Source of the DNA: a bacterium
Lineage (GTDB): Bacteria > Orphanbacterota > Orphanbacteria > Orphanbacterales > Orphanbacteraceae
Assembly (NCBI GenBank): GCA_025782575.1
Contig: JALGYY010000046.1
Location: 372,001-436,000, forward strand
DNA: 64,000 bases
Direction of reading: 5' to 3'
A program made the translations under genes and the position numbers. Positions within the stretch are counted from its first letter, which is position 1, and the number at the start of each line of letters is the position of its first letter. This document shows, piece by piece, positions 1 to 64,000 of this stretch. Below the pieces are notes generated by a model. The model did no database searches. It had not been told where the DNA came from and worked only from the letters and a program-made list of their open reading frames with translations.

Positions 1-146
1 ACCAGGAGAATCTCCCCATACCGGAACGGCGGGTTCGAGTAGAGTATCGTTTGAGGCGGCTTCTCATCGTAGAAGGGGAGGCGGGCACGTTTACAGACGG
101 AGATCGATTCCTCAATCTGGACCTCAAGATGAAGGTCCCCTACTGA
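1..146 (+). CDS. C-terminal end of a TamB-like (DUF490) translocation/assembly protein, partial
   Basis: An open frame enters from the left edge (codons in phase from base 3) and stops with TGA at 144-146, giving the last 47 residues. The fragment alternates polar and hydrophobic residues as beta strands do. It contains VRVEYRLRRLLIVEGEAG followed by DGDRFLNLDLKMKVPY. TamB proteins end in a similar run, with an LEYRL-type strand, a Glu/Gly turn, then a strand ending in an aromatic residue, and they span the periplasm to help outer-membrane assembly. The match rests on this short tail only, so the family call is tentative. The opposite strand is also open here but gives no recognisable protein. 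The helicase gene starts 55 bases further on. Confidence 0.45.
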   Translation, partial: QENLPIPERRVRVEYRLRRLLIVEGEAGTFTDGDRFLNLDLKMKVPY

Positions 147-201
147 CCGAGGTCCGAGATATATCGACTGCCGGTCACACGGGAAAGCCGGGTGGGAACC
201 A

Positions 202-2412
202 GTGATCGGGAAACCACTGACCAAAGAACTCAATTCGGAACAGCAGCGGGCGGTGGAATTCGGCGACGGCGCCCTGCTCGTTCTGGCCGGAGCAGGGAGC
301 GGCAAGACACGCGTCCTTACCTATCGGTACGCGCGCCTCGTTCGGGAAATGAGAATCCATTCAAGCGCGATTCTGGCAGTCACATTCACCAACAAAGCTG
401 CCAAGGAGATGCGTGAACGGATCCAGGGGGTAATCGGCGATCCTATTCAGACCTCATGGATCGGGACGTTTCACTCGATCTGCGCCCGCATGATCCGGAT
501 GGCCGCTCCCCGCCTGGGATTCGATTCCCGCTTTACCATTTTTGATGGTGACGATCAGAAGAGTCTGCTCAAGACAATCTGCCGGGACCACGCCCTCGAC
601 CCGACACCGGAGCGCCTCAGCCGGCTCCGCACGTACATCGGCAGGGTGAAATCAGGAATGGAAGAGCCCTCAGGGGAGGGTCCGGCCCACGAAGAGGCGA
701 TACGCATCTATCACGCCTATCAGAAGACCCTTCGAAGGATGAACGCCTTCGATTTCGATGACCTGCTTGCCTATCCGCTCGAAATGTTCCGGAAAGATGA
801 ATCCCTCCTCGATGAATTCGCCGGCCGGTTCGAACACGTTCTTGTTGACGAGTACCAGGACACTAATGGTGTCCAGAATGAGCTCGTCCGGCTTCTCTCA
901 TCAAGGTGCCGGAACATCTGCGCCGTTGGTGATGATGATCAATCGATCTATCGCTGGCGGGGGGCGGACATCGCCAACATTCTTCACTTCGAAGACTCTT
1001 TTCCGGGTGCCGAGGTCATCAGACTGGAACAGAACTACCGTTCCACCAAACCGATTCTCGACGCAGCCGCTGCGGTAATCAAGAACAACAGCGGCCGGAG
1101 GGGGAAGCGGCTCTGGACCGAACGAAAAGGGGGCGATCTTCTCACAAGGCACCATTTTCGGTCGGAACGGGACGAGGGTCACGGACTCGCCCGTGACATT
1201 CAAAGACGGATGGACGGAGGAAGATCCCCCTCCGATTTTGCCATTTTCTATCGAACGAACGCACAGTCCCGATCGATAGAAGACGGCCTCCGGCTTCACG
1301 CGATACCGTATATGCTTGTGGGCGGAACGCGTTTCTATGAGCGTAAGGAAGTGAAGGATTGTCTCGCCTATCTGAGGCTTCTCGTGAATGGCCGGGACGA
1401 TGTCGCACTCGGGAGAGTTCTGAACGTACCGGCCCGCGGTGTGGGCAACCGGTCGAGAGAACGTCTCGCCACCCTGGCCGGCTCCAGGGGAATTCCGCTT
1501 CTGCAGGCGGCAGGTGCTCCCGATCTGGTGGATGCCGTGGGGACGCGGGCGGCCAGACCGATCGGTGCGCTCTACGATCTGCTTCTTCGCTATGCTAGAC
1601 GGGCCGAGAACGAGCCTCCCCATGACCTTGTCCATGATCTCATCGACGAGATCCGCCTGCTGGCGCACTACGAGGACAAGGAAGGGGAGAAGGGGGTCCT
1701 TCGCGCGGAGAACGTCAAAGAACTGGTGTCAGCAGTGGCGGAGTTCGAGCGGAGAAAGCCGGCTTCCCGTCTGGCTGATTTCCTGGAGGAAGTCTCGCTA
1801 CTCACCGATATCGATAGCTGGGATGATCGTAACGCCGCAGTGACGCTCATGACCCTTCACAATTCCAAGGGACTCGAGTTTACCCATGTTTACATCTCCG
1901 GACTGGAAGAGGGTCTTCTTCCCCACGCACGATCGGTCGGCGACGACGGTGAAATCGAAGAGGAGAGGCGCCTGCTTTATGTAGGAATTACTCGGGCTAA
2001 AGACCGACTGACCCTGTCGAGCGCCTCGAGCCGCATTCGCTATGGCGAGTTCGTCCCGTCGGTTCCCTCCCGCTTTCTCGAGGAAATCCCCCCTGAGCTC
2101 GTCGACGATCTCACTCCCCGCAATACCAGAACGGAGCGGCATTCCCACCCTCTTATTCACGAGGAACTCGACTCATTTCCTGATTATGAAAATGAATCGC
2201 AGGAAATCCAGGCCGAACCGGAAGTCGCCCGGTTTCGGAAAGGTGATCTCGTGAAGCATGGATCGTGGGGGGCGGGGCGGGTAACCGCCGTCGAGGGAAA
2301 AGGTTTGCAGACGAAGATTTCCGTTACATTCCAGGCAGGATTCCAGAAAAAGATCATGGTACGCTATGCTCGCTTGGAGCATTTTCCACGGAGCGGTAAA
2401 AGTGGCTATTAA
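202..2412 (+). CDS. pcrA: UvrD/PcrA-type ATP-dependent DNA helicase
   Basis: The 736-residue product is a full-length superfamily 1A 3'-5' helicase acting in nucleotide excision repair and removal of recombination intermediates. Visible motifs in order are Walker A GAGSGKT (about residues 29-35), TFTNKAAKEM (Ia), VDEYQDT (II, about 215), GDDDQSIYRWRGA (III, about 242), QNYRS (IV, about 277), TLHNSKGLEF (V) and LLYVGITRAKDRL (VI). The C-terminal 60 residues, starting near VKHGSWGAGRVTAVEG, look like the Tudor-like tail by which PcrA/UvrD binds RNA polymerase. That tail favours PcrA over Rep. The start is GTG at 202; no upstream in-frame start fits better. The end overlaps gatC by 11 bases. Confidence 0.95.
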   Translation: MIGKPLTKELNSEQQRAVEFGDGALLVLAGAGSGKTRVLTYRYARLVREMRIHSSAILAVTFTNKAAKEMRERIQGVIGDPIQTSWIGTFHSICARMIRMAAPRLGFDSRFTIFDGDDQKSLLKTICRDHALDPTPERLSRLRTYIGRVKSGMEEPSGEGPAHEEAIRIYHAYQKTLRRMNAFDFDDLLAYPLEMFRKDESLLDEFAGRFEHVLVDEYQDTNGVQNELVRLLSSRCRNICAVGDDDQSIYRWRGADIANILHFEDSFPGAEVIRLEQNYRSTKPILDAAAAVIKNNSGRRGKRLWTERKGGDLLTRHHFRSERDEGHGLARDIQRRMDGGRSPSDFAIFYRTNAQSRSIEDGLRLHAIPYMLVGGTRFYERKEVKDCLAYLRLLVNGRDDVALGRVLNVPARGVGNRSRERLATLAGSRGIPLLQAAGAPDLVDAVGTRAARPIGALYDLLLRYARRAENEPPHDLVHDLIDEIRLLAHYEDKEGEKGVLRAENVKELVSAVAEFERRKPASRLADFLEEVSLLTDIDSWDDRNAAVTLMTLHNSKGLEFTHVYISGLEEGLLPHARSVGDDGEIEEERRLLYVGITRAKDRLTLSSASSRIRYGEFVPSVPSRFLEEIPPELVDDLTPRNTRTERHSHPLIHEELDSFPDYENESQEIQAEPEVARFRKGDLVKHGSWGAGRVTAVEGKGLQTKISVTFQAGFQKKIMVRYARLEHFPRSGKSGY

Positions 2413-2689
2413 CAGTGACGATGCGCGAAGAGTCGCGGCTCTCGCCAAACTCGGGCTGACAGACGATGAGATCGTCCGACTGACCGCGGATCTTTCCAAA
2501 ATCCTCAGTTCTTTCGAACTCCTCGGTGAGGTCGACGGCGAAGAGGTCGCGCCCCGGCTTCGGACAAATGTCGACCACACGCCCGAACGAGAAGACAGGC
2601 CTGTCGGTTCCCTTCCGGAAGGAAAGGGGGTTGCGGGGGCGCCCGATCATGAAAACGGTCTCTTTCGGGTCCCCAAGGTGCTCGGCTGA
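2402..2689 (+). CDS. gatC: Aspartyl/glutamyl-tRNA amidotransferase subunit C
   Basis: The 95-residue product is the small belt subunit that holds GatA and GatB together in the GatCAB enzyme, which converts Glu-tRNA(Gln) and Asp-tRNA(Asn) to the amidated forms. Family features are the N-terminal helix with VAALAKLGL, then the DLSKILSSFELLGEVD stretch, and a C-terminal region with RTNVDHTPEREDRP. I chose GTG at 2402 rather than the in-frame ATG at 2366: it has a purine-rich GGAGCGG site just upstream, gives the usual GatC length, and leaves only an 11-base overlap with the helicase gene. The gatA start is 2 bases after the stop, so the subunits are co-translated. Confidence 0.93.
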   Translation: MAINSDDARRVAALAKLGLTDDEIVRLTADLSKILSSFELLGEVDGEEVAPRLRTNVDHTPEREDRPVGSLPEGKGVAGAPDHENGLFRVPKVLG

Positions 2690-2691
2690 TC

Positions 2692-4158
2692 ATGGATTGG
2701 AACAGCGCCACGGCAACGGACATTGCCCGATCCATCGCAAGCGGCTCACTTACTGCCAGAGATGTCATCGGGGAGACGATCACACGCCTTGATCGATTGG
2801 AGCCCGGGCTTCATTCTTTTCTATCTGTCCGGAACCATGATGATCTGGTCCGCGAGGCGGAGGCGATCGATCGGGCAGGAACGAAAGCCGGTCCGCTCGC
2901 CGGTCTTCCGATTGCCGTCAAAGACAATATCTGCACTGTCGATCTCCCCACCAGCTGCGGGTCCCGCATCCTCGAGGGCTATCGCTCCCCCTACGACGCC
3001 ACAGTAGTGGAACGCATTCGGGCGGCCGGGGGGATCCTGATCGGAAAAGCGAACCTGGATGAATTCGGTATGGGTTCGTCGACCGAAAACTCCGCGTTCG
3101 GACCGACCCGCAATCCTTGGGATGAGAAACGGGTTCCCGGTGGATCGTCCGGCGGGTCCGCCGCCGCCGTATCGGCCGGTCAGGCCATACTGGCCCTCGG
3201 CTCGGATACCGGAGGATCAATTCGGCAACCGGCCGCCTATTCCGGCCTTGTGGGATTGAAGCCGACCTATGGTGCCGTCTCACGCTACGGCCTCGTCGCT
3301 TTTGCCTCGTCCCTCGATCAGATCGGTCCGCTTGGTAGGACAGTGGCTGACACCGCCCTTCTCTATGACGTGATCTCCGGCTACGATCCGCGTGACTCCA
3401 CATCCGTACCGGGGAGCCGGCCGGCGACGGCGAGATCTCTCGACAGGACCGACCTGAAAGGGATCAAGATCGGGATTCCGGAAGAGTACTTCACCGATGG
3501 TCTCGATCCTGAAATCGAGAGAGCGGTCCGTCTGGGAATTGAAGCCCTGGTCGATGCCGGGGCGGAAACTGTTTCCATTTCGATTCCTCATACTCGTTTT
3601 GCGATTTCTGCTTACTATCTCGTGGCTGATTCTGAAGCCTCCGCCAATCTCGCCCGCTATGACGGTGTTCGTTACGGTTATCGGGATTCCCAAGCGGATG
3701 ATCTGGATTCCATGTATTGTTCTACTAGGCAAATCGGATTCGGTACCGAGGTCAAGCGTCGGATTCTGATCGGAACCTATGCTTTATCATCCGGCTACTA
3801 CGATGCCTGGTATCTGCAGGCCATGAAAGTCCGGGGCCTGATCGCGATCGATTTCGAGAGGGCGTTCGAAAAGTGCGACTTTCTGGTGACACCGACCACT
3901 CCGACAGCTGCTTTCCTTCTCGGCGAGAAATCGGACGACCCGCTCGCCATGTATTTGAGTGATATCTATACCATTTCAGCCAACCTGGCCGGGCTCCCCG
4001 CTCTTTCCGTCCCATGCGGTCTCACCGGGAACGGTCTCCCTATCGGAATCCAGTTCATGGGTAAACCATGGAACGAGCCGGTGCTGTTCGCTGCGGGAAG
4101 GCACCTTGAAAAGCGGCTCGCCCCGATCGGATGCCCGGGGGAGGAGAGCACCTCATGA
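2692..4158 (+). CDS. gatA: Aspartyl/glutamyl-tRNA amidotransferase subunit A
   Basis: The 488-residue product is the amidase subunit, which releases ammonia from glutamine and channels it to GatB. The amidase-signature catalytic triad is intact: Lys77 in AVKDNI, cis-Ser152 in GGSSGGSAA and nucleophile Ser176 in GSDTGGSIRQP. Each lies two residues before the classical GatA numbering. The length is typical. The start is the ATG 2 bases after the gatC stop. The end overlaps the gatB start by ATGA (4155-4158), so translation is probably coupled. Confidence 0.97.
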   Translation: MDWNSATATDIARSIASGSLTARDVIGETITRLDRLEPGLHSFLSVRNHDDLVREAEAIDRAGTKAGPLAGLPIAVKDNICTVDLPTSCGSRILEGYRSPYDATVVERIRAAGGILIGKANLDEFGMGSSTENSAFGPTRNPWDEKRVPGGSSGGSAAAVSAGQAILALGSDTGGSIRQPAAYSGLVGLKPTYGAVSRYGLVAFASSLDQIGPLGRTVADTALLYDVISGYDPRDSTSVPGSRPATARSLDRTDLKGIKIGIPEEYFTDGLDPEIERAVRLGIEALVDAGAETVSISIPHTRFAISAYYLVADSEASANLARYDGVRYGYRDSQADDLDSMYCSTRQIGFGTEVKRRILIGTYALSSGYYDAWYLQAMKVRGLIAIDFERAFEKCDFLVTPTTPTAAFLLGEKSDDPLAMYLSDIYTISANLAGLPALSVPCGLTGNGLPIGIQFMGKPWNEPVLFAAGRHLEKRLAPIGCPGEESTS

Positions 4159-5612
4159 GCGGCGACCGCACATACGAAACCGTCATCGGTCTTGAGGTAC
4201 ACGCCCATCTCCTGACGGAAACCAAGATCTTCTGCGGATGTGAAAACCGCTTCGGGGCTCCCCCGAACTCACTCGTCTGTCCCGTTTGTTTAGGGATGCC
4301 TGGAGTACTTCCGGTATTGAACGAGCAAGCTGTCGAACTCGCCATCCGTGCCGGACTCGCTTTTGAATGCACGATTCATGAACGTTCGATCTTTGCGCGT
4401 AAAAACTACTTCTACCCCGATCTCCCGAAGGGTTACCAGATCAGTCAGTTTGAAGAGCCGATCTGTGAGGGGGGACGTGTACCGCTCCCCGATGGGAGTG
4501 AGGTCGCTCTCATCCGAATCCATCTCGAGGAGGATGCCGGCAAGTCGTTCCATCCGGAAAACGGCGGTGACCACTCGTTCGTCGATCTCAATCGGTGCGG
4601 TGTCCCCCTCATCGAAATCGTATCGACACCAACGATCCGATCCCCGGACATGGCATACGATTTTCTAGTGAGCCTGAAACAGATTCTGGAGTTCACAGGG
4701 ATCTCGGATTGTAATATGGAAGAAGGAAGCCTACGTTGCGACGCTAACGTTTCACTTCGTCCGGCCGGGGAGATAAATCTCGGAACCAAAACGGAGTTGA
4801 AGAATCTGAACAGCTTTCGGGCGGTGCGAGACGGATTGAAGGTGGAGATCGCCCGGCAGGAGAAGGTGCTTCGCTCGGGCGGGGAGATCGTGCAGGAGAC
4901 GCTGCTATGGGACGCAGCAGCGCAAAAAGTCGTTACCATGCGGACGAAAGAGGAGTCGCACGATTATCGGTATTTTCCTGAACCGGACCTCCCCCCGCTC
5001 ATTTTGACCGCGGAGCGCCTGGAGGCCGCACGTAGTCAATTACCCGAGCTTCCCGTCGGCATGAGGATTCGTTTTGCGGAAGCATACGGTCTCCGGGAAT
5101 ATGATGCGGCTGTTCTGACAGGCAGTGCGGAACTCGCCCGTTTCTTCGAAGAGACTGTCGCCCACTTTCCGGATCCGAATCAGGCAGCCAACTTCGTGCT
5201 GGGTCCTTTTCTCCGCCTCATGAAAGAGAAAAATCTCGGGTGGGCCGATCTGCCGATCACACCCGCCCGACTGGCCGGACTTCTCGATCTGCTGGCTGAG
5301 GGGAGCATCTCGGCCGCTTCCGCCAGAAATGTTCTCGAAAGCATGGCCGCGACGGGGAGGGATGCTGCTAGACTCACAGAGTCCCTCGGCCTCACTCAGA
5401 TCTCGGATGACGGGGCCATTCGATCCGTTGTCCGGGAGGTCCTCGATGGAAATGCGCCCCAGGTGGCCGAGTACCTGGCCGGCAAGGAGAAGGTTTTCGG
5501 CTTTCTGGTGGGACAGGTGATGAAGGCGACCAGGGGGAAGGGAAACCCAAAAGTGGTCACCCCGATCATGAAAGAGGAACTCGCGGGCCGGGCCGGTAAA
5601 AAAAGGGGTTGA
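4155..5612 (+). CDS. gatB: Aspartyl/glutamyl-tRNA amidotransferase subunit B
   Basis: The 485-residue product binds the misacylated tRNA, activates the side-chain carboxylate with ATP and adds ammonia supplied by GatA. The N-terminus has the family signature GLEVHAHLLTETKIFCGC. A second cysteine pair in CPVCLGMPG completes the metal-binding site. The C-terminal part is the helical tRNA-binding YqeY-like tail. I chose ATG 4155, which has a GGGGAGGAGAG ribosome site upstream, over the in-frame ATG at 4131. The order C-A-B is common in bacteria. The presence of GatCAB implies that Gln-tRNA, Asn-tRNA or both are made indirectly. Confidence 0.97.
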   Translation: MSGDRTYETVIGLEVHAHLLTETKIFCGCENRFGAPPNSLVCPVCLGMPGVLPVLNEQAVELAIRAGLAFECTIHERSIFARKNYFYPDLPKGYQISQFEEPICEGGRVPLPDGSEVALIRIHLEEDAGKSFHPENGGDHSFVDLNRCGVPLIEIVSTPTIRSPDMAYDFLVSLKQILEFTGISDCNMEEGSLRCDANVSLRPAGEINLGTKTELKNLNSFRAVRDGLKVEIARQEKVLRSGGEIVQETLLWDAAAQKVVTMRTKEESHDYRYFPEPDLPPLILTAERLEAARSQLPELPVGMRIRFAEAYGLREYDAAVLTGSAELARFFEETVAHFPDPNQAANFVLGPFLRLMKEKNLGWADLPITPARLAGLLDLLAEGSISAASARNVLESMAATGRDAARLTESLGLTQISDDGAIRSVVREVLDGNAPQVAEYLAGKEKVFGFLVGQVMKATRGKGNPKVVTPIMKEELAGRAGKKRG

Positions 5613-5637
5613 CGCTCCCGAGCCTCAAACCTAGCTT
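5609..5637 (+). promoter_or_regulatory. Candidate sigma-70 promoter for the riboflavin operon
   Basis: TTGACG at 5609-5614 matches the -35 hexamer at five of six positions. It is followed after exactly 17 bases by TAGCTT at 5632-5637, a weak -10. Transcription would start about 5645, shortly before the FMN aptamer. The -35 box contains the gatB stop codon, so the riboflavin unit can be initiated separately from gatCAB. Confidence 0.4.
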
Positions 5638-5657
5638 TTATATGACAACTCAATGCG

Positions 5658-5800
5658 CAACGGTACTTCGGGGGTGGGTGAAATTCCCCGCCGGCGGTTA
5701 TAGTCCGCGACCGGAGTCTCACTCGATCCTGAGTGGAACGCTCCGCTGACCCGGTGAAATTCCGGGACCGACCGTCAAAGTCGGGATGGGAGAAGGCCGA
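5658..5800 (+). ncRNA. FMN riboswitch (RFN element)
   Basis: This leader has the conserved blocks of the FMN aptamer. They are the CTTCGGGG-type P1 entry near 5666, GGGTGAAATTCCCCGCCGGC at about 5676, TAGTCCGCGACC at 5701, a variable arm (CACTCGATCCTGAGTG), CGGTGAAATTCCGGGACCGA at 5752, and GTCAAAGTCGGGATGGGAGA ending in GAAG at 5795. P1 can close as CTTC with GAAG. The element binds FMN and represses the downstream riboflavin genes. An intrinsic terminator about 105 bases downstream indicates transcriptional control. Confidence 0.96.
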
Positions 5801-5905
5801 GCCCGGGACCTGCAGGCAGATCAGTCTGTCCGGCAACAAAGGTCCTCTGCACCCGATTCCGCGACTTCCCATCGGGAGGACCCGGGTGGGTGCCTGCTTG
5901 CCTTG

Positions 5906-5938
5906 CCCTGTGGAGGAAGTCCATCGCGGGGTTTTTTT
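5906..5938 (+). terminator. Riboswitch expression-platform terminator
   Basis: CCCTGTGGA pairs with TCCA-TCG-CGGGG around a GGAAG loop (arms 5906-5914 and 5920-5931, with a TCG bulge). Seven T residues follow at 5932-5938. The T run ends directly at the ATG of ribD. FMN binding to the aptamer would be expected to favour this hairpin. Confidence 0.75.
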
Positions 5939-7048
5939 ATGCTTCAGTACACACAATCACCGAGCCGATGGATGACAGAGGCGATCCGCCTTGCCCGGAA
6001 AGGGCGCGGCAGGACGGCGCCGAATCCGATGGTGGGAGCTGTAGTTGTCCGCGGCCGTGAGATCGTGGGCCATGGCTACCACCGGGCCGCGGGAAGAGCC
6101 CACGCGGAGATCGTGGCTCTGGAAGCCGCAGGTGAGCGGGCTCGAGACGCCGTTCTCTACGTCAATCTGGAACCGTGCTGCCATTATGGACGGACAGGAC
6201 CGTGCACCGATCGGATTATACGGGCCTGTGTGAGCCGGGTCATCGTCTCTCATCGCGATCCCTTCCCGGAAGTAGCCGGCAAGGGGATTCGCCGGCTGCG
6301 ACGTGCCGGAATCGCAGTAGAACTGGGCGACGGCAAACTGGCCGCTTTACGTCTGAACGAAGCCTATCTCACCCGGATCAGCAAGGACCGCCCATGGGTG
6401 GATCTCAAAATGGCGTCTACCCTCGATGGAAAGATCGCCGATCGGTCGGGAGGGTCGAAGTGGATTACCGGAGAACGTGCGCGGAAAGAAGTACACCGGA
6501 TTCGCTCGGAAGCTGATGCCATACTGGTAGGGATCGGCACGGTTCTCGCAGATAACCCCCGTCTTGACGTCCGTTCCGGCGGTCGCACAAGAGAACGGCG
6601 GCGAATCATACTGGACCGCCGTCTTCGGACTCCGGTCAATGCCCGCATCATCACAGGGGGGGACCCGTCCTTCGTCACATTGATCTGCGATCGATCCGTC
6701 TCCGCCCGAAAGATCAATCAACTCGAACAGGCCGGCGCCTCTGTCCGACCGTCGCCCGGCTGGACAAAGGGCAGGAAAAACCTCACCTCGCTTCTAAAGA
6801 CACTGGCGGGCGAGGGTGTCACCAGACTTCTTGTGGAAGGGGGAGGAGAGGTGGCCGGCTCATTCATAGAGAGCGGCTTTGTCGATCGTCTGCATTTTTT
6901 CATCGCACCGAAAGCGATCGGACAAGGGACCGATGTGTTTCGTGGCCTCCCTCCCCGTACCCTAGCGAAAGCGGTTGACTTTGAGATCGAGAGGGTTCGA
7001 CAAAGGGACGGTGACCTTTATGTCACTCTTGCACGGAGCAGGAACTGA
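5939..7048 (+). CDS. ribD: Bifunctional riboflavin deaminase/reductase RibD
   Basis: The 369-residue product carries out the second and third steps of riboflavin synthesis: deamination of the pyrimidine, then NADPH reduction of the ribosyl side chain. The N-terminal zinc deaminase has HAEIVAL and PCCHYGRTGPC. The C-terminal reductase begins near MASTLDGKIADRSGGSKWITG and contains LLVEGGGEVAGSF. I placed the start at ATG 5939, which directly follows the terminator T run; ATG 5972 (MTEAIRLARKG) is the main alternative, because the family core begins there. Neither has a strong ribosome site at normal spacing. The stop overlaps the ribE start (TGATG). Confidence 0.93.
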   Translation: MLQYTQSPSRWMTEAIRLARKGRGRTAPNPMVGAVVVRGREIVGHGYHRAAGRAHAEIVALEAAGERARDAVLYVNLEPCCHYGRTGPCTDRIIRACVSRVIVSHRDPFPEVAGKGIRRLRRAGIAVELGDGKLAALRLNEAYLTRISKDRPWVDLKMASTLDGKIADRSGGSKWITGERARKEVHRIRSEADAILVGIGTVLADNPRLDVRSGGRTRERRRIILDRRLRTPVNARIITGGDPSFVTLICDRSVSARKINQLEQAGASVRPSPGWTKGRKNLTSLLKTLAGEGVTRLLVEGGGEVAGSFIESGFVDRLHFFIAPKAIGQGTDVFRGLPPRTLAKAVDFEIERVRQRDGDLYVTLARSRN

Positions 7049-7653
7049 TGTTCACCGGCTTGATTGAAGAACTGGGCATCGTGAAATCGGTCCGGCCCCG
7101 AGGCACAGGACTCCGACTCGAAATTAAGGCGATGTCGATTCTCGCAGACATCAAACGAGGTGACTCGATTGCCGTAAATGGAGTCTGTCTTACGGCAGTC
7201 GATCTCTCCTCCGATTCGTTCGTAGCCGAACTTCTGGAGGAGACCAAGCGCCGCACCTACTTTGACAGGCTGAGGCCGGGCATGATGGTCAATCTTGAAC
7301 GCCCCCTTCGTGCGAGCGACCGTCTGGGCGGACATTTCGTCCAGGGCCATGTGGACGGTGTCGGTGACATCACGGCTTCCCGGCCGGTCGGTGAAGACCG
7401 CGTGGTCACGGTACGATATCCAATGGAACTTGACCCCTACTTCGTTGAAAAAGGTTCGGTAGCGCTCGATGGAATCAGCCTGACCATCGCCAAACGTGAA
7501 CATGGGCGAATCCACGTTGCGCTCATTCCCGAGACACTGGTAAGAACCACACTCGGCCGAAAAGGCCCTGGTGATCCGCTTCATATCGAAGTCGACGTGA
7601 TCGGCAAATATGTGGAACGGTTTATCATGGCCGGCCATGGGAGATCGAAATGA
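7048..7653 (+). CDS. ribE: Riboflavin synthase, alpha subunit
   Basis: The 201-residue product joins two molecules of 6,7-dimethyl-8-ribityllumazine to give riboflavin. It has the canonical N-terminus [12 protein letters not shown] and the two repeated lumazine-binding barrels. The first carries [12 protein letters not shown] and the second [11 protein letters not shown], linked by [11 protein letters not shown]. Length is typical. The start overlaps the ribD stop by one base and the end overlaps ribBA by ATGA, so it is translated as part of the riboflavin operon. Confidence 0.97.
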
Positions 7654-8912
7654 CTAGTAAGGACCCCACTCCGTTTTCTTCGATCGATCACGCGATCGAC
7701 ACGATCCGGCGGGGAGGCATTGTGATCGTCGTCGATGACGAGGATCGGGAAAACGAGGGCGATTTCATCATGGCCGCCGAGTGCGCCACTCCGCAGGCGG
7801 TGAACTTTCTCTCTCGTGAGGGTCGAGGACTCATCTGCACCCCCCTTACCGTCGAACGATGTGAGGAATTGAATCTGGAGCCCATGACGCGAAAGAACAC
7901 ATCCAAACTGGGCACAGCTTTCTCCGTCTCGGTCGACCTCATCCCCGGAACGACAACGGGGATTTCCGCGTTCGACAGAGCCAAAACGATTCTCGCCCTG
8001 GCCGATCCCGGGACGGAGCCGGAGGATCTCGGGCGGCCCGGTCACATCTTTCCTCTTCTTGCCGCGGAGGGGGGAGTTCTTCGCCGTGCCGGCCACACGG
8101 AGGCGACTGTTGATCTCGCTCGTCTCGCGGGCCTTGCACCTGCGGGCGTGCTTTGTGAGATACTCGCCGAAGACGGAACGATGGCACGTCTCCCGGAGCT
8201 TCAATCGATGGCCAAGCGGCACGATCTTCCATTGATCAGTATCGCCGATCTCATCGAGTATCGGCGCCATCGGGAAACACTTGTCGAGCGAATCACATCG
8301 GCCAAACTTCCTACGAAGCACGGCACATTCGATATTCATCTGTTTGAAGATCGAATCGAAGAGGCCGAGCACGTAGCACTCACGATGGGAGATCTGGACG
8401 ACGGGGAGCCGATTCTCGTTCGCGTACACAGCCAGTGTCTCACCGGCGACGTCTTCGGGTCTTTGCGATGCGATTGCGGCGAGCAGACCGACGCCGCGCT
8501 TGCCTACATCGGGAAAGCGGGACGGGGCGTCTTTCTTTATATGAGACAAGAAGGGCGGGGAATCGGACTGGCCAACAAACTCCGCGCGTATCATCTGCAG
8601 GAAAACGGCCTGGATACCGTAGAAGCGAACGAGAAACTCGGTTTCCGTGCCGACCTCAGAAACTACGGGGTGGGAGCTCAGATACTGCAGTCACTGGGGA
8701 TCAGACGAATCAGGCTCTTGACCAACAATCCCAAGAAGATAATCGGACTCGAAGCGTTCGATCTCGAGGTCACTGAGAGGATCCCGTTGGAGATGGTCCC
8801 GAATGAGATCAACAGAAGATATCTGACGACCAAGCGGGAGAAACTCGGTCACATGCTCGATCTGCCCGGAAAGGCAATTGTGGCCCCGACAGAAGGAGAA
8901 GATCGTGGCTAG
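7650..8912 (+). CDS. ribBA: Bifunctional 3,4-dihydroxy-2-butanone-4-phosphate synthase / GTP cyclohydrolase II
   Basis: The 420-residue fusion supplies both carbon precursors for riboflavin. The N-terminal RibB half has the metal-binding [12 protein letters not shown] and the conserved [17 protein letters not shown]. The C-terminal RibA half has the zinc site [17 protein letters not shown] and [14 protein letters not shown]. Both active sites look complete. The start is the ATG in an ATGA overlap with ribE. The last 8 bases overlap ribH. Confidence 0.97.
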
Positions 8913-9384
8913 AATTGCCGAAGGGAAAATGGACGGATCGGGTAAGAGGATCGGGCTCATTGTGAGCCGCTTCAACAACGCCATTACCGACAGGTTGCTC
9001 GAGGGCGCCCTCGATTGTCTCCGTCGGCATGGCGTGGAAGAAAATCGCATGCACGTGCTGCGCGTACCCGGCGCATTCGAAATCGCCCACGGGGCGAGAA
9101 AACTGGCGGGTTCTGGGCGATACGATGCCGTGATCTGCCTCGGGGCTATCATCAGGGGGAGTACGCCCCATTTCGATTACATTTCCGGCGAAGTGACTCG
9201 TGCCGTCGGGAGAGCCGGTGAAGAATCGGGGCTCCCCGTTATTTACGGTCTGTTGACTACAGACACGATCGAGCAGGCTGTCGAAAGATCAGGTGTCAAA
9301 CTGGGAAACAAGGGTTGGGAAGCCGCGCTCGCCGCGCTCGAGATGACCAATCTCCCTATCGAGGATCTGGCGAGTTGGGACTGA
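8905..9384 (+). CDS. ribH: 6,7-dimethyl-8-ribityllumazine synthase
   Basis: The 159-residue product condenses the RibA/RibD product with the RibB product to form lumazine. Motifs are [23 protein letters not shown], the catalytic-His loop [14 protein letters not shown], and [11 protein letters not shown] followed by NKGWEAA. The start is GTG 8905, preceded at six bases by AAGGAG; the longer in-frame extension to 8878 has no such site and reads into ribBA. NusB follows with a 10-base overlap. Confidence 0.96.
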
Positions 9385-9797
9385 GAAGAAAATCGAGGGA
9401 ATTCGCTCTCAAACTCCTCTACCGGATCGATCTCACCGGCGAAGAATGGGAGGAACTCTCACGCACACTCTCGGATTATGGCGGGAGCAAGAGCATCCAT
9501 GAGTATGGCTCCGCTCTTGTGGAGTGCGTGTTGAATCATCAGGCCGAAATCGACGAGATTCTTTCTTCAAACGCGAAGAACTGGAGTCTCAATCGAATGG
9601 CGACCCTTGACAGGAATATCCTGCGCATCGGACTGGCTGAGCATCTTGTGCTCGCAAGCGCGCCGCCGGCTGTTATCATCAATGAAGCGGTCGACATCGC
9701 TACGAAATTTTCGACCGAACACTCCGGTGCGTTCGTGAACGGAGTGCTCGACCGTATTCTACGACTCCACAGTGCCGGGAGCCTCGTATCCAACTAG
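9375..9797 (+). CDS. nusB: Transcription antitermination factor NusB
   Basis: The 140-residue all-helical protein joins NusE on boxA RNA during rRNA antitermination. The N-terminus [14 protein letters not shown] and the C-terminal run PPAVIINEAVDIATKFS with FVNGVLDRI are diagnostic. I chose TTG 9375 because it gives the usual NusB length with a GAGG site about 10 bases upstream. An ATG at 9315 would add 20 residues that lie inside ribH. NusB commonly follows ribH in bacterial genomes. Confidence 0.92.
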   Translation: MGLRRKSREFALKLLYRIDLTGEEWEELSRTLSDYGGSKSIHEYGSALVECVLNHQAEIDEILSSNAKNWSLNRMATLDRNILRIGLAEHLVLASAPPAVIINEAVDIATKFSTEHSGAFVNGVLDRILRLHSAGSLVSN

Positions 9798-9838
9798 TGG
9801 TCTCTTCGTCTACGGGGTTACCAGGTGGGTTCTGATTG

Positions 9839-12800
9839 ATGCCGATCCCGCGACATTCGATCCGCCGATCGGCTACCCTGATATTTTTCTGCCTTCTATT
9901 CATCGTCTGGAGTGTCTCCCTCATTGTAAGCGGGAGCAAAGAAAGCAGGGAAATCCGCCGCCGCTCCGGCCTGATTGAACAGATCAGGGAAGCGCAGGAC
10001 GCCCACCATGATCTGGTGGAATGGGTCCTCCTGCAGCCGGATGATCCACCGGGCCTCTCGGAATGGGAAAAGAAGGAAGCTGTACTTCGCGACGCAATCG
10101 AGGCGATTGACCTGACCGGCTATCCGGCTTCTCCGACAGCCCGCTTCATCACCGACGGGAAATCCTGCCTTGAGAGGGCATCGAAACTGCGGGGCCGAGG
10201 CCCCTCCGATAACGTGGCCCCGGAACAGCTCACGCGCTCGATCATCGACGAGCTTCATATGTGTATTGACCTACTTTCCCTCTCCTTGAAAGAGCAGAAC
10301 GAGGCACTGATCGCTCACTCTCTCAACCGTTCAGCGAGATGGATTCCGGTAGCTACCCTCGGCTGCGCCGCCAGTATTCTTGCGCTGACCACAATTTTCC
10401 TCCTTCTCGCCAAACAGAGAACCGACCTTAATAGCGAAGCCGTCAAACGTTCGCTCCAGGTCGGAAGGGAAGAACTCGTTGAAAGTGAAGCGCGATTCCG
10501 CGCGGTCTGCGAAACGGTTGCAACGGCGATCTTCATTATTCGAGGAAGCCGCATTCGTTACGCCAACGCCGCCGCAGCACGTATTTCCGGCTATTCGAGG
10601 GACGAACTTCTAGGCAGGGAGTTCTGGTTCAACATGCATCCTGATTTTAAGGATGTCGTTCGAGAGCGCGGTCTCGAACGACAGCAGAAAGGGGGAGGTC
10701 CCGCCCAGTACGAAGTGGCCATAATTACGAAAGACGGCCAGACCCGCTGGGTTGAATATATCGCGAGCACCTTCGAAATGGAGGGGGAATTGGCCATTCT
10801 GGGGACAGCGTACGACCTGACTGACGTTCGTAACGCCCAATCCAAACTCCAGGAGCGAAGCAGGGAAGCCGAATCCCTCCACAGGATCTCAGAGATCGCA
10901 GTCGGCGCCAGGGGATTCGAAGAGGCGGCGGGTGAGTTTGCGAAGACCTTGACCGGTGTCTCCGGGTATCGTTTCGCCTCGATCGAGGTCTACGACCCTC
11001 AGCAGCGGACCATGACGCTGATTTCGCCCACAGGCCTGGATCTCGGTGGGAGGCGAATACGGTACGAGATTCCGATCAGCAAGACTCTTTCGGGGCTTGC
11101 TGTCGATACCGCTCTCCCCGTAGCGGTCACAAACGCATCCCATCGTGAAGAGAATCAGGACGAACTCCTGCGCGCTGCCGGATTCGAAACGTGGATCTCC
11201 ATCCCGATGATTGTTCGGGAGGAGGTAGTGGGGGCGATAACGATCGCCGATCGGGATCAACTCCGGATTGAGGAGCACCTTCTTCGCTGGCTAGATTCCG
11301 CTCAAAACCTGATTGCCGCCTCGTTCGAAAGAGCCCGAGCCGAAAGGACCCTTCGCCTGAGCGAAGAACGTTATCGTGCCCTCTACGATGATAACCCCAC
11401 CATGTTCTTTTCAGTCAACCCTGACGGCGTCATTCAATCGGTCAATCGATTCGGGGCCAGACAACTCGGGTACACCGTAGAGGAACTGACCGGCACCTCC
11501 GTGTTCGATCTCTTTCATCCGGACGATCTTCCCGTGCTCCGCGAGCAGATCGCAATCGCCGGTGAACACCCGGAAAGACTTCATCATTGGGAGTTCCGAA
11601 AGAAAACGAAAGAGGGACGGATCATGTGGGTAAGAGAAGTGGTTCGTGTGGTTTCCGTCTCTACGTACGAGCGCGAATTTTTCATCATGTGTGAAGATAT
11701 AACAGCGGAGAAAGCGACAGAGGAGGAGCGCGTCCGCCTGGATGCGCAACTCGAGTACTCCCAGAAGATGGAGGGCATCGCCCTTCTTGCCAGTGTGATT
11801 GCCCACGAGTTCAATAACCAGTTAATGGTGATTATGGGGAATGCCGATCTGGCTCTTCTCGACATTCCCGATTCATCGGAGGCGCGAGAGGCGCTCGATC
11901 AGATCCGCGAGACTGTTGATGCCGCAGGCGAAATGACAAAGCAGTTGCTCGTTTACGCCGGGGAGCCCAGCGAGGAATCGGATCTATTGAATCTTTCCGC
12001 CATCCTGGAAAAAATGGACCGGCTTCTTCATGTAGCATTTTCCAAGAAAGCCCTGCTCGAGGTCGAGTTTGCAGGCCGAATCGCTGGAATCCGGGGGAAT
12101 GACACCCAAATGAGGCAGATCGTAATGAACCTGGTTACCAACGCCGTGGATGCCCTCGATGGAGAGACCGGCGTCATCACGATCCGGACGGGGAGCGAGG
12201 AGCTCCGTGAATCCCGTATCGCCTCCTTCCGCTCCAGGAGTGATCGCCCCCCCGGCCTCTATACCTATCTCGAAGTATCGGATACAGGTGGGGGAATCAG
12301 AGGGGATGAGGTCGAACTCATTTTCGATCCCTTCTTCAGTGGCAAGAAAGGGGGCAGGGGACTCGGTCTCTTCGTGGTCCAGGAAATCGTCGAGAAGCTG
12401 GGCGGCGCGATCGAGATTACCAGCTCAACGGAAAAAGGGACGACTCTTCGAACGTGGTTCCCTTCGACAGGGGAATGGCTGGAAAGCGCAGAGGACTCCG
12501 TCAATCCCGCGCCCGCTTTCGAAATGTGGAAGGGAGACGACACGATTCTCGTAGTGGATGACGAAAAAGAGATTCGCTCGGTTGCTTCCCGGATTCTGGT
12601 ACGCGCCGGTTTCCATGTCGATCAAGCGGCTAGCGGCAGGGAGTGTATGGAGAAAGTCCGGAGCAAAGTGGGCAGGTACTCGGCGATTCTGCTGGACGTC
12701 ACCATGTCCGATCTGGACGGACTGGAAACCCTGGGAACGCTGCGAGAAACAAACCCGGACATGAAAGTCGTTCTCATGAGCGGCTACAACGAGGAGCGAA

Positions 12801-12907
12801 ACCATGGAAACTCAGGGCCCTACTCACCGGACGACTATCTGAAGAAACCGTTTCACGCTGTGACCCTGATCCGAACGATTCAGACATTGCTCGAGGACCG
12901 TGCCTGA
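9839..12907 (+). CDS. Membrane hybrid sensor histidine kinase (PAS-GAF-PAS-HisKA-HATPase-receiver)
   Basis: The 1022-residue two-component sensor has an N-terminal membrane helix (about 13-32), a periplasmic segment, and a second helix (about 167-190). The cytoplasmic part has PAS (about 217-335), GAF (about 345-500), PAS (about 507-630), HisKA with His656 in AHEFNNQLMVI, and a HATPase domain with NLVTNAVDAL, DTGGGI and GGRGLGLFVV. It ends in a receiver with phospho-acceptor Asp953 in LLDVTM and Lys in KKPF. All catalytic residues appear present. ATG 9839 follows AGGTGG; TTG 9836 is an alternative. No partner regulator is adjacent, and the input signal cannot be read from the sequence. Confidence 0.9.
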   Translation: MPIPRHSIRRSATLIFFCLLFIVWSVSLIVSGSKESREIRRRSGLIEQIREAQDAHHDLVEWVLLQPDDPPGLSEWEKKEAVLRDAIEAIDLTGYPASPTARFITDGKSCLERASKLRGRGPSDNVAPEQLTRSIIDELHMCIDLLSLSLKEQNEALIAHSLNRSARWIPVATLGCAASILALTTIFLLLAKQRTDLNSEAVKRSLQVGREELVESEARFRAVCETVATAIFIIRGSRIRYANAAAARISGYSRDELLGREFWFNMHPDFKDVVRERGLERQQKGGGPAQYEVAIITKDGQTRWVEYIASTFEMEGELAILGTAYDLTDVRNAQSKLQERSREAESLHRISEIAVGARGFEEAAGEFAKTLTGVSGYRFASIEVYDPQQRTMTLISPTGLDLGGRRIRYEIPISKTLSGLAVDTALPVAVTNASHREENQDELLRAAGFETWISIPMIVREEVVGAITIADRDQLRIEEHLLRWLDSAQNLIAASFERARAERTLRLSEERYRALYDDNPTMFFSVNPDGVIQSVNRFGARQLGYTVEELTGTSVFDLFHPDDLPVLREQIAIAGEHPERLHHWEFRKKTKEGRIMWVREVVRVVSVSTYEREFFIMCEDITAEKATEEERVRLDAQLEYSQKMEGIALLASVIAHEFNNQLMVIMGNADLALLDIPDSSEAREALDQIRETVDAAGEMTKQLLVYAGEPSEESDLLNLSAILEKMDRLLHVAFSKKALLEVEFAGRIAGIRGNDTQMRQIVMNLVTNAVDALDGETGVITIRTGSEELRESRIASFRSRSDRPPGLYTYLEVSDTGGGIRGDEVELIFDPFFSGKKGGRGLGLFVVQEIVEKLGGAIEITSSTEKGTTLRTWFPSTGEWLESAEDSVNPAPAFEMWKGDDTILVVDDEKEIRSVASRILVRAGFHVDQAASGRECMEKVRSKVGRYSAILLDVTMSDLDGLETLGTLRETNPDMKVVLMSGYNEERNHGNSGPYSPDDYLKKPFHAVTLIRTIQTLLEDRA

Positions 12908-12947
12908 TCAGTTAGCCCGGATTTCTATCCAGTATTCTTCTCGAGGG

Positions 12948-14069
12948 CTAGAAGCCGGGGCGATTTCCTTCGCCATACCCTGTCAGCTCGACGTAGCCCC
13001 TCCCGATCCGCTCGTCATGTCCGTCTGTCACGTAGACCGCTCCTTCCCAATAGGTGACTCCGAACTCGATCTGGCTCCTGTTCTCCTGAGAGGAAAACAG
13101 GGGAGAGACACGGATGTCGATCTCTTCTTCAGGAATCCGGATGGCCCAGCTCGACGGATAGCTGATCCCTGTATGCGGGCTTTCCCAGCTCCCCAACGTT
13201 TTCAGGGAGAGTGCGCTCGACGGAATCACTCGGGAGGCCCCGGACTTCTCCCGAATCGAACCGGTCAGGGTGTGATCCCCCTTCCGGTCGCGTGTCGATA
13301 GAATCATGATGGACCGGCCGTCTTCCAATCGAAGACTGAACCAGTCCCAGCCAAGATCGTCCGGCCCGAGCCAGTCCGATCCGATTTCACGGTCCATCCA
13401 CGATTCGCCTGTAACAGGGAAAGTCCGCCCGCCTGTTGTCACCGTCCCTGTCGTTTTCATGCGCGGGTAGGTGTAGTAGAGGCTCGAAGCGGAATCACCC
13501 TTTGCGTGAACGCCGCCGGGGCCATGAAACCACGGTTCGCCATCCGCCTCCGACGAAAGCTGGAGAGTGAAATCCTCCCGGTGGTCGGTGACGGACAGTT
13601 CGAAAGCCCCGTCCTTCCAGGTGAGGGACCACATCCCATCTGTCCCCGCCGGTGCCGAGGTTCTTATGATTGGCATGCCTTCACTCTCTCCCCAATCCAC
13701 CAGGAAAGGTACGGATCGATAGGTCAGTTCCGAAAATCGATGGGTGCCTTCCCTGAAATCCGTCAAGGCAGCATGGCCGAGAACCAGATCCTTGGTGAGC
13801 CAGGCCGATGGTCCGGGAGGGAGTTCGTCAACCAGGCCGATCCGGAAAAAAGTCACCTGATATCCGAACTGATAATCTTCGTCTTCCTGATCGCTCAGGA
13901 ATCCGGTGAAGTACCACCATTCCACGCGATAGTCTCTCTTAGGCCAGTGATCTTCAGGAAATGACCACGATCGGGGAGCGGGCTCGGTCCAATCAGCTGC
14001 GACGATTGAGGCGAGGAGCAGAAGCATGCCCAGGCAGGCCGCCCCCTGGTGTCTTTTCGTATTAAACAT
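12948..14069 (-). CDS. Secreted AttH/CrtC-like lipocalin-family protein
   Basis: The 373-residue product begins with a signal peptide (hydrophobic core LGMLLLLASIVAA, likely cleaved near residue 25) and has no lipobox cysteine after the core. The mature part matches the AttH-like family by YRVEWWYFTGFL, HAALTDFREG, GGVHAKGDSASSLYYTYPR and ESWMDREIGSDWLG. These are twin lipocalin barrels related to hydroxyneurosporene (carotenoid) synthase. In att-type operons such a protein accompanies an ABC exporter. No carotenoid genes are near, so a transport or lipid-binding role is more likely than pigment synthesis. It overlaps the permease stop by 8 bases. Confidence 0.82.
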   Translation of the reverse strand: MFNTKRHQGAACLGMLLLLASIVAADWTEPAPRSWSFPEDHWPKRDYRVEWWYFTGFLSDQEDEDYQFGYQVTFFRIGLVDELPPGPSAWLTKDLVLGHAALTDFREGTHRFSELTYRSVPFLVDWGESEGMPIIRTSAPAGTDGMWSLTWKDGAFELSVTDHREDFTLQLSSEADGEPWFHGPGGVHAKGDSASSLYYTYPRMKTTGTVTTGGRTFPVTGESWMDREIGSDWLGPDDLGWDWFSLRLEDGRSIMILSTRDRKGDHTLTGSIREKSGASRVIPSSALSLKTLGSWESPHTGISYPSSWAIRIPEEEIDIRVSPLFSSQENRSQIEFGVTYWEGAVYVTDGHDERIGRGYVELTGYGEGNRPGF

Positions 14070-16587
14070 CTTCCCGGCTCAACTCTCCGGCGGGAGTTCG
14101 GGACGCGCGAAGAGCGGGATAGAGGCTCGCCAGCAATGCGACGAGGAGCACCAGTGGAATCTGGGTCAGTAGACGCGACCAGGGCCAGTGGAATGCGATC
14201 GTCCATCCGAACCAGGCGAGATTGATCACATAGATCAGGACCATCGCAAGACCAAGCCCAGCTACGGTCCCGAGAATGATTCCCACAAGGGCGATGCCCG
14301 CTCCTTTACCAAGAAAAACGCGGAAGATCTGCCACCTGGTCGACCCCAGGGACCGATAGAGAGCGAGTTCATTGATTCGTTCCCTGGCGATTACGATCAG
14401 GCTGAGGGTAACGCCGCAAGCGGCGACAAGAAGCGCCATGATCTGTAGAATTCCGGTGACAGCGAAGGTCTGATCAAAAATATCGAAGATCTCCTTCCGG
14501 AGAAGGGCATTGTTTCTCACGTGAAGCGTATGCTCCTCGAAATCGCGACCCAGTTCATGTATAAACTGATCGGGATCCACTCCCGGATTGAGATAGAGGG
14601 CGAGGCTGTGCACCGGCCCCGCCCCGAAGAGTCGGTTCATAGTGGAGAGATCCATGACCACTGCACCCCCCTCGGACGTATAGTCGTAGTAGAGTCCGGC
14701 CACTGGCAGGGAGACAGGACCGCTCGGGCAGGAGAGTATGATGTCATCACCTATAGAGAGCCCCTCCTTCCGTGAGAGGGGTTCGCTGAGGTACACGGCA
14801 CCCTCCTGTCGAACGCGCCGCATCGACTCGAGCGGGTCCCCTCTCCAGAGTGCGATCCTCTCCTCTCGGCCGGGGAGATGAAATTCCGTACCGATCACGG
14901 CAATTTTACGAGACCCCGTATACCCGAAGAATTGCCTGAAACGCTCTACGCCGGCCACCCCCTTTCGAGAGGATATCGCTCGAACGAGGTCTTCCGGAAT
15001 GGGGGCGTCGCTTCGAGCTCGACGCCACGACTCGCCGGAGAGATACACATCGGCCTGGGCCGTCGAATCGACCCAGATGGCAACGGTCTGCCGAAAGCTT
15101 CCGACCATGAGCGTGATACCCACCAACATGCTGACTGCGAGGGCGAGCGCGGCTGCGGGGAGAGCCGTTGCCTGAAGCGTCTGCCCGATGGAGACGAGGC
15201 CGAATCGAAATCCGAACGAACGGACGGCGATCGCCCCGAAGAACCATCGAATTAATTGGGGAGTGATGAGCGGGACTGCGATAAGAATCGCGATGCCCAG
15301 CAGGAAGCCCCCCGGTTTCCAATCCCGAAGGGAGGATGACCAGAGAACGAAGGTAATCGGGAGAACGGCAATCCCGGCCATGAATAGACGGGGCGCGGCT
15401 CCCCCGATTCTCTCGTGGAGCGGATAGGCTGCCAGAAGGGAACGGGGGGGACGTCGGCTGATCTCCCACGAGGGGCCGATCGCGCCCATCACAGCCCCCC
15501 CCACGCCGACAGCAATGGCGAGAAGAAAATGCCTTGCCGGAATTCGGATTCGCTCGATTTCCTCGAGCAGATAGATGTTCGAGAGAGTCGCACTCACTTC
15601 GGCCATCATCGACTTTGCTGCCAGATAGCCGATACCGATCCCGACACCCACGCCAAGCAGACCGAGCAGGATGACCTCTGCGAGGAGCAATCCAGTCACC
15701 TGCCGGCGCGTGGCGCCCAGTGTTCGGAGTACACCCAGTTCCCTTCTCCTTCTGACGAGAGTGGCCTGGGTACTCGAGTAAATGAGAAACGCGCCGACAA
15801 ATATGGAAATCAAACTGAATACGGTCAGGTTGAGGCGAAACGCGCCAAGGAGTGTTCGTGCTTCCCCCGTTCTCTCGTCTGTTGTCGTGATTCGCACGCC
15901 ACATCCGAGCCTCGCCTGGAGCGCGGCCCGGACCTCATCGCTCGAACGATCGTCCTCGAGCTCGATCTCTACCTGCTCAACTTCGCCCGGTGGAGAGATG
16001 GACCCCTGTGCCTGAGCCAGATCCATCAGAACAAAACGGCTCGTGGCAAGAGGGTTCAGCTTACGGAAATCGACGACTGCACCGACTTGGAGATAAGCGC
16101 TCCGGGAGCCGGCGGATACCAGGAGACGATCACCCATCGAGAGACCCAGACGGTCGAGAACGCTCGGAGAGAACGCCGCCCACCCGGGCGTCGAAAGCGC
16201 TTCACTGAAACGAGGGGGGGGGCCGTCCCAGGGGAGACCGGCAAGGGCGCTCAGGTCCGTCGCCACCACTCGAAGGAACTGCTCCCGATCGTCGGCAAGC
16301 GACACTTCGACCGTATGGATCGGCCAGGCGCGCCGCACACCCCTGACTGCGAGTACTTCGGCGATGATCGTTTCATCGAGATTTCCCGCTACGGCCATCA
16401 CGGTGAGATCGCTCGCTCCGCTGATCGCTTTCACGCTCCCCTGGAATGCCCCGATCGCGTTTTGATTGATGATCTGAATCGTTAGGATCGAGGCTACACC
16501 AAGGGCGACTCCGCCGACCGTAAGGAGAAAGAGGCTCCTTCCCCTTCGGAATTGTGCGATGGAGCTGATCAGGCCGTATCGGATCAT
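14062..16587 (-). CDS. ABC transporter permease with two FtsX domains (AttF/AttG-like fusion)
   Basis: The 841-residue membrane protein starts with a cytoplasmic tip and one helix (LFLLTVGGVALGVASI) followed by a large periplasmic MacB-like domain. A cluster of helices begins near TVFSLISIFVGAFLIYSS with the FtsX signature TLVRRRRELGVLRTLGAT. A second half repeats the plan and ends with ERINELALYRSLGSTRWQ and further helices. Two LolC/MacB-like permeases therefore appear to be joined in one chain. I chose ATG 16587, which overlaps the ATPase stop as ATGA; an ATG at 16620 would run 37 bases into the ATPase gene. Such permeases move lipids, lipoproteins or hydrophobic compounds out of the inner membrane. 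Confidence 0.9.
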   Translation of the reverse strand: MIRYGLISSIAQFRRGRSLFLLTVGGVALGVASILTIQIINQNAIGAFQGSVKAISGASDLTVMAVAGNLDETIIAEVLAVRGVRRAWPIHTVEVSLADDREQFLRVVATDLSALAGLPWDGPPPRFSEALSTPGWAAFSPSVLDRLGLSMGDRLLVSAGSRSAYLQVGAVVDFRKLNPLATSRFVLMDLAQAQGSISPPGEVEQVEIELEDDRSSDEVRAALQARLGCGVRITTTDERTGEARTLLGAFRLNLTVFSLISIFVGAFLIYSSTQATLVRRRRELGVLRTLGATRRQVTGLLLAEVILLGLLGVGVGIGIGYLAAKSMMAEVSATLSNIYLLEEIERIRIPARHFLLAIAVGVGGAVMGAIGPSWEISRRPPRSLLAAYPLHERIGGAAPRLFMAGIAVLPITFVLWSSSLRDWKPGGFLLGIAILIAVPLITPQLIRWFFGAIAVRSFGFRFGLVSIGQTLQATALPAAALALAVSMLVGITLMVGSFRQTVAIWVDSTAQADVYLSGESWRRARSDAPIPEDLVRAISSRKGVAGVERFRQFFGYTGSRKIAVIGTEFHLPGREERIALWRGDPLESMRRVRQEGAVYLSEPLSRKEGLSIGDDIILSCPSGPVSLPVAGLYYDYTSEGGAVVMDLSTMNRLFGAGPVHSLALYLNPGVDPDQFIHELGRDFEEHTLHVRNNALLRKEIFDIFDQTFAVTGILQIMALLVAACGVTLSLIVIARERINELALYRSLGSTRWQIFRVFLGKGAGIALVGIILGTVAGLGLAMVLIYVINLAWFGWTIAFHWPWSRLLTQIPLVLLVALLASLYPALRASRTPAGELSREDV

Positions 16588-17261
16588 GGGGCTTCGAGGC
16601 GGCCGCTGTGAAGGGTCCACTTTCGATCGGCCAAAGCGGCAAGCTCGGCACTGTGAGTGACGTAAAGCAGTGTGCTTCCCTCTTCGGCGACCAGGCTCAT
16701 CAGCTGTTCCATGACGAGAAGGCCGGTCTCGTCATCCAGGTTTCCGGTCGGTTCATCAGCCAGCAGAAGACGGGGACAGCGAACCAACGCTCGACAGATC
16801 GCCACCCGCTGCATCTCTCCTCCGCTCAGCTTTTCCACGGTCTGGTGTTCTCGTCCTCTGAGGCCGACACGGTGAAGCAGCCCTTCGGCCCGTCTTTTCC
16901 CGGCACCGTCCCTTTCGCCGGCAATCCAGCAGGGGAGGAGCACATTTTGAAGAACGCTCAAATGAGGAAGGAGATGAAAGAACTGAAAAACAAGACCGAT
17001 CGCGTCCCGTCTCAGAATTGTTCGCTCCGAATCACGGAGGGAGGAGATGTCACGGCCGTCAAACCGGATCAGCCCCTGCGACGGATTGTCGATTCCGGCA
17101 AGAAGATGGATCAGAGTGGACTTTCCGCTTCCGCTTCTGCCGGTCACTGCGATCGTCTCGCCCTTGCTCAGCGAGGCGGTGATTTCTGAGACCGCGTCGA
17201 GTTTCTCCCCCCCCGGTAGATGATAGGATTTCGTAACGTCTACCAGGTCAATCAGCACCAT
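16584..17261 (-). CDS. ABC transporter ATP-binding protein (LolD/MacB type)
   Basis: The 225-residue ATPase powers the permease encoded directly downstream. Walker A is GRSGSGKST (residues 41-49), the Q-loop lies near GLVFQFFHLLPHLSV, the signature is LSGGEMQRVAICRAL, and Walker B is LLLADEPTGNLDDE. The short single-domain form and the signature variant place it in the LolD/MacB/FtsE group. It is the first gene of a three-gene leftward operon, with the start codon facing the glycan operon promoter across 173 bases. Confidence 0.93.
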   Translation of the reverse strand: MVLIDLVDVTKSYHLPGGEKLDAVSEITASLSKGETIAVTGRSGSGKSTLIHLLAGIDNPSQGLIRFDGRDISSLRDSERTILRRDAIGLVFQFFHLLPHLSVLQNVLLPCWIAGERDGAGKRRAEGLLHRVGLRGREHQTVEKLSGGEMQRVAICRALVRCPRLLLADEPTGNLDDETGLLVMEQLMSLVAEEGSTLLYVTHSAELAALADRKWTLHSGRLEAP

Positions 17262-17282
17262 GGAACACTACCTCCGCACGCG

Positions 17283-17398
17283 ATTCTAACAGGCGGTCAC
17301 CGCAAAGCGGACGACCATCGTCGCTTTCGCCTCCAAAAGTTCCGAGGCGACTCAACGCGTTCCGTTACATTGACTTCCCCCGATACGCGTGCTATCGT
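17283..17398. promoter_or_regulatory. Divergent control region with rightward sigma-70 promoter and inverted repeats
   Basis: For the rightward glycan operon, TTGACT (17370-17375), a 17-base spacer and TATCGT (17393-17398) make a good promoter about 36 bases before the first start codon. Upstream lie a perfect 7-base inverted repeat, TCGCCTC at 17327-17333 and GAGGCGA at 17344-17350, and an 11-base palindrome GCGGTCACCGC at 17293-17303. Leftwards, TAGAAT (complement of 17283-17288) could serve as a -10 for the ABC operon, but no clear -35 accompanies it. Operator function of the repeats is inference. Confidence 0.5.
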
Positions 17399-17434
17399 CC
17401 GCTCGATTTCTCAAGACCTTATGGTAGGGCCTCA

Positions 17435-18553
17435 GTGAAGATACTCCTGGTGAACTGGCGAGACATGGAAAACCCCGAGGCGGGCGGCGCCGAAGTCCAT
17501 CTCCAGGAGATTTTCAGCCGGATTGCCGGCAAGGGGCATCAGGTGACACTGGTGGCCCACCATTTCGATAATATGCCGCGCGAACAGGATATGGACGGGA
17601 TCCGCGTCCTCCGGACCGGTAGGAAATTTGACTTCAATTACAGGGCGAGACCCTTCTGTCGGCATCTCGCCGCCCGGGAGGATTTCGATGTTGTGATCGA
17701 GGATCTCAACAAGCTCCCTTTCTTTCTCTCCAGTGCCGTCAAACAACCTGTCTGCGTGATACTTCATCACTTCTTCGGGGATTCGATCTGGCGGGAGACT
17801 AATCCGCTCTTCGCGTCCTACGTCGGACTTGGCGAGTTCATCGTCAAGCGTACATATAAAGCACTGCCATTCTGTGTCGTTTCCCGTTCGACTGCCGACG
17901 AACTGATCGCCGCGGGATTCGACGCGAACCATATCGAAATCATACATAATGCCGTCGATGAAACGATCTATACGCCAAGCGAAGCTGTTTCCAAAGTCCG
18001 GGGGAGAATCATCTATCTCGGACGGGTAAAAAAATACAAGGGCATCGACATGATCCTCCAGGCGCTGGTCGACATCAGGAAGACGATTCCGGAAGCTCAT
18101 CTTGTCATTGTCGGGTGGGGGGATGACCGAGCCCGGCTCGAGTCGATCACATCCCGGCTCGGGCTTACGGACGCCGTCCGGTTTTCCGGCATGGTCTCGA
18201 CGGAACAGAAAGTGCAGGAACTACGTGAGGCGGAGGTCATGGTGACCCCTTCACCCAAAGAAGGGTGGGGGGTAACGACCATTGAGGCGAACGCATGCGG
18301 CACTCCGGTCGTCGCAAGCCGCGTTCCCGGTTTGCGGGATGCCGTGCGCGATGGGGAAACCGGGCTGCTGTTTACGTACGGCGACATTCCCATGATCGTG
18401 GACCACGTTCGACGCGTGCTGACCGATGCCCCCCTCCGGGAGAGACTTACCAGGAACGCACTCGTCTGGGCATCCCGGTTCCGCTGGGACGTATCGGCGG
18501 AGGACACGATCAAGTGGTTGGAGGGCGTCATCGCCGAAGGGCCCCATCGATGA
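17435..18553 (+). CDS. Glycosyltransferase family 4
   Basis: The 372-residue retaining GT-B transferase opens the long glycan operon. The N-terminal acceptor half has the GGAEVHLQEIF loop. The C-terminal donor half has IYLGRVKKYKGIDMIL and the family EX7E element in PKEGWGVTTIEANACGTPVV (about residues 273-292). The sugar and acceptor are not predictable. The start is GTG 17435, 36 bases after the promoter -10; the ATGA overlap at the end couples it to the next gene. Confidence 0.9.
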   Translation: MKILLVNWRDMENPEAGGAEVHLQEIFSRIAGKGHQVTLVAHHFDNMPREQDMDGIRVLRTGRKFDFNYRARPFCRHLAAREDFDVVIEDLNKLPFFLSSAVKQPVCVILHHFFGDSIWRETNPLFASYVGLGEFIVKRTYKALPFCVVSRSTADELIAAGFDANHIEIIHNAVDETIYTPSEAVSKVRGRIIYLGRVKKYKGIDMILQALVDIRKTIPEAHLVIVGWGDDRARLESITSRLGLTDAVRFSGMVSTEQKVQELREAEVMVTPSPKEGWGVTTIEANACGTPVVASRVPGLRDAVRDGETGLLFTYGDIPMIVDHVRRVLTDAPLRERLTRNALVWASRFRWDVSAEDTIKWLEGVIAEGPHR

Positions 18554-20892
18554 GCCGACTCCCGTTCCGGCGACCGGCCGAGCCGTGGCTCGTTCTGCTC
18601 TCTCTTGCCGCCATGCTGCTTGTTTTCTACTGGAAGAACCTTTTCCCGATTCCATTCGGCCAAACGTTTTTCTGGGAAGATTTCGTCTATCAGAACTACC
18701 CTTACCGCGCATTCCTGGCCGAGCAGCTCCGGCAAGGGGTATTCCCATTCTGGAATCCCTATCAGTTCGCGGGAATGCCCTACGCGGCCGACGTGCAGGC
18801 TGCCGCATTCTATCCTCCGAACGCCCTGCTCTCTCTTTTCGTCTTCGACGGTCGGCTGGATGCCCGATGGGTGGAACTTCTTGAAATATCCCACGCCCTT
18901 GCCGGGGGATTTCTGATCGCTCTTCTCGTCCGGTACCGAATGCGTTGCACTTACGCCGCAACACTCGCCGGCGCCGCCTGGTCGCTCTCCGGATTCTTTG
19001 TAGTAAGAATGATTCATGGAAATGTACTCTCCGTTGTAGCGTGGCTCCCACTGATCCTGCTTTTTTTCTTTATCTCCGTCGATCGAAGGTCGGTGGCGGC
19101 CGCTCTCCTCGGCGGCGTCGTCTTCGGCATGTCGATCCTCGGCGGCGCGCCACAATATTCTCTATTCCTGATGATGGTGCTCGGCGTGATCGCAATGTAC
19201 GAGGTGATTCGTCCACGTCAGGCGCGGACCGGTGCAGCAAGATTCCTGCCCCTCGCGCTACTCACCCTGCTCCTCATGATCGGCGTGGCGATATCAGCGA
19301 TTCAGTCGCTCCCGACCCAGGAGTTGACATCCCTCTCTCTTCGCTCGGAAATGCCGTATGACAAGTCGATCGAAGGGAGTATGCCCCCCGCCAGCCTGGC
19401 TACACTCCTGATGCCGAAACTCTTCGGCACAGCGGCCGGCTGGAAGACGAATGCCTACTTCGGGCCGGGCCAGTATTTTTATGCATGGGAGCTGATGGCG
19501 TACCCCGGCGTCGTGGTTCTACTGCTCGCCGGTCTCGCCCTTTTGTTTTCGACAAAAGAACATGGGGTCCTTCTCTTCGGTCTCCTTACACTCTTCGGTC
19601 TCCTTCTCGCCCTCGGCGGATATGGTCCTCTTCACTGGATCTTCTATCAGGTCCTTCCTGTATACGATAAATTCAGGATGCCCGGCCGGGCCATGCTGAT
19701 TGCGACCTTCGCAATTGTCATTCTCGCTGCCCGGGGAGCACAGATCCTCGGCAAACCGCCGCCGCGAAAGACAAAAAAGCATTTCCGCCGTCTGCTCGTT
19801 CTCTTCGCCGGCTTCCTGGTCGCTGGAATAATCGGCTACATGGTCGGTGCCGACTATGCCGCAAACCCACGCGCCGGGATGATCCCGCCTGGGGCTACGG
19901 CAAGGGTCTTTCTCATCTTTCTGGTCACGCTCGTCCTCGGCGCCATTCCCCTTGTTCGGTGGGCTCGAAGCAAACGGGGTCTGGGCGCGCCTGAAAGAGG
20001 CGTTTTGCTTCTTCTTGTCGTCGCCGAACTCTTCTTTCAGGGATACGGATTCAACGACGGTGTAAAGAGTGCGACAAGAAATCCCGATCCGGATTCATTC
20101 TACCGGGGGAAGTCAGAAGTAATTGATGTCATGAGACGAGAGGCGAAAGGCGAAAACTTCCGTGTCAAGAACCGTGCCCCGGAAGGGCACCTGCTCCTTC
20201 CGAGGAATCAGGGGAGCGTAAACCGACTGCGGAGCGTGGATGGCTACAATCAGCTCCGACTCCAGAGATACGAGGATCTCCAGACAGCGAAAAACATGTC
20301 GTTCCAGCGTATCATGGATCTGTTCGGGGTCCGCGTGTACACCTATCTAGACAAACGGTTGAACGCTCTCTCTCTGACAACGAATCCGACGGCGAGGCCT
20401 CGTGTCTATTTTGTCGGAGACGCGGTGTACGCAACCGGACTGGAAGCTTCTCTCGCCGTATTGCGAACTCCCGAATTCGATCCGGTTCGATCGGTTCTTC
20501 TTGCCGGTACAGGCGATCCGGTTTCAACCGGCGCGACAGGAGAGGCGACACTTCTTCATGCCGACGCCAACCGATTCGTCGTCGAAGTCGACTGCGACGG
20601 TCCCGGCTGGCTCGTGATGAACGAGGTGTACTATCCCGGCTGGACAGCTTATGTGGACGGGTCGCCCGCCGAAGTCCTGTCCGCGAACTACACTTTTCGG
20701 GCCACACCGGTCGGTTCCGGAAAGAGCATGATTGAATGGAGGTTCGAGTCGAAGTCGTTCCGGCTCGGCCGAGCGATCACGCTTGTTACACTCGGAGTCG
20801 TCTTGATCATGCTTCTCGTCATCCTGCCCCGCTTCGGTGACTCTCCGTCTGCCGCTTTCCGGGAGATCTGGTGGGGGGCGAACCGTGACTGA
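18550..20892 (+). CDS. YfhO-like polytopic membrane protein (GT-C fold), copy 1
   Basis: The 780-residue protein has about a dozen membrane helices and a C-terminal periplasmic domain with GWLVMNEVYYPGWTAYVDG, the hallmark of the YfhO family. YfhO-type proteins have GT-C topology and are implicated in adding polyprenyl-phosphate-linked sugars to envelope polymers. An acidic first periplasmic loop (FFWEDFVYQNYPYR) sits where GT-C enzymes keep their catalytic acids. The start is ATG 18550 in an ATGA overlap with the GT4. A paralogue of near-equal size lies at 34299. Confidence 0.82.
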   Translation: MSRLPFRRPAEPWLVLLSLAAMLLVFYWKNLFPIPFGQTFFWEDFVYQNYPYRAFLAEQLRQGVFPFWNPYQFAGMPYAADVQAAAFYPPNALLSLFVFDGRLDARWVELLEISHALAGGFLIALLVRYRMRCTYAATLAGAAWSLSGFFVVRMIHGNVLSVVAWLPLILLFFFISVDRRSVAAALLGGVVFGMSILGGAPQYSLFLMMVLGVIAMYEVIRPRQARTGAARFLPLALLTLLLMIGVAISAIQSLPTQELTSLSLRSEMPYDKSIEGSMPPASLATLLMPKLFGTAAGWKTNAYFGPGQYFYAWELMAYPGVVVLLLAGLALLFSTKEHGVLLFGLLTLFGLLLALGGYGPLHWIFYQVLPVYDKFRMPGRAMLIATFAIVILAARGAQILGKPPPRKTKKHFRRLLVLFAGFLVAGIIGYMVGADYAANPRAGMIPPGATARVFLIFLVTLVLGAIPLVRWARSKRGLGAPERGVLLLLVVAELFFQGYGFNDGVKSATRNPDPDSFYRGKSEVIDVMRREAKGENFRVKNRAPEGHLLLPRNQGSVNRLRSVDGYNQLRLQRYEDLQTAKNMSFQRIMDLFGVRVYTYLDKRLNALSLTTNPTARPRVYFVGDAVYATGLEASLAVLRTPEFDPVRSVLLAGTGDPVSTGATGEATLLHADANRFVVEVDCDGPGWLVMNEVYYPGWTAYVDGSPAEVLSANYTFRATPVGSGKSMIEWRFESKSFRLGRAITLVTLGVVLIMLLVILPRFGDSPSAAFREIWWGANRD

Positions 20893-21886
20893 GCCGGTCA
20901 AACGGATCATATCGACAGCGATCAAGGTGATCGTAAGTGCCGCACTACTATACTGGCTTCTCCGAGGGGGGATGCTGCAGAGAGCAGTAGAAGAGACCCG
21001 CGACAGATTCCACGCCGGTCCTTTCCTGCTCGGCCTTGCGGCGTTCGCGCTCAGCAACGTATTCGGGAGTATGCAATGGAATCTGCTCCTCCGGGCCCAG
21101 GGAATTCACATTCCCTTCAGGAGAGCGCTTTCTCTCTATTTTGTCGGGCTCTTCTTCTCCAACTTTCTGCCTGCCAATTTAGGCGGCGATGTTGTCAAGG
21201 TGGTCGACCTCCACAGGGACACGGGGAAAGGGAGTGGTGCCGTCGCCGCTACCCTCATGGATCGAGGGGCGGGACTAGCAATACTCGCGCTCATGGCAAC
21301 CGTCGCCGGCCTTATTTCTCGAGAGGCCTTCGGCGCTGAACCTTTCCTTTTGCTCCTCCCGGGGTTCCTGCTCTTCTTCCTTGCCGGCGGGGCGGCTATC
21401 ATGAGTAATCGCGTTGTAAAGCTACTTCAAAAAACCATGGCCATAATTCCCTTCCAGGCCGTTCGGAATGCCGCCGACTCAGTTCTCACCGCGCTTTTCC
21501 AATTTCGAAGCCGGAAGCGAGCCCTTCTGCTGGCGGTTCTCATGGCTATCCCGGTCCAGACGCTGCGGGTACTCGTCCATCTGTTCGCGGCTCGTAGCAT
21601 CGGCATCGATGCAGCAGCGGCACCTGCCGTTTATTTTTTCCTTTTCATCCCGATTGTCGCCGTTTTTATCGCCCTTCCGATTTCGATCAACGGCCTCGGT
21701 GTCAGGGAAGGGCTGGGCGTCTACTTCTATGGTCTCATAGGAATCGGCGATGAACTCGCCTTTTCAATTTCCTTCCTCGCTTATCTTATCGGCGTCGTTG
21801 TCAGCCTCATTGGAGGGCTCGTCTTCGTATTTCGTCCGACCCGGCGCCGCATGGCGGACTTGCCGCCCGAGGCGGAATCGAGCTAG
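20885..21886 (+). CDS. Flippase-like membrane protein (LPG synthase TM domain / UPF0104 family)
   Basis: The 333-residue protein consists almost entirely of membrane helices. It carries the family stretch FVGLFFSNFLPANLGGDVVK followed by GAVAATLMDRGAGL, and SINGLGVREGLGVYFY near the end. Members include the membrane half of MprF, which flips lysyl-phosphatidylglycerol, and AglD-associated proteins of glycan loci. In this setting it may move a lipid-linked intermediate across the inner membrane, but that is inference. The start is GTG 20885 after a GGTGGGGGG stretch, overlapping the YfhO-like gene by 8 bases. Confidence 0.8.
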   Translation: MTEPVKRIISTAIKVIVSAALLYWLLRGGMLQRAVEETRDRFHAGPFLLGLAAFALSNVFGSMQWNLLLRAQGIHIPFRRALSLYFVGLFFSNFLPANLGGDVVKVVDLHRDTGKGSGAVAATLMDRGAGLAILALMATVAGLISREAFGAEPFLLLLPGFLLFFLAGGAAIMSNRVVKLLQKTMAIIPFQAVRNAADSVLTALFQFRSRKRALLLAVLMAIPVQTLRVLVHLFAARSIGIDAAAAPAVYFFLFIPIVAVFIALPISINGLGVREGLGVYFYGLIGIGDELAFSISFLAYLIGVVVSLIGGLVFVFRPTRRRMADLPPEAESS

Positions 21887-21912
21887 AATCTTTCTATTTG
21901 AGGGTCGGCTTC

Positions 21913-24243
21913 GTGGATTCCATTTTGAGACAATCCGGTTCCGATCCCCGAAACACCAACGGGGAGAGGAGAGAGGATCGACTCGGCGGCGCGATCGTAT
22001 TTCTGTTCGTGCTGGCGATCTACTGGATCACGCTGGCACCGAGTGTGTCATTCTGGGATTCGGGGGAATTCATCGCCAGTTCTTACACGCTGGCCATTCC
22101 CCATCCTCCAGGTACGCCCCTCTATGTGATCCTCGGGCGTGTCTTCACTCTCCTCCCGATATTTTCGATCGCCGGCCGGGTCAATTTTCTGTCGGCCCTC
22201 CCGGCTGCGCTGTCGGCCTTTTTTCTCTACCACTCCCTACTCCTCATCGGGCGGCGGTTCACAAATCAAATATCGGATCCCATGCGCTCCCGTCTCTATC
22301 GGGCCGGGGCCGCAGCGGGTGCGCTCTTCGCCGCGTTCGGATCCACTACCTGGACGAACGCGATCGAATCGGAAGTGTATGCCCTCAGTAATCTGGTCAT
22401 CACCTTCTGCCTCTGGATTCTCCTCCGCTGGAGTCACAGGCGAAACGCCGGCAAAGACAGGCGCCCCCTTCTTCTTGTGGCCTACCTGCTCTCGCTCTCG
22501 ATCGGCATTCACCTCGGAACCTATCTCGCTCTCCCGGCCTTCGCTCTCCTGGTCCTCGCAGTGGACGGTCGGGCGTTTCTCGACCCTCGTTTTCTGGCGC
22601 TTTCGATACTGATCACACTTCTCGGCATCACCGTACATGCCTATCTGCCGATCCGCTCCACTTTGAATCCCGTCATCGATGAAGCGAATCCGGAGACAAT
22701 CGACGAAATGAAAGACTTCGTCCTCCGCAAACAGTACAAGCCGAGCAAACCGTGGATCCGTCAGGCAAGCTGGTCATTTCAAATCGGGATGTACTGGCGC
22801 TATTTCACGTCTCAGTTCGGTGGCCTGCTTCCCCTGCTCGGAATCGCGGGAGCGGTGGCGCATGGGATTCGTGACAGGCGTTCTTTCCCCTTGTACGCCC
22901 TTCTTTTTCTTATCACGAGTCTCTTTCTTGTCTTCTATATGAATTTTACCGATCATGAGGTTCGGGAAAGGGACTATTTCTTTGCGCCCTCTTTCTTCTT
23001 CTGGGGGGGATGGATGGGTGTGGGGGCCGCGGCGTTTATTGACACACTAAGGACCCGATTGCAGGTGAAAGACAGAACGACGGCAACGCTTGCTTTGATT
23101 GTGGTGCTCGCCCTTCCCGCTACGACACTGGCGACAAACTTTCACTCCCATGACCGGCGGGGGAACTTCATCGCCCGGGACTATGCGTGGAACATTCTGA
23201 CTACTCTCGAACCAGACGCGATTCTCTTTACAAATGGAGACAACGATACATTTCCCCTCTGGTATCTGCAGGAGGTCGAGCATGTGCGGAAAGATGTTCG
23301 AATCGTCAATCTGGCTTTGCTGAATACCAGCTGGTATATCTGGCAACTGAAACATCTCGAGCCCAAAATCTCTATAGCGTGGACTGACAAAGATATTCAG
23401 GAACTCAAGTATCTCAGACCGTTCCAGGATGCCGAAGGAAAAGTAATCTATCTGAACGACCTGGCGATCGGCCAGATTCTGCGTGTGGCCGGATCGACGA
23501 GGCCGGTCTACTTCGCCGTTACGATTTCCGATCTCCGCGGGCTCGATGAGGCGGGCTTGCTCGAACTGGAGGGTCTTGTCTTCCGAATGCACGATTCGCC
23601 GGTCGATCCGACGATCAACGTGGAAATCTGCGAAAAGAATCTATGGGAGGACTTCCGTTACACAGGGATCCTGGACGAGAACGGGCAGCTGATAGACGAG
23701 GTCTATCGTACTCGTCATCAAAAAGGTCTTATCACCAACTATTCAGGTGCCTACAGCCGGCTTGCCATTCACTATCGAAATCTGGGGCGATTTGATGACG
23801 CCATTCGAAATCTTAGGAGAGCCGGCGTGCTATCACCGTCGTACAGGCCCTACACTGCGCTGATGGGGCCGCTTCTGGTCGGTGCCAAGCGTTTTGATGA
23901 GGCGCTCCGGTTTTTCGGCGAACGAGTGGATGCCTCCCCCGACTCTGTCGCGTCTTACGTCGGGATCGCGTATATTCGAGAGATGCGAGGGGAGTGGGAA
24001 GCGGCCGAGCAGTGGTATCGGTCCGCGATAGGCGTGGCCCCTGAAAGCCGGGAAGCGTATGTCAGGCTTGCCCGCATGCTTGCACGGGAGAACGATATCA
24101 TCGGGGCGACCCAGGTTCTGGAGACTTGGCTCGCCATTGATCCGAATGATAAGAGTACGCATGTACAGTTGCAGGAACTCCGGCGCGGGGTCATCCCCGA
24201 CGATCAGAACGGAGAAGCGCGCCGGGTGGGAGGAGAGTCTTGA
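21913..24243 (+). CDS. DUF2723 membrane glycosyltransferase-like protein with C-terminal TPRs
   Basis: The 776-residue product begins with the DUF2723 signature: FWDSGEFIASSYTLAIPHPP and GTPLYVILGRVFTLLP, followed by about ten membrane helices. A periplasmic stretch comes next (LFTNGDNDTFPLWYLQEV). The last 180 residues are tetratricopeptide repeats, e.g. SRLAIHYRNLGRFDDAIRNL and AEQWYRSAIGVAPESREAYV. DUF2723 proteins have GT-C topology; human TMEM260, of this family, is a protein O-mannosyltransferase. The DSGE acidic motif sits in the first periplasmic loop, as in GT-C enzymes. I prefer GTG 21913 (GAGG upstream) over TTG 21898. Confidence 0.85.
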   Translation: MDSILRQSGSDPRNTNGERREDRLGGAIVFLFVLAIYWITLAPSVSFWDSGEFIASSYTLAIPHPPGTPLYVILGRVFTLLPIFSIAGRVNFLSALPAALSAFFLYHSLLLIGRRFTNQISDPMRSRLYRAGAAAGALFAAFGSTTWTNAIESEVYALSNLVITFCLWILLRWSHRRNAGKDRRPLLLVAYLLSLSIGIHLGTYLALPAFALLVLAVDGRAFLDPRFLALSILITLLGITVHAYLPIRSTLNPVIDEANPETIDEMKDFVLRKQYKPSKPWIRQASWSFQIGMYWRYFTSQFGGLLPLLGIAGAVAHGIRDRRSFPLYALLFLITSLFLVFYMNFTDHEVRERDYFFAPSFFFWGGWMGVGAAAFIDTLRTRLQVKDRTTATLALIVVLALPATTLATNFHSHDRRGNFIARDYAWNILTTLEPDAILFTNGDNDTFPLWYLQEVEHVRKDVRIVNLALLNTSWYIWQLKHLEPKISIAWTDKDIQELKYLRPFQDAEGKVIYLNDLAIGQILRVAGSTRPVYFAVTISDLRGLDEAGLLELEGLVFRMHDSPVDPTINVEICEKNLWEDFRYTGILDENGQLIDEVYRTRHQKGLITNYSGAYSRLAIHYRNLGRFDDAIRNLRRAGVLSPSYRPYTALMGPLLVGAKRFDEALRFFGERVDASPDSVASYVGIAYIREMRGEWEAAEQWYRSAIGVAPESREAYVRLARMLARENDIIGATQVLETWLAIDPNDKSTHVQLQELRRGVIPDDQNGEARRVGGES

Positions 24244-25190
24244 AAAAAGCGATCGTTACCGGTGCGGCCGGGTTTATCGGATCACATCTGTGTGAGTCTC
24301 TTCTCAACCTGGGATATCAGGTGGATGGCATCGACTCATTCACCGACTATTATGATCCGGCGTTGAAGGAGTCGAATATTTGCCATCTGAAAGAACAGAA
24401 TGCATTCCGTCTTCATCGCGCGGATTTGAACGATATTCCCCTTGAGCCTCTCCTCGACGGGACGGATATCGTTTTCCACCAGGCGGCGCAGGCGGGGGTC
24501 CGTTCCAGTTGGGGGGATGAGTTCGACCGCTATACCCGATGGAATATCATGGCTACACAGCGTTTGTTGGAGAAGGTGCGTCAGTATCCGGTTCGCCGGG
24601 TAGTGATCGCTTCATCTTCTTCGGTATATGGCGACACCACCGACCTCCCCGTAACAGAGCAGTCCGCCACGTGGCCCCACTCACCTTATGGGGTGACGAA
24701 ACTGGCCGCCGAGCACCTTGGCCGGCTCTACCGCAGGAACTTCGGCGTTCCGACTGTCGCCCTCCGCTACTTTACCGTTTACGGGCCCCGGCAGAGACCG
24801 GACATGGCTTTCCGGCGGCTGATTGAAGCAGCCGAACGGGGACTGCAGTTCGGGATTTACGGCACAGGCGAACAGAGCCGCGATTTCACTTACGTGCAGG
24901 ACACCGTCGATGCCAATCTGCTTGCTGCATCCGCCGAGGATCCTTCGGCAGTCTACAACGTCGGAGGCGGCGCGCGGATCAGCCTGAATGAATCCATTGA
25001 ACTGATCGAATCAATCACGGGTCACGAAATAAAGGTCGAAAGAACGGCACGGCAGAAGGGGGATGTGCGCGACACCTGGGCCGACACCTCCCGGGCGGAA
25101 CAGGAGCTGGGCTTTCGTCCCAAGATCGCCATCCGCGAAGGCCTCGAGAGAATGGTCGAGTGGTACCGCACCGGTCCAGGGGCCGCCTGA
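24240..25190 (+). CDS. NAD-dependent nucleotide-sugar epimerase/dehydratase
   Basis: The 316-residue extended short-chain dehydrogenase has the NAD-binding GAAGFIGSH at the N-terminus, the catalytic SSSSVYG serine and YGVTK Tyr/Lys pair, and TVYGPRQRPDMAF in the substrate region. It is closest in style to UDP-glucuronate or UDP-glucose 4-epimerases; the exact substrate is not fixed by sequence alone. The start is TTG 24240 after AGGAGAG, overlapping the preceding stop as TTGA. It would supply an activated sugar for the surrounding transferases. Confidence 0.88.
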   Translation: MKKAIVTGAAGFIGSHLCESLLNLGYQVDGIDSFTDYYDPALKESNICHLKEQNAFRLHRADLNDIPLEPLLDGTDIVFHQAAQAGVRSSWGDEFDRYTRWNIMATQRLLEKVRQYPVRRVVIASSSSVYGDTTDLPVTEQSATWPHSPYGVTKLAAEHLGRLYRRNFGVPTVALRYFTVYGPRQRPDMAFRRLIEAAERGLQFGIYGTGEQSRDFTYVQDTVDANLLAASAEDPSAVYNVGGGARISLNESIELIESITGHEIKVERTARQKGDVRDTWADTSRAEQELGFRPKIAIREGLERMVEWYRTGPGAA

Positions 25191-25205
25191 CGGGGGCGGG
25201 TGGAT

Positions 25206-26195
25206 ATGTCCGGATTAAAGCGAATTTCCATTGTGATTCCCGCCTGGCGGGCCGAGGAGACCATCAGCTCCGCAGTAAGCGCCAGCATCGCTCAGCAATG
25301 GGAAGGGGGGTCGATCGAGGTCCTGGTGGTAGACGACGGATCACCTGACCGAACTGCCGATCGGGCCGAGGCTGCCGGGGCGAGGGTGTTACGGCAAGGG
25401 AATGCCGGCCCCGCATCAGCCAGAAACAGAGGCTGGAAAGAGGCGCGGGGGGAATGGATTTTCTTCACCGATTCCGATTGTGCCCCTGAGCCGGACTGGG
25501 TCGCCACCCTTGCCCGGCATCTGGAAGATGACTCCGTCGGTGCAGCGGGAGGGAGTTATTCGGCCGCCAACGGTGACAGGACTCTTGCGGCGTGTATTCA
25601 GGCGGAAATCGAATATCGCCACAGCTCCATGAAAGGAGATGTGCGGTTTCTCGGCTCATTCAATCTCGCGATCAAGCGGACCCTGCTCGAGGAGACCGGC
25701 GGTTTCGATGAAAGTTACAGGGACGCAAGCGGCGAGGACAACGATCTCTCCTACCGGTTGCGTATCGCCGGTTACCGGCTCCGCTTCGATCCGGAGGCAC
25801 GTGTATCCCACATTCATCCCGTCCGTCTGGAACGCTATCTCAAAGAGCAGGCGCGGCACGGTTTCTGGAGGATGAAGCTCTACTCAGCCCATCCATCTCG
25901 GATCTCGGGGGACGACTATAGCGGTCCTGTCGATTTTCTGGAACCACCGGTCGCCCTGGCGCTTCTCTGTCTCGCCCCTCTCGCGGGCCTTCCCTTTGTC
26001 CCGTCCATTATCAGGGTCGGAGGGTTTTTCCTCGTCTTCCTGGCGGGATGGATGACTTGGCGGCTCGTCCGCTTTACGGGTGATCCCCGTCTCTTCTGGT
26101 TCTTTCCTGTTCGCCTCCTGCGTGCATTCGCTCGCGGTCTCGGGTTGGCGGCCGGTGTCTGGCGGTTCTGGATTCTTCGGAGAGTGATAAAATGA
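25206..26195 (+). CDS. Glycosyltransferase family 2 with C-terminal membrane helices
   Basis: The 329-residue inverting GT-A transferase has VVDDGSPDRT, NAGPASARNRG and the metal-binding FFTDSDCAPEPDWV. GGFDESYRDASGEDNDLSYR forms the catalytic-base region. One or two hydrophobic segments follow near the C-terminus (ALALLCLAPLAGLPFV and a second). The DXD residues are present. ATG 25206 is used; GTG 25200 in the same frame is equally possible and adds two residues. The end overlaps the next GT2 by ATGA. Confidence 0.88.
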   Translation: MSGLKRISIVIPAWRAEETISSAVSASIAQQWEGGSIEVLVVDDGSPDRTADRAEAAGARVLRQGNAGPASARNRGWKEARGEWIFFTDSDCAPEPDWVATLARHLEDDSVGAAGGSYSAANGDRTLAACIQAEIEYRHSSMKGDVRFLGSFNLAIKRTLLEETGGFDESYRDASGEDNDLSYRLRIAGYRLRFDPEARVSHIHPVRLERYLKEQARHGFWRMKLYSAHPSRISGDDYSGPVDFLEPPVALALLCLAPLAGLPFVPSIIRVGGFFLVFLAGWMTWRLVRFTGDPRLFWFFPVRLLRAFARGLGLAAGVWRFWILRRVIK

Positions 26196-26920
26196 GTCAG
26201 AAGCAGAGCGATGTCGCGATTCTCATCCCGGCCTATAACGAAGAAACGACACTGTCAGATCTGATTGACAGACTACGAAGTGAACTTCCGAACTGCGGCA
26301 TCATCGTTATGGATGATGGATCGGTCGATCAGACTGCGGAAGTCGCCCGATCAGCCGGCGCGGTGGTGCTACGCCTTCCGTTCAACCTGGGAATTGGCGC
26401 GGCCATGCAGACCGGTTATCGGTATGCCAAACGAAAAGGGTATAGGATTGCGGTACAGGTCGATGGGGATGGCCAGCATCCGCCCGAGGAGATCCATCGT
26501 CTGATCGAGCCGATCAGGCAAGGGGCCGATCTAGTTATCGGTTGCCGTTTTCTCGGTCGTGGGGATTTCAAGTCTCCACTCATGAGGCGGCTCGGGATGC
26601 TCTTCTTCTCGTTCACGATCTCCACACTTGTCGGGCGCCGGTTTCACGACACCACCAGTGGATTCCGTGCAGCCGGTCGCTCCGTAATCGAGTACTATTC
26701 GGACCACTATCCGAGTGACTATCCTGAGCCGGAAGCGATTCTGCTCCTCTGCCGGGCAGGATTTGACGTGCGCGAAGTGCCGGCGAAGATTGTCGAGCGG
26801 GGAGGGGGGCACTCTTCCATTACGGCGATCCGCGGGGTTTACTACCTGTTCAAGGTTTTTCTGGCGATCGCCATGGGGACACTTCGCCCGGTTCGCCGTC
26901 CGGGGAGAGAAAACGAATGA
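26192..26920 (+). CDS. DPM-type polyprenyl-phosphate glycosyltransferase (GT2)
   Basis: The 242-residue product has the dolichol-phosphate-mannose-synthase style core: LIPAYNEETTLSDLI, VMDDGSVDQT, then FNLGIGAAMQTGYRYA and the metal site VDGDGQHPPEEI. It lacks the pair of C-terminal membrane helices of GtrB-like enzymes. Such enzymes charge a polyprenyl phosphate with one sugar, giving the donor for GT-C transferases. The partner DUF2304 gene directly downstream (ATGA overlap) commonly accompanies this short GT2 form. Confidence 0.9.
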   Translation: MSQKQSDVAILIPAYNEETTLSDLIDRLRSELPNCGIIVMDDGSVDQTAEVARSAGAVVLRLPFNLGIGAAMQTGYRYAKRKGYRIAVQVDGDGQHPPEEIHRLIEPIRQGADLVIGCRFLGRGDFKSPLMRRLGMLFFSFTISTLVGRRFHDTTSGFRAAGRSVIEYYSDHYPSDYPEPEAILLLCRAGFDVREVPAKIVERGGGHSSITAIRGVYYLFKVFLAIAMGTLRPVRRPGRENE

Positions 26921-27291
26921 TGATGATCGATCGTGTTCAGCTGGTTTCCATTGTCGGATCGCTCTCGCTCCTCGTTCTGATCCTCGAACTCATTCGCCGA
27001 GGGAAGCTGGCGGAACGTTACAGCCTTCTCTGGATCGTCACGGGGGCTGTCCTGCTCGGCCTCTCGATCTGGCGGGGCCTGCTCGATAACTTTGCAGTCG
27101 CTCTCGGAATATTCTATCCCCCATCCGCCCTCTTTCTCGTAGGCCTCGTATTCGTGTTGCTTCTCATTCTTCATTTCTCCGTCATCGTCTCCCGGCTCTC
27201 GAGGAGGAGCAGACTGCTTGCCCAGGAAGTAGCCCTTCTGAAAGAAGCGCTCCGAGAAATCCAGGAGGGAATGGGGGAAGAAATTGACTGA
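26917..27291 (+). CDS. DUF2304 small membrane protein
   Basis: The 124-residue protein has three hydrophobic segments (SIVGSLSLLVLILELIRRG; ERYSLLWIVTGAVLLGLSIW; ALFLVGLVFVLLLILHFSV) and ends in a charged, probably coiled-coil tail. The pattern is that of DUF2304, found beside DPM-type GT2 genes. There it probably anchors or assists the otherwise soluble GT2; that role is inference. The start overlaps the GT2 stop as ATGA and the end overlaps the next gene by 8 bases. Confidence 0.8.
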   Translation: MMMIDRVQLVSIVGSLSLLVLILELIRRGKLAERYSLLWIVTGAVLLGLSIWRGLLDNFAVALGIFYPPSALFLVGLVFVLLLILHFSVIVSRLSRRSRLLAQEVALLKEALREIQEGMGEEID

Positions 27292-29440
27292 TAAAAAACC
27301 CGCCTCCCGACCGGGAAAGAGAGTGCTCACTCCTGCACTGTTTGCCGGTCTCCTCGGCGTATTACTGCTCGCCGGGTGGCTGGTACGATTCCACGATCTC
27401 GACGCGGACCCCCCCCCGGCCCTCAGCTGGAGCCAGGGCATTTACACAGACGGCGCGGTGGTCGTCCACGACGCGAGAAACCTCGCGCTCCATGGCCAGT
27501 GGATCATCGATTATTGCGAAGATCTCGCCCTCTTCCCGCTCTCCAACCTGCTCGCCGCGCCGACATTTCGCATATTCGGGGTCGGCCGGTCCCAGGCCGC
27601 CATCCCGAACACGGTACTCGGCATCCTCGCCATCCTGCTCTTTTCACTCGGCCTCGTTCGATCAGACGGCCGCGGCCGAACTCTCCTCTGGGTCTCACTC
27701 GCCTGTTTCAACTATTTTCTAATCATGATTCATCGGGTGCCGTTCGCGGAGCCGGCGATGGTCTTCCTGATGGCGGCCGGGTTTCTATGTTACGTAATTG
27801 CTCTTCGACAAAGTCCGTTCTTCATCCTCGCCGGATTCCTCGCCGGCGCGGCGCCGTTGTTCGGCAAAATGCATGCTGTCTATTTCCCGGCTGTCCTGCT
27901 GCTTACAATCATGTTAATCCGCGAGAAGCGCCCGGATCGCATCAGGGATCTCCGTTTTGCAAGCCTCGGTATACTGACAGCGCTCATCCTCTGGCTCGCA
28001 TTCATCTATCTGCCCCACAGTGATTACATATTTGCCCACGTTACATATGAATCCGTTTCCAAGCACGATCCGGGGCCTATTGGGTTCCTGAGGGAGTTTG
28101 CCCAAAATCTGATCGCCATGGGCTCCTACACGAACCTGTTCGACAAGATGCCGATCATCGCACTACTCGGATTTCTTGGTGTGGCGGGTGTTCTACGAAA
28201 AGGGAGACGCGCACTCCGGGAAGAGTCCCCCGTCACCATCTTTCTGCTCACCTGGCTTCTCGTTTCATGGGTGTTTCTTTCAGCTGTTAAACTGCCGGCC
28301 CCCCGCTATATGATCGCTCTCCTGTTTCCCTTTCTATACTTTGCCGCCCAAACCCTCGGCGCTCTTTTTAAAGGGGCCCGGCTTCGCTGGACCGCTTCCC
28401 GATCATGGGCGGGATCCCTGGCAGGTGCCGCCGCTCTCTTCTTCGTTCTCTATCAACCGATCATCGCCACCGGGACGAAGCAGGTTCAATATCTGAAAGT
28501 ATCGGGCTGGGGTCGCGGTATTTATGACGCGTTCATCCGGACGAACGCCTATTCGGAGCTTGTCGCTCTCTGTCTCGTTGAAACTCTCGTTCTTGTCGCC
28601 ATTGTTCTGTTGCCTTTTTTTGTTTTCAAGCCGAAGGAAATCCGGCTCGGGTTCACCCCTGGTCGCGGGCGACTCTTCGCCATCATCCTGCTGTCGGCCT
28701 CTTTCTTTATGAATATGGGAAACTGGACTTACTGGTCCGTCACAAACACCCATTTTCTGAGAGATGCATCTCTTGATGTTGCTGAGTGGACCGCACCAGG
28801 AGCCCGGCTCATGGGGTCGTTCGCACCTGCACTCGGGCTGGACAACGATCTGCCGGTTTTTCCCTATTTCGGCGGGCTTGGCGATCAGGATCCCTTTCGA
28901 AAGTACGGTATCAGTCACATCGTCATATCGAGCAAAGGGGATCACAATCTGATCCGTGATCAATATCCCGAGATTTTTGAGAAGATGGTGAAGGTCGCCT
29001 CCTATCCGCTCCTCGGTCGCTATACTGCACAGATGTCGGTCTATCGGTTGCCGTCAAACGACTCAGAGGGAATCATACATGCCTATCGAGGGAGTGAGCT
29101 CGAGCAGGGAGTCGACGCCGGAATTCGGGGTGAGTGGAGAGAGGCGCTCTCCCATCTGGCATCTTTTCTCGAACAGGCTCCCGGCCACGCTGATGCGTAC
29201 TATCTGATGGGTTTCATGTACAATCAGCTGGGAGATCATGAGAGTGGCGCACAGGCGATGCTGCGGGCGATCGAACTACGCCCCGAACGGCCTCGGTATT
29301 GGGAGATGCTCGGCAGCCTCTATGCCGAGGGGGGGCGGATGAGAGAAGCACGCAGCTATATGGAGCGTGCGTATCGCCTGAATCCACGGGATGAGGAGAT
29401 TCGGGCCAAGATTGAGCGGCTCGGCGGAGTAAGCCACTAG
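27284..29440 (+). CDS. GT39/ArnT-like membrane glycosyltransferase with C-terminal TPRs
   Basis: The 718-residue GT-C type protein has an N-terminal helix and a periplasmic loop with acidic residues (YTDGAVVVHDARNLALHG). About ten further helices follow, one flanked by FVFKPKEIRLGF, then a periplasmic domain. The last 90 residues are TPRs (DAYYLMGFMYNQLGDHESGA; EMLGSLYAEGGRMREARSYM). PMT/ArnT family enzymes move sugar from polyprenyl phosphate to a lipid or protein. The TPR tail parallels that of the DUF2723 gene upstream. The start is TTG 27284 behind GGGGGAAG. Confidence 0.84.
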   Translation: MTDKKPASRPGKRVLTPALFAGLLGVLLLAGWLVRFHDLDADPPPALSWSQGIYTDGAVVVHDARNLALHGQWIIDYCEDLALFPLSNLLAAPTFRIFGVGRSQAAIPNTVLGILAILLFSLGLVRSDGRGRTLLWVSLACFNYFLIMIHRVPFAEPAMVFLMAAGFLCYVIALRQSPFFILAGFLAGAAPLFGKMHAVYFPAVLLLTIMLIREKRPDRIRDLRFASLGILTALILWLAFIYLPHSDYIFAHVTYESVSKHDPGPIGFLREFAQNLIAMGSYTNLFDKMPIIALLGFLGVAGVLRKGRRALREESPVTIFLLTWLLVSWVFLSAVKLPAPRYMIALLFPFLYFAAQTLGALFKGARLRWTASRSWAGSLAGAAALFFVLYQPIIATGTKQVQYLKVSGWGRGIYDAFIRTNAYSELVALCLVETLVLVAIVLLPFFVFKPKEIRLGFTPGRGRLFAIILLSASFFMNMGNWTYWSVTNTHFLRDASLDVAEWTAPGARLMGSFAPALGLDNDLPVFPYFGGLGDQDPFRKYGISHIVISSKGDHNLIRDQYPEIFEKMVKVASYPLLGRYTAQMSVYRLPSNDSEGIIHAYRGSELEQGVDAGIRGEWREALSHLASFLEQAPGHADAYYLMGFMYNQLGDHESGAQAMLRAIELRPERPRYWEMLGSLYAEGGRMREARSYMERAYRLNPRDEEIRAKIERLGGVSH

Positions 29441-29473
29441 CACAGCAACCACCGCAGACAGGATTGATGGAAG

Positions 29474-30466
29474 ATGGCCACCGACGTTGAGAGGAAACCG
29501 TTAAATTCAACAGAGGCGGGTGGTGAGAACCCTATCGACCTCTCGATTGTCGTGCCCCTGTTCAACGAAGCGGAGTCCCTGCCGGAACTGAAAGCGCGAA
29601 TCGTCGGGCAGTTTGATAAACATGGCTGGGCCGGCGAGATTCTGTTTGTGGATGACGGCTCGCAGGACGGGTCGTTCGGTGTCATCGAGAATCTCGCCAG
29701 GGAAGACGCGCGCGTCCGATCGATTAAATTCCGTAAGAATTTCGGGAAGGCAGCCGCCCTTTCGGCTGGATTCCTGGAGGCCCGGGGGGGAATCGTCATC
29801 ACAATGGATGCCGATCTTCAGGACGATCCGTCGGAAATCCCCCAGCTGGTCGCCAAGATCGAGGAGGGATTCGATGTCGTTTCCGGATGGAAGAAGAAGC
29901 GGAAAGACCCACTCTCCAAGACCTTGCCGTCCAAGCTCTTTAATGCCGTAACCGCTTTTTTTACAGGCATTCCCATCCATGACTTCAACTGCGGTCTCAA
30001 GGCCTATCGCCATGAGGTCATTGAAGAACTCGATCTCTACGGCGAACTCCATCGCTATGTGCCGGCGCTAGCCGGCTGGAAGGGCTTTCGGATTACCGAG
30101 ATCGAAGTGACCCACCACGCCCGTCTTCACGGAGAGTCAAAATACGGCGTCTCCCGGTTTCTCGCCGGGTTTCTCGATCTGCTCACCGTCATGCTTCTGA
30201 CCCGCTTCACGCTGAAGCCGCTCCATCTTTTCGGCGCGATCGGAGGTGTAGTCGGGTTTCTGGGGTTTCTGATCAGCCTCTATCTGGTTTCCCTCAAAAT
30301 CCGTTACGGCGACATTCAGGGACGCCAGCCCCTGCTCGCACTCGGTATTCTACTCATCACGACCGGAATCCAGTTTATTTCGACGGGCCTTCTCGCTGAG
30401 ATGCTCGCTTCGCAGAGGACGAGCCGCGAACGGGGCTACTCGATCGAAAGGAAGCTGGGCTGTTGA
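29474..30466 (+). CDS. GtrB-like polyprenyl-phosphate glycosyltransferase with two C-terminal membrane helices
   Basis: The 330-residue product has IVVPLFNEAESLPEL, FVDDGSQDGS, the metal site MDADLQDDPSEI, and the HARLHGESKYGVSR motif typical of GtrB, ArnC and related enzymes. Two C-terminal membrane helices follow (LHLFGAIGGVVGFLGFLISL and a second). It loads undecaprenyl phosphate with a hexose at the inner face of the membrane. All signature residues are present. A 33-base gap separates it from the previous gene, one of the longest in this operon. Confidence 0.92.
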   Translation: MATDVERKPLNSTEAGGENPIDLSIVVPLFNEAESLPELKARIVGQFDKHGWAGEILFVDDGSQDGSFGVIENLAREDARVRSIKFRKNFGKAAALSAGFLEARGGIVITMDADLQDDPSEIPQLVAKIEEGFDVVSGWKKKRKDPLSKTLPSKLFNAVTAFFTGIPIHDFNCGLKAYRHEVIEELDLYGELHRYVPALAGWKGFRITEIEVTHHARLHGESKYGVSRFLAGFLDLLTVMLLTRFTLKPLHLFGAIGGVVGFLGFLISLYLVSLKIRYGDIQGRQPLLALGILLITTGIQFISTGLLAEMLASQRTSRERGYSIERKLGC

Positions 30467-32067
30467 GTCGGCCACGCCGGAAACGAGATCAATCCCCCTT
30501 GAAGAAGAGTCGACGGAGGGCGGACCGATCGAAGACCCGCTTTGACTGGAAACGCTGGCTTCCGTTCGCCTTCACTGCTCTCTTTCTCATTCTCGCGGTT
30601 CTACGATTCGATGGTCGACTCTCATTGAGTGGTGATAATGCCCAGTTTCTGATTCTGGGACACTCGATAGCCCAAGGGGAGGGGATGTCCCATATCAACG
30701 AGTCCAACCCCACCCCCCATACCAAGTACCCTCCCGTATTCCCGGTCTTGCTTGCCGGAGTTCAAAAACTCTTTCCCTTCAGTTTCATTGCTCCCAAAGT
30801 ACTGGTACTCCTTTTCGGAGCGGCGGGAATCCTTATTCTCTCGAGGCTGGTCCTTGATCGGGTGCCGCTCGCCGTCGGTGTGCCCGCGCTCCTTCTCTCC
30901 GCAGTCAATCCGGAGATGGTCCACTTTTCCAGTCTGATCCTCTCTGAACTCCCGTACTTTTTCCTCTCCATGCTGGCGATCTGGTTCGCCTTCAAGTTTG
31001 AGAAAGATGAGAGCAGAACCGGGCTACTGGTAGCTGCTGTTCTCCTTTCGGTCGCCGCTTACTACACGAGAACAATCGGAATCGCCCTCGTCATGGCAAT
31101 GGTCGCCTGGCGTTTTTTCAGGCGGGACTTCAAACGGGCCGCCCTTATTTTTGCGGCATTCATACTTCTCGCTGCTCCTTGGGGGATACGGAATCGAAGC
31201 GTCGGCGGCACGGACTACCTGACCCAGTTTCTGAGCGTAAATCCGTATGAGCCGGACAAAGGGAGACTCCGCCCGATCGAGCTCATTACTGTTCGCGTAA
31301 AAGAAAACCTGAAGAAGTACGCCACGCTGGAGGTCGGGAGGGGCATTCTGGCTCGTTATCAGACCCGGCCCCCTGAAAATGGAAGGCTCGCCTGGATCAC
31401 CCTTTCCATACTGGTAACGGTCATCGCCGGAATGGGGGTTGCGTATCGGGCCATTCGGGAGAAGGGGGGGGTCCTCGAGATCTATCTGCTCTTCTACCTG
31501 GGAATCTGTCTACTCTGGCCGGAGGTCTGGGCGAGCCTGCGGTTTCTTGTCCCGGTGGTGCCGCTCCTCTTCCTGTTCTTGCTCCGGGCGCTCGCCGACC
31601 TGGGAGAGGCGCTTCGATTCCGGGGCGCTCGTTGGATTCCTGCTCTGGCTACGTTGCTTCTGCTCATTCCCGCCGTACAATCGACGACCCCCTTCATCAC
31701 AGGAAGGGCTGTCCGCCCCGCCAACTGGAGAAACTACTTCGCCGCCGCGGACTGGATCAGAGAGAACACGCCGGAATCATCGGTCGTACTCTGCCGCAAA
31801 CCTTATCTCTTTTATCTGTACTCCCGGCGGAAATCCGATTCCTATCTCTGGTCGTACGACTCCAAGAAGGTATACGAACAGATGGCCGGGGACGGAGTCA
31901 CTCATGTCGTTGTTTCTCAACTCAGCGGAACCGAAATGAAGTACCTCATACCCATGATTAACGATTACTATGGGGAATTTGAACAACTCGTACAAATCGA
32001 AAATCCGAGCACCTATGTCATGCGCTGGCACCCACCGGGGGACAATGCGCGGGAGACCGGACGTTGA
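30463..32067 (+). CDS. GT39/ArnT-like membrane glycosyltransferase
   Basis: The 534-residue polytopic protein has a basic, disordered N-terminus, then a helix (LPFAFTALFLILAVLRF) and an acidic periplasmic loop (SGDNAQFLILGHSIAQGEG). About ten more helices and a short periplasmic tail follow. Its layout is that of the PMT/ArnT/GT39 clan, and it lacks the TPR extension of the enzyme at 27284. The start is TTG 30463 in a TTGA overlap with the GtrB-like gene, which is the expected donor-making partner. Confidence 0.82.
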   Translation: MSRPRRKRDQSPLKKSRRRADRSKTRFDWKRWLPFAFTALFLILAVLRFDGRLSLSGDNAQFLILGHSIAQGEGMSHINESNPTPHTKYPPVFPVLLAGVQKLFPFSFIAPKVLVLLFGAAGILILSRLVLDRVPLAVGVPALLLSAVNPEMVHFSSLILSELPYFFLSMLAIWFAFKFEKDESRTGLLVAAVLLSVAAYYTRTIGIALVMAMVAWRFFRRDFKRAALIFAAFILLAAPWGIRNRSVGGTDYLTQFLSVNPYEPDKGRLRPIELITVRVKENLKKYATLEVGRGILARYQTRPPENGRLAWITLSILVTVIAGMGVAYRAIREKGGVLEIYLLFYLGICLLWPEVWASLRFLVPVVPLLFLFLLRALADLGEALRFRGARWIPALATLLLLIPAVQSTTPFITGRAVRPANWRNYFAAADWIRENTPESSVVLCRKPYLFYLYSRRKSDSYLWSYDSKKVYEQMAGDGVTHVVVSQLSGTEMKYLIPMINDYYGEFEQLVQIENPSTYVMRWHPPGDNARETGR

Positions 32068-33182
32068 ACCTTCTTGTTACGTCGATCTACTATCCTCCCC
32101 GTCTCGGTGGGATCGAAAACCACGTCTATTACCTCTGTCGGGGGCTGGTCAAGGAGGGGCTGACCGTTTCGGTCGTCACATCGCGCACCGAGCCGGGCTC
32201 GCCCGCTCAAGAAAGAGAGGATCGCTATTCCGTCGATCGCATCCCGCTGCCGGGGCGCAATCCGATCTGGTGGATGGTGAACGCCTTTCTATCCCTTCCC
32301 GCGACGATTCGAGCGGGCCGGAAAGCGGATCTGATTCATGCCCATACGTTTCAATCCGTCCTTCCCGTGCTCCCGGTAAAACTCTTTCGCAGAATCCCTC
32401 TCGTTGTCACGATCCACTCCTCTCACTTCCTTCGCATGGTGAAGAAAATCTATTGGCGGGTGGTCTTTCGCGCACTTCTTGCCCCGGCCGATCTCATACT
32501 CGCCACCAGCGTGGAACTGGCCGATGCCTGCAGACTCGTCGCACCGCGATCGCGAGTTCGGGAAATCGTAAACGGCATCGATACCGATCTATTTCAATCG
32601 GTCCCGCCTTCCATTCCGAAGAGGGAGGGTCGGGCCATCCTGGTAACGACACGAAGGCTCGTGAAGAAAAACGGAGTGAGGTACCTGATCGACGGAATGG
32701 CTGACATCATAAAGAGAGTGCCGTGCGATCTCTATCTCGTCGGCATCGGTCCCGAGCGGGCCGATCTCGATGAGCGGGTCGCTCGCCACGGCATCGGTGA
32801 ATTCATTCACTTCCTTGGCGGAGTGGACAATCAGAAACTACCCCCCATTCTCTCCTCAGCCGACGCCGTTGTAATTCCCTCACTTGTGGAAGCGACCTCT
32901 CTCTCGGCGCTCGAAGCGATGTCCTGTCAGCGGCCGATGGCGGTCTCCCGAGTGGGCGGCCTGCCCGAGATCATCGATGAATCGTGCGGGACCCTGTTCG
33001 AGAGCGGCAACCCCGGCGATCTCGCTGAGAAGATCGTCAAGCTGCTTCAGGAGTCCGCTGATACGCGGAAAACGATGGGGAGGGAGGGGCGAAATCGGGT
33101 GGCGGGAAAGTGGAGTGTCGACGCACTCGTCGACCGGCACCGGACACACTATCGAAAACTGCTGGAGGGGGCGGGATCTTGA
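32064..33182 (+). CDS. Glycosyltransferase family 4
   Basis: The 372-residue GT-B enzyme has YYPPRLGGIENHVYYLCRGL at the N-terminus and the donor-site element VEATSLSALEAMSCQRPMAV with the EX7E spacing kept. GGLPEIIDESCGTLFESG follows. The start is TTG 32064 in a TTGA overlap. Acceptor and sugar cannot be assigned. It precedes the WecB epimerase, so a ManNAc-containing product is a possibility only. Confidence 0.9.
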   Translation: MNLLVTSIYYPPRLGGIENHVYYLCRGLVKEGLTVSVVTSRTEPGSPAQEREDRYSVDRIPLPGRNPIWWMVNAFLSLPATIRAGRKADLIHAHTFQSVLPVLPVKLFRRIPLVVTIHSSHFLRMVKKIYWRVVFRALLAPADLILATSVELADACRLVAPRSRVREIVNGIDTDLFQSVPPSIPKREGRAILVTTRRLVKKNGVRYLIDGMADIIKRVPCDLYLVGIGPERADLDERVARHGIGEFIHFLGGVDNQKLPPILSSADAVVIPSLVEATSLSALEAMSCQRPMAVSRVGGLPEIIDESCGTLFESGNPGDLAEKIVKLLQESADTRKTMGREGRNRVAGKWSVDALVDRHRTHYRKLLEGAGS

Positions 33183-34309
33183 ATTCGAGACGAAAAGTCG
33201 CCGTCGTAATCGGGACAAGGCCCGAGGCGATCAAGATGGCGCCGCTTGTACTCGCTCTTCGAAAGCACGCGGACAAACTGGAAACCATCACCATCCTCAC
33301 AGCGCAGCACCGCAAAATGGCGGATGATGTTCTCGCTCTCTTCGGCATCGTGCCCGATCATGACCTGGATATCATGACACACGGGCAGTCCCTGTTTCAG
33401 ACTACCGCCCGGCTCATCACCAGGCTTCAGGAAGTGTATGTGAGAGAGAAGCCGGATATGGTTCTTGTTCAGGGGGACACGACAACCACGTTCGTCGGAG
33501 CCCTTGCCGCTCATTATCTGCGTATTCCCGTGGGACATGTCGAGGCGGGCCTCCGGACGAGGGACAAACACAACCCGTTTCCGGAGGAGATGAATCGCCG
33601 GATTACATCCTGTCTCGCCGACCTTCACTTTCCCCCGACCGATACGGCGCGGGATGCTTTGCTCGCCGAGGGAGTCGATCCGGCCACGGTCCATGTCACG
33701 GGGAACACGGTAATCGACGCGCTCTTTCATGTGCTTGGCCGGAAGACGGATCAGGATGCCCTCCTACCCGACGGGCCGGATCCCGATCGTCGCTGGATCG
33801 TCGTCACTTCTCACAGGCGCGAAAACTGGGGCCCGCCGTTGGAATCGATATGCGAAGCCCTTCTGGAACTCCGGGATAAATATGACGATGTAGAGGTGGT
33901 CTACCCTGTCCACCCGAACCCTCGCGTGCGGGAGACGACCGACATCCTGCTGAAGGGGAAGGAGCGCATCACACTCATCGAGCCGCTCGATTATCTCCGG
34001 TTCGTCCATCTCATGAACGCCGCGCATCTGCTGATTACTGATTCGGGAGGCGTCCAGGAAGAGGCGCCTTCGCTCGGCAAGCCCGTACTCGTCATTCGCA
34101 GAAAGACGGAGCGCCCGGAGGCGGTAACCGCGGGAACGGTCAAGCTTGTCGGGACCGAGCAGGCTGACATCGTCAGAGAAGCATCCGCACTTCTTGATTC
34201 GGATAGCGCCTACCAGAAAATGACGAGACGGCACAATCCCTACGGCGATGGACGGGCCTGCCCGCGAATCGTACAGTCTATTCTAAGCGGGTGGAATCTT
34301 GAAGGGTAA
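33179..34309 (+). CDS. wecB: UDP-N-acetylglucosamine 2-epimerase (non-hydrolysing), copy 1
   Basis: The 376-residue enzyme interconverts UDP-GlcNAc and UDP-ManNAc. Diagnostic stretches are IGTRPEAIKMAPLVLAL, VQGDTTTTFVGALAA, HVEAGLRTRDKHNPFPEE and TDSGGVQEEAPSLGKPVL. The length is normal. I chose TTG 33179 because it gives a TTGA overlap with the GT4 and begins just before the conserved strand; the longer frame to 33110 lies inside the GT4 gene. No UDP-ManNAc dehydrogenase is in the window, so ManNAc itself may be the product used. Confidence 0.94.
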   Translation: MNSRRKVAVVIGTRPEAIKMAPLVLALRKHADKLETITILTAQHRKMADDVLALFGIVPDHDLDIMTHGQSLFQTTARLITRLQEVYVREKPDMVLVQGDTTTTFVGALAAHYLRIPVGHVEAGLRTRDKHNPFPEEMNRRITSCLADLHFPPTDTARDALLAEGVDPATVHVTGNTVIDALFHVLGRKTDQDALLPDGPDPDRRWIVVTSHRRENWGPPLESICEALLELRDKYDDVEVVYPVHPNPRVRETTDILLKGKERITLIEPLDYLRFVHLMNAAHLLITDSGGVQEEAPSLGKPVLVIRRKTERPEAVTAGTVKLVGTEQADIVREASALLDSDSAYQKMTRRHNPYGDGRACPRIVQSILSGWNLEG

Positions 34310-36662
34310 ACAGACACAACAGTCCGGAAATCCAGGCCGAACTGCTGCGGGCAGCCCGCTGAAAAGGAAATTCCCGGCTCGATCCTGGACGATGGGCGTT
34401 CCGGTTGTTCTTCTGCTTCTGACGATCTTACTCTTTTCTGATTTCCTGTTCTCAGACGGGATGCTATTCGGTACGGACACGATCCCGATGGGCTATTCGG
34501 CTCGCAAAGCATACTCCGATCTATTAAGAGAACATGGGGAGCTTCCTCTCTGGAATCCCTACATTCTCGGCGGCATTCCGATGGTGGACGGGCTCATGGG
34601 GGGGGACATGTTCTACCCCACCACACTGCTTCAGTTCATCATGCCGGTCCACCGCGCCATCGGACTCAAGCTTGTGATCCATATCTTTCTCGCCGGTTTG
34701 CTTTTCTATTTCTATGCAAGAGAAAATCGAGCAAGCCGGGGAGGGGCTCTCGTCGGTGGAGTCGGTTACGCCTTCGCACCATACATCGTCTCGCTGATTT
34801 ACGCGGGACACGACGGCAAGCTGTTCGTAACCGCTCTCCTACCACTCGGATTCCTCGCCCTCGACCGCTTGCTGAAGCGGGCCCGGGTAGCTGATGCGGC
34901 CCTCTTCGGCATCTCCATCGGACTCCTGATTCTTACCGCCCATCTGCAGCTTGCATTCTTCGCATGCTGGGCATTCGGTCTTCGCTATCTCTGGAAGATG
35001 GTCGGTGCCTGGCGGGAAGGACGGCGTGGTTTCGTCCTTCGCGTTACCATTCTATTCATGGCAGGTGCGATCCTGGGTGCTGCCGCCGGCGCTGTGCAGA
35101 CTCTCCCCGCCTATGAATATACGAGTACCTATTCGCCGAGGGCAGGCGGCGTTACCTATGAATTCGCCACATCGTGGTCTATCCACTGGGAAGAAGCGGT
35201 CTCGCTCTTTCTGCCGGAGTTCGGAAATTACCTCGATTTCTATTGGGGAGAAAACGCATTCAAACTGAATTGCGAGTCTCCCGGCCTCCTCATCCTGTTT
35301 CTGGTGATCGCCGGCTTCTTTCTAATTCAGCGCAATCGAGAGCTGCTCTTCTGGTACGCAGTCCTCGGACTATCGATGATCTATGCACTCGGGGGAGAGA
35401 CCCCTCTCTTTCATCTGATCTATGCGATCGTTCCCAAGTTCTTCCGCGCTCCGAGCACCATACTCTTCCTGTTTTCGTTTTCCTCGGCAGTAATCGCCTC
35501 CCAAGTTCTCACATCCGCTCTATCAGGCGACGGAATGAAGTCATTCCTCCGGGGGACGGCAGTCGCATCCGGCATCCTTCTTCTTCTACTCATCTCAAGC
35601 TGGGGAGGAGAGACTTTCTTCCGTGCCTGGGGTGACGTGGTTCGAGGGGGGCTTTCCCCACAGAAACTTCAGGTAGCCGCCGGCAACGCAGCGAATATTC
35701 AGACCGGTGCTCTGATCGGTTTGCTGGCGATCGCCCTTTTCTCCGCCCTGGTCTATTACGGAAGACGAAAGAGATGGCCGGCGGAAGCGGTCTTTCTCGG
35801 GCTTGCTCTTCTGGTTTTTCTCTCGAACGTCCGGACGGATCGGGACTTCATCAAGACCGTGCGCATGGAGAACTACTTCCGCGAGGATAGCCTGATCCGG
35901 ATGCTTCAGAGCGACCCCGATGTCTTCCGGGTCCTATCGGCCATTCCCAACTATCAGGATAACTACCTGATGGCGTTCGGTATCGAGGGGGCTCGCGGAT
36001 TCTTTGACAACAAAGTTAAGTGGTATGACGAGCTTACCGCAACCAACCTGAACAATCTCGACCTGCTCGGTCTTTTGAACGTCAAGTACATCCTGGCCTC
36101 CCCTCCCGGGATTAATCATGCCGCACTCGAAGAAGTGGGCCGTGAAGGGAACAGAATACTCTACCGGAACACTCTCGTCCTGCCTCGTGCTTTTCTTGTG
36201 GAATCCTGGGAGACCGTTCTGGACCGGGAAATCTTGAAATCCAGGGTACTGGATCAGAAGATCAACAAGAGACAGATCGTATTCCTTGACGAAGAGGCGG
36301 GAATTCCCTTCGGCGGTGACCGCCCGATTTCGACACCCTTACCTGTCGAGTGGATCGAAACCGGTCCCAACCGCTATTCCATGAAGGTTACCGCGGAGAG
36401 GTCGTCCGTTCTGTTTCTCTCCAATAACTGGCTCCCCTACTGGAAAGCAACGGTAGACGGGGAGGAAAAGAAGCTCTTGCGTGCGAATTTCGCCTTTCAG
36501 GGGGTTGCCCTTACGAAAGGGGAGCATGAAGTTCTGCTGACCTATCGATCCGAACCCTTCGAGTCAGCCCGGATAATTACTTTCTGCGCGGCGATTCTTC
36601 TCATCGGGAGTGGATCGGGAGCCTGGTTCCGGGGTAGAAAGAAAGAGAACCATAATGAATGA
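34299..36662 (+). CDS. YfhO-like polytopic membrane protein (GT-C fold), copy 2
   Basis: The 787-residue protein has the same layout as the product of 18550: a helix near residue 30, an acidic first loop (FGTDTIPMGYSARKAY), about a dozen helices, and a periplasmic C-terminal domain with FLSNNWLPYWKATVDGEEKK and LLTYRSEPFESARIIT. It ends with a final helix and a basic tail. The two copies are diverged, so this is an old duplication or separate acquisition. The start is TTG 34299, overlapping wecB by 11 bases. Confidence 0.82.
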   Translation: MKGKQTQQSGNPGRTAAGSPLKRKFPARSWTMGVPVVLLLLTILLFSDFLFSDGMLFGTDTIPMGYSARKAYSDLLREHGELPLWNPYILGGIPMVDGLMGGDMFYPTTLLQFIMPVHRAIGLKLVIHIFLAGLLFYFYARENRASRGGALVGGVGYAFAPYIVSLIYAGHDGKLFVTALLPLGFLALDRLLKRARVADAALFGISIGLLILTAHLQLAFFACWAFGLRYLWKMVGAWREGRRGFVLRVTILFMAGAILGAAAGAVQTLPAYEYTSTYSPRAGGVTYEFATSWSIHWEEAVSLFLPEFGNYLDFYWGENAFKLNCESPGLLILFLVIAGFFLIQRNRELLFWYAVLGLSMIYALGGETPLFHLIYAIVPKFFRAPSTILFLFSFSSAVIASQVLTSALSGDGMKSFLRGTAVASGILLLLLISSWGGETFFRAWGDVVRGGLSPQKLQVAAGNAANIQTGALIGLLAIALFSALVYYGRRKRWPAEAVFLGLALLVFLSNVRTDRDFIKTVRMENYFREDSLIRMLQSDPDVFRVLSAIPNYQDNYLMAFGIEGARGFFDNKVKWYDELTATNLNNLDLLGLLNVKYILASPPGINHAALEEVGREGNRILYRNTLVLPRAFLVESWETVLDREILKSRVLDQKINKRQIVFLDEEAGIPFGGDRPISTPLPVEWIETGPNRYSMKVTAERSSVLFLSNNWLPYWKATVDGEEKKLLRANFAFQGVALTKGEHEVLLTYRSEPFESARIITFCAAILLIGSGSGAWFRGRKKENHNE

Positions 36663-37392
36663 GCAGCCGAAAAAGACGATCATCGTCATTCCCACGTACA
36701 ACGAACGGGAAAATATCAGCCGCATCCTCCCCGAGGTTCTTGCGGTGGACGGTTCGGTAGAGGTACTCGTGGTCGATGATAACTCCCCCGACGGCACGGG
36801 AGAGATTGTTGCGGGGATGGCTGAAAAGACATCCCGCGTACACCTCCTTCAGCGGGCGGGTAAGATGGGTCTCGGCTCGGCCTATCGAGACGGCTTTGCG
36901 AAAGCCCTCGAAATGGGCGCGGATTACGTCATGGAGATGGACGCCGACTTTTCACATGACCCCAAATACATCCACGATTTTCTTCGGATGATCGAGGTTT
37001 CGGACGTGGTTCTCGGGTCCCGATACCAAAACGGCGTAAACGTCATCAACTGGCCCATTTCAAGATTGATTCTCTCTTACAGCGCCAATCTTTACACCCG
37101 GATCGTGACGGGCATGCCCATTCTGGACGCGACCGGCGGCTTCAAATGCTTCCGCCGGGAAGTACTGGAAGCGATCGACTACCGAACATCGCGGTCGGAC
37201 GGCTACTCCTTTCAGATCGAGTTGAACTTCCGGTGCTGGCGGCAGGGATACCGAATTCGTGAGATCCCGATCGTCTTCATCGACCGTCACTCCGGCACAT
37301 CGAAAATGTCGAAAAAGATCATGTGGGAAGCGGTCTGGATGGTCTGGCGACTTCGACTCGGATCGCTCTTCAGCAAGACTCCCACGCCATAA
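36655..37392 (+). CDS. DPM1-like polyprenyl-phosphate mannosyl/hexosyltransferase (GT2)
   Basis: The 245-residue product is a close match in layout to single-domain dolichol-phosphate mannose synthase: PTYNERENISRILPEVL, VVDDNSPDGTGEI, AGKMGLGSAYRDGFAKALE, MDADFSHDPKYI and, near the end, IVFIDRHSGTSKMSKKI. It has no membrane helix. It is the third lipid-linked sugar synthase in this operon. ATG 36655 overlaps the YfhO-like gene by 8 bases; the start of the next gene shares one base with its stop (TAATG). Confidence 0.93.
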   Translation: MNEQPKKTIIVIPTYNERENISRILPEVLAVDGSVEVLVVDDNSPDGTGEIVAGMAEKTSRVHLLQRAGKMGLGSAYRDGFAKALEMGADYVMEMDADFSHDPKYIHDFLRMIEVSDVVLGSRYQNGVNVINWPISRLILSYSANLYTRIVTGMPILDATGGFKCFRREVLEAIDYRTSRSDGYSFQIELNFRCWRQGYRIREIPIVFIDRHSGTSKMSKKIMWEAVWMVWRLRLGSLFSKTPTP

Positions 37393-39593
37393 TGGGGAAG
37401 GGGAGGGGAGTGCGGCTCTCCGTTATTCTTGTCTCACACAACACGAAGGAGCACATCCTCGATTGTCTCTTCCATCTCGGCCGATATCCATCGAGTTACG
37501 AGACGGAATTCATCGTCGTAGACAACGCCTCGACAGACGGGAGCGTCGAGGCGGTCGCCGCTCAGTATCCTCATGTTCGGCTCTTCAGAAACCGGGAAAA
37601 TCTGGGGTACTCGGGGGGTGTGAATCAGGGAATTCGTGAAGCGACCGGCGAGTACTATCTGATTTTGAATCCGGACATCGTCGTAAAAGAGGGAAGCCTG
37701 GACAGGCTGATCGAGTACGTTGCCGACAATCCGGATGTGGGCATCGCCGGATCAAGGCTGCTGAACGCGGACGGCTCGATTCAACACTCGCCCCGCTCAT
37801 TCTATACCTTCAAGACCTTTCTCTACCGGCGCACTCCACTGGGCAGAATCTTCGCCGACAGCCAGGTCATTCGTGATCATCTCATGCTCGATTGGGATCA
37901 TCTGACCACACGGGATGTCGATTGGATGCTCGGCGCCTGTTTGCTGGTACGGAGAGAAGCTGTCGACGATGTCGGGCTCATGGACGAGCGCTTCTTCCTT
38001 TACTTTGAGGACGTGGATTGGTGTTATCGGATGAAGGCACATGGATGGCGCGTCGTTTACGTCGCCGACTCCGTCATGCATCACCTCCATCGGCGGGAGT
38101 CGGCGGGGGGACTCTGGAACAGGCGCACATTCATCCACCTGGCCAGCATGCTTCGTTTCTACGATAAGTGGAGTCACTTTCTTTACCGAATGAAATCACA
38201 ACGTCACTTTGCTCGCTTTTTTCTGGCTCTCGTCACGGACCTCGCCGTGATCAACGGAACCTTCCTGCTTGCGTTCGGCATCCGGCTGCTGCTCGGGGCG
38301 GTATTTACGAAACCGGTATTCCCGCTCCCGACGTATTTTTCGTTTCTCGCATTTATCAACCTGACCACACTGGTGGTTCTCCTCGCGACCGGCTTCTATC
38401 GAGAGGAGATTCGTCTGTCGGGGGCGAGTCTGATCACCAATCGATTGATCGGAGCTTACCGTGCCGCGGGAGTCGGCTATCTAGTAGTGACCGCTGCCAC
38501 ATTTCTCACTCAGACTCAGATCTATTCCCGCGTCCTGGTCACCATTTTCTTTTTGCTCCTCGGCCCTCTTCTCACAGCCGGCCGGTATCTGCTGCACGAA
38601 CTCTACTCGGCGATTCAGCGGGGCGCCTACGATCTGCGTCGGGTGATCATTGTCGGGGACGGCGAACTCGCTCGCCGTGTAGGCGATCAGCTTCGCAGCT
38701 TCCCCGACCTCGGATTCGATCTGGTCGGTTTCGTGCGCGAAGACGAACTCCGCTCCCCATCGGAAAGCCCCGGCGTGCTCGGCGGCACCGACGATCTCCC
38801 CTCGCTCGTTCGCGAGCACCGGGTGAGCGATGTTTTTCATGTGGGCGGGGGGGACGCCCTGCCCGTGATCTCTCCCCTTCTTCTCAGACTGTCTGATGCC
38901 CCCGTAACCGTACGCGTCGTATCTGATCTCTCCTCGATCATGCTGGCCCACGGCCAGGCAGAGGAGTTTCTGAACCTTCCCATGCTTCGATTTGACCGGA
39001 GAAGCCTCATACGCTATCGAGGGGGGCGGAAGAGACTCTTCGATTTTCTGGTCGCTTTCAGTCTCGCGTTGTTGACCCTGCCGCTGCTGCTCATGCTGTC
39101 GCTCTGGGGCACCCTGGCAGGAGTCAGGCCTGTGATCGAGCGATCAGGGAAACGCCACTTCCGAAACGAGATCGTCATGCTCCCCCGGTTCCGTGTCCCT
39201 TCGGGAGACGAGAAGGGGAGCCGGAGCGCCCTTGCGTCCCTCCATCGCCGAATTCCCATTCTCCGATGCCTGCCGCTTCTCTATCCGGTTCTTTCCGGCC
39301 GCCTCTCATTCGTCGGACCTCACCCTGAAGAACCCGATTCCGGGCGCAATCTCGACGAGTGGCAGAGACAACTCGTCACGCTTCGCCCCGGCCTCTGCGA
39401 CGTAACCGCCATGGCGGATCATCCCTGGATTCCGTTCCGTGACCCGGTGGGACTGAACATGTATTATCTGCAGTACTGGTCTTTCAGCCTCGATCTTCAG
39501 ATCATGCTGCGGGAGTGGATTCGATCATTCGAACCGGATGAATTGAAACCGGACGGGGGAGAACCCCATAGGGATTTGTCTGATGAAGATTAG
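37392..39593 (+). CDS. Fusion of a GT2 transferase with a degenerate bacterial sugar-phosphate transferase
   Basis: The 733-residue chain starts with a rhamnosyltransferase-like GT2: VDNASTDGSVE, ENLGYSGGVNQGIREATGEY, NPDIVVKEGS and WMLGACLLVRR, then ERFFLYFEDVDWCYR. From about residue 280 it resembles a WbaP-type priming transferase: membrane helices, a nucleotide-binding-like fold (VIIVGDGELARRVGDQL), then RKRLFDFLVAF and LSGRLSFVGPHPEE. The catalytic stretch, normally LDELPQ, here reads LRCLPL (R625, C626), so the Asp-Glu pair is absent. The GT2 half looks active; the C-terminal half is probably inactive as a phosphotransferase. ATG 37392 follows the previous stop as TAATG. Confidence 0.82.
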   Translation: MGKGRGVRLSVILVSHNTKEHILDCLFHLGRYPSSYETEFIVVDNASTDGSVEAVAAQYPHVRLFRNRENLGYSGGVNQGIREATGEYYLILNPDIVVKEGSLDRLIEYVADNPDVGIAGSRLLNADGSIQHSPRSFYTFKTFLYRRTPLGRIFADSQVIRDHLMLDWDHLTTRDVDWMLGACLLVRREAVDDVGLMDERFFLYFEDVDWCYRMKAHGWRVVYVADSVMHHLHRRESAGGLWNRRTFIHLASMLRFYDKWSHFLYRMKSQRHFARFFLALVTDLAVINGTFLLAFGIRLLLGAVFTKPVFPLPTYFSFLAFINLTTLVVLLATGFYREEIRLSGASLITNRLIGAYRAAGVGYLVVTAATFLTQTQIYSRVLVTIFFLLLGPLLTAGRYLLHELYSAIQRGAYDLRRVIIVGDGELARRVGDQLRSFPDLGFDLVGFVREDELRSPSESPGVLGGTDDLPSLVREHRVSDVFHVGGGDALPVISPLLLRLSDAPVTVRVVSDLSSIMLAHGQAEEFLNLPMLRFDRRSLIRYRGGRKRLFDFLVAFSLALLTLPLLLMLSLWGTLAGVRPVIERSGKRHFRNEIVMLPRFRVPSGDEKGSRSALASLHRRIPILRCLPLLYPVLSGRLSFVGPHPEEPDSGRNLDEWQRQLVTLRPGLCDVTAMADHPWIPFRDPVGLNMYYLQYWSFSLDLQIMLREWIRSFEPDELKPDGGEPHRDLSDED

Positions 39594-41958
39594 CTCGGTT
39601 TTCTGGCAGGCGGTCCGTGCTATCGGGATTCTCTCAGTACTCCTGATCGGTCTGGCAGGTGAGAGCGTCGCGCAAGACGAGTGGGAGGCCTTCCTGACCC
39701 AGCGCGATGGACGGGCACTGGCTCGAGACGGCAATTTCATCTGGATCGCCACGAGCGGCGGCGCTCTCAGGTGGGAGGATCTGGGCCGTGATGTGAACGG
39801 CCGGCCGATCGGCGAATTCAGGACGTTCTCCACAGTGGACGGCCTCGCTTCGGTTGATGTGGTTGACATTGCGGTAACGGCAGACGGTGCCAAGTGGTTC
39901 GCCCACGGTGAGGCGGACGCCGGGGTCTCGGTCCTCGAGTCGGACGGCACCTGGCACCCGATCGGCACATTCCAAGGACTCGCACTCGAAGAGGGGAAGC
40001 GGGTCAATACGATCGCCGCATCGAGTGAGTCGGTCTGGGTCGGAACGGAAAGCGGCGCCACTCTCTTTCTTGGCGATCGCCGGGATATCCTGCTCACCCA
40101 GGATGACGACGGGATTCTATCGGACAATGTTCTCGCCATCGCAACGGCCGAGGGATTCGTCTGGCTCGGCACGGACCGGGGGCTTTCCCGGTTCGGCACA
40201 TTCGGCGCTGATAACTTCACGGTAGCCGACAGCCTTCCGAGTAACCGGGTCACTGTGCTCACGTTCGGCCCTGACGGCGCCCTCTGGATCGGTACGAGCA
40301 AGGGCATTGCCATCTACGACAACGGCAGGATCTCGATTCCGGATGGGCTTGGCAATTTGAGCGGTCCGGTAATCCGCGCGATTTCATTCGAGGTTACGGA
40401 AAGCGACACGATCCCCTGGTTCGCTACGAACGAAGGACCTTATCGGGGAAACGAGCTTCTCGAGGATCAGAGGAGCGGCCAGAGTCAGGCTCTGATCCCT
40501 CTGATCGAAGAGACGAACGATCTTCTGGTCGACGAGACCGGTGAGATCTGGTTCGCCCATGGGAATTTCTGGATCTATCACTGGACTCCGCTCGATCAGC
40601 TATGGGACACCCATCGTCTGCCCGGGCTCGTCAGCAACTTCATAGCCGACATAGTCGTCGACCTGAATGGCTTCGTATGGACCGCCAATGCCGAGAATGT
40701 CAGCGGCGGCCCGGATGGGGAACAGAAGGGCCTTCATCTCATGACCCCCGCGGGGTGGACCAACATCGCGACGCCTGTCATCGACTCGAGAGTCCAGACG
40801 ATCGTCGCTTGCGCTGTTGATAGCGTGGGTAACAGGTGGTTTACTTCCCGTCGGGCCACAGAGAGCCCGGGAAGTCTGATCAAGCTCCCCGCATCAGTCA
40901 CCGGGATTCCCCAGGCCGGAGACTTCGAGTACATCCACGTCTCCAATCTATCGACAGGCTTTCAGACCGAACCGGCCTACAATGTTGAAGTCGATGGTGA
41001 GGGTTCTATCTGGGTTCCGGTTACCAAAGAGGGGATCGCGGTTCTCAAGGCGGATGGAATCACATGGGAGAGCTATTCAGATCCCCTCTGTCTCCGTCCC
41101 GAAGATGACTTCGACGGACCTTCCGCTCTCGATGTCACCTTTACGCCTGACGGGCGCGCCTGGGTTGCGCTCGAGCGTAGTTTCTCGACGATCATCGATC
41201 CTGATGATGGCGACTGTTTTAACTGGACGTCCTCCAATTCGACACTCCCTACCGGTGGCCTTCGAACGGTCAGGGCGGACGCCCGAGGCCGGGTCTGGTT
41301 CGGGGCTAATGCCGGGCTCCACATGTTCGATCCGGGCGACTCCACATGGTGGGGCTGGACGGAGGAGTCGACCGATGGACGACTTCCGGGAAATATCATC
41401 CGTGACATCGGCTTCGACAGGCGCGGCAACATATGGGTGGGCACTTTCGGCGGCGGGATCGGCGTACTCTCCCCTGACCTCACGAACTGGTTTGAACCTT
41501 ATCGTGTCCAGACCAACCTCCGCCGAGGGAGCGGCCTGACCAGTGATTTCATAATGGATTTCCATATGAGCGTGAACAGCGAAGGAAAGGACGAAATCTG
41601 GATCGCTACATTCGGTGGTGGTGTCAATCGCGTCGTACCCGATTTTGAAATTACAGGCCCGCCGGGAGGGGGAGCAATCCCTCTCACCCTCGCCTATCCG
41701 AATCCCTATGTTGACGGCGAAGCGGATGCAGAAGGAGTCGCATTCCGTGATACCCCCGCGGGAAGTGTGATCACCATCCATGACCTCTCAGGAAAGCTGA
41801 TCATCGAAATACAAGGTCCCGCATTCGAAGGGGGGGCCGAGCCTCTCTGGGACTTTACCAATTCCTCCCGCGTACCTGTCGCCTCCGGCACCTATCTGTT
41901 TCTCATAAAAAAAGATGGCTCCGTCCTCCAGGATGGCCGGATCGCATACATCCGCTGA
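39583..41958 (+). CDS. Secreted two-component-type beta-propeller protein with FlgD/type IX-like C-terminal domain
   Basis: The 791-residue product has a signal peptide (GILSVLLIGLAGESVAQ) followed by at least nine propeller blades of the Reg_prop kind. Each has a W-I/V-G/A-T-x-G-G core, for example IWIATSGGAL, VWVGTESGATLF, LWIGTSKGIAIYD and IWVGTFGGGIGVL. The C-terminus, from LAYPNPYVDGEADAEG to SGTYLFLIKKDG, is the FlgD-Ig/sorting-type domain seen on surface proteins of FCB bacteria. Unlike classical hybrid sensors it has no membrane helix or kinase, so it is an exported protein. It overlaps the fusion gene by 11 bases and ends the operon. Confidence 0.85.
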   Translation: MKISSVFWQAVRAIGILSVLLIGLAGESVAQDEWEAFLTQRDGRALARDGNFIWIATSGGALRWEDLGRDVNGRPIGEFRTFSTVDGLASVDVVDIAVTADGAKWFAHGEADAGVSVLESDGTWHPIGTFQGLALEEGKRVNTIAASSESVWVGTESGATLFLGDRRDILLTQDDDGILSDNVLAIATAEGFVWLGTDRGLSRFGTFGADNFTVADSLPSNRVTVLTFGPDGALWIGTSKGIAIYDNGRISIPDGLGNLSGPVIRAISFEVTESDTIPWFATNEGPYRGNELLEDQRSGQSQALIPLIEETNDLLVDETGEIWFAHGNFWIYHWTPLDQLWDTHRLPGLVSNFIADIVVDLNGFVWTANAENVSGGPDGEQKGLHLMTPAGWTNIATPVIDSRVQTIVACAVDSVGNRWFTSRRATESPGSLIKLPASVTGIPQAGDFEYIHVSNLSTGFQTEPAYNVEVDGEGSIWVPVTKEGIAVLKADGITWESYSDPLCLRPEDDFDGPSALDVTFTPDGRAWVALERSFSTIIDPDDGDCFNWTSSNSTLPTGGLRTVRADARGRVWFGANAGLHMFDPGDSTWWGWTEESTDGRLPGNIIRDIGFDRRGNIWVGTFGGGIGVLSPDLTNWFEPYRVQTNLRRGSGLTSDFIMDFHMSVNSEGKDEIWIATFGGGVNRVVPDFEITGPPGGGAIPLTLAYPNPYVDGEADAEGVAFRDTPAGSVITIHDLSGKLIIEIQGPAFEGGAEPLWDFTNSSRVPVASGTYLFLIKKDGSVLQDGRIAYIR

Positions 41959-42259
41959 CACGCCCTTCCTTACCCTTCGTCCGCCGCAGATCGCAATCGC
42001 TCAGCGGCGCAATTCGCATCGCCCCCGCTCGTTACAAGATTCGGACACTGTTCCTCTAGTCGATCCTGTTCAAATTCTGACAAATCGGTGCTGTTTTGCT
42101 TTTGAGCAGCCTTCGGTACGGAGATTGCTCAAAAATCGAACGGGCCCGCGCTATCAACAGGTTGTACTTCTTGTCCGTATTCGGATCCTCAAGGGGGGTA
42201 CCGGAAAGAGGTGGGGCGAAGATCATGACAGCATGGAATGTCCGCCCGGGAGGGATGCC
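41959..42259 (+). promoter_or_regulatory. Control region of the sigma-54 activator gene, with a 9-base inverted repeat
   Basis: This 301-base gap carries a perfect inverted repeat: TTTTGAGCA at 42100-42108 and TGCTCAAAA at 42126-42134, separated by 17 bases. No T run follows on either strand in the right place, so it is not a terminator. It looks like a protein-binding site upstream of the regulator gene. I find no convincing promoter; a GG-N9-GC element at about 42086 is one base short of the sigma-54 spacing. The rest holds nothing I recognise. Confidence 0.4.
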
Positions 42260-43702
42260 GTGAAGCAGATTACCATCATCGACCGCCAGCGCGGCTCGAT
42301 GGAAAAACTGGAGAACCAGCTCAGAGGGCGGGGATACGAGGTTCGATCCTTTCGGGACGAGGATGTCGCTCTCAAGGAGATAATCGAGTGCAGTCCTGAT
42401 CTCGTCATTTCCGAACTCGCCCTTCGCCAGATGAAGGGACCTGAGATTCTGCGAGAGATCAAGAAAATCGATTCCAGGATTCCGGTAATCATCATTACGG
42501 AGCACTCCAACACACAGGACGCAATAGACTCGATGCGTGAAGGGGCGTACGACTATTTCGCCAAGCCTCTCGATACTGAAAAAACACTGCAGGCGATCGA
42601 AAAAGCGCTCGACCTTTTTCGGGATGAAGATGCCGAAACTGCTGCGCCCCTCCGTGCCGATCTTCAGGCGGGACAGGGAAACAGTCTCTGTGGCCGGAGC
42701 CCGGAGATGCTGGAAATCTATAAGCGGGTCGGCCAGGTAGCGGCATCCAACGCGGCCGTCCTCATCCAGGGGCAGAGCGGGACAGGTAAGGAGCTGATCG
42801 CCCACGCCATTCATGAGAACAGTGAGAGAAGCAAAGGGCCGTTCCTGGCCGTAAACTGTGCCGCTATCCCCGAAACACTGCTGGAAAGCGAACTGTTCGG
42901 GTATGAGAGGGGTGCATTTACTGGCGCCACGACGAGAAAATTGGGCAAGTTCGAAGCGGCGAGCGGTGGAACGATGTTCCTCGATGAGATCGGCGACATG
43001 AGTCTATCGATCCAGGCGAAGGTCCTGCGGGTTCTCCAGGATAAGGCGTTCGAGCGCCTCGGCGGCCGGGAAACCGTTCGGGCCGATACCCGAATCGTGG
43101 CGGCGACGAACAAGAGCCTCGTCGACTGCATGAAAGCGGGCACCTTCCGGGTCGATCTCTTTTACCGCTTGAAAGTGGTCAGTATCTTTCTCCCACCCCT
43201 TCGCGAACGAGGAGACGACATACTTCTCCTGGCGGACTACTTCGTAAACAAGTACAACTATCAACTCGTGAAGAAAGTACGGGGGATGTCGGCCAAGGCC
43301 GCGGAGATGCTCAGAGACTATGACTGGCCAGGTAATGTCCGAGAACTGGAGAACAATATCCAGACCGCCATTCTCCTGAACCGGACAGGAACACTCTCCT
43401 GTGAGGATTTCCCGCTCCATATGGAACGGCAGGAACACAAATCGCGCCAGGTAGAGGATGCAGCCCCCGGTGAGCTTGCCGCGTCGTTCCGCCAGATTCT
43501 GGAACCCGTATTCGGGACGTTGGCTGTCGATTTCCGGGGAGCCGTATACGACAGGGCCGTACAGGACTTCGAACGGGCACTGCTCGGCCTCGCCCTCGAA
43601 AGGGTGGGTGGAAACCAGGTAAAGGCCTCTAAGCTGCTCGGAATCAGCAGGAATACCCTTCGGAACCGGATCGAACGATTTGGAGGTATGGAAAATCTCT
43701 GA
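42260..43702 (+). CDS. Sigma-54-dependent response regulator with atypical receiver (Asp to Glu)
   Basis: The 480-residue NtrC-type activator has a receiver domain (1-120), an AAA+ domain and a Fis-type helix-turn-helix. The AAA+ part has Walker A GQSGTGKELIAHAI (about 170), the sigma-54 contact GAFTGA (about 217), Walker B GTMFLDEIGDM and RVLQDKAFERLGG. The C-terminus has QVKASKLLGISRNTLRNRI. In the receiver the usual LLD phosphorylation site reads ISELAL, placing Glu52 where Asp should be, and the first acidic pair reads ID-R. Thr and the KP lysine are kept. It may be active without phosphorylation. I chose GTG 42260 with GGGAGGGA upstream; the frame is open further back. Confidence 0.9.
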   Translation: MKQITIIDRQRGSMEKLENQLRGRGYEVRSFRDEDVALKEIIECSPDLVISELALRQMKGPEILREIKKIDSRIPVIIITEHSNTQDAIDSMREGAYDYFAKPLDTEKTLQAIEKALDLFRDEDAETAAPLRADLQAGQGNSLCGRSPEMLEIYKRVGQVAASNAAVLIQGQSGTGKELIAHAIHENSERSKGPFLAVNCAAIPETLLESELFGYERGAFTGATTRKLGKFEAASGGTMFLDEIGDMSLSIQAKVLRVLQDKAFERLGGRETVRADTRIVAATNKSLVDCMKAGTFRVDLFYRLKVVSIFLPPLRERGDDILLLADYFVNKYNYQLVKKVRGMSAKAAEMLRDYDWPGNVRELENNIQTAILLNRTGTLSCEDFPLHMERQEHKSRQVEDAAPGELAASFRQILEPVFGTLAVDFRGAVYDRAVQDFERALLGLALERVGGNQVKASKLLGISRNTLRNRIERFGGMENL

Positions 43703-43752
43703 TAGGAACGGCGGAGGTTATGGCCCTGCAACGACATACGCGACTAGTGACC

Positions 43753-43781
43753 TTGACACCTCTCTGGTGCCTGTGTACCTT
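43753..43781 (+). promoter_or_regulatory. Candidate sigma-70 promoter for the export operon
   Basis: A perfect TTGACA (43753-43758) is followed after 17 bases by TACCTT (43776-43781), a weak -10. Transcription would start about 43788, leaving a leader of roughly 54 bases before ATG 43842. It lies in the 139-base gap after the regulator gene. Confidence 0.4.
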
Positions 43782-43841
43782 GATTCGTACCGTTCCGGGC
43801 GTCGATGGGGTACGCCCTCAATCAACGGGGGGGGGCATCGG

Positions 43842-44810
43842 ATGAAACGACTTTCAATCGGGCTGATACTTGCATTCAGTCTCTTCGCGGCCCATGCCGC
43901 GCTCGCCCAGGAATCTGCAGTGAGGGCGTATACGATCGGCGTGGGAGATCGCCTCAGGGTATCTGTCTGGCAGGAACCGACACTCGACCGGAGCGTGGAA
44001 GTGGGCGTCGACAGCCTGATCGTTCTCCCTCTGGTGGGACCGATCAAGGCGGCCGGCTACTCGCCCGCTCAACTTTCCCGGACACTCACCGAGAAGTACT
44101 CCCTCTATAAGCGTGACATCTCTCAGGTCGAGGTTGTGGTGGCTGAATACAACAGCCGGGAGATCTACGTGATCGGCGAGATTTCGAACCGTGGTCGCTA
44201 CACGTTTCAAGTGATACCTGATTTATGGACCGTGATCATGCAGGCAGGCGGACCGACTCAGGCGGCCTATCTCGGAGAAGTTCGTATTCTTCGAGGCACC
44301 GGTTCAGAAGAGAAATCCATTCGTGTGAACCTGAACGACTTCCTCCTGGGCGGGGATGCGTCCTATCTTCCACGGCTCCAGCCGGGCGATACGGTATACA
44401 TCCCCGCGTCCACCAATCGTGGCGTAGACGCTTTCGCTACAAGCGTGGTCTATGTCTACGGCGAAGTGAGAAGTCCCGGCCTCTATCTCATCGGCCAGGA
44501 AGAGGATCTGGTGGGAGCGATTCTGACTGCGGGCGGATTGTCGTTGAATGCCGATCCCAAGCGGATTCGCATCATTCGCAAAGAGGGGGAACGACGGGTT
44601 GTGAACGAGGTCAACCTGAAAGACTATCTCGAGAAGGGGGAGATCTACGCCAACCCACTCCTCCGGCCGGGCGACACGATTGAAGTGGTCGAGCGGCGAT
44701 CGAGCGGAGTCAGGCGGTTTTTCTCGGAGCTGATTCAGCCATCGTTCTCTACCATTACTCAGACGCTGAGTCTGATTCTGATCATCGACCGGATATCGGA
44801 TACGAACTAA
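43842..44810 (+). CDS. Wza-like outer-membrane polysaccharide export protein
   Basis: The 322-residue product has a signal peptide (LILAFSLFAAHAALAQ), then the polysaccharide export domain (YTIGVGDRLRVSVWQEP, VDSLIVLPLVGPIKAAG). Two SLBB beta-grasp domains follow, including VYVYGEVRSPGLYLIG and the final RPGDTIEVVERRSSG. It ends in an amphipathic helix, TITQTLSLILIIDR. There is no lipobox cysteine, unlike E. coli Wza. The start is ATG 43842, immediately before the signal peptide; the frame upstream has no coding character. It forms the outer exit channel with the Wzz/kinase pair downstream. Confidence 0.92.
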   Translation: MKRLSIGLILAFSLFAAHAALAQESAVRAYTIGVGDRLRVSVWQEPTLDRSVEVGVDSLIVLPLVGPIKAAGYSPAQLSRTLTEKYSLYKRDISQVEVVVAEYNSREIYVIGEISNRGRYTFQVIPDLWTVIMQAGGPTQAAYLGEVRILRGTGSEEKSIRVNLNDFLLGGDASYLPRLQPGDTVYIPASTNRGVDAFATSVVYVYGEVRSPGLYLIGQEEDLVGAILTAGGLSLNADPKRIRIIRKEGERRVVNEVNLKDYLEKGEIYANPLLRPGDTIEVVERRSSGVRRFFSELIQPSFSTITQTLSLILIIDRISDTN

Positions 44811-44828
44811 ACGGGAACTATCGATCTG

Positions 44829-46523
44829 ATGCATGACCTCAGAAAATCACTCGATCCTCGAATGATCGGCGAAATGATCCTCGCGCGGAAGTGGTGGCTT
44901 ATCGTCCCTCTCCTCGTGACAATCGGTACGTCGATCTACATCATCGAGAATATGGACGAGGTCTATCGCGTATCGACTTCGCTCCTCTATGAGGCTCGCT
45001 CGCCGTTGACCCGTCAGATCGAGGGCAAACTTCTTCCCGACGCACAGCAACTCGGCCGTGCGCGTCCCCAGGAGGCGGAGGCGAAAGCGAATGTGCTTCG
45101 TCTCAAGATCTTGTCGCAGCCTTTCCTCACCGAAATCGGTCGAGACCTCGGCCTGATGGATCAGGAGTGGCGATACCAGATGGCGGAGGAGCGCAAGGCG
45201 GAAACAGGTGATCCCACACCGATCGATAAAATGGTAGAGGAATCCGTGGCCGGCTGGCTCGGCGGAATGATTACGATCAACATCAGCGGCGGAAACATAT
45301 ACCGGATTACAACGGAGGGGACCAACCTCCGATTGATATTCGATCTTGCGAACAATATCACAGAGAAGATCTCCGAGGTGATTCAGGGAGATGAGATCGA
45401 CCGAATCGATGCGGCGTCTCGATTCACGAAACAGCAGGTTGCTATCTATCGAAGCCGATCCGCCCAGGCGAAAGCGAGTCTCCAGACTTTTCTTATCAAG
45501 CAACCGGCACCCGGAAGTGAGGGTTCCCGGCCCGTAGACGTGGATCAGCGTGCCGCCGCCCGTCTCGCCGAGGAGACAGGCTTTGAGATCAGAAGGCTGA
45601 GCGAAGCCCTCGAAGAGGCCCGCTCGACCCTTTCCAATTCGTACGCCCTCAGCCTCGCCAGTTTCATGGCGGAACTGCCGAACGCGCTCATTCTTCTCGA
45701 GGAGCAGCTTAAGTCGCTCGAGAAACAGCTAGGCTATCTTCTTCTCGAGCGGAGCTGGAGCGACCCGACGGTGATTACGCAGAACCGGCGAATCGGGGAG
45801 ACAAGAATCGAAATGACCAGCCTCGTACGGCAACATGTCGCCGCGAGCCTGGCAAGCCGATCGAGCACAGTGCGGGACCTTGTTGCAAACGGTGCCCGCG
45901 ATCAGATTCTACTTCGTACTCTGGACATCCGGCGAAATACATTGGCGGAACAATCTGTCGGCGCCGTAGGTGAGGGGGGGGCCGAGTACCTCCGAAACGA
46001 AGAAGAGTTGCGGTACCTTCAGGAGCAAGTTCGGATTAACGAAGATCTACTTCAGTCGTTTCTCAATCACGCCGCAGCCGCTCAGATTACGGAGGCGATC
46101 GAGAAGGATGAACAGATTCAAAGGGTTCGCATCCTGACCCCGGCCAAGTGGGCTGCCAAACCTGTTCTCCCCAATAAACCTCAGAACTACGCAGTGGCCA
46201 TTCTGCTCGGTATTGCCCTCGGCAGCGGATTCATGATTCTGAGGGAGTATCTCGATACGTCGATTCGAGACGTACACGAAGCCGAGGAGCTGATGGGCGC
46301 ACCGATTCTGGGAACGATTCCACGAATCGACTTTTCCTATATGCCGGCTCACCGGGGGGGGGTCAGGAAGAGCCTGATCTTTACCGTGCTGGGAGTAATC
46401 GTCCTCGGCGCCGCATTCGGTTACTACTTCTACTTTATGGATCATGAACCGGTGTCAAAAGGTGAAGCGGAGCCGACCGCATGGGTTGGTTCACAGGCTG
46501 ACCAGAACAGACGACTCGGGTAG
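44829..46523 (+). CDS. Wzz/Wzc-type chain-length determinant with an extra C-terminal membrane helix
   Basis: The 564-residue inner-membrane protein has an N-terminal helix (WWLIVPLLVTIGTSIYII), a long periplasmic coiled-coil region, and a second helix (NYAVAILLGIALGSGFMIL) preceded by the proline-rich AAKPVLPNKPQN. The usual kinase linker comes next (DVHEAEELMGAPILGTIPRI). Instead of the kinase domain there is a third hydrophobic segment (SLIFTVLGVIVLGAAFGYY) and a short polar tail. The kinase is the next gene. It controls polymer length and gates export in partnership with the kinase. Confidence 0.9.
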   Translation: MHDLRKSLDPRMIGEMILARKWWLIVPLLVTIGTSIYIIENMDEVYRVSTSLLYEARSPLTRQIEGKLLPDAQQLGRARPQEAEAKANVLRLKILSQPFLTEIGRDLGLMDQEWRYQMAEERKAETGDPTPIDKMVEESVAGWLGGMITINISGGNIYRITTEGTNLRLIFDLANNITEKISEVIQGDEIDRIDAASRFTKQQVAIYRSRSAQAKASLQTFLIKQPAPGSEGSRPVDVDQRAAARLAEETGFEIRRLSEALEEARSTLSNSYALSLASFMAELPNALILLEEQLKSLEKQLGYLLLERSWSDPTVITQNRRIGETRIEMTSLVRQHVAASLASRSSTVRDLVANGARDQILLRTLDIRRNTLAEQSVGAVGEGGAEYLRNEEELRYLQEQVRINEDLLQSFLNHAAAAQITEAIEKDEQIQRVRILTPAKWAAKPVLPNKPQNYAVAILLGIALGSGFMILREYLDTSIRDVHEAEELMGAPILGTIPRIDFSYMPAHRGGVRKSLIFTVLGVIVLGAAFGYYFYFMDHEPVSKGEAEPTAWVGSQADQNRRLG

Positions 46524-46526
46524 GGG

Positions 46527-47216
46527 ATGACCACCATGCAGCGACCGAAGACCAATATCGTCGGCCTCTATGATCCGGAAACTCCGATGGCGATCGAATT
46601 TCGACGTCTCTACTCTCGTCTGCAATACAAGCAGAACGGAAAACCCAACTCGCCACTACTCATTACGAGTGCCAGTCACGGAGAAGGGAAGACGACGACG
46701 GCGGGCTTTCTCGCGCTTACCATAGCCCGCCAGTCTGATAAGCGCGTTCTCCTCGTTGACTTCGATCTCCATCGTCCACGAATTCACACTCTTTTCGGGA
46801 TTCCGCTCCGTGACGGCGCCTCCGAATTAATTCAAGGGGTGGCCACGCTCGAGAGTGTCGTCAAGGATTCGGGAAATCCCAATGTCTCCGTTCTGACTGC
46901 CGGCACCATGGTTCGCAGCCCCGCTTCCCTTTTCGAACCGGAGAGTATCAAGCGGGTGATCGGGCAAATGAGCGCCGCATACGATCTCGTCATCATCGAC
47001 TCACCACCCCTCCTGCCTGTGAGCGATACGATGGTTCTCGCACCTCTTGCCGAGGCCGTTCTCTTCATCGTGATGGCAGGAAAGACTCCGCGGGATGTTG
47101 TTTCACGGGGCCGGGGCCTGCTGGAGGACGTGAATGCGAACCTGGTGGGGGTGGTCTTGAACAATTCGAGGGGGGTCCTTCCCTATTACTACAACTACAA
47201 GTACTACGGATATTAA
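46527..47216 (+). CDS. Bacterial tyrosine kinase (CpsD/CapB type)
   Basis: The 229-residue kinase has Walker A SASHGEGKTTTAGFLA, the A' motif VLLVDFDLHRP and Walker B LVIIDSPPLLP. It ends in a tyrosine cluster YYYNYKYYGY with seven tyrosines in ten residues, the autophosphorylation tail of BY-kinases. It is separate from its membrane activator (44829), as in Gram-positive systems, although the rest of the cluster is Gram-negative. The start is ATG 46527, three bases after the previous stop; ATG 46536 is possible. Confidence 0.93.
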   Translation: MTTMQRPKTNIVGLYDPETPMAIEFRRLYSRLQYKQNGKPNSPLLITSASHGEGKTTTAGFLALTIARQSDKRVLLVDFDLHRPRIHTLFGIPLRDGASELIQGVATLESVVKDSGNPNVSVLTAGTMVRSPASLFEPESIKRVIGQMSAAYDLVIIDSPPLLPVSDTMVLAPLAEAVLFIVMAGKTPRDVVSRGRGLLEDVNANLVGVVLNNSRGVLPYYYNYKYYGY

Positions 47217-47238
47217 TCGATCGCTCGATTTCTCTGTC

Positions 47239-48165
47239 GTGATTCCGGTCTGGAACGAAGAGGGAAACGTCGATCTGTTGTACAGGCGCTGTCTTCCGGT
47301 CCTGGAGAGAACCGGCCGTTCCTGGGAGATGCTGTATATCGACGACGGGTCGACCGATAACACATTCCCGATTCTGAAGAAGCTGCATGAGGAGGATCCG
47401 CGTGTCCGCGTGATTCGCATGCGGCGGAACTTCGGCCAGACGGCGGCACTCGGCGCCGGATTCGATCTCGTTCGTGGGCGTTATGTAATTACCATCGACG
47501 GCGACCTGCAAAACGATCCGGAGGACATTCCCGCTATTCTCGAAAAGATGGACGAGGGGTATCACGTCGTGAGCGGCTGGCGGCAGAATAGAAAAGAGAA
47601 CATTATCAAGCGGAGAATCCCATCGATAGTGGCCAACCGAATGATTTCATGGCTCTCCGGTGTGCGGCTCCATGACTACGGTTGCACGCTGAAAGGGTAT
47701 GAGCGACGAGTCGTACGCCAACTCCACCCCTACGCGGAGATGCACCGGTTCCTGCCGGCGCTCGCGTCCCTTTCCGGTGCGCGGTACACCGAGGTGCCAG
47801 TCCGGGATCACCCCCGTCACTCAGGGACATCCAAGTACGGCCTATCGAGAGTCGGCAAGGTATTCATTGATATGATTACGCTCCGCATGATCCTGCAATT
47901 CTCCACGAAACCTCGCTACTGGTTCGGAGCGATCTCCTTTCCCTTCGGACTTACCGGCCTGATTCTCGGAGTGATCACGGTTTATCACTACTGGTTCGAT
48001 CCGGCGAGCCCGTCCATGGTCGTCCTGCCCGGTGCCACGTTTCTTTCGTTCTATCTCTGGTTCTACCTGTTCTCCCTGGGCTGGATCGCTGAACTGGTCT
48101 CCTCCTCAGGTACTTTCCGCCACGGCTACATCGTCGAGAACGGAGGGGAACCGAATCATGAGTGA
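47239..48165 (+). CDS. GtrB-like glycosyltransferase family 2 with C-terminal membrane helices
   Basis: The product (308 residues from GTG 47239) has IPVWNEEGNVDLLY, YIDDGSTDNT, the metal site IDGDLQNDPEDI, RDHPRHSGTSKYGLSR and two C-terminal helices, so it looks catalytically complete. The GTG start has no ribosome site and cuts the first conserved strand. In-frame codons upstream read NRSLDFSVV, which fits the family. The only upstream start-like codons are ATT, the nearest at 47212, overlapping the kinase stop. The true start may therefore be 47212. It is the active partner of the following pseudo-GT2. Confidence 0.85.
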   Translation: MIPVWNEEGNVDLLYRRCLPVLERTGRSWEMLYIDDGSTDNTFPILKKLHEEDPRVRVIRMRRNFGQTAALGAGFDLVRGRYVITIDGDLQNDPEDIPAILEKMDEGYHVVSGWRQNRKENIIKRRIPSIVANRMISWLSGVRLHDYGCTLKGYERRVVRQLHPYAEMHRFLPALASLSGARYTEVPVRDHPRHSGTSKYGLSRVGKVFIDMITLRMILQFSTKPRYWFGAISFPFGLTGLILGVITVYHYWFDPASPSMVVLPGATFLSFYLWFYLFSLGWIAELVSSSGTFRHGYIVENGGEPNHE

Positions 48166-49123
48166 CTCTGCGATCAAGCTGTCGATTTTCGTTTACGTTC
48201 CGTTTGATCCCGAAGGGCTCAGCCCCCTTTTTCATACGATACAAGAGGCGCTCGGCGCGCGAGCGGATTACGAAATACTCATTCTCGACGATGGCACAGG
48301 CTTAGGTCGACAGTTGATCCCGAGCGGACATGATCTCTCGATTCCCATACGAGTTGTCCACTTCGGCAAGAAATTCGGAGAGTCGGTCGCTGTCGATGCC
48401 GCCCTCCAGCTGACCACAGGCGAGGCTATACTGACGCTTCCCGGCGTTCGACCCGTTTCGATAGAGGATATCACCCGTTTACTCGAAGGCCTCGAGCGGG
48501 GCACCGATCTCGTAATCGGGTATCGTACGGAAAAGATGACGGGCCCCCTCGATCAGGTGCAGGTGAGAGCGTTCTACTGGCTCACGGAGAGGGCGACCGG
48601 GACGAGCTTCCGCGACCTTTCGAGCGGGGTGCGTGCATTTCGACGCGAAGTATCCGAAGAGATCGCGCTTTATGGGGAGATGATACGGTTCTTGCCGATC
48701 CTCGCGGTAGGGAGGGGGTACCTGGTAGAAGAGATCGATCTTCGACCGCCAGAAACCGGATCCGAAGATCAAGTGAAACATCCGAAGGCGAAGCCCGAAT
48801 TCTTGAGCCCCGTGGTCTATCTGAACCGCCTGCTCGACGTGCTGACACTCTTCTTTTTACTACGCTTCACAAGAAAACCACTCCGGTTCTTCGGATCCCT
48901 CGGCGCCATGCTCCTGATCCCGGGGCTCGCGATCGACATCTTTCTCTTTGTCCAGCGCCTGTTCATAAACGATCCGCTCGCCGGGCGCCCGGTCCTTCTG
49001 CTCGGGATCCTTTTAACCGTTCTGGGAGTGCAGACCGTATCGATCGGCCTCATCGGAGAGATGATCATATTCACCCACTCACGGGAAATCAGGGACTATT
49101 CCATTCGGGAAGTACTGGAATGA
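48158..49123 (+). CDS. GT2-like protein lacking the DXD motif (probable pseudo-glycosyltransferase)
   Basis: The 321-residue product has the GtrB-like layout, including the DLSSGVRAFRREVSEEI region and two C-terminal helices. The nucleotide-sugar site is lost: where relatives read MDADLQDDP this protein reads LPGVRPVSIED (residues 94-104). The HXXRXGXSKYG motif is replaced by unrelated sequence near EDQVKHPKAKPEFL. LDDGTG partly keeps the first acidic motif. It overlaps the preceding active GT2 by 8 bases, so a regulatory or structural partner role is plausible. ATG 48158 follows GGAGGGG. Confidence 0.8.
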   Translation: MSDSAIKLSIFVYVPFDPEGLSPLFHTIQEALGARADYEILILDDGTGLGRQLIPSGHDLSIPIRVVHFGKKFGESVAVDAALQLTTGEAILTLPGVRPVSIEDITRLLEGLERGTDLVIGYRTEKMTGPLDQVQVRAFYWLTERATGTSFRDLSSGVRAFRREVSEEIALYGEMIRFLPILAVGRGYLVEEIDLRPPETGSEDQVKHPKAKPEFLSPVVYLNRLLDVLTLFFLLRFTRKPLRFFGSLGAMLLIPGLAIDIFLFVQRLFINDPLAGRPVLLLGILLTVLGVQTVSIGLIGEMIIFTHSREIRDYSIREVLE

Positions 49124-50145
49124 AGGTCGAGCTGCTCCCGGTAGACGGCACTGTCGAGTGGAACGACTATGTCGAAAAACATTCGGAGAGCCTTCTTGGC
49201 CACCGCGGGGAGTGGTCACGGATCCTGAGCCGAACGTTGGGCCAGGAACCGATCTATCTTGTGGCAAGGGAAGACGGAATCCTTCAAGGGATACTCCCGC
49301 TGGCGCTCGTCGAAGGGCTCGTCGGGGGACGGGCACTCGTGTCTCTTCCCTGGCTCGATGCGGCCGGTGTCCTGGCTGATTCCACTGAAGTCGCCGCCGC
49401 TCTGATCGATCGGGCACGTGAGACGGCGCGCGATCGGAACTGCACCTATCTCGAAATACGGGCGCTCCGGAAATATGATTCTCCCCGGCCCGTTCGCAGT
49501 TCCAAGGTGCTCCTGCATCTGGACCTCGACTCCCCGGATGCCATGTGGAAAGCGTTCTCCGCCAAAGTGAGAAATCAGATCCGAAAAGCCGAGAAAGAGG
49601 GGCTCACAGCCTCAGTCGTCGGAGAGAACGGCCTGTCCGATTTTTACCGGGTCTTTTCTCGAAATATGAGGGATATCGGCGTACCTGTCTGGGGGATGAA
49701 CTTTTTTCAGGAGATCATGGCGACTTTCGGCGAGCGCGCCCGGCTGGTCATCGTTCGAGACAGGAAGGAACCCGTGGGTGCGGGGCTTCTGCTTACTCAC
49801 GACGGGACAGCAATCGTTCCGAGCGCCTCTTCCCTCCGAAGCCACTTCAAACAATGTCCGAATCACCTTCTTTACTGGACGGCGATTCAAGAAGCGGCTG
49901 AGAGGGGGGCGACTGTTTTCGACTTCGGGCGATCGACACCGAACAGCGGGACCTGGCGATTCAAGAAGCAGTGGGGGAGCAGGGAGGTTCCCTGCTACTG
50001 GCACTATGATCTCTTGCGGATCAATGAACCTCCGGAGAGAAACACGCAGAGCAAAAAACTCCGCTTCGCTGTAGAGACATGGAAACGGCTGCCACTCCAG
50101 GTAGCGAACCGACTGGGACCGCTCCTGGTACGGAGGATTCCATGA
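49120..50145 (+). CDS. FemAB-like acyltransferase, exosortase/EPS-locus type
   Basis: The 341-residue product has the double-GNAT fold signature of FemAB-like proteins: KVRNQIRKAEKEGL in the first half and HLLYWTAIQEAAERGATVF with DFGRSTPNSGTWRFKKQWGS in the second. Proteins of this kind recur in polysaccharide loci linked to PEP-CTERM/exosortase systems. Their exact substrate is unknown; an aminoacyl or acyl transfer to sugar or peptide is the family expectation. The start overlaps the pseudo-GT2 stop as ATGA. No exosortase gene is visible in this window. Confidence 0.78.
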   Translation: MKVELLPVDGTVEWNDYVEKHSESLLGHRGEWSRILSRTLGQEPIYLVAREDGILQGILPLALVEGLVGGRALVSLPWLDAAGVLADSTEVAAALIDRARETARDRNCTYLEIRALRKYDSPRPVRSSKVLLHLDLDSPDAMWKAFSAKVRNQIRKAEKEGLTASVVGENGLSDFYRVFSRNMRDIGVPVWGMNFFQEIMATFGERARLVIVRDRKEPVGAGLLLTHDGTAIVPSASSLRSHFKQCPNHLLYWTAIQEAAERGATVFDFGRSTPNSGTWRFKKQWGSREVPCYWHYDLLRINEPPERNTQSKKLRFAVETWKRLPLQVANRLGPLLVRRIP

Positions 50146-51575
50146 GACCGGGTGTCGTGGCAGGGTCATTCAAGAAACGGCCTCCAGCTTCATCAGGCCG
50201 CCCGTTCGGCCCCTTTCTTCTCATGATATTGGCGGTGGCTATCGCCATGGGGGGAGCATTTCTTTTTCTTGAACTCCCATTCGAACTGAGTGCGGCCGCA
50301 GCCCTCGGACTCGTTCCGGGTCTTCTTGTTGCCATTTTTATCATGCGCCGCCCATTTGCGGGACTGCTTCTCATCTATTTCTTCATGTACGTACGGCCTC
50401 AGGATATCATCACATCCCTTCGGCCCCTCCATCTCCCTCTGCTCCTCACTTTCGGCGTATTCGGCATCTACGTGATCAACGTGATCCGCGACTCCCAGAA
50501 AAGAGTCTACTGGTCGGGACCGATGACGACCTACGCCGCTCTCATCGTCTTCATGGTTATCAATGTATTCACGTCGATCAACAATCGCCACGCCTTCGAC
50601 TTCTTCCGCGGTACTACACAGACCATCATTTTCGCCTTCCTGACCACTACGCTTGTTTCGAATGTAAAAGACATGTCCAAGCTGCTTCGACTCTGGATCA
50701 TCTGGCACGTCTATCTCTGTTGCAAAGGGATCATGCAGTTCGCTGCTGGTACGCTTGACGGCACGACAGGATCGGTAGGATCAAACTTTCTCGGCGATGA
50801 AAACGACTTCGCCCTTGCGCTTGTGGTCGTATTTCCGTTTCTCTTCTTCAGCATTCAAAAGAGCAAGTCACCTAGAGAGAAACTTATCTGGACCATTCTC
50901 ACTGGAATGGTTCTGACGACGATCATGTTGACCATGTCCCGGGGAGGATTTCTGGGAATTGCAGTCACGCTGATATTCTGCTGGCTCATGAGCCCGAACA
51001 AGCTCCGCAATCTGGTCGTTATGGCATTTCTCGTAATCTTCGTCGCCGTATTGGCGCCGCCCCAATACTACGAGGAAATCGCATCGATCAAGAATACGGA
51101 CGAGGGAACCGCCAACCTCCGCAAGGAATACTGGATGTCAGGCATCCGCATGTTCGCCGAGTACCCCCTCGTCGGAGTGGGCCAGGGGAACTCTCCCATC
51201 TACATGGCCGACTATATCAATCTGCCGAACGCCAACACCAAGTGGGGAAGAGCCATGCACGGCACGATTCCGCTCCTCCTTGCAGAGCTCGGGGTTATCG
51301 GCTTCATTCTGTTTGCCACGCTGTTTATTCAGAGTTTCCGCCGCGTCTACTACATGGTTCGAATTCCGATCCGCGATCCTGATACGCGAGAATTCATCGA
51401 GTACATGTCTCTCTCCTGCTCCGCATCGATGATCGGTTTCGTGGTTGCCTCCACGTTTCTTTCGGCGCTCTATTACCCGCATATCTATCTGCTGAGCGCG
51501 TTCTGCATTGTGGGCTACAAACTTGCCCTCATGGCACATGACCAGGAAGAGGAGGGGGAGGAGAAGCCGGCGTGA
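50142..51575 (+). CDS. O-antigen ligase/polymerase-like membrane protein (Wzy/WaaL superfamily)
   Basis: The 477-residue protein has about eleven membrane helices and the stretch MYVRPQDIITSLRPLHLP early on. GSNFLGDENDFALALVVVFP follows in the middle. A periplasmic loop (PLVGVGQGNSPIYMAD) precedes the closing helices (LLAELGVIGFILFATLFIQS). This is the Wzy/WaaL architecture, and the opening resembles O-glycosylation ligases associated with exosortase A loci. It would polymerise or ligate lipid-linked repeats in the periplasm. ATG 50142 gives an ATGA overlap with the FemAB-like gene. Confidence 0.85.
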   Translation: MRPGVVAGSFKKRPPASSGRPFGPFLLMILAVAIAMGGAFLFLELPFELSAAAALGLVPGLLVAIFIMRRPFAGLLLIYFFMYVRPQDIITSLRPLHLPLLLTFGVFGIYVINVIRDSQKRVYWSGPMTTYAALIVFMVINVFTSINNRHAFDFFRGTTQTIIFAFLTTTLVSNVKDMSKLLRLWIIWHVYLCCKGIMQFAAGTLDGTTGSVGSNFLGDENDFALALVVVFPFLFFSIQKSKSPREKLIWTILTGMVLTTIMLTMSRGGFLGIAVTLIFCWLMSPNKLRNLVVMAFLVIFVAVLAPPQYYEEIASIKNTDEGTANLRKEYWMSGIRMFAEYPLVGVGQGNSPIYMADYINLPNANTKWGRAMHGTIPLLLAELGVIGFILFATLFIQSFRRVYYMVRIPIRDPDTREFIEYMSLSCSASMIGFVVASTFLSALYYPHIYLLSAFCIVGYKLALMAHDQEEEGEEKPA

Positions 51576-52753
51576 TGAGACACCTTCCTCCCGCAGGACT
51601 TCCCCTCCGACGGGCGGAAGTCTGGCGCGCTCTTCAAGGCGTCCGGCGTCCCGGGGAAGAATGCGCCATGCTCGAACAAGAGCTTTCGGCGCAATTTCCG
51701 GGGCGAAGAGCTTTCGTGTATGGTTCGGGCCGGATGGCACTTTTGGCGATTCTCAAGTCGCTCAACGATCAGAGTCCCGATCGTAATGAGGTGCTGATCG
51801 GTGCCTATACATGCTGGTCGGTCGCGGCCGCGATTGTTTATGCCGGCCTCCGAATTCGCCTGATCGACCTCGACCCGGCCGACTTTGATTTCGATCGATC
51901 AGCGCTCGAAGGAGCTGACACCTCGCGCGCACTGGCGATCGTCACCCACCATCTTTTCGGACTACCGAACAACATGACCGTTCTGAAAGAGTTTGCACTT
52001 GATAGGGGAATCTCTCTCATCGATGACGCCGCCCAGGGATTCGGCGCCCGTTGGAAGGGTTCCCCTGTCGGCGGATTCGGCCAGAGCGGCGTCCTGTCAT
52101 TCGGACGGGGAAAAGGGCTCACCGCTCTCGGCGGGGGTGCCGCCCTCTGGCCGGAAGCGGGCCCGCGGTACAGGAACGGAATGAGTGAGAGTTCAGCAAG
52201 GGGCGTTTCTCGATTCGCGCGCGCTCTCGCTCACGAATTTTTCTTTTCCCCCGGGCGATACGGGATCCCCGCGCGCCTCCCCTTTCTTCACCTGGGGGAA
52301 ACGTCCTACGAACATGAGATTCTCTTTGAATCACTTGATGGATATACCGCATCGCTCGCCCGCGGACTTCTCCCCGCACTGCCGGGACGTAATCGGGGCC
52401 GGCGAGAGCGGGCCCTCCGTTACGATGAGCTGACCTCTCCGATCGCCGGGCTCGGAAAACCGTCTGTCCACAAAGACGCCGAGCCGATCTATTTGCGCTA
52501 CCCGCTTCTTCTCCCTCGGCCGCCGAAACGAGCATTCTGGGCAGAAGGTGGGCCGCTCGGTATTTCGCCCCTTTACCCGGCCCCGATTCATATGATCCCC
52601 GGTTTACCCCCCGCCGCCCTTGTGTCGAATGAAAACCTACCTGGTAGTGAGGTGATCGCGGAACGCCTTGTCTCACTCCCGACCCATCCGTTGGTCACCT
52701 CGGACGATCAGGAAAGAATCGTCTCTTTCATTCGAAAAGAGGGGGGATCATGA
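51572..52753 (+). CDS. DegT/DnrJ/EryC1-family PLP-dependent aminotransferase-like protein
   Basis: The 393-residue product has the fold signature GSGRMALLAILKSL, GAYTCWSVAAAIVYAG and HHLFGLPNNM. The cofactor Asp lies in SLIDDAAQGFGARW and a lysine in FGRGKGLTALGGGAALWP at the Schiff-base position. Members transaminate keto-sugars, here perhaps for an amino-sugar of the exported polymer. Key residues are kept, though the C-terminal half departs from the standard family. The start is GTG 51572, with ATG 51575 one codon on; it overlaps the preceding stop. Confidence 0.83.
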   Translation: MMRHLPPAGLPLRRAEVWRALQGVRRPGEECAMLEQELSAQFPGRRAFVYGSGRMALLAILKSLNDQSPDRNEVLIGAYTCWSVAAAIVYAGLRIRLIDLDPADFDFDRSALEGADTSRALAIVTHHLFGLPNNMTVLKEFALDRGISLIDDAAQGFGARWKGSPVGGFGQSGVLSFGRGKGLTALGGGAALWPEAGPRYRNGMSESSARGVSRFARALAHEFFFSPGRYGIPARLPFLHLGETSYEHEILFESLDGYTASLARGLLPALPGRNRGRRERALRYDELTSPIAGLGKPSVHKDAEPIYLRYPLLLPRPPKRAFWAEGGPLGISPLYPAPIHMIPGLPPAALVSNENLPGSEVIAERLVSLPTHPLVTSDDQERIVSFIRKEGGS

Positions 52754-53871
52754 GTTTGGGGGAGTTGGCTTTCTGGAGTTCAACCCTGCTTGTCATCTAC
52801 GCCTACTTCGGATATCCCCTTCTCCTCCTGATCGCCTCACGTCTCTTTGCAAGGGAGACGAATGAGAGCGAAACATTACCCGAAGTGAGCATTCTGATTC
52901 CCGTCCATAACCAGGCCGACACGATACGGGAGAAGATCGAGAACACGATTGCATTGAACTATCCCGAGGGCAGGAAACGGATCATCGTCAGTTCGGATGG
53001 TTCCGACGACGGAACGGACGAGGTGGTCCGGTCGTTCGAATCGGAGGGGGTCAGTCTCGTTTCGTCGGCTGAAAGGGGGGGCAAAGTTGCGGCGCAGCTC
53101 CGGGCTCTTCCTGAGCTTCGCGGAGAGGTGGCTGTATTCACCGACGCGTCGATCCTTCTCGAAGCTGATTCGCTCCTTGCCATCGTGCGCCCTTTTTCCG
53201 ATCGATCAGTCGGGTGCGTCTCCAGTGAGGACCACGTCCCGGGAGGAGGGGAGGGGCTCTACGTTCGTTACGAGATGGCACTTCGCCGTCTCGAAGGGCG
53301 CCTTCAGACACTGATCGGTGTGAGCGGCTCGTTCTATGCGGTCCGCGCGACTCTCGTCGCCCCAACCGATCCCCGCTACACCCGTGACTTTCTTGTGCCG
53401 CTCACGATCATCGAGAAGGGGTACCGCGTACTCTCCGCTCCCGGTGCCCAGGGCCACTTCCTGCCGGCTCCATCGGCCAAATCCGAGTTCCACAGGAAAG
53501 TCAGAACCGTAATGAGAGGCATGGATGTTCTCTTCAAGATGAGACACCTCATGAACCCCTTTCGGAGACCGTTCGTTGCCTGGGCGCTCTTCTCCCACAA
53601 GGTCGTTCGATGGCTGGTTCCCGTCGGCCTCGGGGGGGCGTTCATTTTCAATCTCTTTCTTCTGGGCGACCCCCTTTATCAGGTTACCGCACTTCTGCAG
53701 CTCCTTCTCTACGGCTTCGCGTCCGGCGCGGTCTTCTCTTCAAAAATCCGCGCCCTCCTTCCCGCCAAGGCGGCCCTTTTCTTTCTCGTTACGAACGCCG
53801 CTGTGTTTCTTGCATGGATTCGCTACATCGGCGGCGAGCGGGCGATCGTCTGGGAGCCTACCAAGCGATGA
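52750..53871 (+). CDS. Membrane glycosyltransferase family 2 (hyaluronan/cellulose synthase-like)
   Basis: The 373-residue product has an N-terminal helix (LAFWSSTLLVIYAYFGYPLL), then the GT-A core: ILIPVHNQADTIREKIEN, VSSDGSDDGTDEVV and VFTDASILLEADSL. GVSGSFYAVRATL and TRDFLVPLTIIEKGY form the acceptor region. Two or three C-terminal helices follow. The arrangement is that of processive or integral-membrane GT2 enzymes such as IcaA-type proteins; the next gene is a deacetylase, as in poly-GlcNAc loci. ATGA overlaps occur at both ends. Confidence 0.88.
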   Translation: MSLGELAFWSSTLLVIYAYFGYPLLLLIASRLFARETNESETLPEVSILIPVHNQADTIREKIENTIALNYPEGRKRIIVSSDGSDDGTDEVVRSFESEGVSLVSSAERGGKVAAQLRALPELRGEVAVFTDASILLEADSLLAIVRPFSDRSVGCVSSEDHVPGGGEGLYVRYEMALRRLEGRLQTLIGVSGSFYAVRATLVAPTDPRYTRDFLVPLTIIEKGYRVLSAPGAQGHFLPAPSAKSEFHRKVRTVMRGMDVLFKMRHLMNPFRRPFVAWALFSHKVVRWLVPVGLGGAFIFNLFLLGDPLYQVTALLQLLLYGFASGAVFSSKIRALLPAKAALFFLVTNAAVFLAWIRYIGGERAIVWEPTKR

Positions 53872-54824
53872 GTATCATCCGATCGATCGGCAGAGAAGTC
53901 ATGATAGCCGCCGGAATGCATAGAAAGCGACTGGCGGAAAAGCTCGGCCAGTCGGGAAACCGGATCACGGTTCTTCTCCACCGGGTGCTTTCCGCATCCG
54001 AGATGCCGGATCTCTCCCCTCCCGGGATGGTCATGTCCATCGAGTCATTCTCCCTTCTACTCGACCAGTTGCAGAAGCAGTTTCATGTTATCGGGCCTGA
54101 CCGCTTTTTTAATGGCTGGCCCGGCCCGTTGGACCGCCCGTCTGTCCTGATCACCTTCGATGACGGCTGGTACGACGTGGTCCAGTCAGCGCTTCCCGAG
54201 ATGAAACGGCGGGGAATCGGCGGCATCTGTTTCGTTACCCCCCGTGTGATTGAAGAGGGAAGTCTTTTCTGGCCTGAACGTCTGATTCACTTTTCCCGTG
54301 TTCTTGCACGAGAGGAATTTCAGAGGGAGGCAGGGGTTCTCCCCCCCGCCTCTCTTGACGCGGATGGGATCGAGTCACTCATGACATTCTGGAAATCACT
54401 GAGTGAAGATGAGCGAAAGATTCGCCTGGCTGCATTGAGTTCGGCGGCGGATAACGAACCTGCCGGAAAACGGGTCGCCGATTGGAACGATCTCAAACTC
54501 CTCCAGGATGCGGGAATCGAGATCGGAAGCCATGGTCACACCCATCGGTTGCTGACCACTCTCTCCGAAGAAGAGTGCAGAGAAGAGCTCGCCCTCTCCC
54601 GCGCGGCGATTTCCGAGAAGCTGGGCAAGGCCCCTCGCGCGATCGCCTACCCCAATGGCGATCGCAATCAGGCTGTCCGGCGACTGGCCGGGGAAGCGGG
54701 GTACGAATTCGGCTTCTCACTGACCGGCCATCCGGACGATCCCTACGACATACCGCGAGTCAACTTGCACGAAGGATCGATATCCTCCCCCGCACGGTTG
54801 ATCTGGTCGATGGCGCGGACATGA
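53868..54824 (+). CDS. Polysaccharide deacetylase (NodB domain)
   Basis: The 318-residue product has the NodB motifs in order: ITFDDGWYD with the catalytic and metal Asp pair, GSHGHTHRLLTTLSEEEC with the two metal His, and IAYPNGDRNQAVRR. It has no obvious signal peptide, so it may act in the cytoplasm or at the membrane. It probably removes acetyl groups from GlcNAc residues of the polymer or its lipid-linked intermediate. ATG 53868 overlaps the GT2 stop as ATGA; the longer in-frame extension lies inside that gene. Confidence 0.9.
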   Translation: MSIIRSIGREVMIAAGMHRKRLAEKLGQSGNRITVLLHRVLSASEMPDLSPPGMVMSIESFSLLLDQLQKQFHVIGPDRFFNGWPGPLDRPSVLITFDDGWYDVVQSALPEMKRRGIGGICFVTPRVIEEGSLFWPERLIHFSRVLAREEFQREAGVLPPASLDADGIESLMTFWKSLSEDERKIRLAALSSAADNEPAGKRVADWNDLKLLQDAGIEIGSHGHTHRLLTTLSEEECREELALSRAAISEKLGKAPRAIAYPNGDRNQAVRRLAGEAGYEFGFSLTGHPDDPYDIPRVNLHEGSISSPARLIWSMART

Positions 54825-55915
54825 TTCGAGTGATGCACATTCTATCGGGCGACCTCTGGGCAGGTGCAGAGGCGCAGGCGTATCAACTCATCCGCGCGCT
54901 TCGGTTGCGGGGGAACTGCGACGCAATTGCGCTCTTATTGAACGATGGTCTGCTCGCACGGCGGCTCCGCCAGGCGAATGTCCCTGTCGAGATCGTCGAG
55001 GAGTCGCACAACGGTTTCGGAGCGCTTCTTGGCCTCGTGAGAAACGCGATTCGCAGATCGAAACCGTCTGTACTGCACACGCACGGCTATAAGGAAAACC
55101 TCCTCGGTGGTCTTGCCGCCCGCCTGGACGGCCACTCACTCCCGGTAAGAACACAACATGGAACGCCATTTGCCGCTACCACAAGTCGCATGCGTTTCTA
55201 TTCGTGGATCGACAGAAAGAGCGCTCCTCTGCTCGCCTCGAAAATCATCGCTATCTCTGACGCCGTCCGGATCGAGCTCGCCCGTTTCCTGGCGCCTGAA
55301 CGTATCCGCCTGGTTCCGAACGGTATTTCGCTCCCCGAAGCCGGCATCGGACATGCCATGATAGTACCTCTTGATGACTGTTCGTTCCTGATTGGGGCCG
55401 CCGGCCGTCTGGCGCCGGAAAAGCGCATCGATCTCCTCATCCGGGCGATCGCCCATGTTCGGGAGAGCGACGGCCTGCGGGTGGGTCTGGTTCTAGCAGG
55501 GGACGGTCCGGAGCGTTCCGCTCTCGAGGATGCCGCTTCGCGTCTCGCACCGGGGCAGGTATACTTCGCAGGTTTCCAGGAGGATCTGCATCCGTTCTAT
55601 CAGGCGATCGACATGTACGCCATCTCATCAGATCGTGAGGGGTTGCCGATCAGTCTACTCGAGGCGTTGTCCCATTCACTCCCTGTAGCGGCCACCTCGG
55701 TCGGAGGAATTCCCGAGGTACTCGGGAGCAACGACGCCGGCCTCCTGACCGAACGGGGGTCTGCCACCGGGCTCGCCCGGCTGATCGGAACGATCGCCGG
55801 TGACCGATCGCTTGCCCGGCAACTGGGAGATCGGGGTCGACGGGTCGTCGAAGAAAACTACTCGGCTGCTCGAACCGCCGAGTTGATGGAAGAAGTATAC
55901 AATGAGATTCAATAA
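54821..55915 (+). CDS. Glycosyltransferase family 4
   Basis: The 364-residue GT-B enzyme has HILSGDLWAGAEAQAYQLIR with the GG/AGAE nucleotide loop, PVRTQHGTPFAATTSRM, and the donor-site EX7E in SSDREGLPISLLEALSHSLP. GGIPEVLGSNDAGLL follows. The start is ATG 54821 (ATGA overlap); ATG 54833 would drop four residues. It lies next to a WecB gene, like the GT4 at 32064, which suggests parallel pathways. Confidence 0.9.
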   Translation: MIRVMHILSGDLWAGAEAQAYQLIRALRLRGNCDAIALLLNDGLLARRLRQANVPVEIVEESHNGFGALLGLVRNAIRRSKPSVLHTHGYKENLLGGLAARLDGHSLPVRTQHGTPFAATTSRMRFYSWIDRKSAPLLASKIIAISDAVRIELARFLAPERIRLVPNGISLPEAGIGHAMIVPLDDCSFLIGAAGRLAPEKRIDLLIRAIAHVRESDGLRVGLVLAGDGPERSALEDAASRLAPGQVYFAGFQEDLHPFYQAIDMYAISSDREGLPISLLEALSHSLPVAATSVGGIPEVLGSNDAGLLTERGSATGLARLIGTIAGDRSLARQLGDRGRRVVEENYSAARTAELMEEVYNEIQ

Positions 55916-55939
55916 GAAAGAAAGCAGGCGAACGGGAAG

Positions 55940-57043
55940 ATGAGCAACAGATGGCGAATCGCGCTTGTATCCGGAGCGCGGCCCAACTTCATGAAGATCG
56001 CGCCTGTTCTTCGCGCCCTCGAGACTGATCCTCGATTTGATCCTGTTCTCGTCCACACAGGGCAACACTACGATGACGAGATGGCGACCCGATTCTTCCG
56101 GGATCTCGGGATCCGCAGCCCGGATGTCGATCTCGAAGTCGGGTCCGCTTCACATGGCCGACAGACCGGCACGATCATGATCCGCTTCGACAAGTTTCTG
56201 GACAATGATTCCGTGGACTGTGTCGTGGTCGTAGGAGATGTCAACTCGACCATCGCCTGCACACTGGTCGCGGTCAAGCGGGGGGTCATGGTAGCGCACG
56301 TGGAAGCCGGACTCCGCAGTTACGACCGGGAGATGCCCGAAGAGGTGAATCGTGTGCTCACCGACTCGATCTCCGACCTCCTGTTCACGACCGAAGAGGA
56401 TGCCCTTTCCAATCTGGAACGGGAAGGAATTGATCCGGGCCGCGTGCATTTTGTGGGTAACGTGATGGTCGATACATTGTTTCATCATAAAGAAGAGGCC
56501 ATGCGGATCGTACCCCCCGGAGGGAGCACCCCGCCATTCGGTCTCGTTACAATCCACCGGCCATCCAATGTAGATGAGAAGAAGAGCCTGAAGAGAATCG
56601 TCTCTATTTTGATCGAGGCATCGGCCGTAAGACGCCTTGTTTTTCCGGTTCATCCTCGGACAGGTGCCGCGCTCGATCGGTTCGACCTTCGAACCGTCCT
56701 CGAAAACGAGAATAACATCGAACTGATGCCCCCTTTAGGCTATCTGGAATTCCTCCGACTCCTGATATTGTGCGATGTGGTTCTGACGGACTCAGGGGGA
56801 ATTCAGGAGGAGTCTACGGCGCTCGGCGTTCCCTGTATCACATTGAGAGAGAATACAGAAAGACCGATTACTGTTTCCGAGGGGACGAACGAAGTTTGCG
56901 GGACCGATCGGGATCGGATCCTTCAGGTGCTCGGCGACGTCGCAGCAGGTCGGGGAAAGACGGGGCGGATCCCAGCGAGGTGGGACGGCCGGGCTGCGGA
57001 GCGAATCGTCGAAGTCCTCGCCCGGGTACTCCCGTCTTCCTGA
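55940..57043 (+). CDS. wecB: UDP-N-acetylglucosamine 2-epimerase (non-hydrolysing), copy 2
   Basis: The 367-residue enzyme makes UDP-ManNAc. Motifs are SGARPNFMKIAPVLRAL (in place of the usual GTRPE), VHTGQHYDDEM, VVVGDVNSTIACTLVAVKRG, HVEAGLRSYDREMPEE and TDSGGIQEESTALGVPCI. It differs clearly from the copy at 33179, which argues against recent duplication. ATG 55940 follows AACGGGAAG by a few bases. Its 3' end is overlapped for 176 bases by the opposite-strand GT4. Confidence 0.93.
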   Translation: MSNRWRIALVSGARPNFMKIAPVLRALETDPRFDPVLVHTGQHYDDEMATRFFRDLGIRSPDVDLEVGSASHGRQTGTIMIRFDKFLDNDSVDCVVVVGDVNSTIACTLVAVKRGVMVAHVEAGLRSYDREMPEEVNRVLTDSISDLLFTTEEDALSNLEREGIDPGRVHFVGNVMVDTLFHHKEEAMRIVPPGGSTPPFGLVTIHRPSNVDEKKSLKRIVSILIEASAVRRLVFPVHPRTGAALDRFDLRTVLENENNIELMPPLGYLEFLRLLILCDVVLTDSGGIQEESTALGVPCITLRENTERPITVSEGTNEVCGTDRDRILQVLGDVAAGRGKTGRIPARWDGRAAERIVEVLARVLPSS

Positions 57044-58217
57044 CAATCTCATCTTCCAGGCGATTGTACAGGAATCGAATCTTTCGGGCCTGCAGCTCGG
57101 CGGTGTACTTCGTTTCCACCGCTTCGAGAGCGAGGCGGGCTCTCCTATCCGCTTCCCTTGAATCTCTCAGAGCATCCAGAACAGATTCCGCAAAACGGGC
57201 CGCATCGGCTGGCGCCAGAAACGCCATATCCGGTTGTAGCACCTGCGTGTGCATGGCGAGATCGGTCACTACCATGGGAGTTCCGCTTTTCATGTAGTCA
57301 TAGACTTTTAGAGGCGTGTTATCGCCGAAAATACGCGGAGATACAAGAAGGTCTGCGTCCGCCATTTCCGCCGCCATCTCATGCATAGGCCTCTTCCCTT
57401 CGAACCAGATCGCGCTCGCCTCTTTCTTCCCCGTGAGATGTCTCCTGTATCGTTCAATCTCTGCCAACTCTCCTCCGAGAAGAACAAGCATCGCCGCAGG
57501 TTCATGGGCATGTATTCGCTGAAACGCCTTCAGCAGCAGATCGATCCCCTGATATCCGGCAAGGTTTCCCGTGTAGAGAATCAGAGGGCCGTCGCCGAGG
57601 CTGCGCCGCTCGCGAGTCAGAACGGGACGCCCCGCTCCCCGCTCCGCTGCCGGACAGGCGGGAACGTCTTCTATCCTGTGAATTCGATCGGCAGGCGCGA
57701 ATCGAAGGCAGTGATACTCATGGGACGGACCGATCACGGTCACAGCCGCTGCACGCCTGATGGCACGCTGCTCCAGCCGGCGAATCAGCCCGAGCATGAT
57801 CGGGTTCTTCAGGAACCCCGTGTAGGCGAGCTGTTCCGAAAGAATCGAATCGATGTCGTAGACAAAGGGAACACGGAAGAGAGGCGCAAGCCAGGAGGCG
57901 AGAAGAGCGGACTCTTCTACTGCGTGAACGAGATCGTACCGGCCTGACGCGAGACGGGCCGCCATCACCGGAAGAAGAAGCCCGTCGAGCGCCAGCTTTG
58001 CATAGGAAGGGCCGATGGGAACGCGCTTCGCCCAGGGGAGAGAGGGAAGCTTGATCACGTTGACATGGGGGATCGGCCGGTCTTCACCCCCCGGAAACGT
58101 GAGGAGATCGATCTGGTGACCCATCCCGGCGAGAGTCTTAAGGAATCGTTCCGTCGCGAGACATGTCCCCCGTACTTCGAAGTAGGGCTGGGGGGCGATG
58201 AAGAGGATTCGCATCAT
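56868..58217 (-). CDS. Glycosyltransferase family 4 with C-terminal extension antisense to wecB
   Basis: The 449-residue product begins MMRILFIAPQPYFEVRGTC and has the GT-B donor half with LILYTGNLAGYQGIDLLLKA, SPRIFGDNTPLKVYDYMKSG and TPMVVTDLAMHTQVL. The EX7E region reads PRIFGDNTPLKVYDYM, so the first Glu of the pair is not obvious. The recognisable enzyme ends near residue 390; the last 58 residues are basic, Arg/Pro/Ser-rich and run antisense through the end of wecB. It is the last gene of a leftward three-gene operon. ATG 58217 and 58214 are adjacent choices. Confidence 0.85.
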   Translation of the reverse strand: MMRILFIAPQPYFEVRGTCLATERFLKTLAGMGHQIDLLTFPGGEDRPIPHVNVIKLPSLPWAKRVPIGPSYAKLALDGLLLPVMAARLASGRYDLVHAVEESALLASWLAPLFRVPFVYDIDSILSEQLAYTGFLKNPIMLGLIRRLEQRAIRRAAAVTVIGPSHEYHCLRFAPADRIHRIEDVPACPAAERGAGRPVLTRERRSLGDGPLILYTGNLAGYQGIDLLLKAFQRIHAHEPAAMLVLLGGELAEIERYRRHLTGKKEASAIWFEGKRPMHEMAAEMADADLLVSPRIFGDNTPLKVYDYMKSGTPMVVTDLAMHTQVLQPDMAFLAPADAARFAESVLDALRDSREADRRARLALEAVETKYTAELQARKIRFLYNRLEDEIVRKTGVPGRGLRRFAPQPGRPTSLGSAPSFPDLLRRRRAPEGSDPDRSRKLRSSPRKQ

Positions 58218-58224
58218 GCTGTTC

Positions 58225-59460
58225 CTAAGTTGCCTTACGGCGAATCGTTTCGCTGATCAGTCCTTCTATTCTGAGGACGACCCGATTCCAGTCATGCCTC
58301 CGCGCAACTGACATTCGCTCTTCCCGATCCGAATCGGAGGCCTCTTCGAGCGAGGCGGCGATGGCATCCCGCCACGCCGCGCTGTCGGTCGCGACACGAA
58401 CAAGGAGCTCGAATTCATCGAGACACGGGAGGGGGACCGAGACGACCGGCTTCCCGGCTGCCAGGTACTCATGAAGTTTCAACGGATAACGTTGCTTGGT
58501 GTCCTCGGAAACGAGGTAGGGGAGAAGCGCCACATCGAAAGCGTTCAGATAATTGGGGACATCGGCCATCCGTTTGTTCCCGATCAGATGAACATTGGGG
58601 AGAGCGGCCCATTCTTCGTAGGTCTTCCGATGGGGGCCGAAGGCGACATAGGAGGGACCGACAAAACAGAACGCGCACTTCGGCAGCGACTCCGCGACTT
58701 CCTTGAGGAGCGGAAAGTCGAGTTTGTCGCAGATACGGCCGAGATAGCCGGCACGGGGATGGGGGATGCCGCTCAGGTCGAAGGGCTCCCGCGTCCCGAT
58801 ACCCGGGATTCGCGAAAAGTGATCGAAGTCGACCCCGTTCGGGACGAAATGAACATTCCGGCCTTCCTTGCGCTTGGAACGCTCCAGAAGTTCGGATGCA
58901 CAAAGCACCAGATCGGCCTGATCGAGTAATGCGTTCTCCTCGATCCCCAGTTTTTCCCGGTTCGCCCCTCTGTACCCGGAGTATTCATCGAGAACATGGT
59001 AGATCACCATTTTCTCGCCGAGTCTGCCGACAGAGTCTCCCATTCTCGGGTGGAGCAGATAGAGAATCGGCGATGTCCCCCCGATTTTGCGAAGGGCACG
59101 CCTGAGGCCTCGAAACCGCATTGATTCCATGGCACCTGCAATAGCGGCCGGCCGATAAAGACGGGGCTGCCATCGCGGGAACTGGTAGACATACAGGTGA
59201 TCCTTCAAGTGATTCATCCCGTCTGGCCGGTGCTTCCCTGAGAATCGCGAACCGAGTACTTCAGTTCTCTCAAAAGGAGGAGGGACGTAGATCACACGAT
59301 TTCGAAAAGCCAGCCGGCGGAGTACCTGATTCCAGGTCTGCTGGTTCGTATCCCAATCTGTCCAGCCGAAACAGACGATCGTCTCTCCCCTCAGCCTGAG
59401 AACGGAAGGGTCGAACCGCGCAGGTATCTTCTTGTCCCAGGCGATCGTGGCCACACTCAT
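58225..59460 (-). CDS. GT-B glycosyltransferase (TuaH-like)
   Basis: The 411-residue product has ETIVCFGWTDWDTNQQTWN and NRVIYVPPPFERTEVLG at the N-terminus. A central YHVLDEYSGYRG resembles the D-x-D/E-Y-S-G element of TuaH-like enzymes. The donor half has AGYLGRICDKLDFPLLKEV and LLPYLVSEDTKQRYPLKLHE, then YLAAGKPVVSVPLPCLDEF. TuaH-like transferases act in surface-polymer synthesis. The start overlaps the stop of the preceding gene as ATGA. A 7-base gap separates it from the next gene in the operon. Confidence 0.85.
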   Translation of the reverse strand: MSVATIAWDKKIPARFDPSVLRLRGETIVCFGWTDWDTNQQTWNQVLRRLAFRNRVIYVPPPFERTEVLGSRFSGKHRPDGMNHLKDHLYVYQFPRWQPRLYRPAAIAGAMESMRFRGLRRALRKIGGTSPILYLLHPRMGDSVGRLGEKMVIYHVLDEYSGYRGANREKLGIEENALLDQADLVLCASELLERSKRKEGRNVHFVPNGVDFDHFSRIPGIGTREPFDLSGIPHPRAGYLGRICDKLDFPLLKEVAESLPKCAFCFVGPSYVAFGPHRKTYEEWAALPNVHLIGNKRMADVPNYLNAFDVALLPYLVSEDTKQRYPLKLHEYLAAGKPVVSVPLPCLDEFELLVRVATDSAAWRDAIAASLEEASDSDREERMSVARRHDWNRVVLRIEGLISETIRRKAT

Positions 59461-60773
59461 GAAAGCGCCTTATTCAATACGGCTGTTAATTCACCGGTCA
59501 GATTGCGAAAGTCGAAACGCTCGGGCAGGGAAGGCGCCGGAACTCCCTTGCCTCTCAGTGCATCGAGTAAAATCCGCTCGATCTCTTCTTCATCATCAGG
59601 ATCGGCGATCCGCCCGAGAGATTCGCTACGGATCAGATTCTCCGTTGCACCCGGTGTTACGAGCGCGAAAATCGGCCGGCCGATCGATAGATATTCAAAA
59701 AGCTTGCGTGGAATCTGAAGAGTCGTGCCTGCCTGGATGAGCAGAAGGAGATCGCTGTTCACCAGTTGTCTGAGCGCCTCCTGACGGGGAACGGGCGGGC
59801 TGATCCGAACCATGTCGGCCACCGGCGATGAGGCGAGCCTATCGGGGAAAGAGGACCCACCCTCCATGACGCCCAGAAGATTCAATTCCATATCCCCCTT
59901 CTTCATCAATCCTTTTTTGTAGAGACTCTCCATCCCTCTTAGGATCGGCGTCGCGTCCCGTTGGCCATAGATAGTTCCTGCATGAGTCAGTCGGATAGGC
60001 CGTTTTACTGACGATGATTCGTGCGGGACCGGCATGATCTCCTCACCGTCGAATCCATTGGTCAAAGTGCTGAATTTGTCCGCAAGCGACGGGTATCGAG
60101 ACTGAAAATCGTCTCGCAGTTCATCCGTGTTCGCGATGACACCTGCGGCCCCCTCTATCACCCGTTTCTCGAGCCAGCTGTCCACAGGATCCAGGTAGGT
60201 GGTCTGGCGTTCAGTCAGAAATTGGTTCGATACCCAGGGATCGCGAAAATCGGCCACCCAGGGCCTTCCCGAATAGCGGGAGGCGAGAAGCGCTGCCAGA
60301 TGGGAACTCGCCGGCGGGGAGGAGGAGTAAATCGCATCAATCCCCTCCCGGTCGATCAGTTCCGCCGCTTTCCTTGCTGCTGGCAGGATCCAGCCCGCCT
60401 GCCGGTCGGGAAGAGAGAAGAGATCGGTCACCCAGTCCCGCCAGCCCGGCCCATGGCCGGCCGATTTCGCTTCCGGCTTCCCGTTTCCTCCGCCTAACGG
60501 CTGGGAAACGGTCTGTCTCAGATGGTTCCTGAGTCCGAGAGCCATCTGCAGCGGCTCCAATACCCGCGCTCGCTCGACTACTACTTCTGGTGAGAGAATG
60601 CGAAGAGGCTCCGCATCGAGAGGCCCGGGAGAATGAACTGTAGAGGTGCGGATTGTCAGGACCACAGGCATCCAGCCGTGTTGAGGGAGATAGCGGGCAA
60701 ACTGCAGGGAGCGAAACATCCCGCTGGTGGACAGAGGGGGAAAATTGTAGACAATCATCAGCAGTTTGCGCAT
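59457..60773 (-). CDS. Glycosyltransferase family 4
   Basis: The 438-residue product starts MRKLLMIVYNFPPLSTSGMF, typical of WbuB-like GT4 proteins. It contains YSSSPPASSHLAALLASRYS, WVADFRDPWVSNQFLTERQT and the donor-site stretch PRKLFEYLSIGRPIFALVTP. I chose ATG 60773 because it begins directly at the conserved first strand; the frame is open to 60914 without family character. It is the first gene of the leftward trio and faces the fibronectin-protein gene across 430 bases. Substrate not predictable. Confidence 0.88.
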   Translation of the reverse strand: MRKLLMIVYNFPPLSTSGMFRSLQFARYLPQHGWMPVVLTIRTSTVHSPGPLDAEPLRILSPEVVVERARVLEPLQMALGLRNHLRQTVSQPLGGGNGKPEAKSAGHGPGWRDWVTDLFSLPDRQAGWILPAARKAAELIDREGIDAIYSSSPPASSHLAALLASRYSGRPWVADFRDPWVSNQFLTERQTTYLDPVDSWLEKRVIEGAAGVIANTDELRDDFQSRYPSLADKFSTLTNGFDGEEIMPVPHESSSVKRPIRLTHAGTIYGQRDATPILRGMESLYKKGLMKKGDMELNLLGVMEGGSSFPDRLASSPVADMVRISPPVPRQEALRQLVNSDLLLLIQAGTTLQIPRKLFEYLSIGRPIFALVTPGATENLIRSESLGRIADPDDEEEIERILLDALRGKGVPAPSLPERFDFRNLTGELTAVLNKALS

Positions 60774-61054
60774 TGTGTCCCGTGTTCGCCTGTTAGATGG
60801 CCTTCTTAATACTAGCATCGACATTTTAGCCGGTTTTCCGAAGGTGCCGATGAAAAACAGTAGAGACGGATAACGTGGTAAGGGAGATGGGATTGTGTGG
60901 GGTGTACTGTGCAACTTCCCAACACATGTTCAATCTGTTATCATGTTTTCCAGAGTGTTGGGTGTCGGGATGGGCGGATTTTCCCCACTGCCTTGGAAAC
61001 CACTGAGACTCAACGTGTTACGATGTTTAATTTTGCCCTCCTTGGATGAGGGCG
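60774..61054. promoter_or_regulatory. Divergent intergenic region with an 8-base inverted repeat
   Basis: The gap before the sigma-54 promoter is less G+C-rich than its neighbours. CCCAACAC at 60918-60925 and GTGTTGGG at 60955-60962 form a perfect inverted repeat with a 29-base gap. The repeat is 93 to 138 bases upstream of the -24 element, a normal distance for a sigma-54 activator site. For the leftward operon only weak -10 candidates are seen (complement of ATTTTA near 60824). No gene is recognisable here. Confidence 0.4.
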
Positions 61055-61070
61055 CGGCATGTCTTTTGCA
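61055..61070 (+). promoter_or_regulatory. Sigma-54 (RpoN) -24/-12 promoter
   Basis: The sequence CGGCATGTCTTTTGCA matches the consensus TGGCAYG-N4-TTGCW at every conserved base except the first T. The invariant GG (61056-61057) and GC (61068-61069) are exactly 10 bases apart. Transcription would start near 61081, giving a leader of about 123 bases to ATG 61204. A sigma-54 activator is encoded at 42260 in this window. Confidence 0.75.
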
Positions 61071-61126
61071 CATCCACGGCTCGGTCGATACGTGGAAGGA
61101 ACCAGCCGCGCACGCGAGGAGGGCCA

Positions 61127-61191
61127 GTCCATGACATGCATCCCTGTGCGGGGCTTTCGGTGCGGTTGTAGCCGGGATCGGGATTTTGGAC
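61127..61191 (+). other. Potential structured mRNA leader (nested stems)
   Basis: Three stems nest within 65 bases. GTCCA (61127-61131) pairs with TGGAC (61187-61191), ATCCC (61140-61144) with GGGAT (61174-61178), and GGCT (61152-61155) with AGCC (61170-61173). A second GGGAT at 61180-61184 offers an alternative partner for ATCCC. The structure ends 12 bases before the start codon, so it could affect ribosome access. It does not match the GEMM c-di-GMP, FMN or other aptamers I know. Confidence 0.35.
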
Positions 61192-61203
61192 ATATTTAAA
61201 TCG

Positions 61204-64000
61204 ATGAAATGGGCGAAGCACGTCCTTCTCTACCTCGGCGTGTGCTTTATCCTCTCGTCCGCTACGGCGGAGGCCGGACAGGTATCTCTGGCATGGACGG
61301 CGCCTTCGGAAAACAGCACCGGCGGAACCGTGCTCGGCTATGACCTGCGCTACAGCAGTACGCCGGTCAGCAGCGATACGCTCGGTTGGTGGGGAAACGC
61401 GAGTCAGGCGGCGGGAGAACCATCTCCGGCGAGCCCCGGTGCGACCGAGTCCCAGGTTGTAGGCGGGCTGACTCCCAGCGTTTCCTATACCTTTCTGATC
61501 CGTTCGTTTGATGAAGCCGGGAACGTTTCCCCCTTCTCCAATGTGCTCGTATCTACAATCACGGATACATCGGATACCACCTCGACACCTGATACGACTG
61601 CCGTCGTCATTTCCGGGATTACTGTTGAGGGACTCGGATCGATGAGTGCCCGGATCTCATGGCAGACTAATATTGATACATACGGATTCCTTCGATATGG
61701 ACCGACGGCGTCTTACGGTTCGGCCTCTTCGATCGAAGGCCCCTCTTCAGTTCATTCGATTCTGATCACCGGACTCTCATCCGGCCAGACTTACCACTAC
61801 CAATCTGTCTCCTATGTGGATTCGAGACGAGACTCCTCTTTAGACGGTACATTCACCACGTTGACCGATGAAGATGGGCCGCCTGCCCCGCCCCAGGGCG
61901 TCACTGCATCCAACGGACCCGGCTTCGTCGGGATCGGCTGGAACGGTCCCGCTGAATCGGATATCGCGAACTTCAACGCATACTGGACAGAGTGGCCCCG
62001 CGATAGTTCTACGGTACTCGCCGGCGAAAACTTCGAGGGTGTCGCGGTGGGTGGTGATCCCCCGGAGTGGCGAACCTCACAGTTCTTCAGCGTGGTAGAC
62101 CTCCCCGGTCACGGAAAGGTCTGGCAAGGTGACCCGGTCGGTGGCGCGTATCAGGCACATTACCGCCCGGTAGAAGAGCAGATTCAGGACATGGGTGACC
62201 TGGAGTTCACGGGAAACCTCATGCTTACACCCAGCGCTATCGCCGGCCTTGTGGTCCGCAGGGAACACGGACCGAAATACTATCAGTTTGAATTCTCAGG
62301 ATCCGATCCTCTTCATATCGTAGGTTTCGGAGTCCCGGTCACTACGGTTTATACGGAAGACTTCACTCCACTCTATAATGTCTGGTACTCGTATCGCGTT
62401 CGATCGTGGACGGAAGGGAGCGAAGTACTTCTCGCCTGCTCCATGTGGCCGGAGGGCGAATCGGAGCCGCCGGGATGGCAAATCATAGCCAGGGGATCAG
62501 GCTCTTCCCCCAGTTTGACCGGTACGGTCGGAATCTTCATCTTCGGGTGGAGCGAAACGTATTTTGATGATTTCGAAGTACGGAAGCTCCCGCCATCGAG
62601 CAGTAGAGTTGATCGGGCACTTTTCAGCTCGTGGATTCACCAGGGGCTCTCGAGCAATTCGACTTATCACTACTGGGTAGAGGCGGTTGACCAGGCGGGT
62701 AACCGGAGTAAGCTGAGTAATGTCGCTTCAGGGAACCCCCAATTTCTCGACGAGAGTGATCAGACTCCGCCCGCAGCCATTACGGATCTGGCTGCGATAC
62801 CGGGAGGAGCACTCGGGGCAGCCCAGTTGACATGGACTGCAACGGGAGACGACGGCGGTACCGGAACGGCAACTTCCTACAGTGTAAAGTACTCCTCTTC
62901 ACCGATCGATGAGCAGGGATGGAATGGAGCGACCACAGTCAACTCCGGCGTCCCCAAACCCGCAGGGCAATCCGAGTCGCTCACCGTAGTCGGTCTGAGT
63001 GCAGGCGAGACTTACTACTTCGCCGTCCGGGCGCTCGACGAGGCGGGCAATGAGTCGCCGGTGTCGAACAGCCCGGGTACCACCCTCCTGGCGGACACCG
63101 AGAGCCCCGTGCTATCGGGCATCGGCGCCTCCTCCATCCAGCAGACATCGGCACTGATCCACTGGACGACGGACGAACCGACCACCGCAAGTGTGAATTA
63201 CGGCCTGACCCCCGAGTATGAGCTGGGCACAGTTGTTCGTACTTCCCTAGCAACAGTCCACAGCCTCTCACTTTCCAATCTGCAGCCTGAGACTGTCTAT
63301 CATTACAAAATCACATCCAGTGACGGCGCAGGAAATTCCACCTCCTCCGCCGATCACAGTTTTATCACCGCATCGGAAACCGATTCTTCCGTGCTCTCGA
63401 TCTCTTCGGTTACCGTCCAATCCGTTTCTGATACCGATGCTGTGATCGTCTTCAGTACATCTGTCACCGCTGACGGCTTCGTCGACTACGGACTGGGCAC
63501 TACCTATCCCAACACCGTTGAGGGAGACGACCCCGTGATTAATCATGTGATTCGACTCTCCCCACTGGTTCCCGGTGAGCTTTACCATTTCCAGGCGAGG
63601 GCCACATTGCCGGGTGGGGGAGAGGAGACGGTATCGGGCGACCACATATTGATCGCTAAATCCGGTGCGGGGGCCGACACTACCGCGCCTGTCATAATCG
63701 ATGTGGCTCTTGGGACGCCCACGTCGACCAGAATATTCATCAGCTGGACTACCGACGAGAACGCGCTCGGTAAAATCGAATATGGTCTATCCAGCAGCTA
63801 TGGGCTTTCCGCCTCACCCGGCAATGAGTACAGCAAGGACCACTCCGGTCTCCTCGAGGGGTTGACGCCCGGCACCTCGTTCCATTTTCGAATTGTGGCA
63901 ACAGACTTTCATGAGAACATCGCACTCTCCGGTGATTTTGAATTCGCCACCGAGGATGACACGACGATCGTTGATCTGGTTGGTCCGATCGTTTCGAGTC
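61204..64000 (+). CDS. Large secreted fibronectin type III repeat protein, 3' end beyond window
   Basis: The frame stays open from ATG 61204 to the window edge, giving at least 932 residues. A signal peptide comes first (LLYLGVCFILSSATAEA). FN3 or purple-acid-phosphatase-N-like beta-sandwich domains follow: FN3 at about 25-120, PAP-N-like at 135-220, FN3 at 222-505, FN3 at 520-632, then PAP-N-like units at about 633-725, 726-820 and 821-915, with an eighth beginning. Each PAP-N-like unit has an I-S-W-x-T strand, an x-Y-G turn and a YHY/FHF strand. The third FN3 is interrupted at about 275-465 by a jelly-roll/LamG-like insert starting ENFEGVAVGG and ending YFDDFEVRK. The protein is probably surface-exposed; any C-terminal anchor lies outside the window. 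Confidence 0.88.
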   Translation, partial: MKWAKHVLLYLGVCFILSSATAEAGQVSLAWTAPSENSTGGTVLGYDLRYSSTPVSSDTLGWWGNASQAAGEPSPASPGATESQVVGGLTPSVSYTFLIRSFDEAGNVSPFSNVLVSTITDTSDTTSTPDTTAVVISGITVEGLGSMSARISWQTNIDTYGFLRYGPTASYGSASSIEGPSSVHSILITGLSSGQTYHYQSVSYVDSRRDSSLDGTFTTLTDEDGPPAPPQGVTASNGPGFVGIGWNGPAESDIANFNAYWTEWPRDSSTVLAGENFEGVAVGGDPPEWRTSQFFSVVDLPGHGKVWQGDPVGGAYQAHYRPVEEQIQDMGDLEFTGNLMLTPSAIAGLVVRREHGPKYYQFEFSGSDPLHIVGFGVPVTTVYTEDFTPLYNVWYSYRVRSWTEGSEVLLACSMWPEGESEPPGWQIIARGSGSSPSLTGTVGIFIFGWSETYFDDFEVRKLPPSSSRVDRALFSSWIHQGLSSNSTYHYWVEAVDQAGNRSKLSNVASGNPQFLDESDQTPPAAITDLAAIPGGALGAAQLTWTATGDDGGTGTATSYSVKYSSSPIDEQGWNGATTVNSGVPKPAGQSESLTVVGLSAGETYYFAVRALDEAGNESPVSNSPGTTLLADTESPVLSGIGASSIQQTSALIHWTTDEPTTASVNYGLTPEYELGTVVRTSLATVHSLSLSNLQPETVYHYKITSSDGAGNSTSSADHSFITASETDSSVLSISSVTVQSVSDTDAVIVFSTSVTADGFVDYGLGTTYPNTVEGDDPVINHVIRLSPLVPGELYHFQARATLPGGGEETVSGDHILIAKSGAGADTTAPVIIDVALGTPTSTRIFISWTTDENALGKIEYGLSSSYGLSASPGNEYSKDHSGLLEGLTPGTSFHFRIVATDFHENIALSGDFEFATEDDTTIVDLVGPIVSS

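Follow-up and report, generated by a model that had tools for sequence, protein, structure and literature searches.

A conserved glycan operon with TMEM260-family and PorZ-like genes in an uncultivated bacterial phylum suggests a surface glycan that may anchor secreted proteins

Introduction

For cargo of the type IX secretion system (T9SS), glycan anchors are known from work on two oral Bacteroidota, and the Wbp/Vim linking sugar sets a precedent for cargo anchoring (PMC7468200). Precedents have likewise been described for PorZ in the T9SS (PMC8545088) and for transmembrane glycosylation by YfhO and CsbB (PMC8035078). In the case of human TMEM260 and TMTC, the TPRs have been proposed to recruit Ig-like substrates (PMC11292533). 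The O-glycan core of Bacteroidota begins with mannose, and its transferase is still unknown (PMC12871550). In the literature that we searched, no paper dealt with the acceptors used by DUF2723 enzymes of bacteria, the family to which TMEM260 belongs, and the operon described here bears on this question.

The operon lies in a 64,000-nucleotide stretch of DNA (the window) from an uncultivated bacterium, whose genome was sampled over about 0.86 Mb. An earlier note, made from the window alone, had proposed a bacterial counterpart of TMEM260/TMTC O-mannosylation. Our analysis suggests that the operon makes a surface sugar coat, and that secreted proteins may be fastened there rather than sugared directly.

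Results

A conserved operon of glycan genes

The operon (17435-41958, plus strand) comprises 17 genes and is conserved within an uncultivated bacterial phylum (Table 1; genes are named by their start positions). With neighbours either overlapping or separated by no more than 33 bp, a single transcription unit is plausible. All genes named in the earlier note were found in place, and its three DPM-type synthases (26192, 29474, 36655) are indeed DPM/GtrB-like GT2 proteins of this tightly packed operon. The note had not listed the YfhO-family GT-C proteins 18565 and 34299, the PMT_2-like GT-C protein 30463 and the DUF2304 protein 26917. With 21913 and 27284, the operon encodes five GT-C proteins.

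Table 1. Genes of the operon (17435 to 39583) and of the adjacent downstream operon (from 43680), with supporting matches
Feature	Coordinates	Strand	Evidence
GT4 glycosyltransferase, operon gene 1	17435..18553	+	PF00534 2e-40
YfhO-family GT-C membrane protein, C-terminal part matching	18565..20892	+	PF09586 1.3e-10; conserved synteny
LPG_synthase_TM/flippase-like membrane protein, candidate flippase	20837..21886	+	PF03706 8e-35; TIGR00374 above cut-off
DUF2723 (TMEM260-like, CAZy GT117-type) GT-C enzyme with C-terminal TPR, WDSGEF clade	21913..24243	+	PF11028 4e-45
NAD-dependent nucleotide-sugar epimerase/dehydratase	24240..25190	+	PF01370 9e-56
GT2 glycosyltransferase	25200..26195	+	PF00535 5e-28
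DPM-type polyprenyl-P-sugar synthase	26192..26920	+	PF00535 8e-26; nearest NCBIfam PpgS NF058614 3e-31, below cut-off
DUF2304 small membrane partner	26917..27291	+	PF10066 2e-25
GTC2: ArnT/PMT-like GT-C protein with C-terminal TPRs	27284..29440	+	fold match ArnT 5f15 E 1.3e-7
ArnC/GtrB-like Und-P-sugar synthase, C-terminal TM helices	29474..30466	+	PF00535 9e-30; NF007986 6e-61, below cut-off
Third PMT_2-like GT-C protein, without TPR	30463..32067	+	PF13231 5e-5, just under cut-off; 11 hydrophobic segments
GT4 glycosyltransferase	32064..33182	+	PF00534 4e-29
UDP-GlcNAc 2-epimerase WecB	33170..34309	+	TIGR00236 above cut-off
Second YfhO-family GT-C protein	34299..36662	+	PF09586 9e-15
Soluble DPM1-type synthase	36655..37392	+	PF00535 1e-27
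GT2 + polyprenyl glycosylphosphotransferase-like domain fusion	37389..39593	+	PF00535, PF13727, PF02397
Secreted PorZ-like protein: beta-propellers + C-terminal T9SS-type beta-sandwich	39583..41958	+	NF052228 8.6e-25, below cut-off
Polysaccharide export protein, starts export/EPS genes	43680..44810	+	PF02563; TIGR03027 below cut-off
PCP/Wzz + tyrosine autokinase	44829..47216	+	PF13807; TIGR01007 above cut-off
FemAB-type aminoacyltransferase	49120..50145	+	TIGR03019 322 bits, cut-off 260
Wzy/O-antigen ligase-like	50139..51575	+	PF04932 7e-21; TIGR03097 below cut-off
Polysaccharide deacetylase, of the same broad class as VimE	53868..54824	+	PF01522 1e-23

Other genera of the family share the gene order in full and other lineages share part of it, which places the grouping far beyond chance. 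The complete block order is retained in three genomes (G002, G003, G004); a fourth (G001) retains its first part and then reaches a contig end. A shorter core, GT2-DPM-DUF2304-GTC2-...-DPM-BacTransf-propeller, is found in G340, G075 and G215. The position of the DUF2304 gene between 26192 and 27284 recurs in other lineages, and 34299 is coupled to synthase gene 36655 in an order retained in G340 and G279; the 36655 synthase has 57-81% identity in relatives having the block. At 25 related B-type loci, the DUF2723 gene lies near genes for GT4 (24 loci), epimerase (18), DPM synthase (17) and a flippase-like protein (12). Its neighbours, conserved across lineages, are glycan genes. In Rhodothermia, a DUF2723 gene is located near LptF/G.

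21913 is a TMEM260 relative of a separate clade

The 21913 protein was confirmed as a DUF2723 GT-C protein with TPRs (PF11028, 154 bits, gathering score 24.2; TPRs at residues ~618-753). Kinship with human TMEM260 also stood: its structure 9rql is matched with E 9e-28, and D49, E52, H64 and E154, invariant across 52 aligned rows, align with human D52, E55, H67 and E144. By this sequence alignment, D49 and E52 are the acids of the first external loop (EL1), corresponding to D52/E55 in human. The predicted model (pLDDT 92) has a GT-C fold that matches PglB, ALG12 and ArnT; 9rql was not among the PDB fold matches shown (library to 2026-04-08), and a search against viral structures was uninformative. 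The TPRs of 21913 and 27284, whose placement in the cytoplasm the earlier note would have counted against its proposal, are predicted to lie outside the cytoplasm.

Membership of the TMEM260 clade was not supported. In the tree, DUF2723 is split into two clades: 21913 falls into a separate WDSGEF clade (support 1.0) without human TMEM260, and the human protein groups with C2:818k- and C21:38k-type paralogues (support 0.89). Unlinked paralogues in the host genome are closer to human TMEM260 (121 and 115 bits) than 21913 is (89.5 bits). The trees and these closer paralogues exclude 21913 from the TMEM260 clade proper.

27284 resembles ArnT rather than TMTC

The 27284 protein, as claimed, ends in TPRs (616-708) and has a predicted GT-C fold (pLDDT 90). 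It has no Pfam GT-C match of its own; 19 of its 27 relatives match PMT_2. D42, D56 and R151 are invariant (n=27), and EL1 reads TDGA, not the conserved DD of TMTC. The suggested TMTC counterpart was not borne out, as the best fold match is ArnT and none of the 27 relatives matches the TMTC family; TMTC membership was rejected for lack of a family match. No GTC2 relatives were found in the phylum of G012.

Exported proteins and the question of direct O-glycosylation

These features could mean that 21913 and 27284 are protein O-glycosyltransferases, which would use the DPM-type donors to modify Ser/Thr of folded beta-rich exported proteins recognised by the TPRs. In line with this reading, 21913 shares the EL1 and EV(Y/F) residues of its homologue TMEM260, both proteins carry C-terminal extracytoplasmic TPRs of the kind thought to recruit Ig-like substrates in TMEM260/TMTC (PMC11292533), sugar donors are encoded in the operon, and Foldseek matches include the protein-acting OSTs and Pmt4. 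However, 21913 belongs to the wrong DUF2723 clade, GTC2 falls outside the TMTC family, the polysaccharide neighbourhood is retained across lineages, and the exported proteins do not fit either. IPT domains occur independently of DUF2723 (10/24 vs 13/36 genomes, p=0.79) and are absent from four of seven phylum genomes; this lack of co-occurrence speaks indirectly against direct O-mannosylation of IPT domains. Enrichment of D-S/T-[AILVMT] in exported proteins was 1.03x in the host, against 2.25x (z 10) in a Bacteroidales positive control, and a Bacteroidota-type glycosylation motif was rejected for the host on this value. Altogether, we consider the protein O-glycosyltransferase reading improbable.

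A tripeptide scan of exported proteins gave weak enrichments around S/T, with R-S/T-I and D-S/T-L foremost; R-S/T-I was raised in cytoplasmic proteins too, D-S/T-L (87/56) was not. The giant FN3 protein noted nearby is present (61186 to window end), but its gene lies 19 kb from the operon, separated by three minus-strand genes, and is not a member of it. Of the periplasmic O-glycosylation system envisaged earlier, the kinship, GT-C folds, donors and TPR topology were upheld; the clade, TMTC identity, gene context and link to beta-sandwich substrates were not.

The last gene is PorZ-like and the host has type IX secretion genes

The earlier note had correctly placed a secreted beta-propeller at the end of the operon. 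Its identity can be refined to PorZ-like, and it is not an obvious substrate. The 39583 product scores 87.3 bits (relatives, 75-128 bits) on the PorZ model NF052228, on which generic CTD proteins also score, and does not reach the curated cut-off of 260. In each of the 7 phylum genomes the top PorZ match is this closing gene of the operon, and its homologues in the corresponding position of G340, G075 and G215 match PorZ at 5e-21 to 3e-37. The family profile matches PorZ 5m11 across propeller and C-terminal domain (E 1.6e-30), the colinear match covering residues 423-741; in a PDB search with the propeller profile, BT4663-type sensors outscore PorZ. With its Reg_prop matches and a tail with a YPNP...G motif, the protein has the PorZ layout of propellers followed by a T9SS-type C-terminal beta-sandwich. 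We regard it as a PorZ-like candidate glycan-delivery factor and not as an obvious substrate of O-glycosylation.

By homology, the phylum genomes carry a T9SS: Sov homologues and C25 peptidases (sortase homologues) are found in all seven, with 100-148 CTD tails per genome. The window's genome encodes PorU (557 bits, cut-off 420) and, beside it, a PorV/PorQ family protein (181 bits, cut-off 90).

Downstream genes and the exopolysaccharide reading

DegT and 2-epimerase genes also lie downstream, as do many GT4/GT2 genes. A VimA-family FemAB and CE4 deacetylase pair is present at family level only (TIGR03019, PF01522); VimA also matches the FemAB family of 49120 (PMC7468200). Among the polysaccharide genes scanned, DegT aminotransferase was the only one seen of the WbpA/WbpB/WbpE/WbpD set, with no WbpA, WbpB or WbpD.

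Such genes would also suit an ordinary EPS or capsule locus, in which the GT-C enzymes decorate the EPS repeat and the propeller is a surface glycan binder without an anchoring role in the T9SS. The downstream Poly_export, Wzz, tyrosine autokinase, Wzy, deacetylase and GT4/GT2 genes speak for this, as do the closeness of several of them to exosortase-EPS families and the PorZ score below cut-off. EPS loci commonly differ between species, unlike this block, whose complete gene order is shared within the family. Moreover, in several lineages the block always ends with the PorZ-like gene, and PorU, Sov and more than 100 CTD proteins are encoded by the host. We regard an ordinary EPS locus as less likely than an anchor glycan, though its probability is appreciable.

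Discussion

Our preferred reading, to which we give about an even chance, is that the operon builds a surface glycan that the PorZ-like product carries to PorU for T9SS cargo. The DPM-type synthases would load single sugars onto undecaprenyl phosphate on the cytoplasmic side, the flippase-like 20837 and small membrane 26917 proteins would help to present the lipid-sugars outside, and the five GT-C proteins would transfer the sugars in the periplasm. The most likely main acceptor would be a lipid-linked or growing surface glycan that the GT4/GT2 enzymes of the operon and the adjacent polymerase/export operon make; this glycan probably has the role of Porphyromonas A-LPS. The PorZ-like protein would bring this glycan to the PorU sortase, which would attach it to the C-termini of cargo; the periplasmic TPRs of 21913 and 27284 would hold partner proteins or the acceptor in place. 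Several observations count against this anchor model. The PorZ-like product scores below the model cut-off, generic CTD proteins score on that model too, BT4663-type sensors do better in the PDB search, and WbpA, WbpB and WbpD were not seen among the polysaccharide genes scanned. The 'LDE' catalytic motif of 37389 is degenerate in the alignment, and its phosphoglycosyltransferase-like domain looks catalytically degenerate. The downstream FemAB, Wzy and export families are typical of exosortase (PEP-CTERM) EPS loci too.

It is tempting to extend the anchor model to several uncultivated FCB lineages, with a vertically kept operon making a T9SS glycan anchor through TMEM260-family/TPR GT-C building steps and PorZ-like hand-over, but this we propose only tentatively. 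If the anchor model is true, an anchor pathway could be read from a single locus in a phylum that has PorU and Sov as well as more than 100 CTD proteins, and the TMEM260 family would be tied to protein anchoring, not to direct O-mannosylation. Better candidates for bacterial TMEM260-like O-mannosylation are the DUF2723 paralogues beside TPR-bearing GT-C genes at other loci, and the two-clade split helps to pick candidates for the Bacteroidota O-glycan transferase (PMC12871550).

In comparison with known systems, 21913 shares with human TMEM260 (GT117, PF11028, 9rql) the family, the GT-C core, the C-terminal TPR-type extracytoplasmic part and the invariant D..E, HPPG and EV(Y/F) residues. It differs in its separate FCB clade, WDSGEF signature and glycan operon, and has residues without human counterpart, e.g. 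R248 and H200. Like TMTC1-4 (CAZy GT105), 27284 combines a GT-C region in its N-terminal half with extracytoplasmic C-terminal TPRs; it differs in family match, EL1 motif and best fold match.

As in CsbB/GtcA/YfhO and ArnC/ArnT, a GT2 Und-P-sugar synthase, a small membrane partner or flippase and a GT-C protein lie side by side, and two of the proteins are of the YfhO family. Unlike these systems, the operon has five GT-C proteins, two bearing TPRs, and three synthases, and ends in a PorZ-like gene; a GtrA-type flippase was not found. With XrtA/PEP-CTERM exosortase EPS loci, the adjacent operon shares a TIGR03019 FemAB above cut-off and relatives of TIGR03027, TIGR03018, TIGR03097 and TIGR03088. 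No exosortase was seen among the genes examined, and PorZ/T9SS genes are present instead.

The A-LPS/PorZ/PorU system of P. gingivalis has in common with the host a PorZ-like protein, PorU, the PorV family, Sov and CTD cargo, and its Wbp/Vim linking sugar pathway a VimA-family FemAB, a deacetylase, DegT and a 2-epimerase. The host differs in a PorZ under the model cut-off, and WbpA/B/D were not seen among its polysaccharide genes scanned. Unlike in P. gingivalis, its glycan and PorZ-like genes share a single 40-kb region, and the host falls outside Bacteroidota.

Organization and conservation of the region

The host is an uncultivated member of the FCB group. In its 17-gene block, neighbouring genes overlap or lie at most 33 bp apart, and a 263-bp gap separates the block from a second gene run. 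The observation in the earlier note of two TPR-bearing GT-C proteins and DPM-type synthases in one operon was confirmed.

Features of the region (window coordinates) and of loci in the genomes compared (L-numbers; G000, host genome; C2 and C21, its contigs)
Position	Feature	Remarks
17435-41958	Block, in order	GT4, YfhO-family, flippase-like LPG_synthase_TM, DUF2723-TPR, epimerase, GT2, DPM synthase, DUF2304, GTC2 (GT-C with TPR), DPM synthase, GT-C, GT4, UDP-GlcNAc 2-epimerase, YfhO-family, DPM synthase, GT2/BacTransf fusion, propeller
37389-39593	Polyprenyl glycosylphosphotransferase domain fused to GT2	Catalytic LDE motif lost in all aligned orthologues
42222-57043	Second gene run	Regulator, export protein, PCP, tyrosine autokinase, two DPM-like GT2, FemAB, Wzy, DegT, GT2, deacetylase, GT4, 2-epimerase
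61186-63999	FN3/purple-acid-phosphatase-N repeat protein	Extends past the end of the window; three GT4 genes on the minus strand precede it
L128:8441-12219	TMEM260-clade DUF2723 overlapping PMT_2 + TPR GT-C gene	G000:C2 about 515-519 kb; polysaccharide genes not adjacent; orthologous pair in L177
L130:6336-10462	TPR-bearing GT-C-like gene	Convergent with opposite-strand TMEM260-clade DUF2723; likewise L171, L176
L131:9596-10927	Secreted protein	Has repeats and, of DUF2723, just the soluble TNGDND.. part; lacks the membrane core
L042:12350-14011; L129:7487-8902	Type I phosphodiesterase (PF01663)	Adjoins DUF2723, in both clades
L308:1812-7348	PorU + PorV/PorQ-family pair	G000:C21 about 140-146 kb; Sov/SprA at C21:304-310 kb; window on same contig

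Among the seven genomes sampled from the host phylum, block order was conserved in G002, G003 and G004, and G001 has the first eight genes in the same order up to a contig end. The core (DPM-DUF2304-GTC2-DPM ... DPM-BacTransf-propeller) was conserved in three genomes of other lineages (G340, G075, G215) and partly, up to a contig end, in a fourth (G279), the identity of single core genes falling to about 20-30%. DUF2723 and GTC2 are separable; the host phylum and loci of the G340/L042 and L078 type are the only cases in which the block includes DUF2723. Elsewhere its companions, over 25 DUF2723 loci, were GT4 (24/25), an epimerase (18/25), a synthase like that at 29474 (17/25) and the flippase-like gene (12/25). 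Rhodothermia loci (L106, L112, others) have LptF/LptG with a WDSGEF-clade DUF2723 a short way downstream, which suggests an LPS link of DUF2723 there too.

The two TPR-bearing GT-C proteins

The DUF2723 protein (21913) matched PF11028 (E 4e-45), a family presently called TMEM260-like; in PDB it matched human TMEM260 (E 9e-28, residues 28-487). Its model (pLDDT 92, pTM 0.90) combines a membrane core with a TPR superhelix, and PglB, ALG12 and ArnT were fold matches. Invariant in 52 relatives are D49, E52, H64, W147, E154, V155, Y156, H200 and R248; in the alignment, human TMEM260 shares those up to V155, but has F, Q and S in place of Y156, H200 and R248. The first external loop, which bears DSGE, is free of Lys and Arg, as expected of a loop outside the cytoplasm. 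Catalysis is presumably periplasmic, with a donor carrier that we take to be undecaprenyl phosphate.

GTC2 (27284-29440) itself had no Pfam GT-C match; 19 of 27 relatives matched PMT_2 and 6 of 27 PMT. The top fold match of its model (pLDDT 90) was ArnT (E 1.3e-7), followed by ALG12 and OST, with Pmt4 lower. Residues that do not vary among 27 GTC2 sequences include D42, D56 (within TDGA), R151, R341 and G511.

The host genome contains six PF11028 genes. Queried with human TMEM260 (residues 26-481, taken from the PDB alignment), the paralogues C2:818k and C21:38k scored 121 and 115 bits, and the window protein 89.5. A tree of 127 cores plus the human sequence placed the window protein (support 1.0) with about 100 sequences bearing an (F)WD.GEF signature; every sequence whose record is named Bacteroidales or Rhodothermales belongs to that group. 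Human TMEM260 fell with GD..EL sequences in a group of eight (support 0.89; deeper nodes weak). Some GD..EL-type DUF2723 genes adjoin TPR-bearing GT-C genes away from polysaccharide clusters (L128, L177; L130, L171, L176). Such loci offer better leads to a bacterial TMEM260-like system than the window pair does, and the L128 pair is a better candidate for protein glycosylation of the TMEM260/TMTC kind.

Tests of protein O-glycosylation

D-S/T-[AILVMT] was not enriched (1.03 times expectation) in the 163 proteins predicted to be exported in a 0.86-Mb sample of the host genome. The same pipeline gave 2.25 times (z 10) for a Bacteroidales genome, and 0.93 times for its cytoplasmic proteins; it can thus detect the known Bacteroidota system (PMC12871550), and found none in the host. 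IPT domains occurred in 10/24 DUF2723-positive versus 13/36 DUF2723-negative genomes (p 0.79), and were absent from 4 of 7 host-phylum genomes. Both results speak against the O-mannosylation by DUF2723 and GTC2 that the earlier note had proposed, of which only the family-level kinship with TMEM260 stands. Direct O-glycosylation of exported proteins by 21913 and 27284 is unlikely; it keeps a small share of probability because the tests leave room for fold-directed, motif-free modification. A glycan-building operon tied to the T9SS is a better-supported reading.

Two further patterns were seen in host proteins (L197-L236 plus window). R-S/T-I occurred 67 times in exported proteins versus 30 expected, and was also raised, less strongly, in cytoplasmic ones. 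D-S/T-L was mildly enriched in exported proteins only (87 versus 56; cytoplasmic 43 versus 42).

A PorZ-like propeller and the T9SS

The top NCBIfam family of the propeller (39583-41958) was T9SS PorZ (E 8.6e-25; 87 bits, under the cut-off of 260), as it was for the homologues in G340, G075 and G215. The propeller of this operon was the genome-best PorZ match in 7/7 genomes, runners-up being lower and mostly tail-only; in the 830-contig draft of G005, the best match was an 805-aa protein, the sole gene on its contig. A seven-sequence profile matched solved PorZ (5m11) at 1.6e-30 in one stretch from the propeller into the C-terminal domain, with BT4663-type sensor propellers outscoring PorZ overall.

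The host also encodes Sov/SprA (534 bits, cut-off 200) and PorU (557, cut-off 420), with a PorV/PorQ-family gene (181, cut-off 90) directly after PorU; its CTD matches number 148. All 7/7 phylum genomes have both Sov and C25 peptidase. A T9SS beyond Bacteroidota, in other FCB phyla, has been suggested before (PMC11285876).

Proposed function and comparison with known systems

P. gingivalis PorZ binds A-LPS and hands it to PorU (PMC8545088). The CE4 deacetylase VimE exposes an amine, and VimA is then thought to put an amino acid on the linking sugar (PMC7468200). FemAB at 49120 matched TIGR03019 (322 bits, cut-off 260), a family it shares with VimA. The region may make a glycan that would serve as attachment for T9SS cargo; this is the simplest model joining the YfhO, PorZ and VimA facts, and we give it about an even chance. 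Its weak points are the PorZ score (87 bits versus 260), the absence of WbpA/B/D among the polysaccharide genes scanned, and a second operon that resembles EPS loci of the exosortase kind. EPS loci are usually variable between species.

In multi-component transmembrane glycosylation, YfhO moves GlcNAc from a polyprenyl carrier onto a polymer (PMC8035078), and the block is like such systems in having GT2 synthases adjoining GT-C proteins.

Follow-up and report, generated by a model that had tools for sequence, protein, structure and literature searches.

What can a transferase fold do once its catalytic residues are gone? The question is raised by a gene in a 64,000-nucleotide stretch of bacterial DNA (hereafter the window), whose product joins a family 2 glycosyltransferase (GT2) to a priming sugar-phosphate transferase (PGT) domain of the WbaP/PglC type. 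The original prediction held that this domain had exchanged its catalytic Asp-Glu dyad for Arg-Cys while keeping its scaffold, and that it might serve as a membrane tether, as a lipid-carrier recognition module or in new chemistry. Here, we evaluated these proposals by comparing the fusion with characterised PGTs, its homologues and their gene neighbourhoods.

Domains of the fusion and the replaced dyad

The reading frame of the fusion is unbroken from its first codon to its stop (Table 1), in agreement with the claim that no frameshift is involved. Pfam matches were found for GT2 at residues 10-142, for CoA_binding_3 (PF13727) at residues 332-510 and for Bac_transf (PF02397) at residues 547-708, the last with 55.5 bits against a cut-off of 27. 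TIGR03025 spans residues 282-707 with a score below its cut-off. The GT2 half carries D44, N93-P94-D95 and E206-D207, which are invariant in an alignment of 51 fusions, and judging from these motifs it is probably active. A four-helix bundle and the CoA_binding_3 domain precede the PGT domain, which is the arrangement of large PGTs of the WbaP/WcaJ type.

The AlphaFold2 models were confident, with a pLDDT of 85.9 for the fusion and 84.2 for a second model. WbaP (8t53) was the best PDB match of the whole-chain model, and GT-A structures ranked among its top matches. For the model of the PGT domain by itself, PglC (8e37/8g1n) ranked first in the PDB, with TM of 0.58-0.62 and rmsd of about 6.

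We aligned the PGT domain to PglC of Campylobacter concisus (8e37, 8g1n) and to intact PGTs. Residues 624-629 (LRCLPL) pair with LDELPQ. This puts R625 and C626 at the positions of D93 and E94 of PglC and confirms both the loss of Asp-Glu and the identity of the two residues that replace it. HMMER's own alignment has gaps just before the motif; LPLLYPVLSGRLSFVGPHP and LPQLFNVLKGDMSFIGPRP pair without gaps. A different conserved Asp-Glu at the active site, which had been named as the observation that would speak against the loss, was found nowhere in the 51-row fusion alignment.

The Asp-Glu catalytic dyad is stated for all members of the monotopic PGT superfamily (PMC10519829), and the fusion has R625-C626 instead. 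In addition, H644 takes the place of the Arg of the GPRP motif, and the FKFRS(T)M stretch has decayed to RFRVP. All four other PGTs of the window's genome have DE. From its sequence, the PF02397 domain of the fusion is nearly certainly not a standard PGT.

Table 1. Window positions of the fusion gene, its parts and the surrounding genes
Feature	Position	Strand	Basis or remark
YfhO-like membrane protein, likely GT-C type	34335..36662	+	PF09586; conserved upstream neighbour
Dolichol-phosphate-mannose-synthase-like (DPM-like) GT2	36658..37392	+	Stop TAA overlaps the ATG of the fusion by 1 base
GT2::pseudo-Lg-PGT fusion, 733 aa	37392..39593	+	ATG to TAG, intact frame; AF2 model
GT2 catalytic domain, residues 7-245	37410..38126	+	NPD (93-95) and ED (206-207) invariant in 51 rows
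Four-helix membrane bundle and CoA_binding_3 (DUF), large monotopic PGT type, residues 265-535	38184..38996	+	PF13727; helices in model
Degenerate PGT domain, residues 540-712	39009..39527	+	PF02397; anchor residues kept, catalytic ones lost
R625 (cga, 39264-39266) and C626 (tgc, 39267-39269) at the Asp-Glu dyad position	39264..39269	+	Alignments
PorZ-like propeller protein	39583..41958	+	Start overlaps the end of the fusion; NF052228 below equivalog cut-off
Frame with FemAB/VimA-like aminoacyltransferase candidate, frame residues 275-603	48334..50142	+	TIGR03019, 320 bits against a cut-off of 260; PF13480
Frame with DegT-family aminotransferase	51542..52750	+	PF01041
Frame with polysaccharide deacetylase, same broad class as VimE	53388..54821	+	PF01522

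A family of fusions without the dyad

A scan of genome contigs and relatives identified about 80 homologous fusions with the same domain order, all of them lacking DE. They come from Eisenbacteria, Latescibacterota, Krumholzibacteriota, bins labelled Gemmatimonadota and other lineages. Thus, the loss of the dyad on a retained scaffold, predicted for one protein, is true of a whole multi-lineage family. Relatives with about 60% identity lack the dyad too and carry other residues at the site, which rules out a sequencing error.

The five closest homologues have AA, AL, AF, RY and AA at the dyad position. Since these residues vary freely across the family, the nearest relatives included, there is no conserved replacement chemistry. 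This bears directly on the proposal that Arg-Cys carries out new chemistry with a different nucleophile. A cysteine could act as a nucleophile, and fold and frame are intact; however, conservation of Arg-Cys, the check suggested for this idea, was not observed, as the pair occurs in no relative found, and the other catalytic positions are lost as well. We therefore regard new chemistry at Arg-Cys as unsupported and very improbable.

Four fusions keep DE, namely three KSB3-type fusions with LDELPQ (L049, L056, L143) and a distant one (L145). Homologues that keep DE and show the window's protein to be an isolated decay had been named as a finding that would speak against the original idea. Such DE-keeping homologues do exist, but they belong to other lineages and have other neighbours; the loss in the window is therefore not an isolated decay. 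An isolated decay, a pseudogene or an assembly error would also have to be reconciled with about 80 homologues that share the loss with intact frames and a conserved operon position, and we rejected this explanation, whose probability is negligible.

For counting losses of DE, a tree was built on fusion residues 5-535. The DE-keeping clade fell inside the tree with support 88 when all 91 rows were used, and a tree of 50 rows placed it as the sister group of all operonic fusions (support 72). Because its place is unsure between the trees, a single loss of DE is possible but unproven. Separately, the bacterium UASB270 encodes a fusion with DL instead of DE (L048:7992-10870). The very next gene there is also PGT-like and has VE, so that each of the two misses the other half of the dyad.

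The two halves of the fusion differ in conservation. Across phyla, the GT2 is about 50% identical to that of the window's fusion, compared with about 16-30% for the PGT domain; the GT2 half is the best conserved part and the PGT domain among the fastest-evolving. Positions of the reentrant-helix motif are nevertheless kept in most of the 51 aligned fusions: K547 in 42, R548 in 46, P564 in 40 and D701 in 46. They correspond to K7, R8, P24 and D169 of PglC, whose reentrant helix owes its shape and topology to K7-R8, S23-P24 and D169 (PMC6133551). The P24A variant of PglC is inactive despite native-like topology, and Pro24 was proposed to mediate polyprenol binding (PMC6133551). With K547-R548, L563-P564 and D701 in place and PglC first among PDB folds, the fusion appears to retain a reentrant-helix motif. 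G636, G642 and G667 are present in 51/51 fusions.

These few residues suggest that the PGT domain may bind a lipid carrier. Of the roles originally proposed, those of a membrane tether or a lipid-carrier recognition module still fit best, and it is the chemical role that falls away. Alternatively, the PGT remnant could be a passive membrane anchor, or a platform for dimerisation or nucleotide sensing, that makes no contact with a lipid carrier and is slowly being lost under weak constraint. The fast evolution of the domain agrees with this, as does its barely recognisable state in the Krumholzibacterial fusions, and the DUF of WbaP is reported to mediate dimerisation and nucleotide sensing (PMC10942596). 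Two relatives (G007 and G013; L200:12758-14533 and L201:12729-14366) have the GT2 fused only to the membrane/DUF half, the PGT catalytic domain being absent, which also fits a passive anchor. On the other hand, the Pro, the Lys-Arg pair and the Gly/Pro skeleton are kept in most rows, and dozens of genomes have an intact frame, so that the fold as a whole seems to be under some constraint. We consider a passive anchor somewhat unlikely.

Gene neighbourhood and type IX secretion

The neighbours of the fusion (Table 1) recur at the loci of its relatives. The DPM-like GT2 lies directly upstream of 80 of the 84 assessable DE-lacking fusions, a YfhO neighbour was found at 56/68 loci and an adjacent PorZ-like propeller at 58/77, compared to 0/4 DE-keeping fusions in each case; the YfhO and propeller counts are rough lower bounds that depend on ORF calling, and because the window's protein served as the query by which most loci were collected, these fractions describe its relatives and not all such fusions. 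The propeller gene scored 87 bits against the PorZ model NF052228 (cut-off 260, E 8.6e-25), and as this is below the curated equivalog cut-off we refer to its product as PorZ-like. The propellers of relatives matched with E of 2e-33 and 3e-31, also below the cut-off, and they end in a sorting tail of the type IX secretion system (T9SS).

The window's genome encodes SprA, PorU, a PorV-family protein (assigned at subfamily level only) and about 148 T9SS sorting tails, and type A tails are among them; it therefore has the marks of a T9SS-bearing genome. The genes accA-porU-porV and sprA lie on the window's own contig (C21; L203, L206-L208), and accA, porU and porV are also associated in G007 and G013.

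Across 386 sampled genomes, PorU scored above its cut-off in 16/17 genomes with a DE-lacking fusion and in 48/369 others (Fisher p about 9e-13, uncorrected for kinship); since the sampled genomes are related and represent about seven families, these counts overstate independence. No PorU match was found in the three genomes carrying DE fusions of the L049/L056 type. In G007 and G013, the GT2 with its non-catalytic PGT half adjoins a DPM-like GT2 and lies a few kb from porU-porV. Based on this genomic context, the fusion likely has a role in a T9SS surface-anchor glycolipid.

The window also contains genes for Wza, a Wzc-like GNVR protein, kinases, a Wzy_C ligase and many glycosyltransferases. 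These genes around the fusion could indicate an ordinary exopolysaccharide cluster of the Wzx/Wzy type, with the T9SS link being coincidental, and the GT2 does score weakly with rhamnosyltransferase models (TIGR01556, sub-threshold). But among the loci searched Wza/Wzc neighbours are confined to the window's own family, whereas the DPM-like GT2, YfhO and the PorZ-like gene are kept across lineages, and the DE-lacking fusions associate with PorU genomes. An exopolysaccharide role is distinctly unlikely.

Further downstream, the window encodes a VimA-family FemAB protein, a Wzy_C ligase-like protein, an aminotransferase and a polysaccharide deacetylase (48334-54821), possibly T9SS linking-sugar genes. 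VimA matches TIGR03019 (PMC7468200). An explanation of the FemAB gene by an exosortase/PEP-CTERM system was discarded, as seven related genomes yielded no exosortase. In many relatives, among them L040, L041, L044, L092, L097 and L109, the PorZ-like gene is followed by a CapD-like dehydratase and a DegT aminotransferase, and at most of these loci also by a FemAB-like gene. The linking sugar of Prevotella intermedia is reported to be of the N-aminoacyl deoxy-amino-sugar kind (PMC11969387), and the set in relatives could make such a sugar. We also considered whether a gene downstream in relatives (cluster 4) is an intact PGT that supplies the missing activity; it proved to be a CapD-like UDP-sugar dehydratase.

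Proposed role and comparison with known systems

A GT2 that uses a dead PGT as its scaffold is the economical reading of these data. We think it probable that, in these lineages outside Bacteroidota, an active GT2 sits on a complete but dead large monotopic PGT scaffold and helps to make the glycolipid that serves as the T9SS surface anchor. The ancestor would have been a bifunctional GT2-PGT fusion, as still seen in KSB3-type bacteria, and once PGT catalysis was lost the fold may have stayed as a membrane scaffold. This scaffold probably grips a polyprenyl-linked acceptor, to which the GT2 would add a sugar. The product probably feeds the surface glycolipid onto which the T9SS sortase PorU attaches cargo. 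As for the operon partners, a polyprenyl-phosphate sugar would come from the DPM-like GT2 and be used by YfhO at the outer face of the membrane; delivery of the completed glycolipid would fall to the PorZ-like propeller.

Against this reading, we identified no priming enzyme for the proposed glycolipid pathway, and the window has a different set of genes from the CapD-DegT-FemAB neighbours of its relatives. More tentatively, we propose that the fusions form a pseudoenzyme lineage of the monotopic PGT superfamily over several uncultured phyla, in which the dead priming transferase recognises the lipid carrier on behalf of the GT2, and the GT2 builds the T9SS protein-anchoring glycolipid outside Bacteroidota.

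The literature searched contained no pseudo-PGTs and no family-wide dead PGT; the O'Toole 2021 superfamily paper (cited in PMC10942596) may list such fusions. A large natural lineage that keeps the fold without a dyad called universal (PMC10519829) could be used to test the non-catalytic role of that fold. From the operon, candidate genes can also be named for a T9SS anchor glycolipid in lineages other than Bacteroidota; in the literature covered, linking sugars are reported for three Bacteroidota species only.

Each domain is familiar, and fusions that make a PGT bifunctional form a known class. The fusion described here shares with WbaP/WcaJ large monotopic PGTs (PF13727 and PF02397) the four-helix bundle, CoA_binding_3, the reentrant-helix motif and the PGT fold, and differs from them by its missing Asp-Glu dyad and GPRP Arg, its degenerate FKFRSM and the GT2 in front. 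The Bi-PGT group of bifunctional monotopic PGTs (PMC10942596) likewise combines a monotopic PGT with a fused functional domain. The KSB3-type fusions (L049/L056/L143) have an identical domain order and a homologous GT2, but they keep LDELPQ, have a GT4 upstream and lack YfhO, the DPM-like GT2 and PorZ. With WbbL/rhamnosyltransferase-like GT2s (TIGR01556) the fusion shares GT2 motifs and a weak model match, but it scores below the cut-off and carries an attached membrane module.

The T9SS A-LPS of Porphyromonas and Tannerella, with its Wbp-Vim linking-sugar pathway (PMC7468200, PMC8545088), resembles our system in several respects: the PorZ-like neighbour, the PorU, PorV-family protein, SprA and sorting tails of the window's genome, and the VimA-family, deacetylase and aminotransferase genes of the window. 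However, no such fusion is among the A-LPS glycosyltransferases named in the literature covered (WbaP, GtfC, GtfF, VimF), and these systems belong to Bacteroidota, whereas the fusion lineages lie outside that phylum.

Follow-up and report, generated by a model that had tools for sequence, protein, structure and literature searches.

Sigma-54 activator control of surface protein genes tied to exopolysaccharide loci has been described for the exosortase systems of Proteobacteria. Sigma-54 control of PEP-CTERM genes by PrsK/PrsR is described in Haft 2006 (PMC1569441), and the Aquincola pepA gene is presented as RpoN1-dependent, with a mapped transcription start (PMC9850573). Two other systems combine related pieces. 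In Vibrio cholerae, VpsR, a relative of the enhancer-binding proteins, is described as switching on the VPS polysaccharide genes together with RbmA, a secreted FN3 matrix protein which is built of tandem FnIII domains and binds the VPS polymer (PMC9561665, PMC5605196). For Burkholderia cenocepacia, the BerB/RpoN/Bep system, as set out in PMC5552954, pairs a GAFTGA enhancer-binding protein encoded near polysaccharide genes with RpoN and an upstream site.

The locus presented here resembles each of these systems in part. The window, i.e., the whole stretch of 64,000 nucleotides analysed, belongs to a genome of 4.88 Mb, 95% complete (G000), and our comparison set was made of seven genomes of the phylum, all from one family (G000 to G006). 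Like PrsK/PrsR as described in PMC1569441, the locus combines exopolysaccharide genes with an enhancer-binding protein of the response-regulator type, and has an upstream motif with a −24/−12 element in a long intergenic region before a secreted protein gene. The resemblance ends there, and the exosortase link drawn by an earlier note on this DNA found no support: no PF09721 (exosortase) match was found in G000 at E ≤ 0.001, no PEP-CTERM family matched the tail of the FN3 protein, no histidine kinase that could stand for PrsK was found among the scanned neighbours of the activator, and the activator reached 394.7 bits with the PrsR model TIGR02915, whose cut-off of 502.6 was passed by no activator in G000. 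The upstream motif is also another one, no TTTACA being seen in 60780–61055, and the gap of 111–139 bp that separates it from the element is longer than the spacer of Haft 2006 (PMC1569441), which averages 62.8. The Vibrio cholerae system comes close in its combination of regulator, polysaccharide genes and FN3 protein; unlike what we propose here, VpsR is described as working without RpoN (PMC5552954). BerB, in turn, differs from our activator in that an input domain is missing from its N-terminus, it is a c-di-GMP binder and its action goes through BerA, and the description in PMC5552954 includes no matrix protein target. In the open-licence literature searched, no description of the combination seen here was found. 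As a separate observation, the window encodes at 49120–50145 an XrtA/PEP-CTERM-type FemAB protein scoring above its cut-off (322 vs. 260 bits), in a genome without an exosortase match.

The FN3 Gene and Its Sigma-54 Element

The gene for the FN3-repeat secreted protein lies on the + strand, from 61204 past the window end at 64000 to contig position 438354; it has orthologs in all seven genomes, and its full-length product counts 1717 aa. RbmA, which is similar by its description as an FN3 protein, is far smaller. The C-terminal domain of the FN3 protein is type IX-like, with a TIGR04183 match of 20.1 bits that falls under the cut-off of 23, and the SprA translocon is over its cut-off in all seven genomes. 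The protein is thus presumably located at the surface, as suggested by a sub-cut-off tail match and the presence of SprA. Such SprA systems are familiar chiefly from Bacteroidota. In this family, a sigma-54 element (TGGCAYG-N4-TTGC) precedes sprA itself in each of the six genomes where upstream sequence is available, at contig 21:304224-304239 (L062:1501) in G000 and at L197, L198, L199, L200 and L202 in the others, G006 being left out due to a contig end. On the other side of the intergenic region stands a divergent glycosyltransferase gene (59457–60818, − strand), which adjoins the FN3 gene in G000, G001, G002 and G005, another gene being found between them in G003 and G004.

The candidate promoter, CGGCATGTCTTTTGCA, occupies 61055–61070 on the + strand of this intergenic region. 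Its spacing is exactly that announced by the earlier note, with GG at 61056–61057, ten nucleotides, and GC at 61068–61069. The single consensus mismatch claimed for it depends on the consensus chosen: there is one against TGGCAYG-N4-TTGCW (C for T at −26), and there are two against the stricter TGGCACG-N4-TTGC (C in place of T at −26, and T in place of C within CAC). Transcription is predicted to start at 61081, and the ORF beginning downstream at ATG 61204 does carry a signal peptide, recognised by eye, as had been stated. Within the 64-kb window, this is the sole site with at most one mismatch to TGGCAYGNNNNTTGCW; when two mismatches are allowed, nine sites are observed vs. 9.15 expected from shuffled sequences. 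The count of sites by itself is therefore uninformative on whether 61055–61070 is real, and what lifts this site above chance is its placement and its conservation.

Conservation was assessed by looking upstream of each FN3 ortholog for a GG-N10-GC element differing from TGGCAYRNNNNTTGCW at no more than two positions. Such an element, with C at −26, is present in five of the seven genomes; it reads CGG in every case and lies 100–138 bp ahead of the start codon used. Dinucleotide shuffling, repeated for 2000 rounds, never gave more than two sequences with such an element. The two genomes in which none was found before the FN3 gene, G002 and G005, belong to one genus. We also searched the 521 bp around the leader (60780–61300) for a riboswitch or other known RNA, a candidate we rejected as no Rfam match was obtained at E ≤ 1. 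Elsewhere in the window, an FMN riboswitch (5659–5801, 98 bits) lies upstream of riboflavin synthesis genes.

Sigma-54 Sites across the Genome

The sigma factor on which the promoter proposed in the earlier note would depend is present: G000 has one rpoN (209 bits, over cut-off), and rpoN is found in all seven genomes. About 27 proteins of G000 are strong matches to the sigma-54 activator model. At the scale of the genome, the pattern with at most one mismatch occurs 59 times, vs. 61 for a reversed-pattern control, and it is again placement that is informative. We called a site promoter-placed when a gene start follows within 250 bp and no coding sequence overlaps the site; this is the case for 32 of the 59 sites, against a baseline of 6.5%, which bears out the predicted enrichment of the element in promoter positions, and alternative thresholds of the gene finder gave 28 and 31. 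One has to keep in mind that these placement counts come from a home-made gene finder trained on the window, which starts the FN3 gene at 61330 and so labels the 61055 site intergenic and not promoter. All five perfect sites are promoter-placed, and the genes behind them include, in our reading, a flagellar rod protein, a FliA-like sigma factor and a type IV pilin. Given this enrichment and the placement of the perfect sites, the promoter-placed sigma-54 sites of G000 are mostly real.

The C at −26 called for a closer look. Exact YGGYAYR-N4-TTGC sites number 49 in G000, 24 with T at this position and 25 with C; 18 of the former are promoter-placed, vs. five of the latter, 14 of which lie inside coding DNA. 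As a class, C(−26) sites are mostly chance occurrences and, with only five of 25 promoter-placed, an individual C site needs evidence of its own. CGG sites are found close behind activator genes other than this one in G001, G003, G004 and G006, and one promoter reads TGG in G000 (L002) and CGG in its apparent G001 ortholog (L137; orthology judged by eye), which suggests that a C at −26 may be functional in this phylum. The product at L002 (G000 contig 2:85977) and L137 (G001 contig 69:43210) is a small secreted protein, lipoprotein-like in G000, whose gene adjoins a bEBP gene and has a sigma-54 element.

The consensus match at 61055 could of course be a functionless chance resemblance, as site counts sit at chance level in both window and genome, and as its C at −26 departs from the consensus and puts it in a class found mostly in coding DNA. 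Five of seven genomes conserve the element, however, where 2000 rounds of shuffling reached two sequences at most, and we regard a chance resemblance as hardly credible. Hence, 61055–61070 is very probably a real sigma-54 promoter.

The Activator Gene and Its Predicted Promoter

The earlier note was right in that a sigma-54 activator is encoded in the window: model matches and alignment identify the bEBP of the polysaccharide locus at 42260–43702 on the + strand, with orthologs in all seven genomes. The listed start is 41915; the first ~107 residues are unmatched in the relatives, the conserved reading beginning at GTG 42260, which is probably the true start. The protein has the domains of the NtrC family, i.e., a receiver, an AAA+ sigma-54 interaction domain with GAFTGA and a Fis-type HTH. 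The phosphoacceptor Asp of the receiver is replaced by Glu in all six aligned orthologs, and the proteins of the polysaccharide locus scanned from 18295 on gave no match to a histidine kinase family, the nearest histidine kinase found being at 9836–12907. We infer that this activator is not switched by phosphorylation and that its D-to-E receiver would work without it. Glu pseudo-receivers are described as common, and the proposal that they are always on as disproved in some cases (PMC12632262); the D54E form of the NtrC-like NmpR is reported to behave as active (PMC6211767). Our activator shares with the pseudo-receivers of PMC12632262 the receiver fold with D-to-E and the conserved Lys; constant activity is a debated matter in that source.

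Ahead of this gene stands a sigma-54-like element, CGGTACGGAGATTGCT (42114–42129, + strand), the only other exact YGGYAYRNNNNTTGC (YGGYAYR-N4-TTGC) site in the window. Upstream sequence is available for six genomes, G000 counted and G005 left out because of a contig end, and in each of them a CGG-type counterpart precedes the activator gene; it reads CGGTAC in five genomes and CGGAAC in G002, and always ends in TTGCT. The polysaccharide export, chain-length and autokinase-like genes that follow (43842–47216, + strand) are, judging by spacing and strand, probably on one transcript with the activator gene. In the three genomes where one contig holds both (G000, G002 and G003), the activator and FN3 genes share a strand and are separated by 18–23 kb. 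The stretch 39583–41958, immediately upstream of the activator, encodes a two-component-regulator-propeller protein, PorZ-like (87.3 bits; cut-off 260), the tail of which looks, by eye, like a type IX sorting domain.

A Palindrome Shared by Both Promoters

We then compiled ten upstream regions, corresponding to five genera and two promoters each, and searched them de novo, by expectation maximisation, for a palindrome of 17 bp. One such palindrome, TGtTCa-N5-tGAaCA, was recovered in all ten, with a score of 50.9 vs. a null mean of 29.8 (sd 2.7, maximum 37.7) for 100 shuffled sets given equal starts. Upstream of the FN3 gene it corresponds to TGTGCAACTTCCCAACA, 17 bp at 60908–60924, 130 bp before the element; across genomes it begins 128–156 bp upstream of the element, the anchors of G002 and G005 being placed by position as the element is absent there. 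The sigma-54 promoter of the FN3 gene thus has a predicted enhancer-like upstream site. Beside the activator promoter the palindrome is TGTTTTGCTTTTGAGCA (42092–42108) and begins 22 bp upstream of the element (31 bp in G003). Two further palindrome-like sites outside the training set of the matrix occur there: TGTTCAAATTCTGACAA (42067–42083, score 11.8) and TGCTCAAAAATCGAACG (42126–42142, score 12.4), the latter sharing bases with the end of the −12 region. Only 42092, 42126 and 60908 score at least 12 in the window, a ranking that is partly circular for 42092 and 60908, which are among the ten sites used to build the matrix.

Two tests are independent of this circularity. In the first, a palindromic matrix built from the activator sites alone recovered the same FN3 sites, against 0 of 500 shuffles; a non-palindromic activator matrix was equalled by 2 of 500 shuffles and missed the G005 FN3 site. 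Single scores were low in G001 (6.5) and G005 (6.7). The reverse check, FN3 matrix on activator regions, is not independent, the FN3 sites having been taken from the joint model. The second test was carried out outside the training sample. Among the 49 G000 sites, one more high scorer was the promoter of a TPR lipoprotein gene (L203:193-1986, − strand, G000 contig 13), with a palindrome score of 15.9. Orthologs of this gene exist in six of the seven genomes, G000 included, and retain a sigma-54 element in which no more than two positions deviate; three other genera were represented by one genome each, and there the palindrome was found before the ortholog, against 0 of 2000. The TPR lipoprotein is probably a third member of the regulon. 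The sprA promoters, taken as a negative control, had no palindrome (best score 3.9). Being present at the TPR lipoprotein and absent at sprA, the palindrome appears to mark a small regulon and not every sigma-54 promoter.

These results also allowed us to reconsider the inverted repeat CCCAACAC/GTGTTGGG (60918–60962), named earlier as a site for the activator. Its left arm (60918–60925) overlaps the conserved site 60908–60924 and to that extent pointed at the right place; its right arm has no counterpart by eye in the sequences of the relatives, and the pair is one of 11 inverted pairs in its stretch, so the repeat as a whole was rejected as an operator.

The same stretch contains a match to a distal housekeeping promoter, TTCCCA-17-TATCAT (60916–60944), from which the FN3 gene could mainly be transcribed, the sigma-54 element being then minor or conditional. 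It is of the extended −10 type, with TG before the second hexamer; a similar sequence is seen by eye at about the same distance in G001, G002 and G005, two of which (G002 and G005) are without the sigma-54 element. On the other hand, G003, G004 and G006 keep the sigma-54 element and have no clear counterpart of the distal promoter by eye, and the match, which is only 9/12, overlaps the palindrome, so that its conservation can be put down to the latter. We find predominant transcription from this distal promoter quite improbable, and retain the sigma-54 element as the promoter of the FN3 gene.

Probable Co-Regulation of Polysaccharide and FN3 Genes

Since the palindrome and the element type are common to both promoters, the polysaccharide operon and the FN3 gene are quite likely co-regulated via a shared regulator; the co-regulation of polymer synthesis and FN3 protein put forward in the earlier note is thus strongly suggested. 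The two elements, the palindrome, their conservation and the domains of the activator can be read directly in the sequences, and the mechanism that we propose to connect them is as follows. The 61055–61070 element would be the working sigma-54 promoter of the giant FN3 protein gene; an enhancer-binding protein would bind the palindrome at 60908–60924 and, through DNA looping, remodel the sigma-54 RNA polymerase at 61055. The same regulator would bind the palindrome copies around the 42114 element, and the 42114 promoter would transcribe the enhancer-binding protein gene and the export genes behind it. This regulator is most likely the 42260–43702 protein, acting on its own promoter; bound at the distant site it would activate, whereas at the sites next to its own promoter it may act to limit its own expression. 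As one regulator would act on both promoters, polymer export and the secreted FN3 protein would be made together, and the FN3 protein could bind or display the polymer, the binding being our own suggestion. Several points speak against this model: the element is absent at the FN3 gene in G002 and G005, C(−26) sites are as a class mostly chance occurrences, the total number of sites is no higher than for the reversed pattern, the cross-check weakens with a non-palindromic matrix, and the distance of 22 bp between palindrome and element at the activator is unusual for an enhancer.

It may also be that the sigma-54 promoter is a true one and the palindrome is bound by another regulator, be it another of the ~27 enhancer-binding proteins or a repressor, in which case the activator of the locus would not control the FN3 gene. 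The sheer number of strong activator-model matches in G000 (about 27) lends this reading some weight, as does the position of the palindrome, 22 bp from the element of the activator, which would suit a repressor too. However, every genome with sequence upstream of the activator gene has the palindrome at that gene's promoter, and the activator and FN3 genes are parts of one locus, so a nearby self-regulator is the simplest reading. We consider another regulator unlikely, and presume that it is the locus activator that binds the palindrome; the whole model, with the 42260–43702 protein as the shared regulator, is in our opinion likely.

A broader picture can be sketched, with less than even confidence. 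There may be a phylum-wide surface-coat regulon, independent of a sensor kinase, run by a phosphomimetic D-to-E activator that feeds back on itself via palindromes flanking and overlapping its −24/−12 element; its targets would be polysaccharide export, the TPR lipoprotein and the FN3 protein as a giant coat protein, and sigma-54 would also drive the SprA that would export the FN3 protein. Such a regulon would be a functional counterpart of exosortase/PrsR, with another sorting route and another switch.

Conclusions

The analysis leaves us with a concrete predicted binding site and a few candidate targets, and gives a hint of function for the giant FN3 protein, otherwise an anonymous repeat protein. 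A logic similar to that of the exosortase systems appears here in a little-sampled phylum, with a type IX-like protein tail and no exosortase found in G000. This suggests that the pairing of a polymer with a coat protein under sigma-54 either evolved repeatedly or has an origin older than either sorting route.
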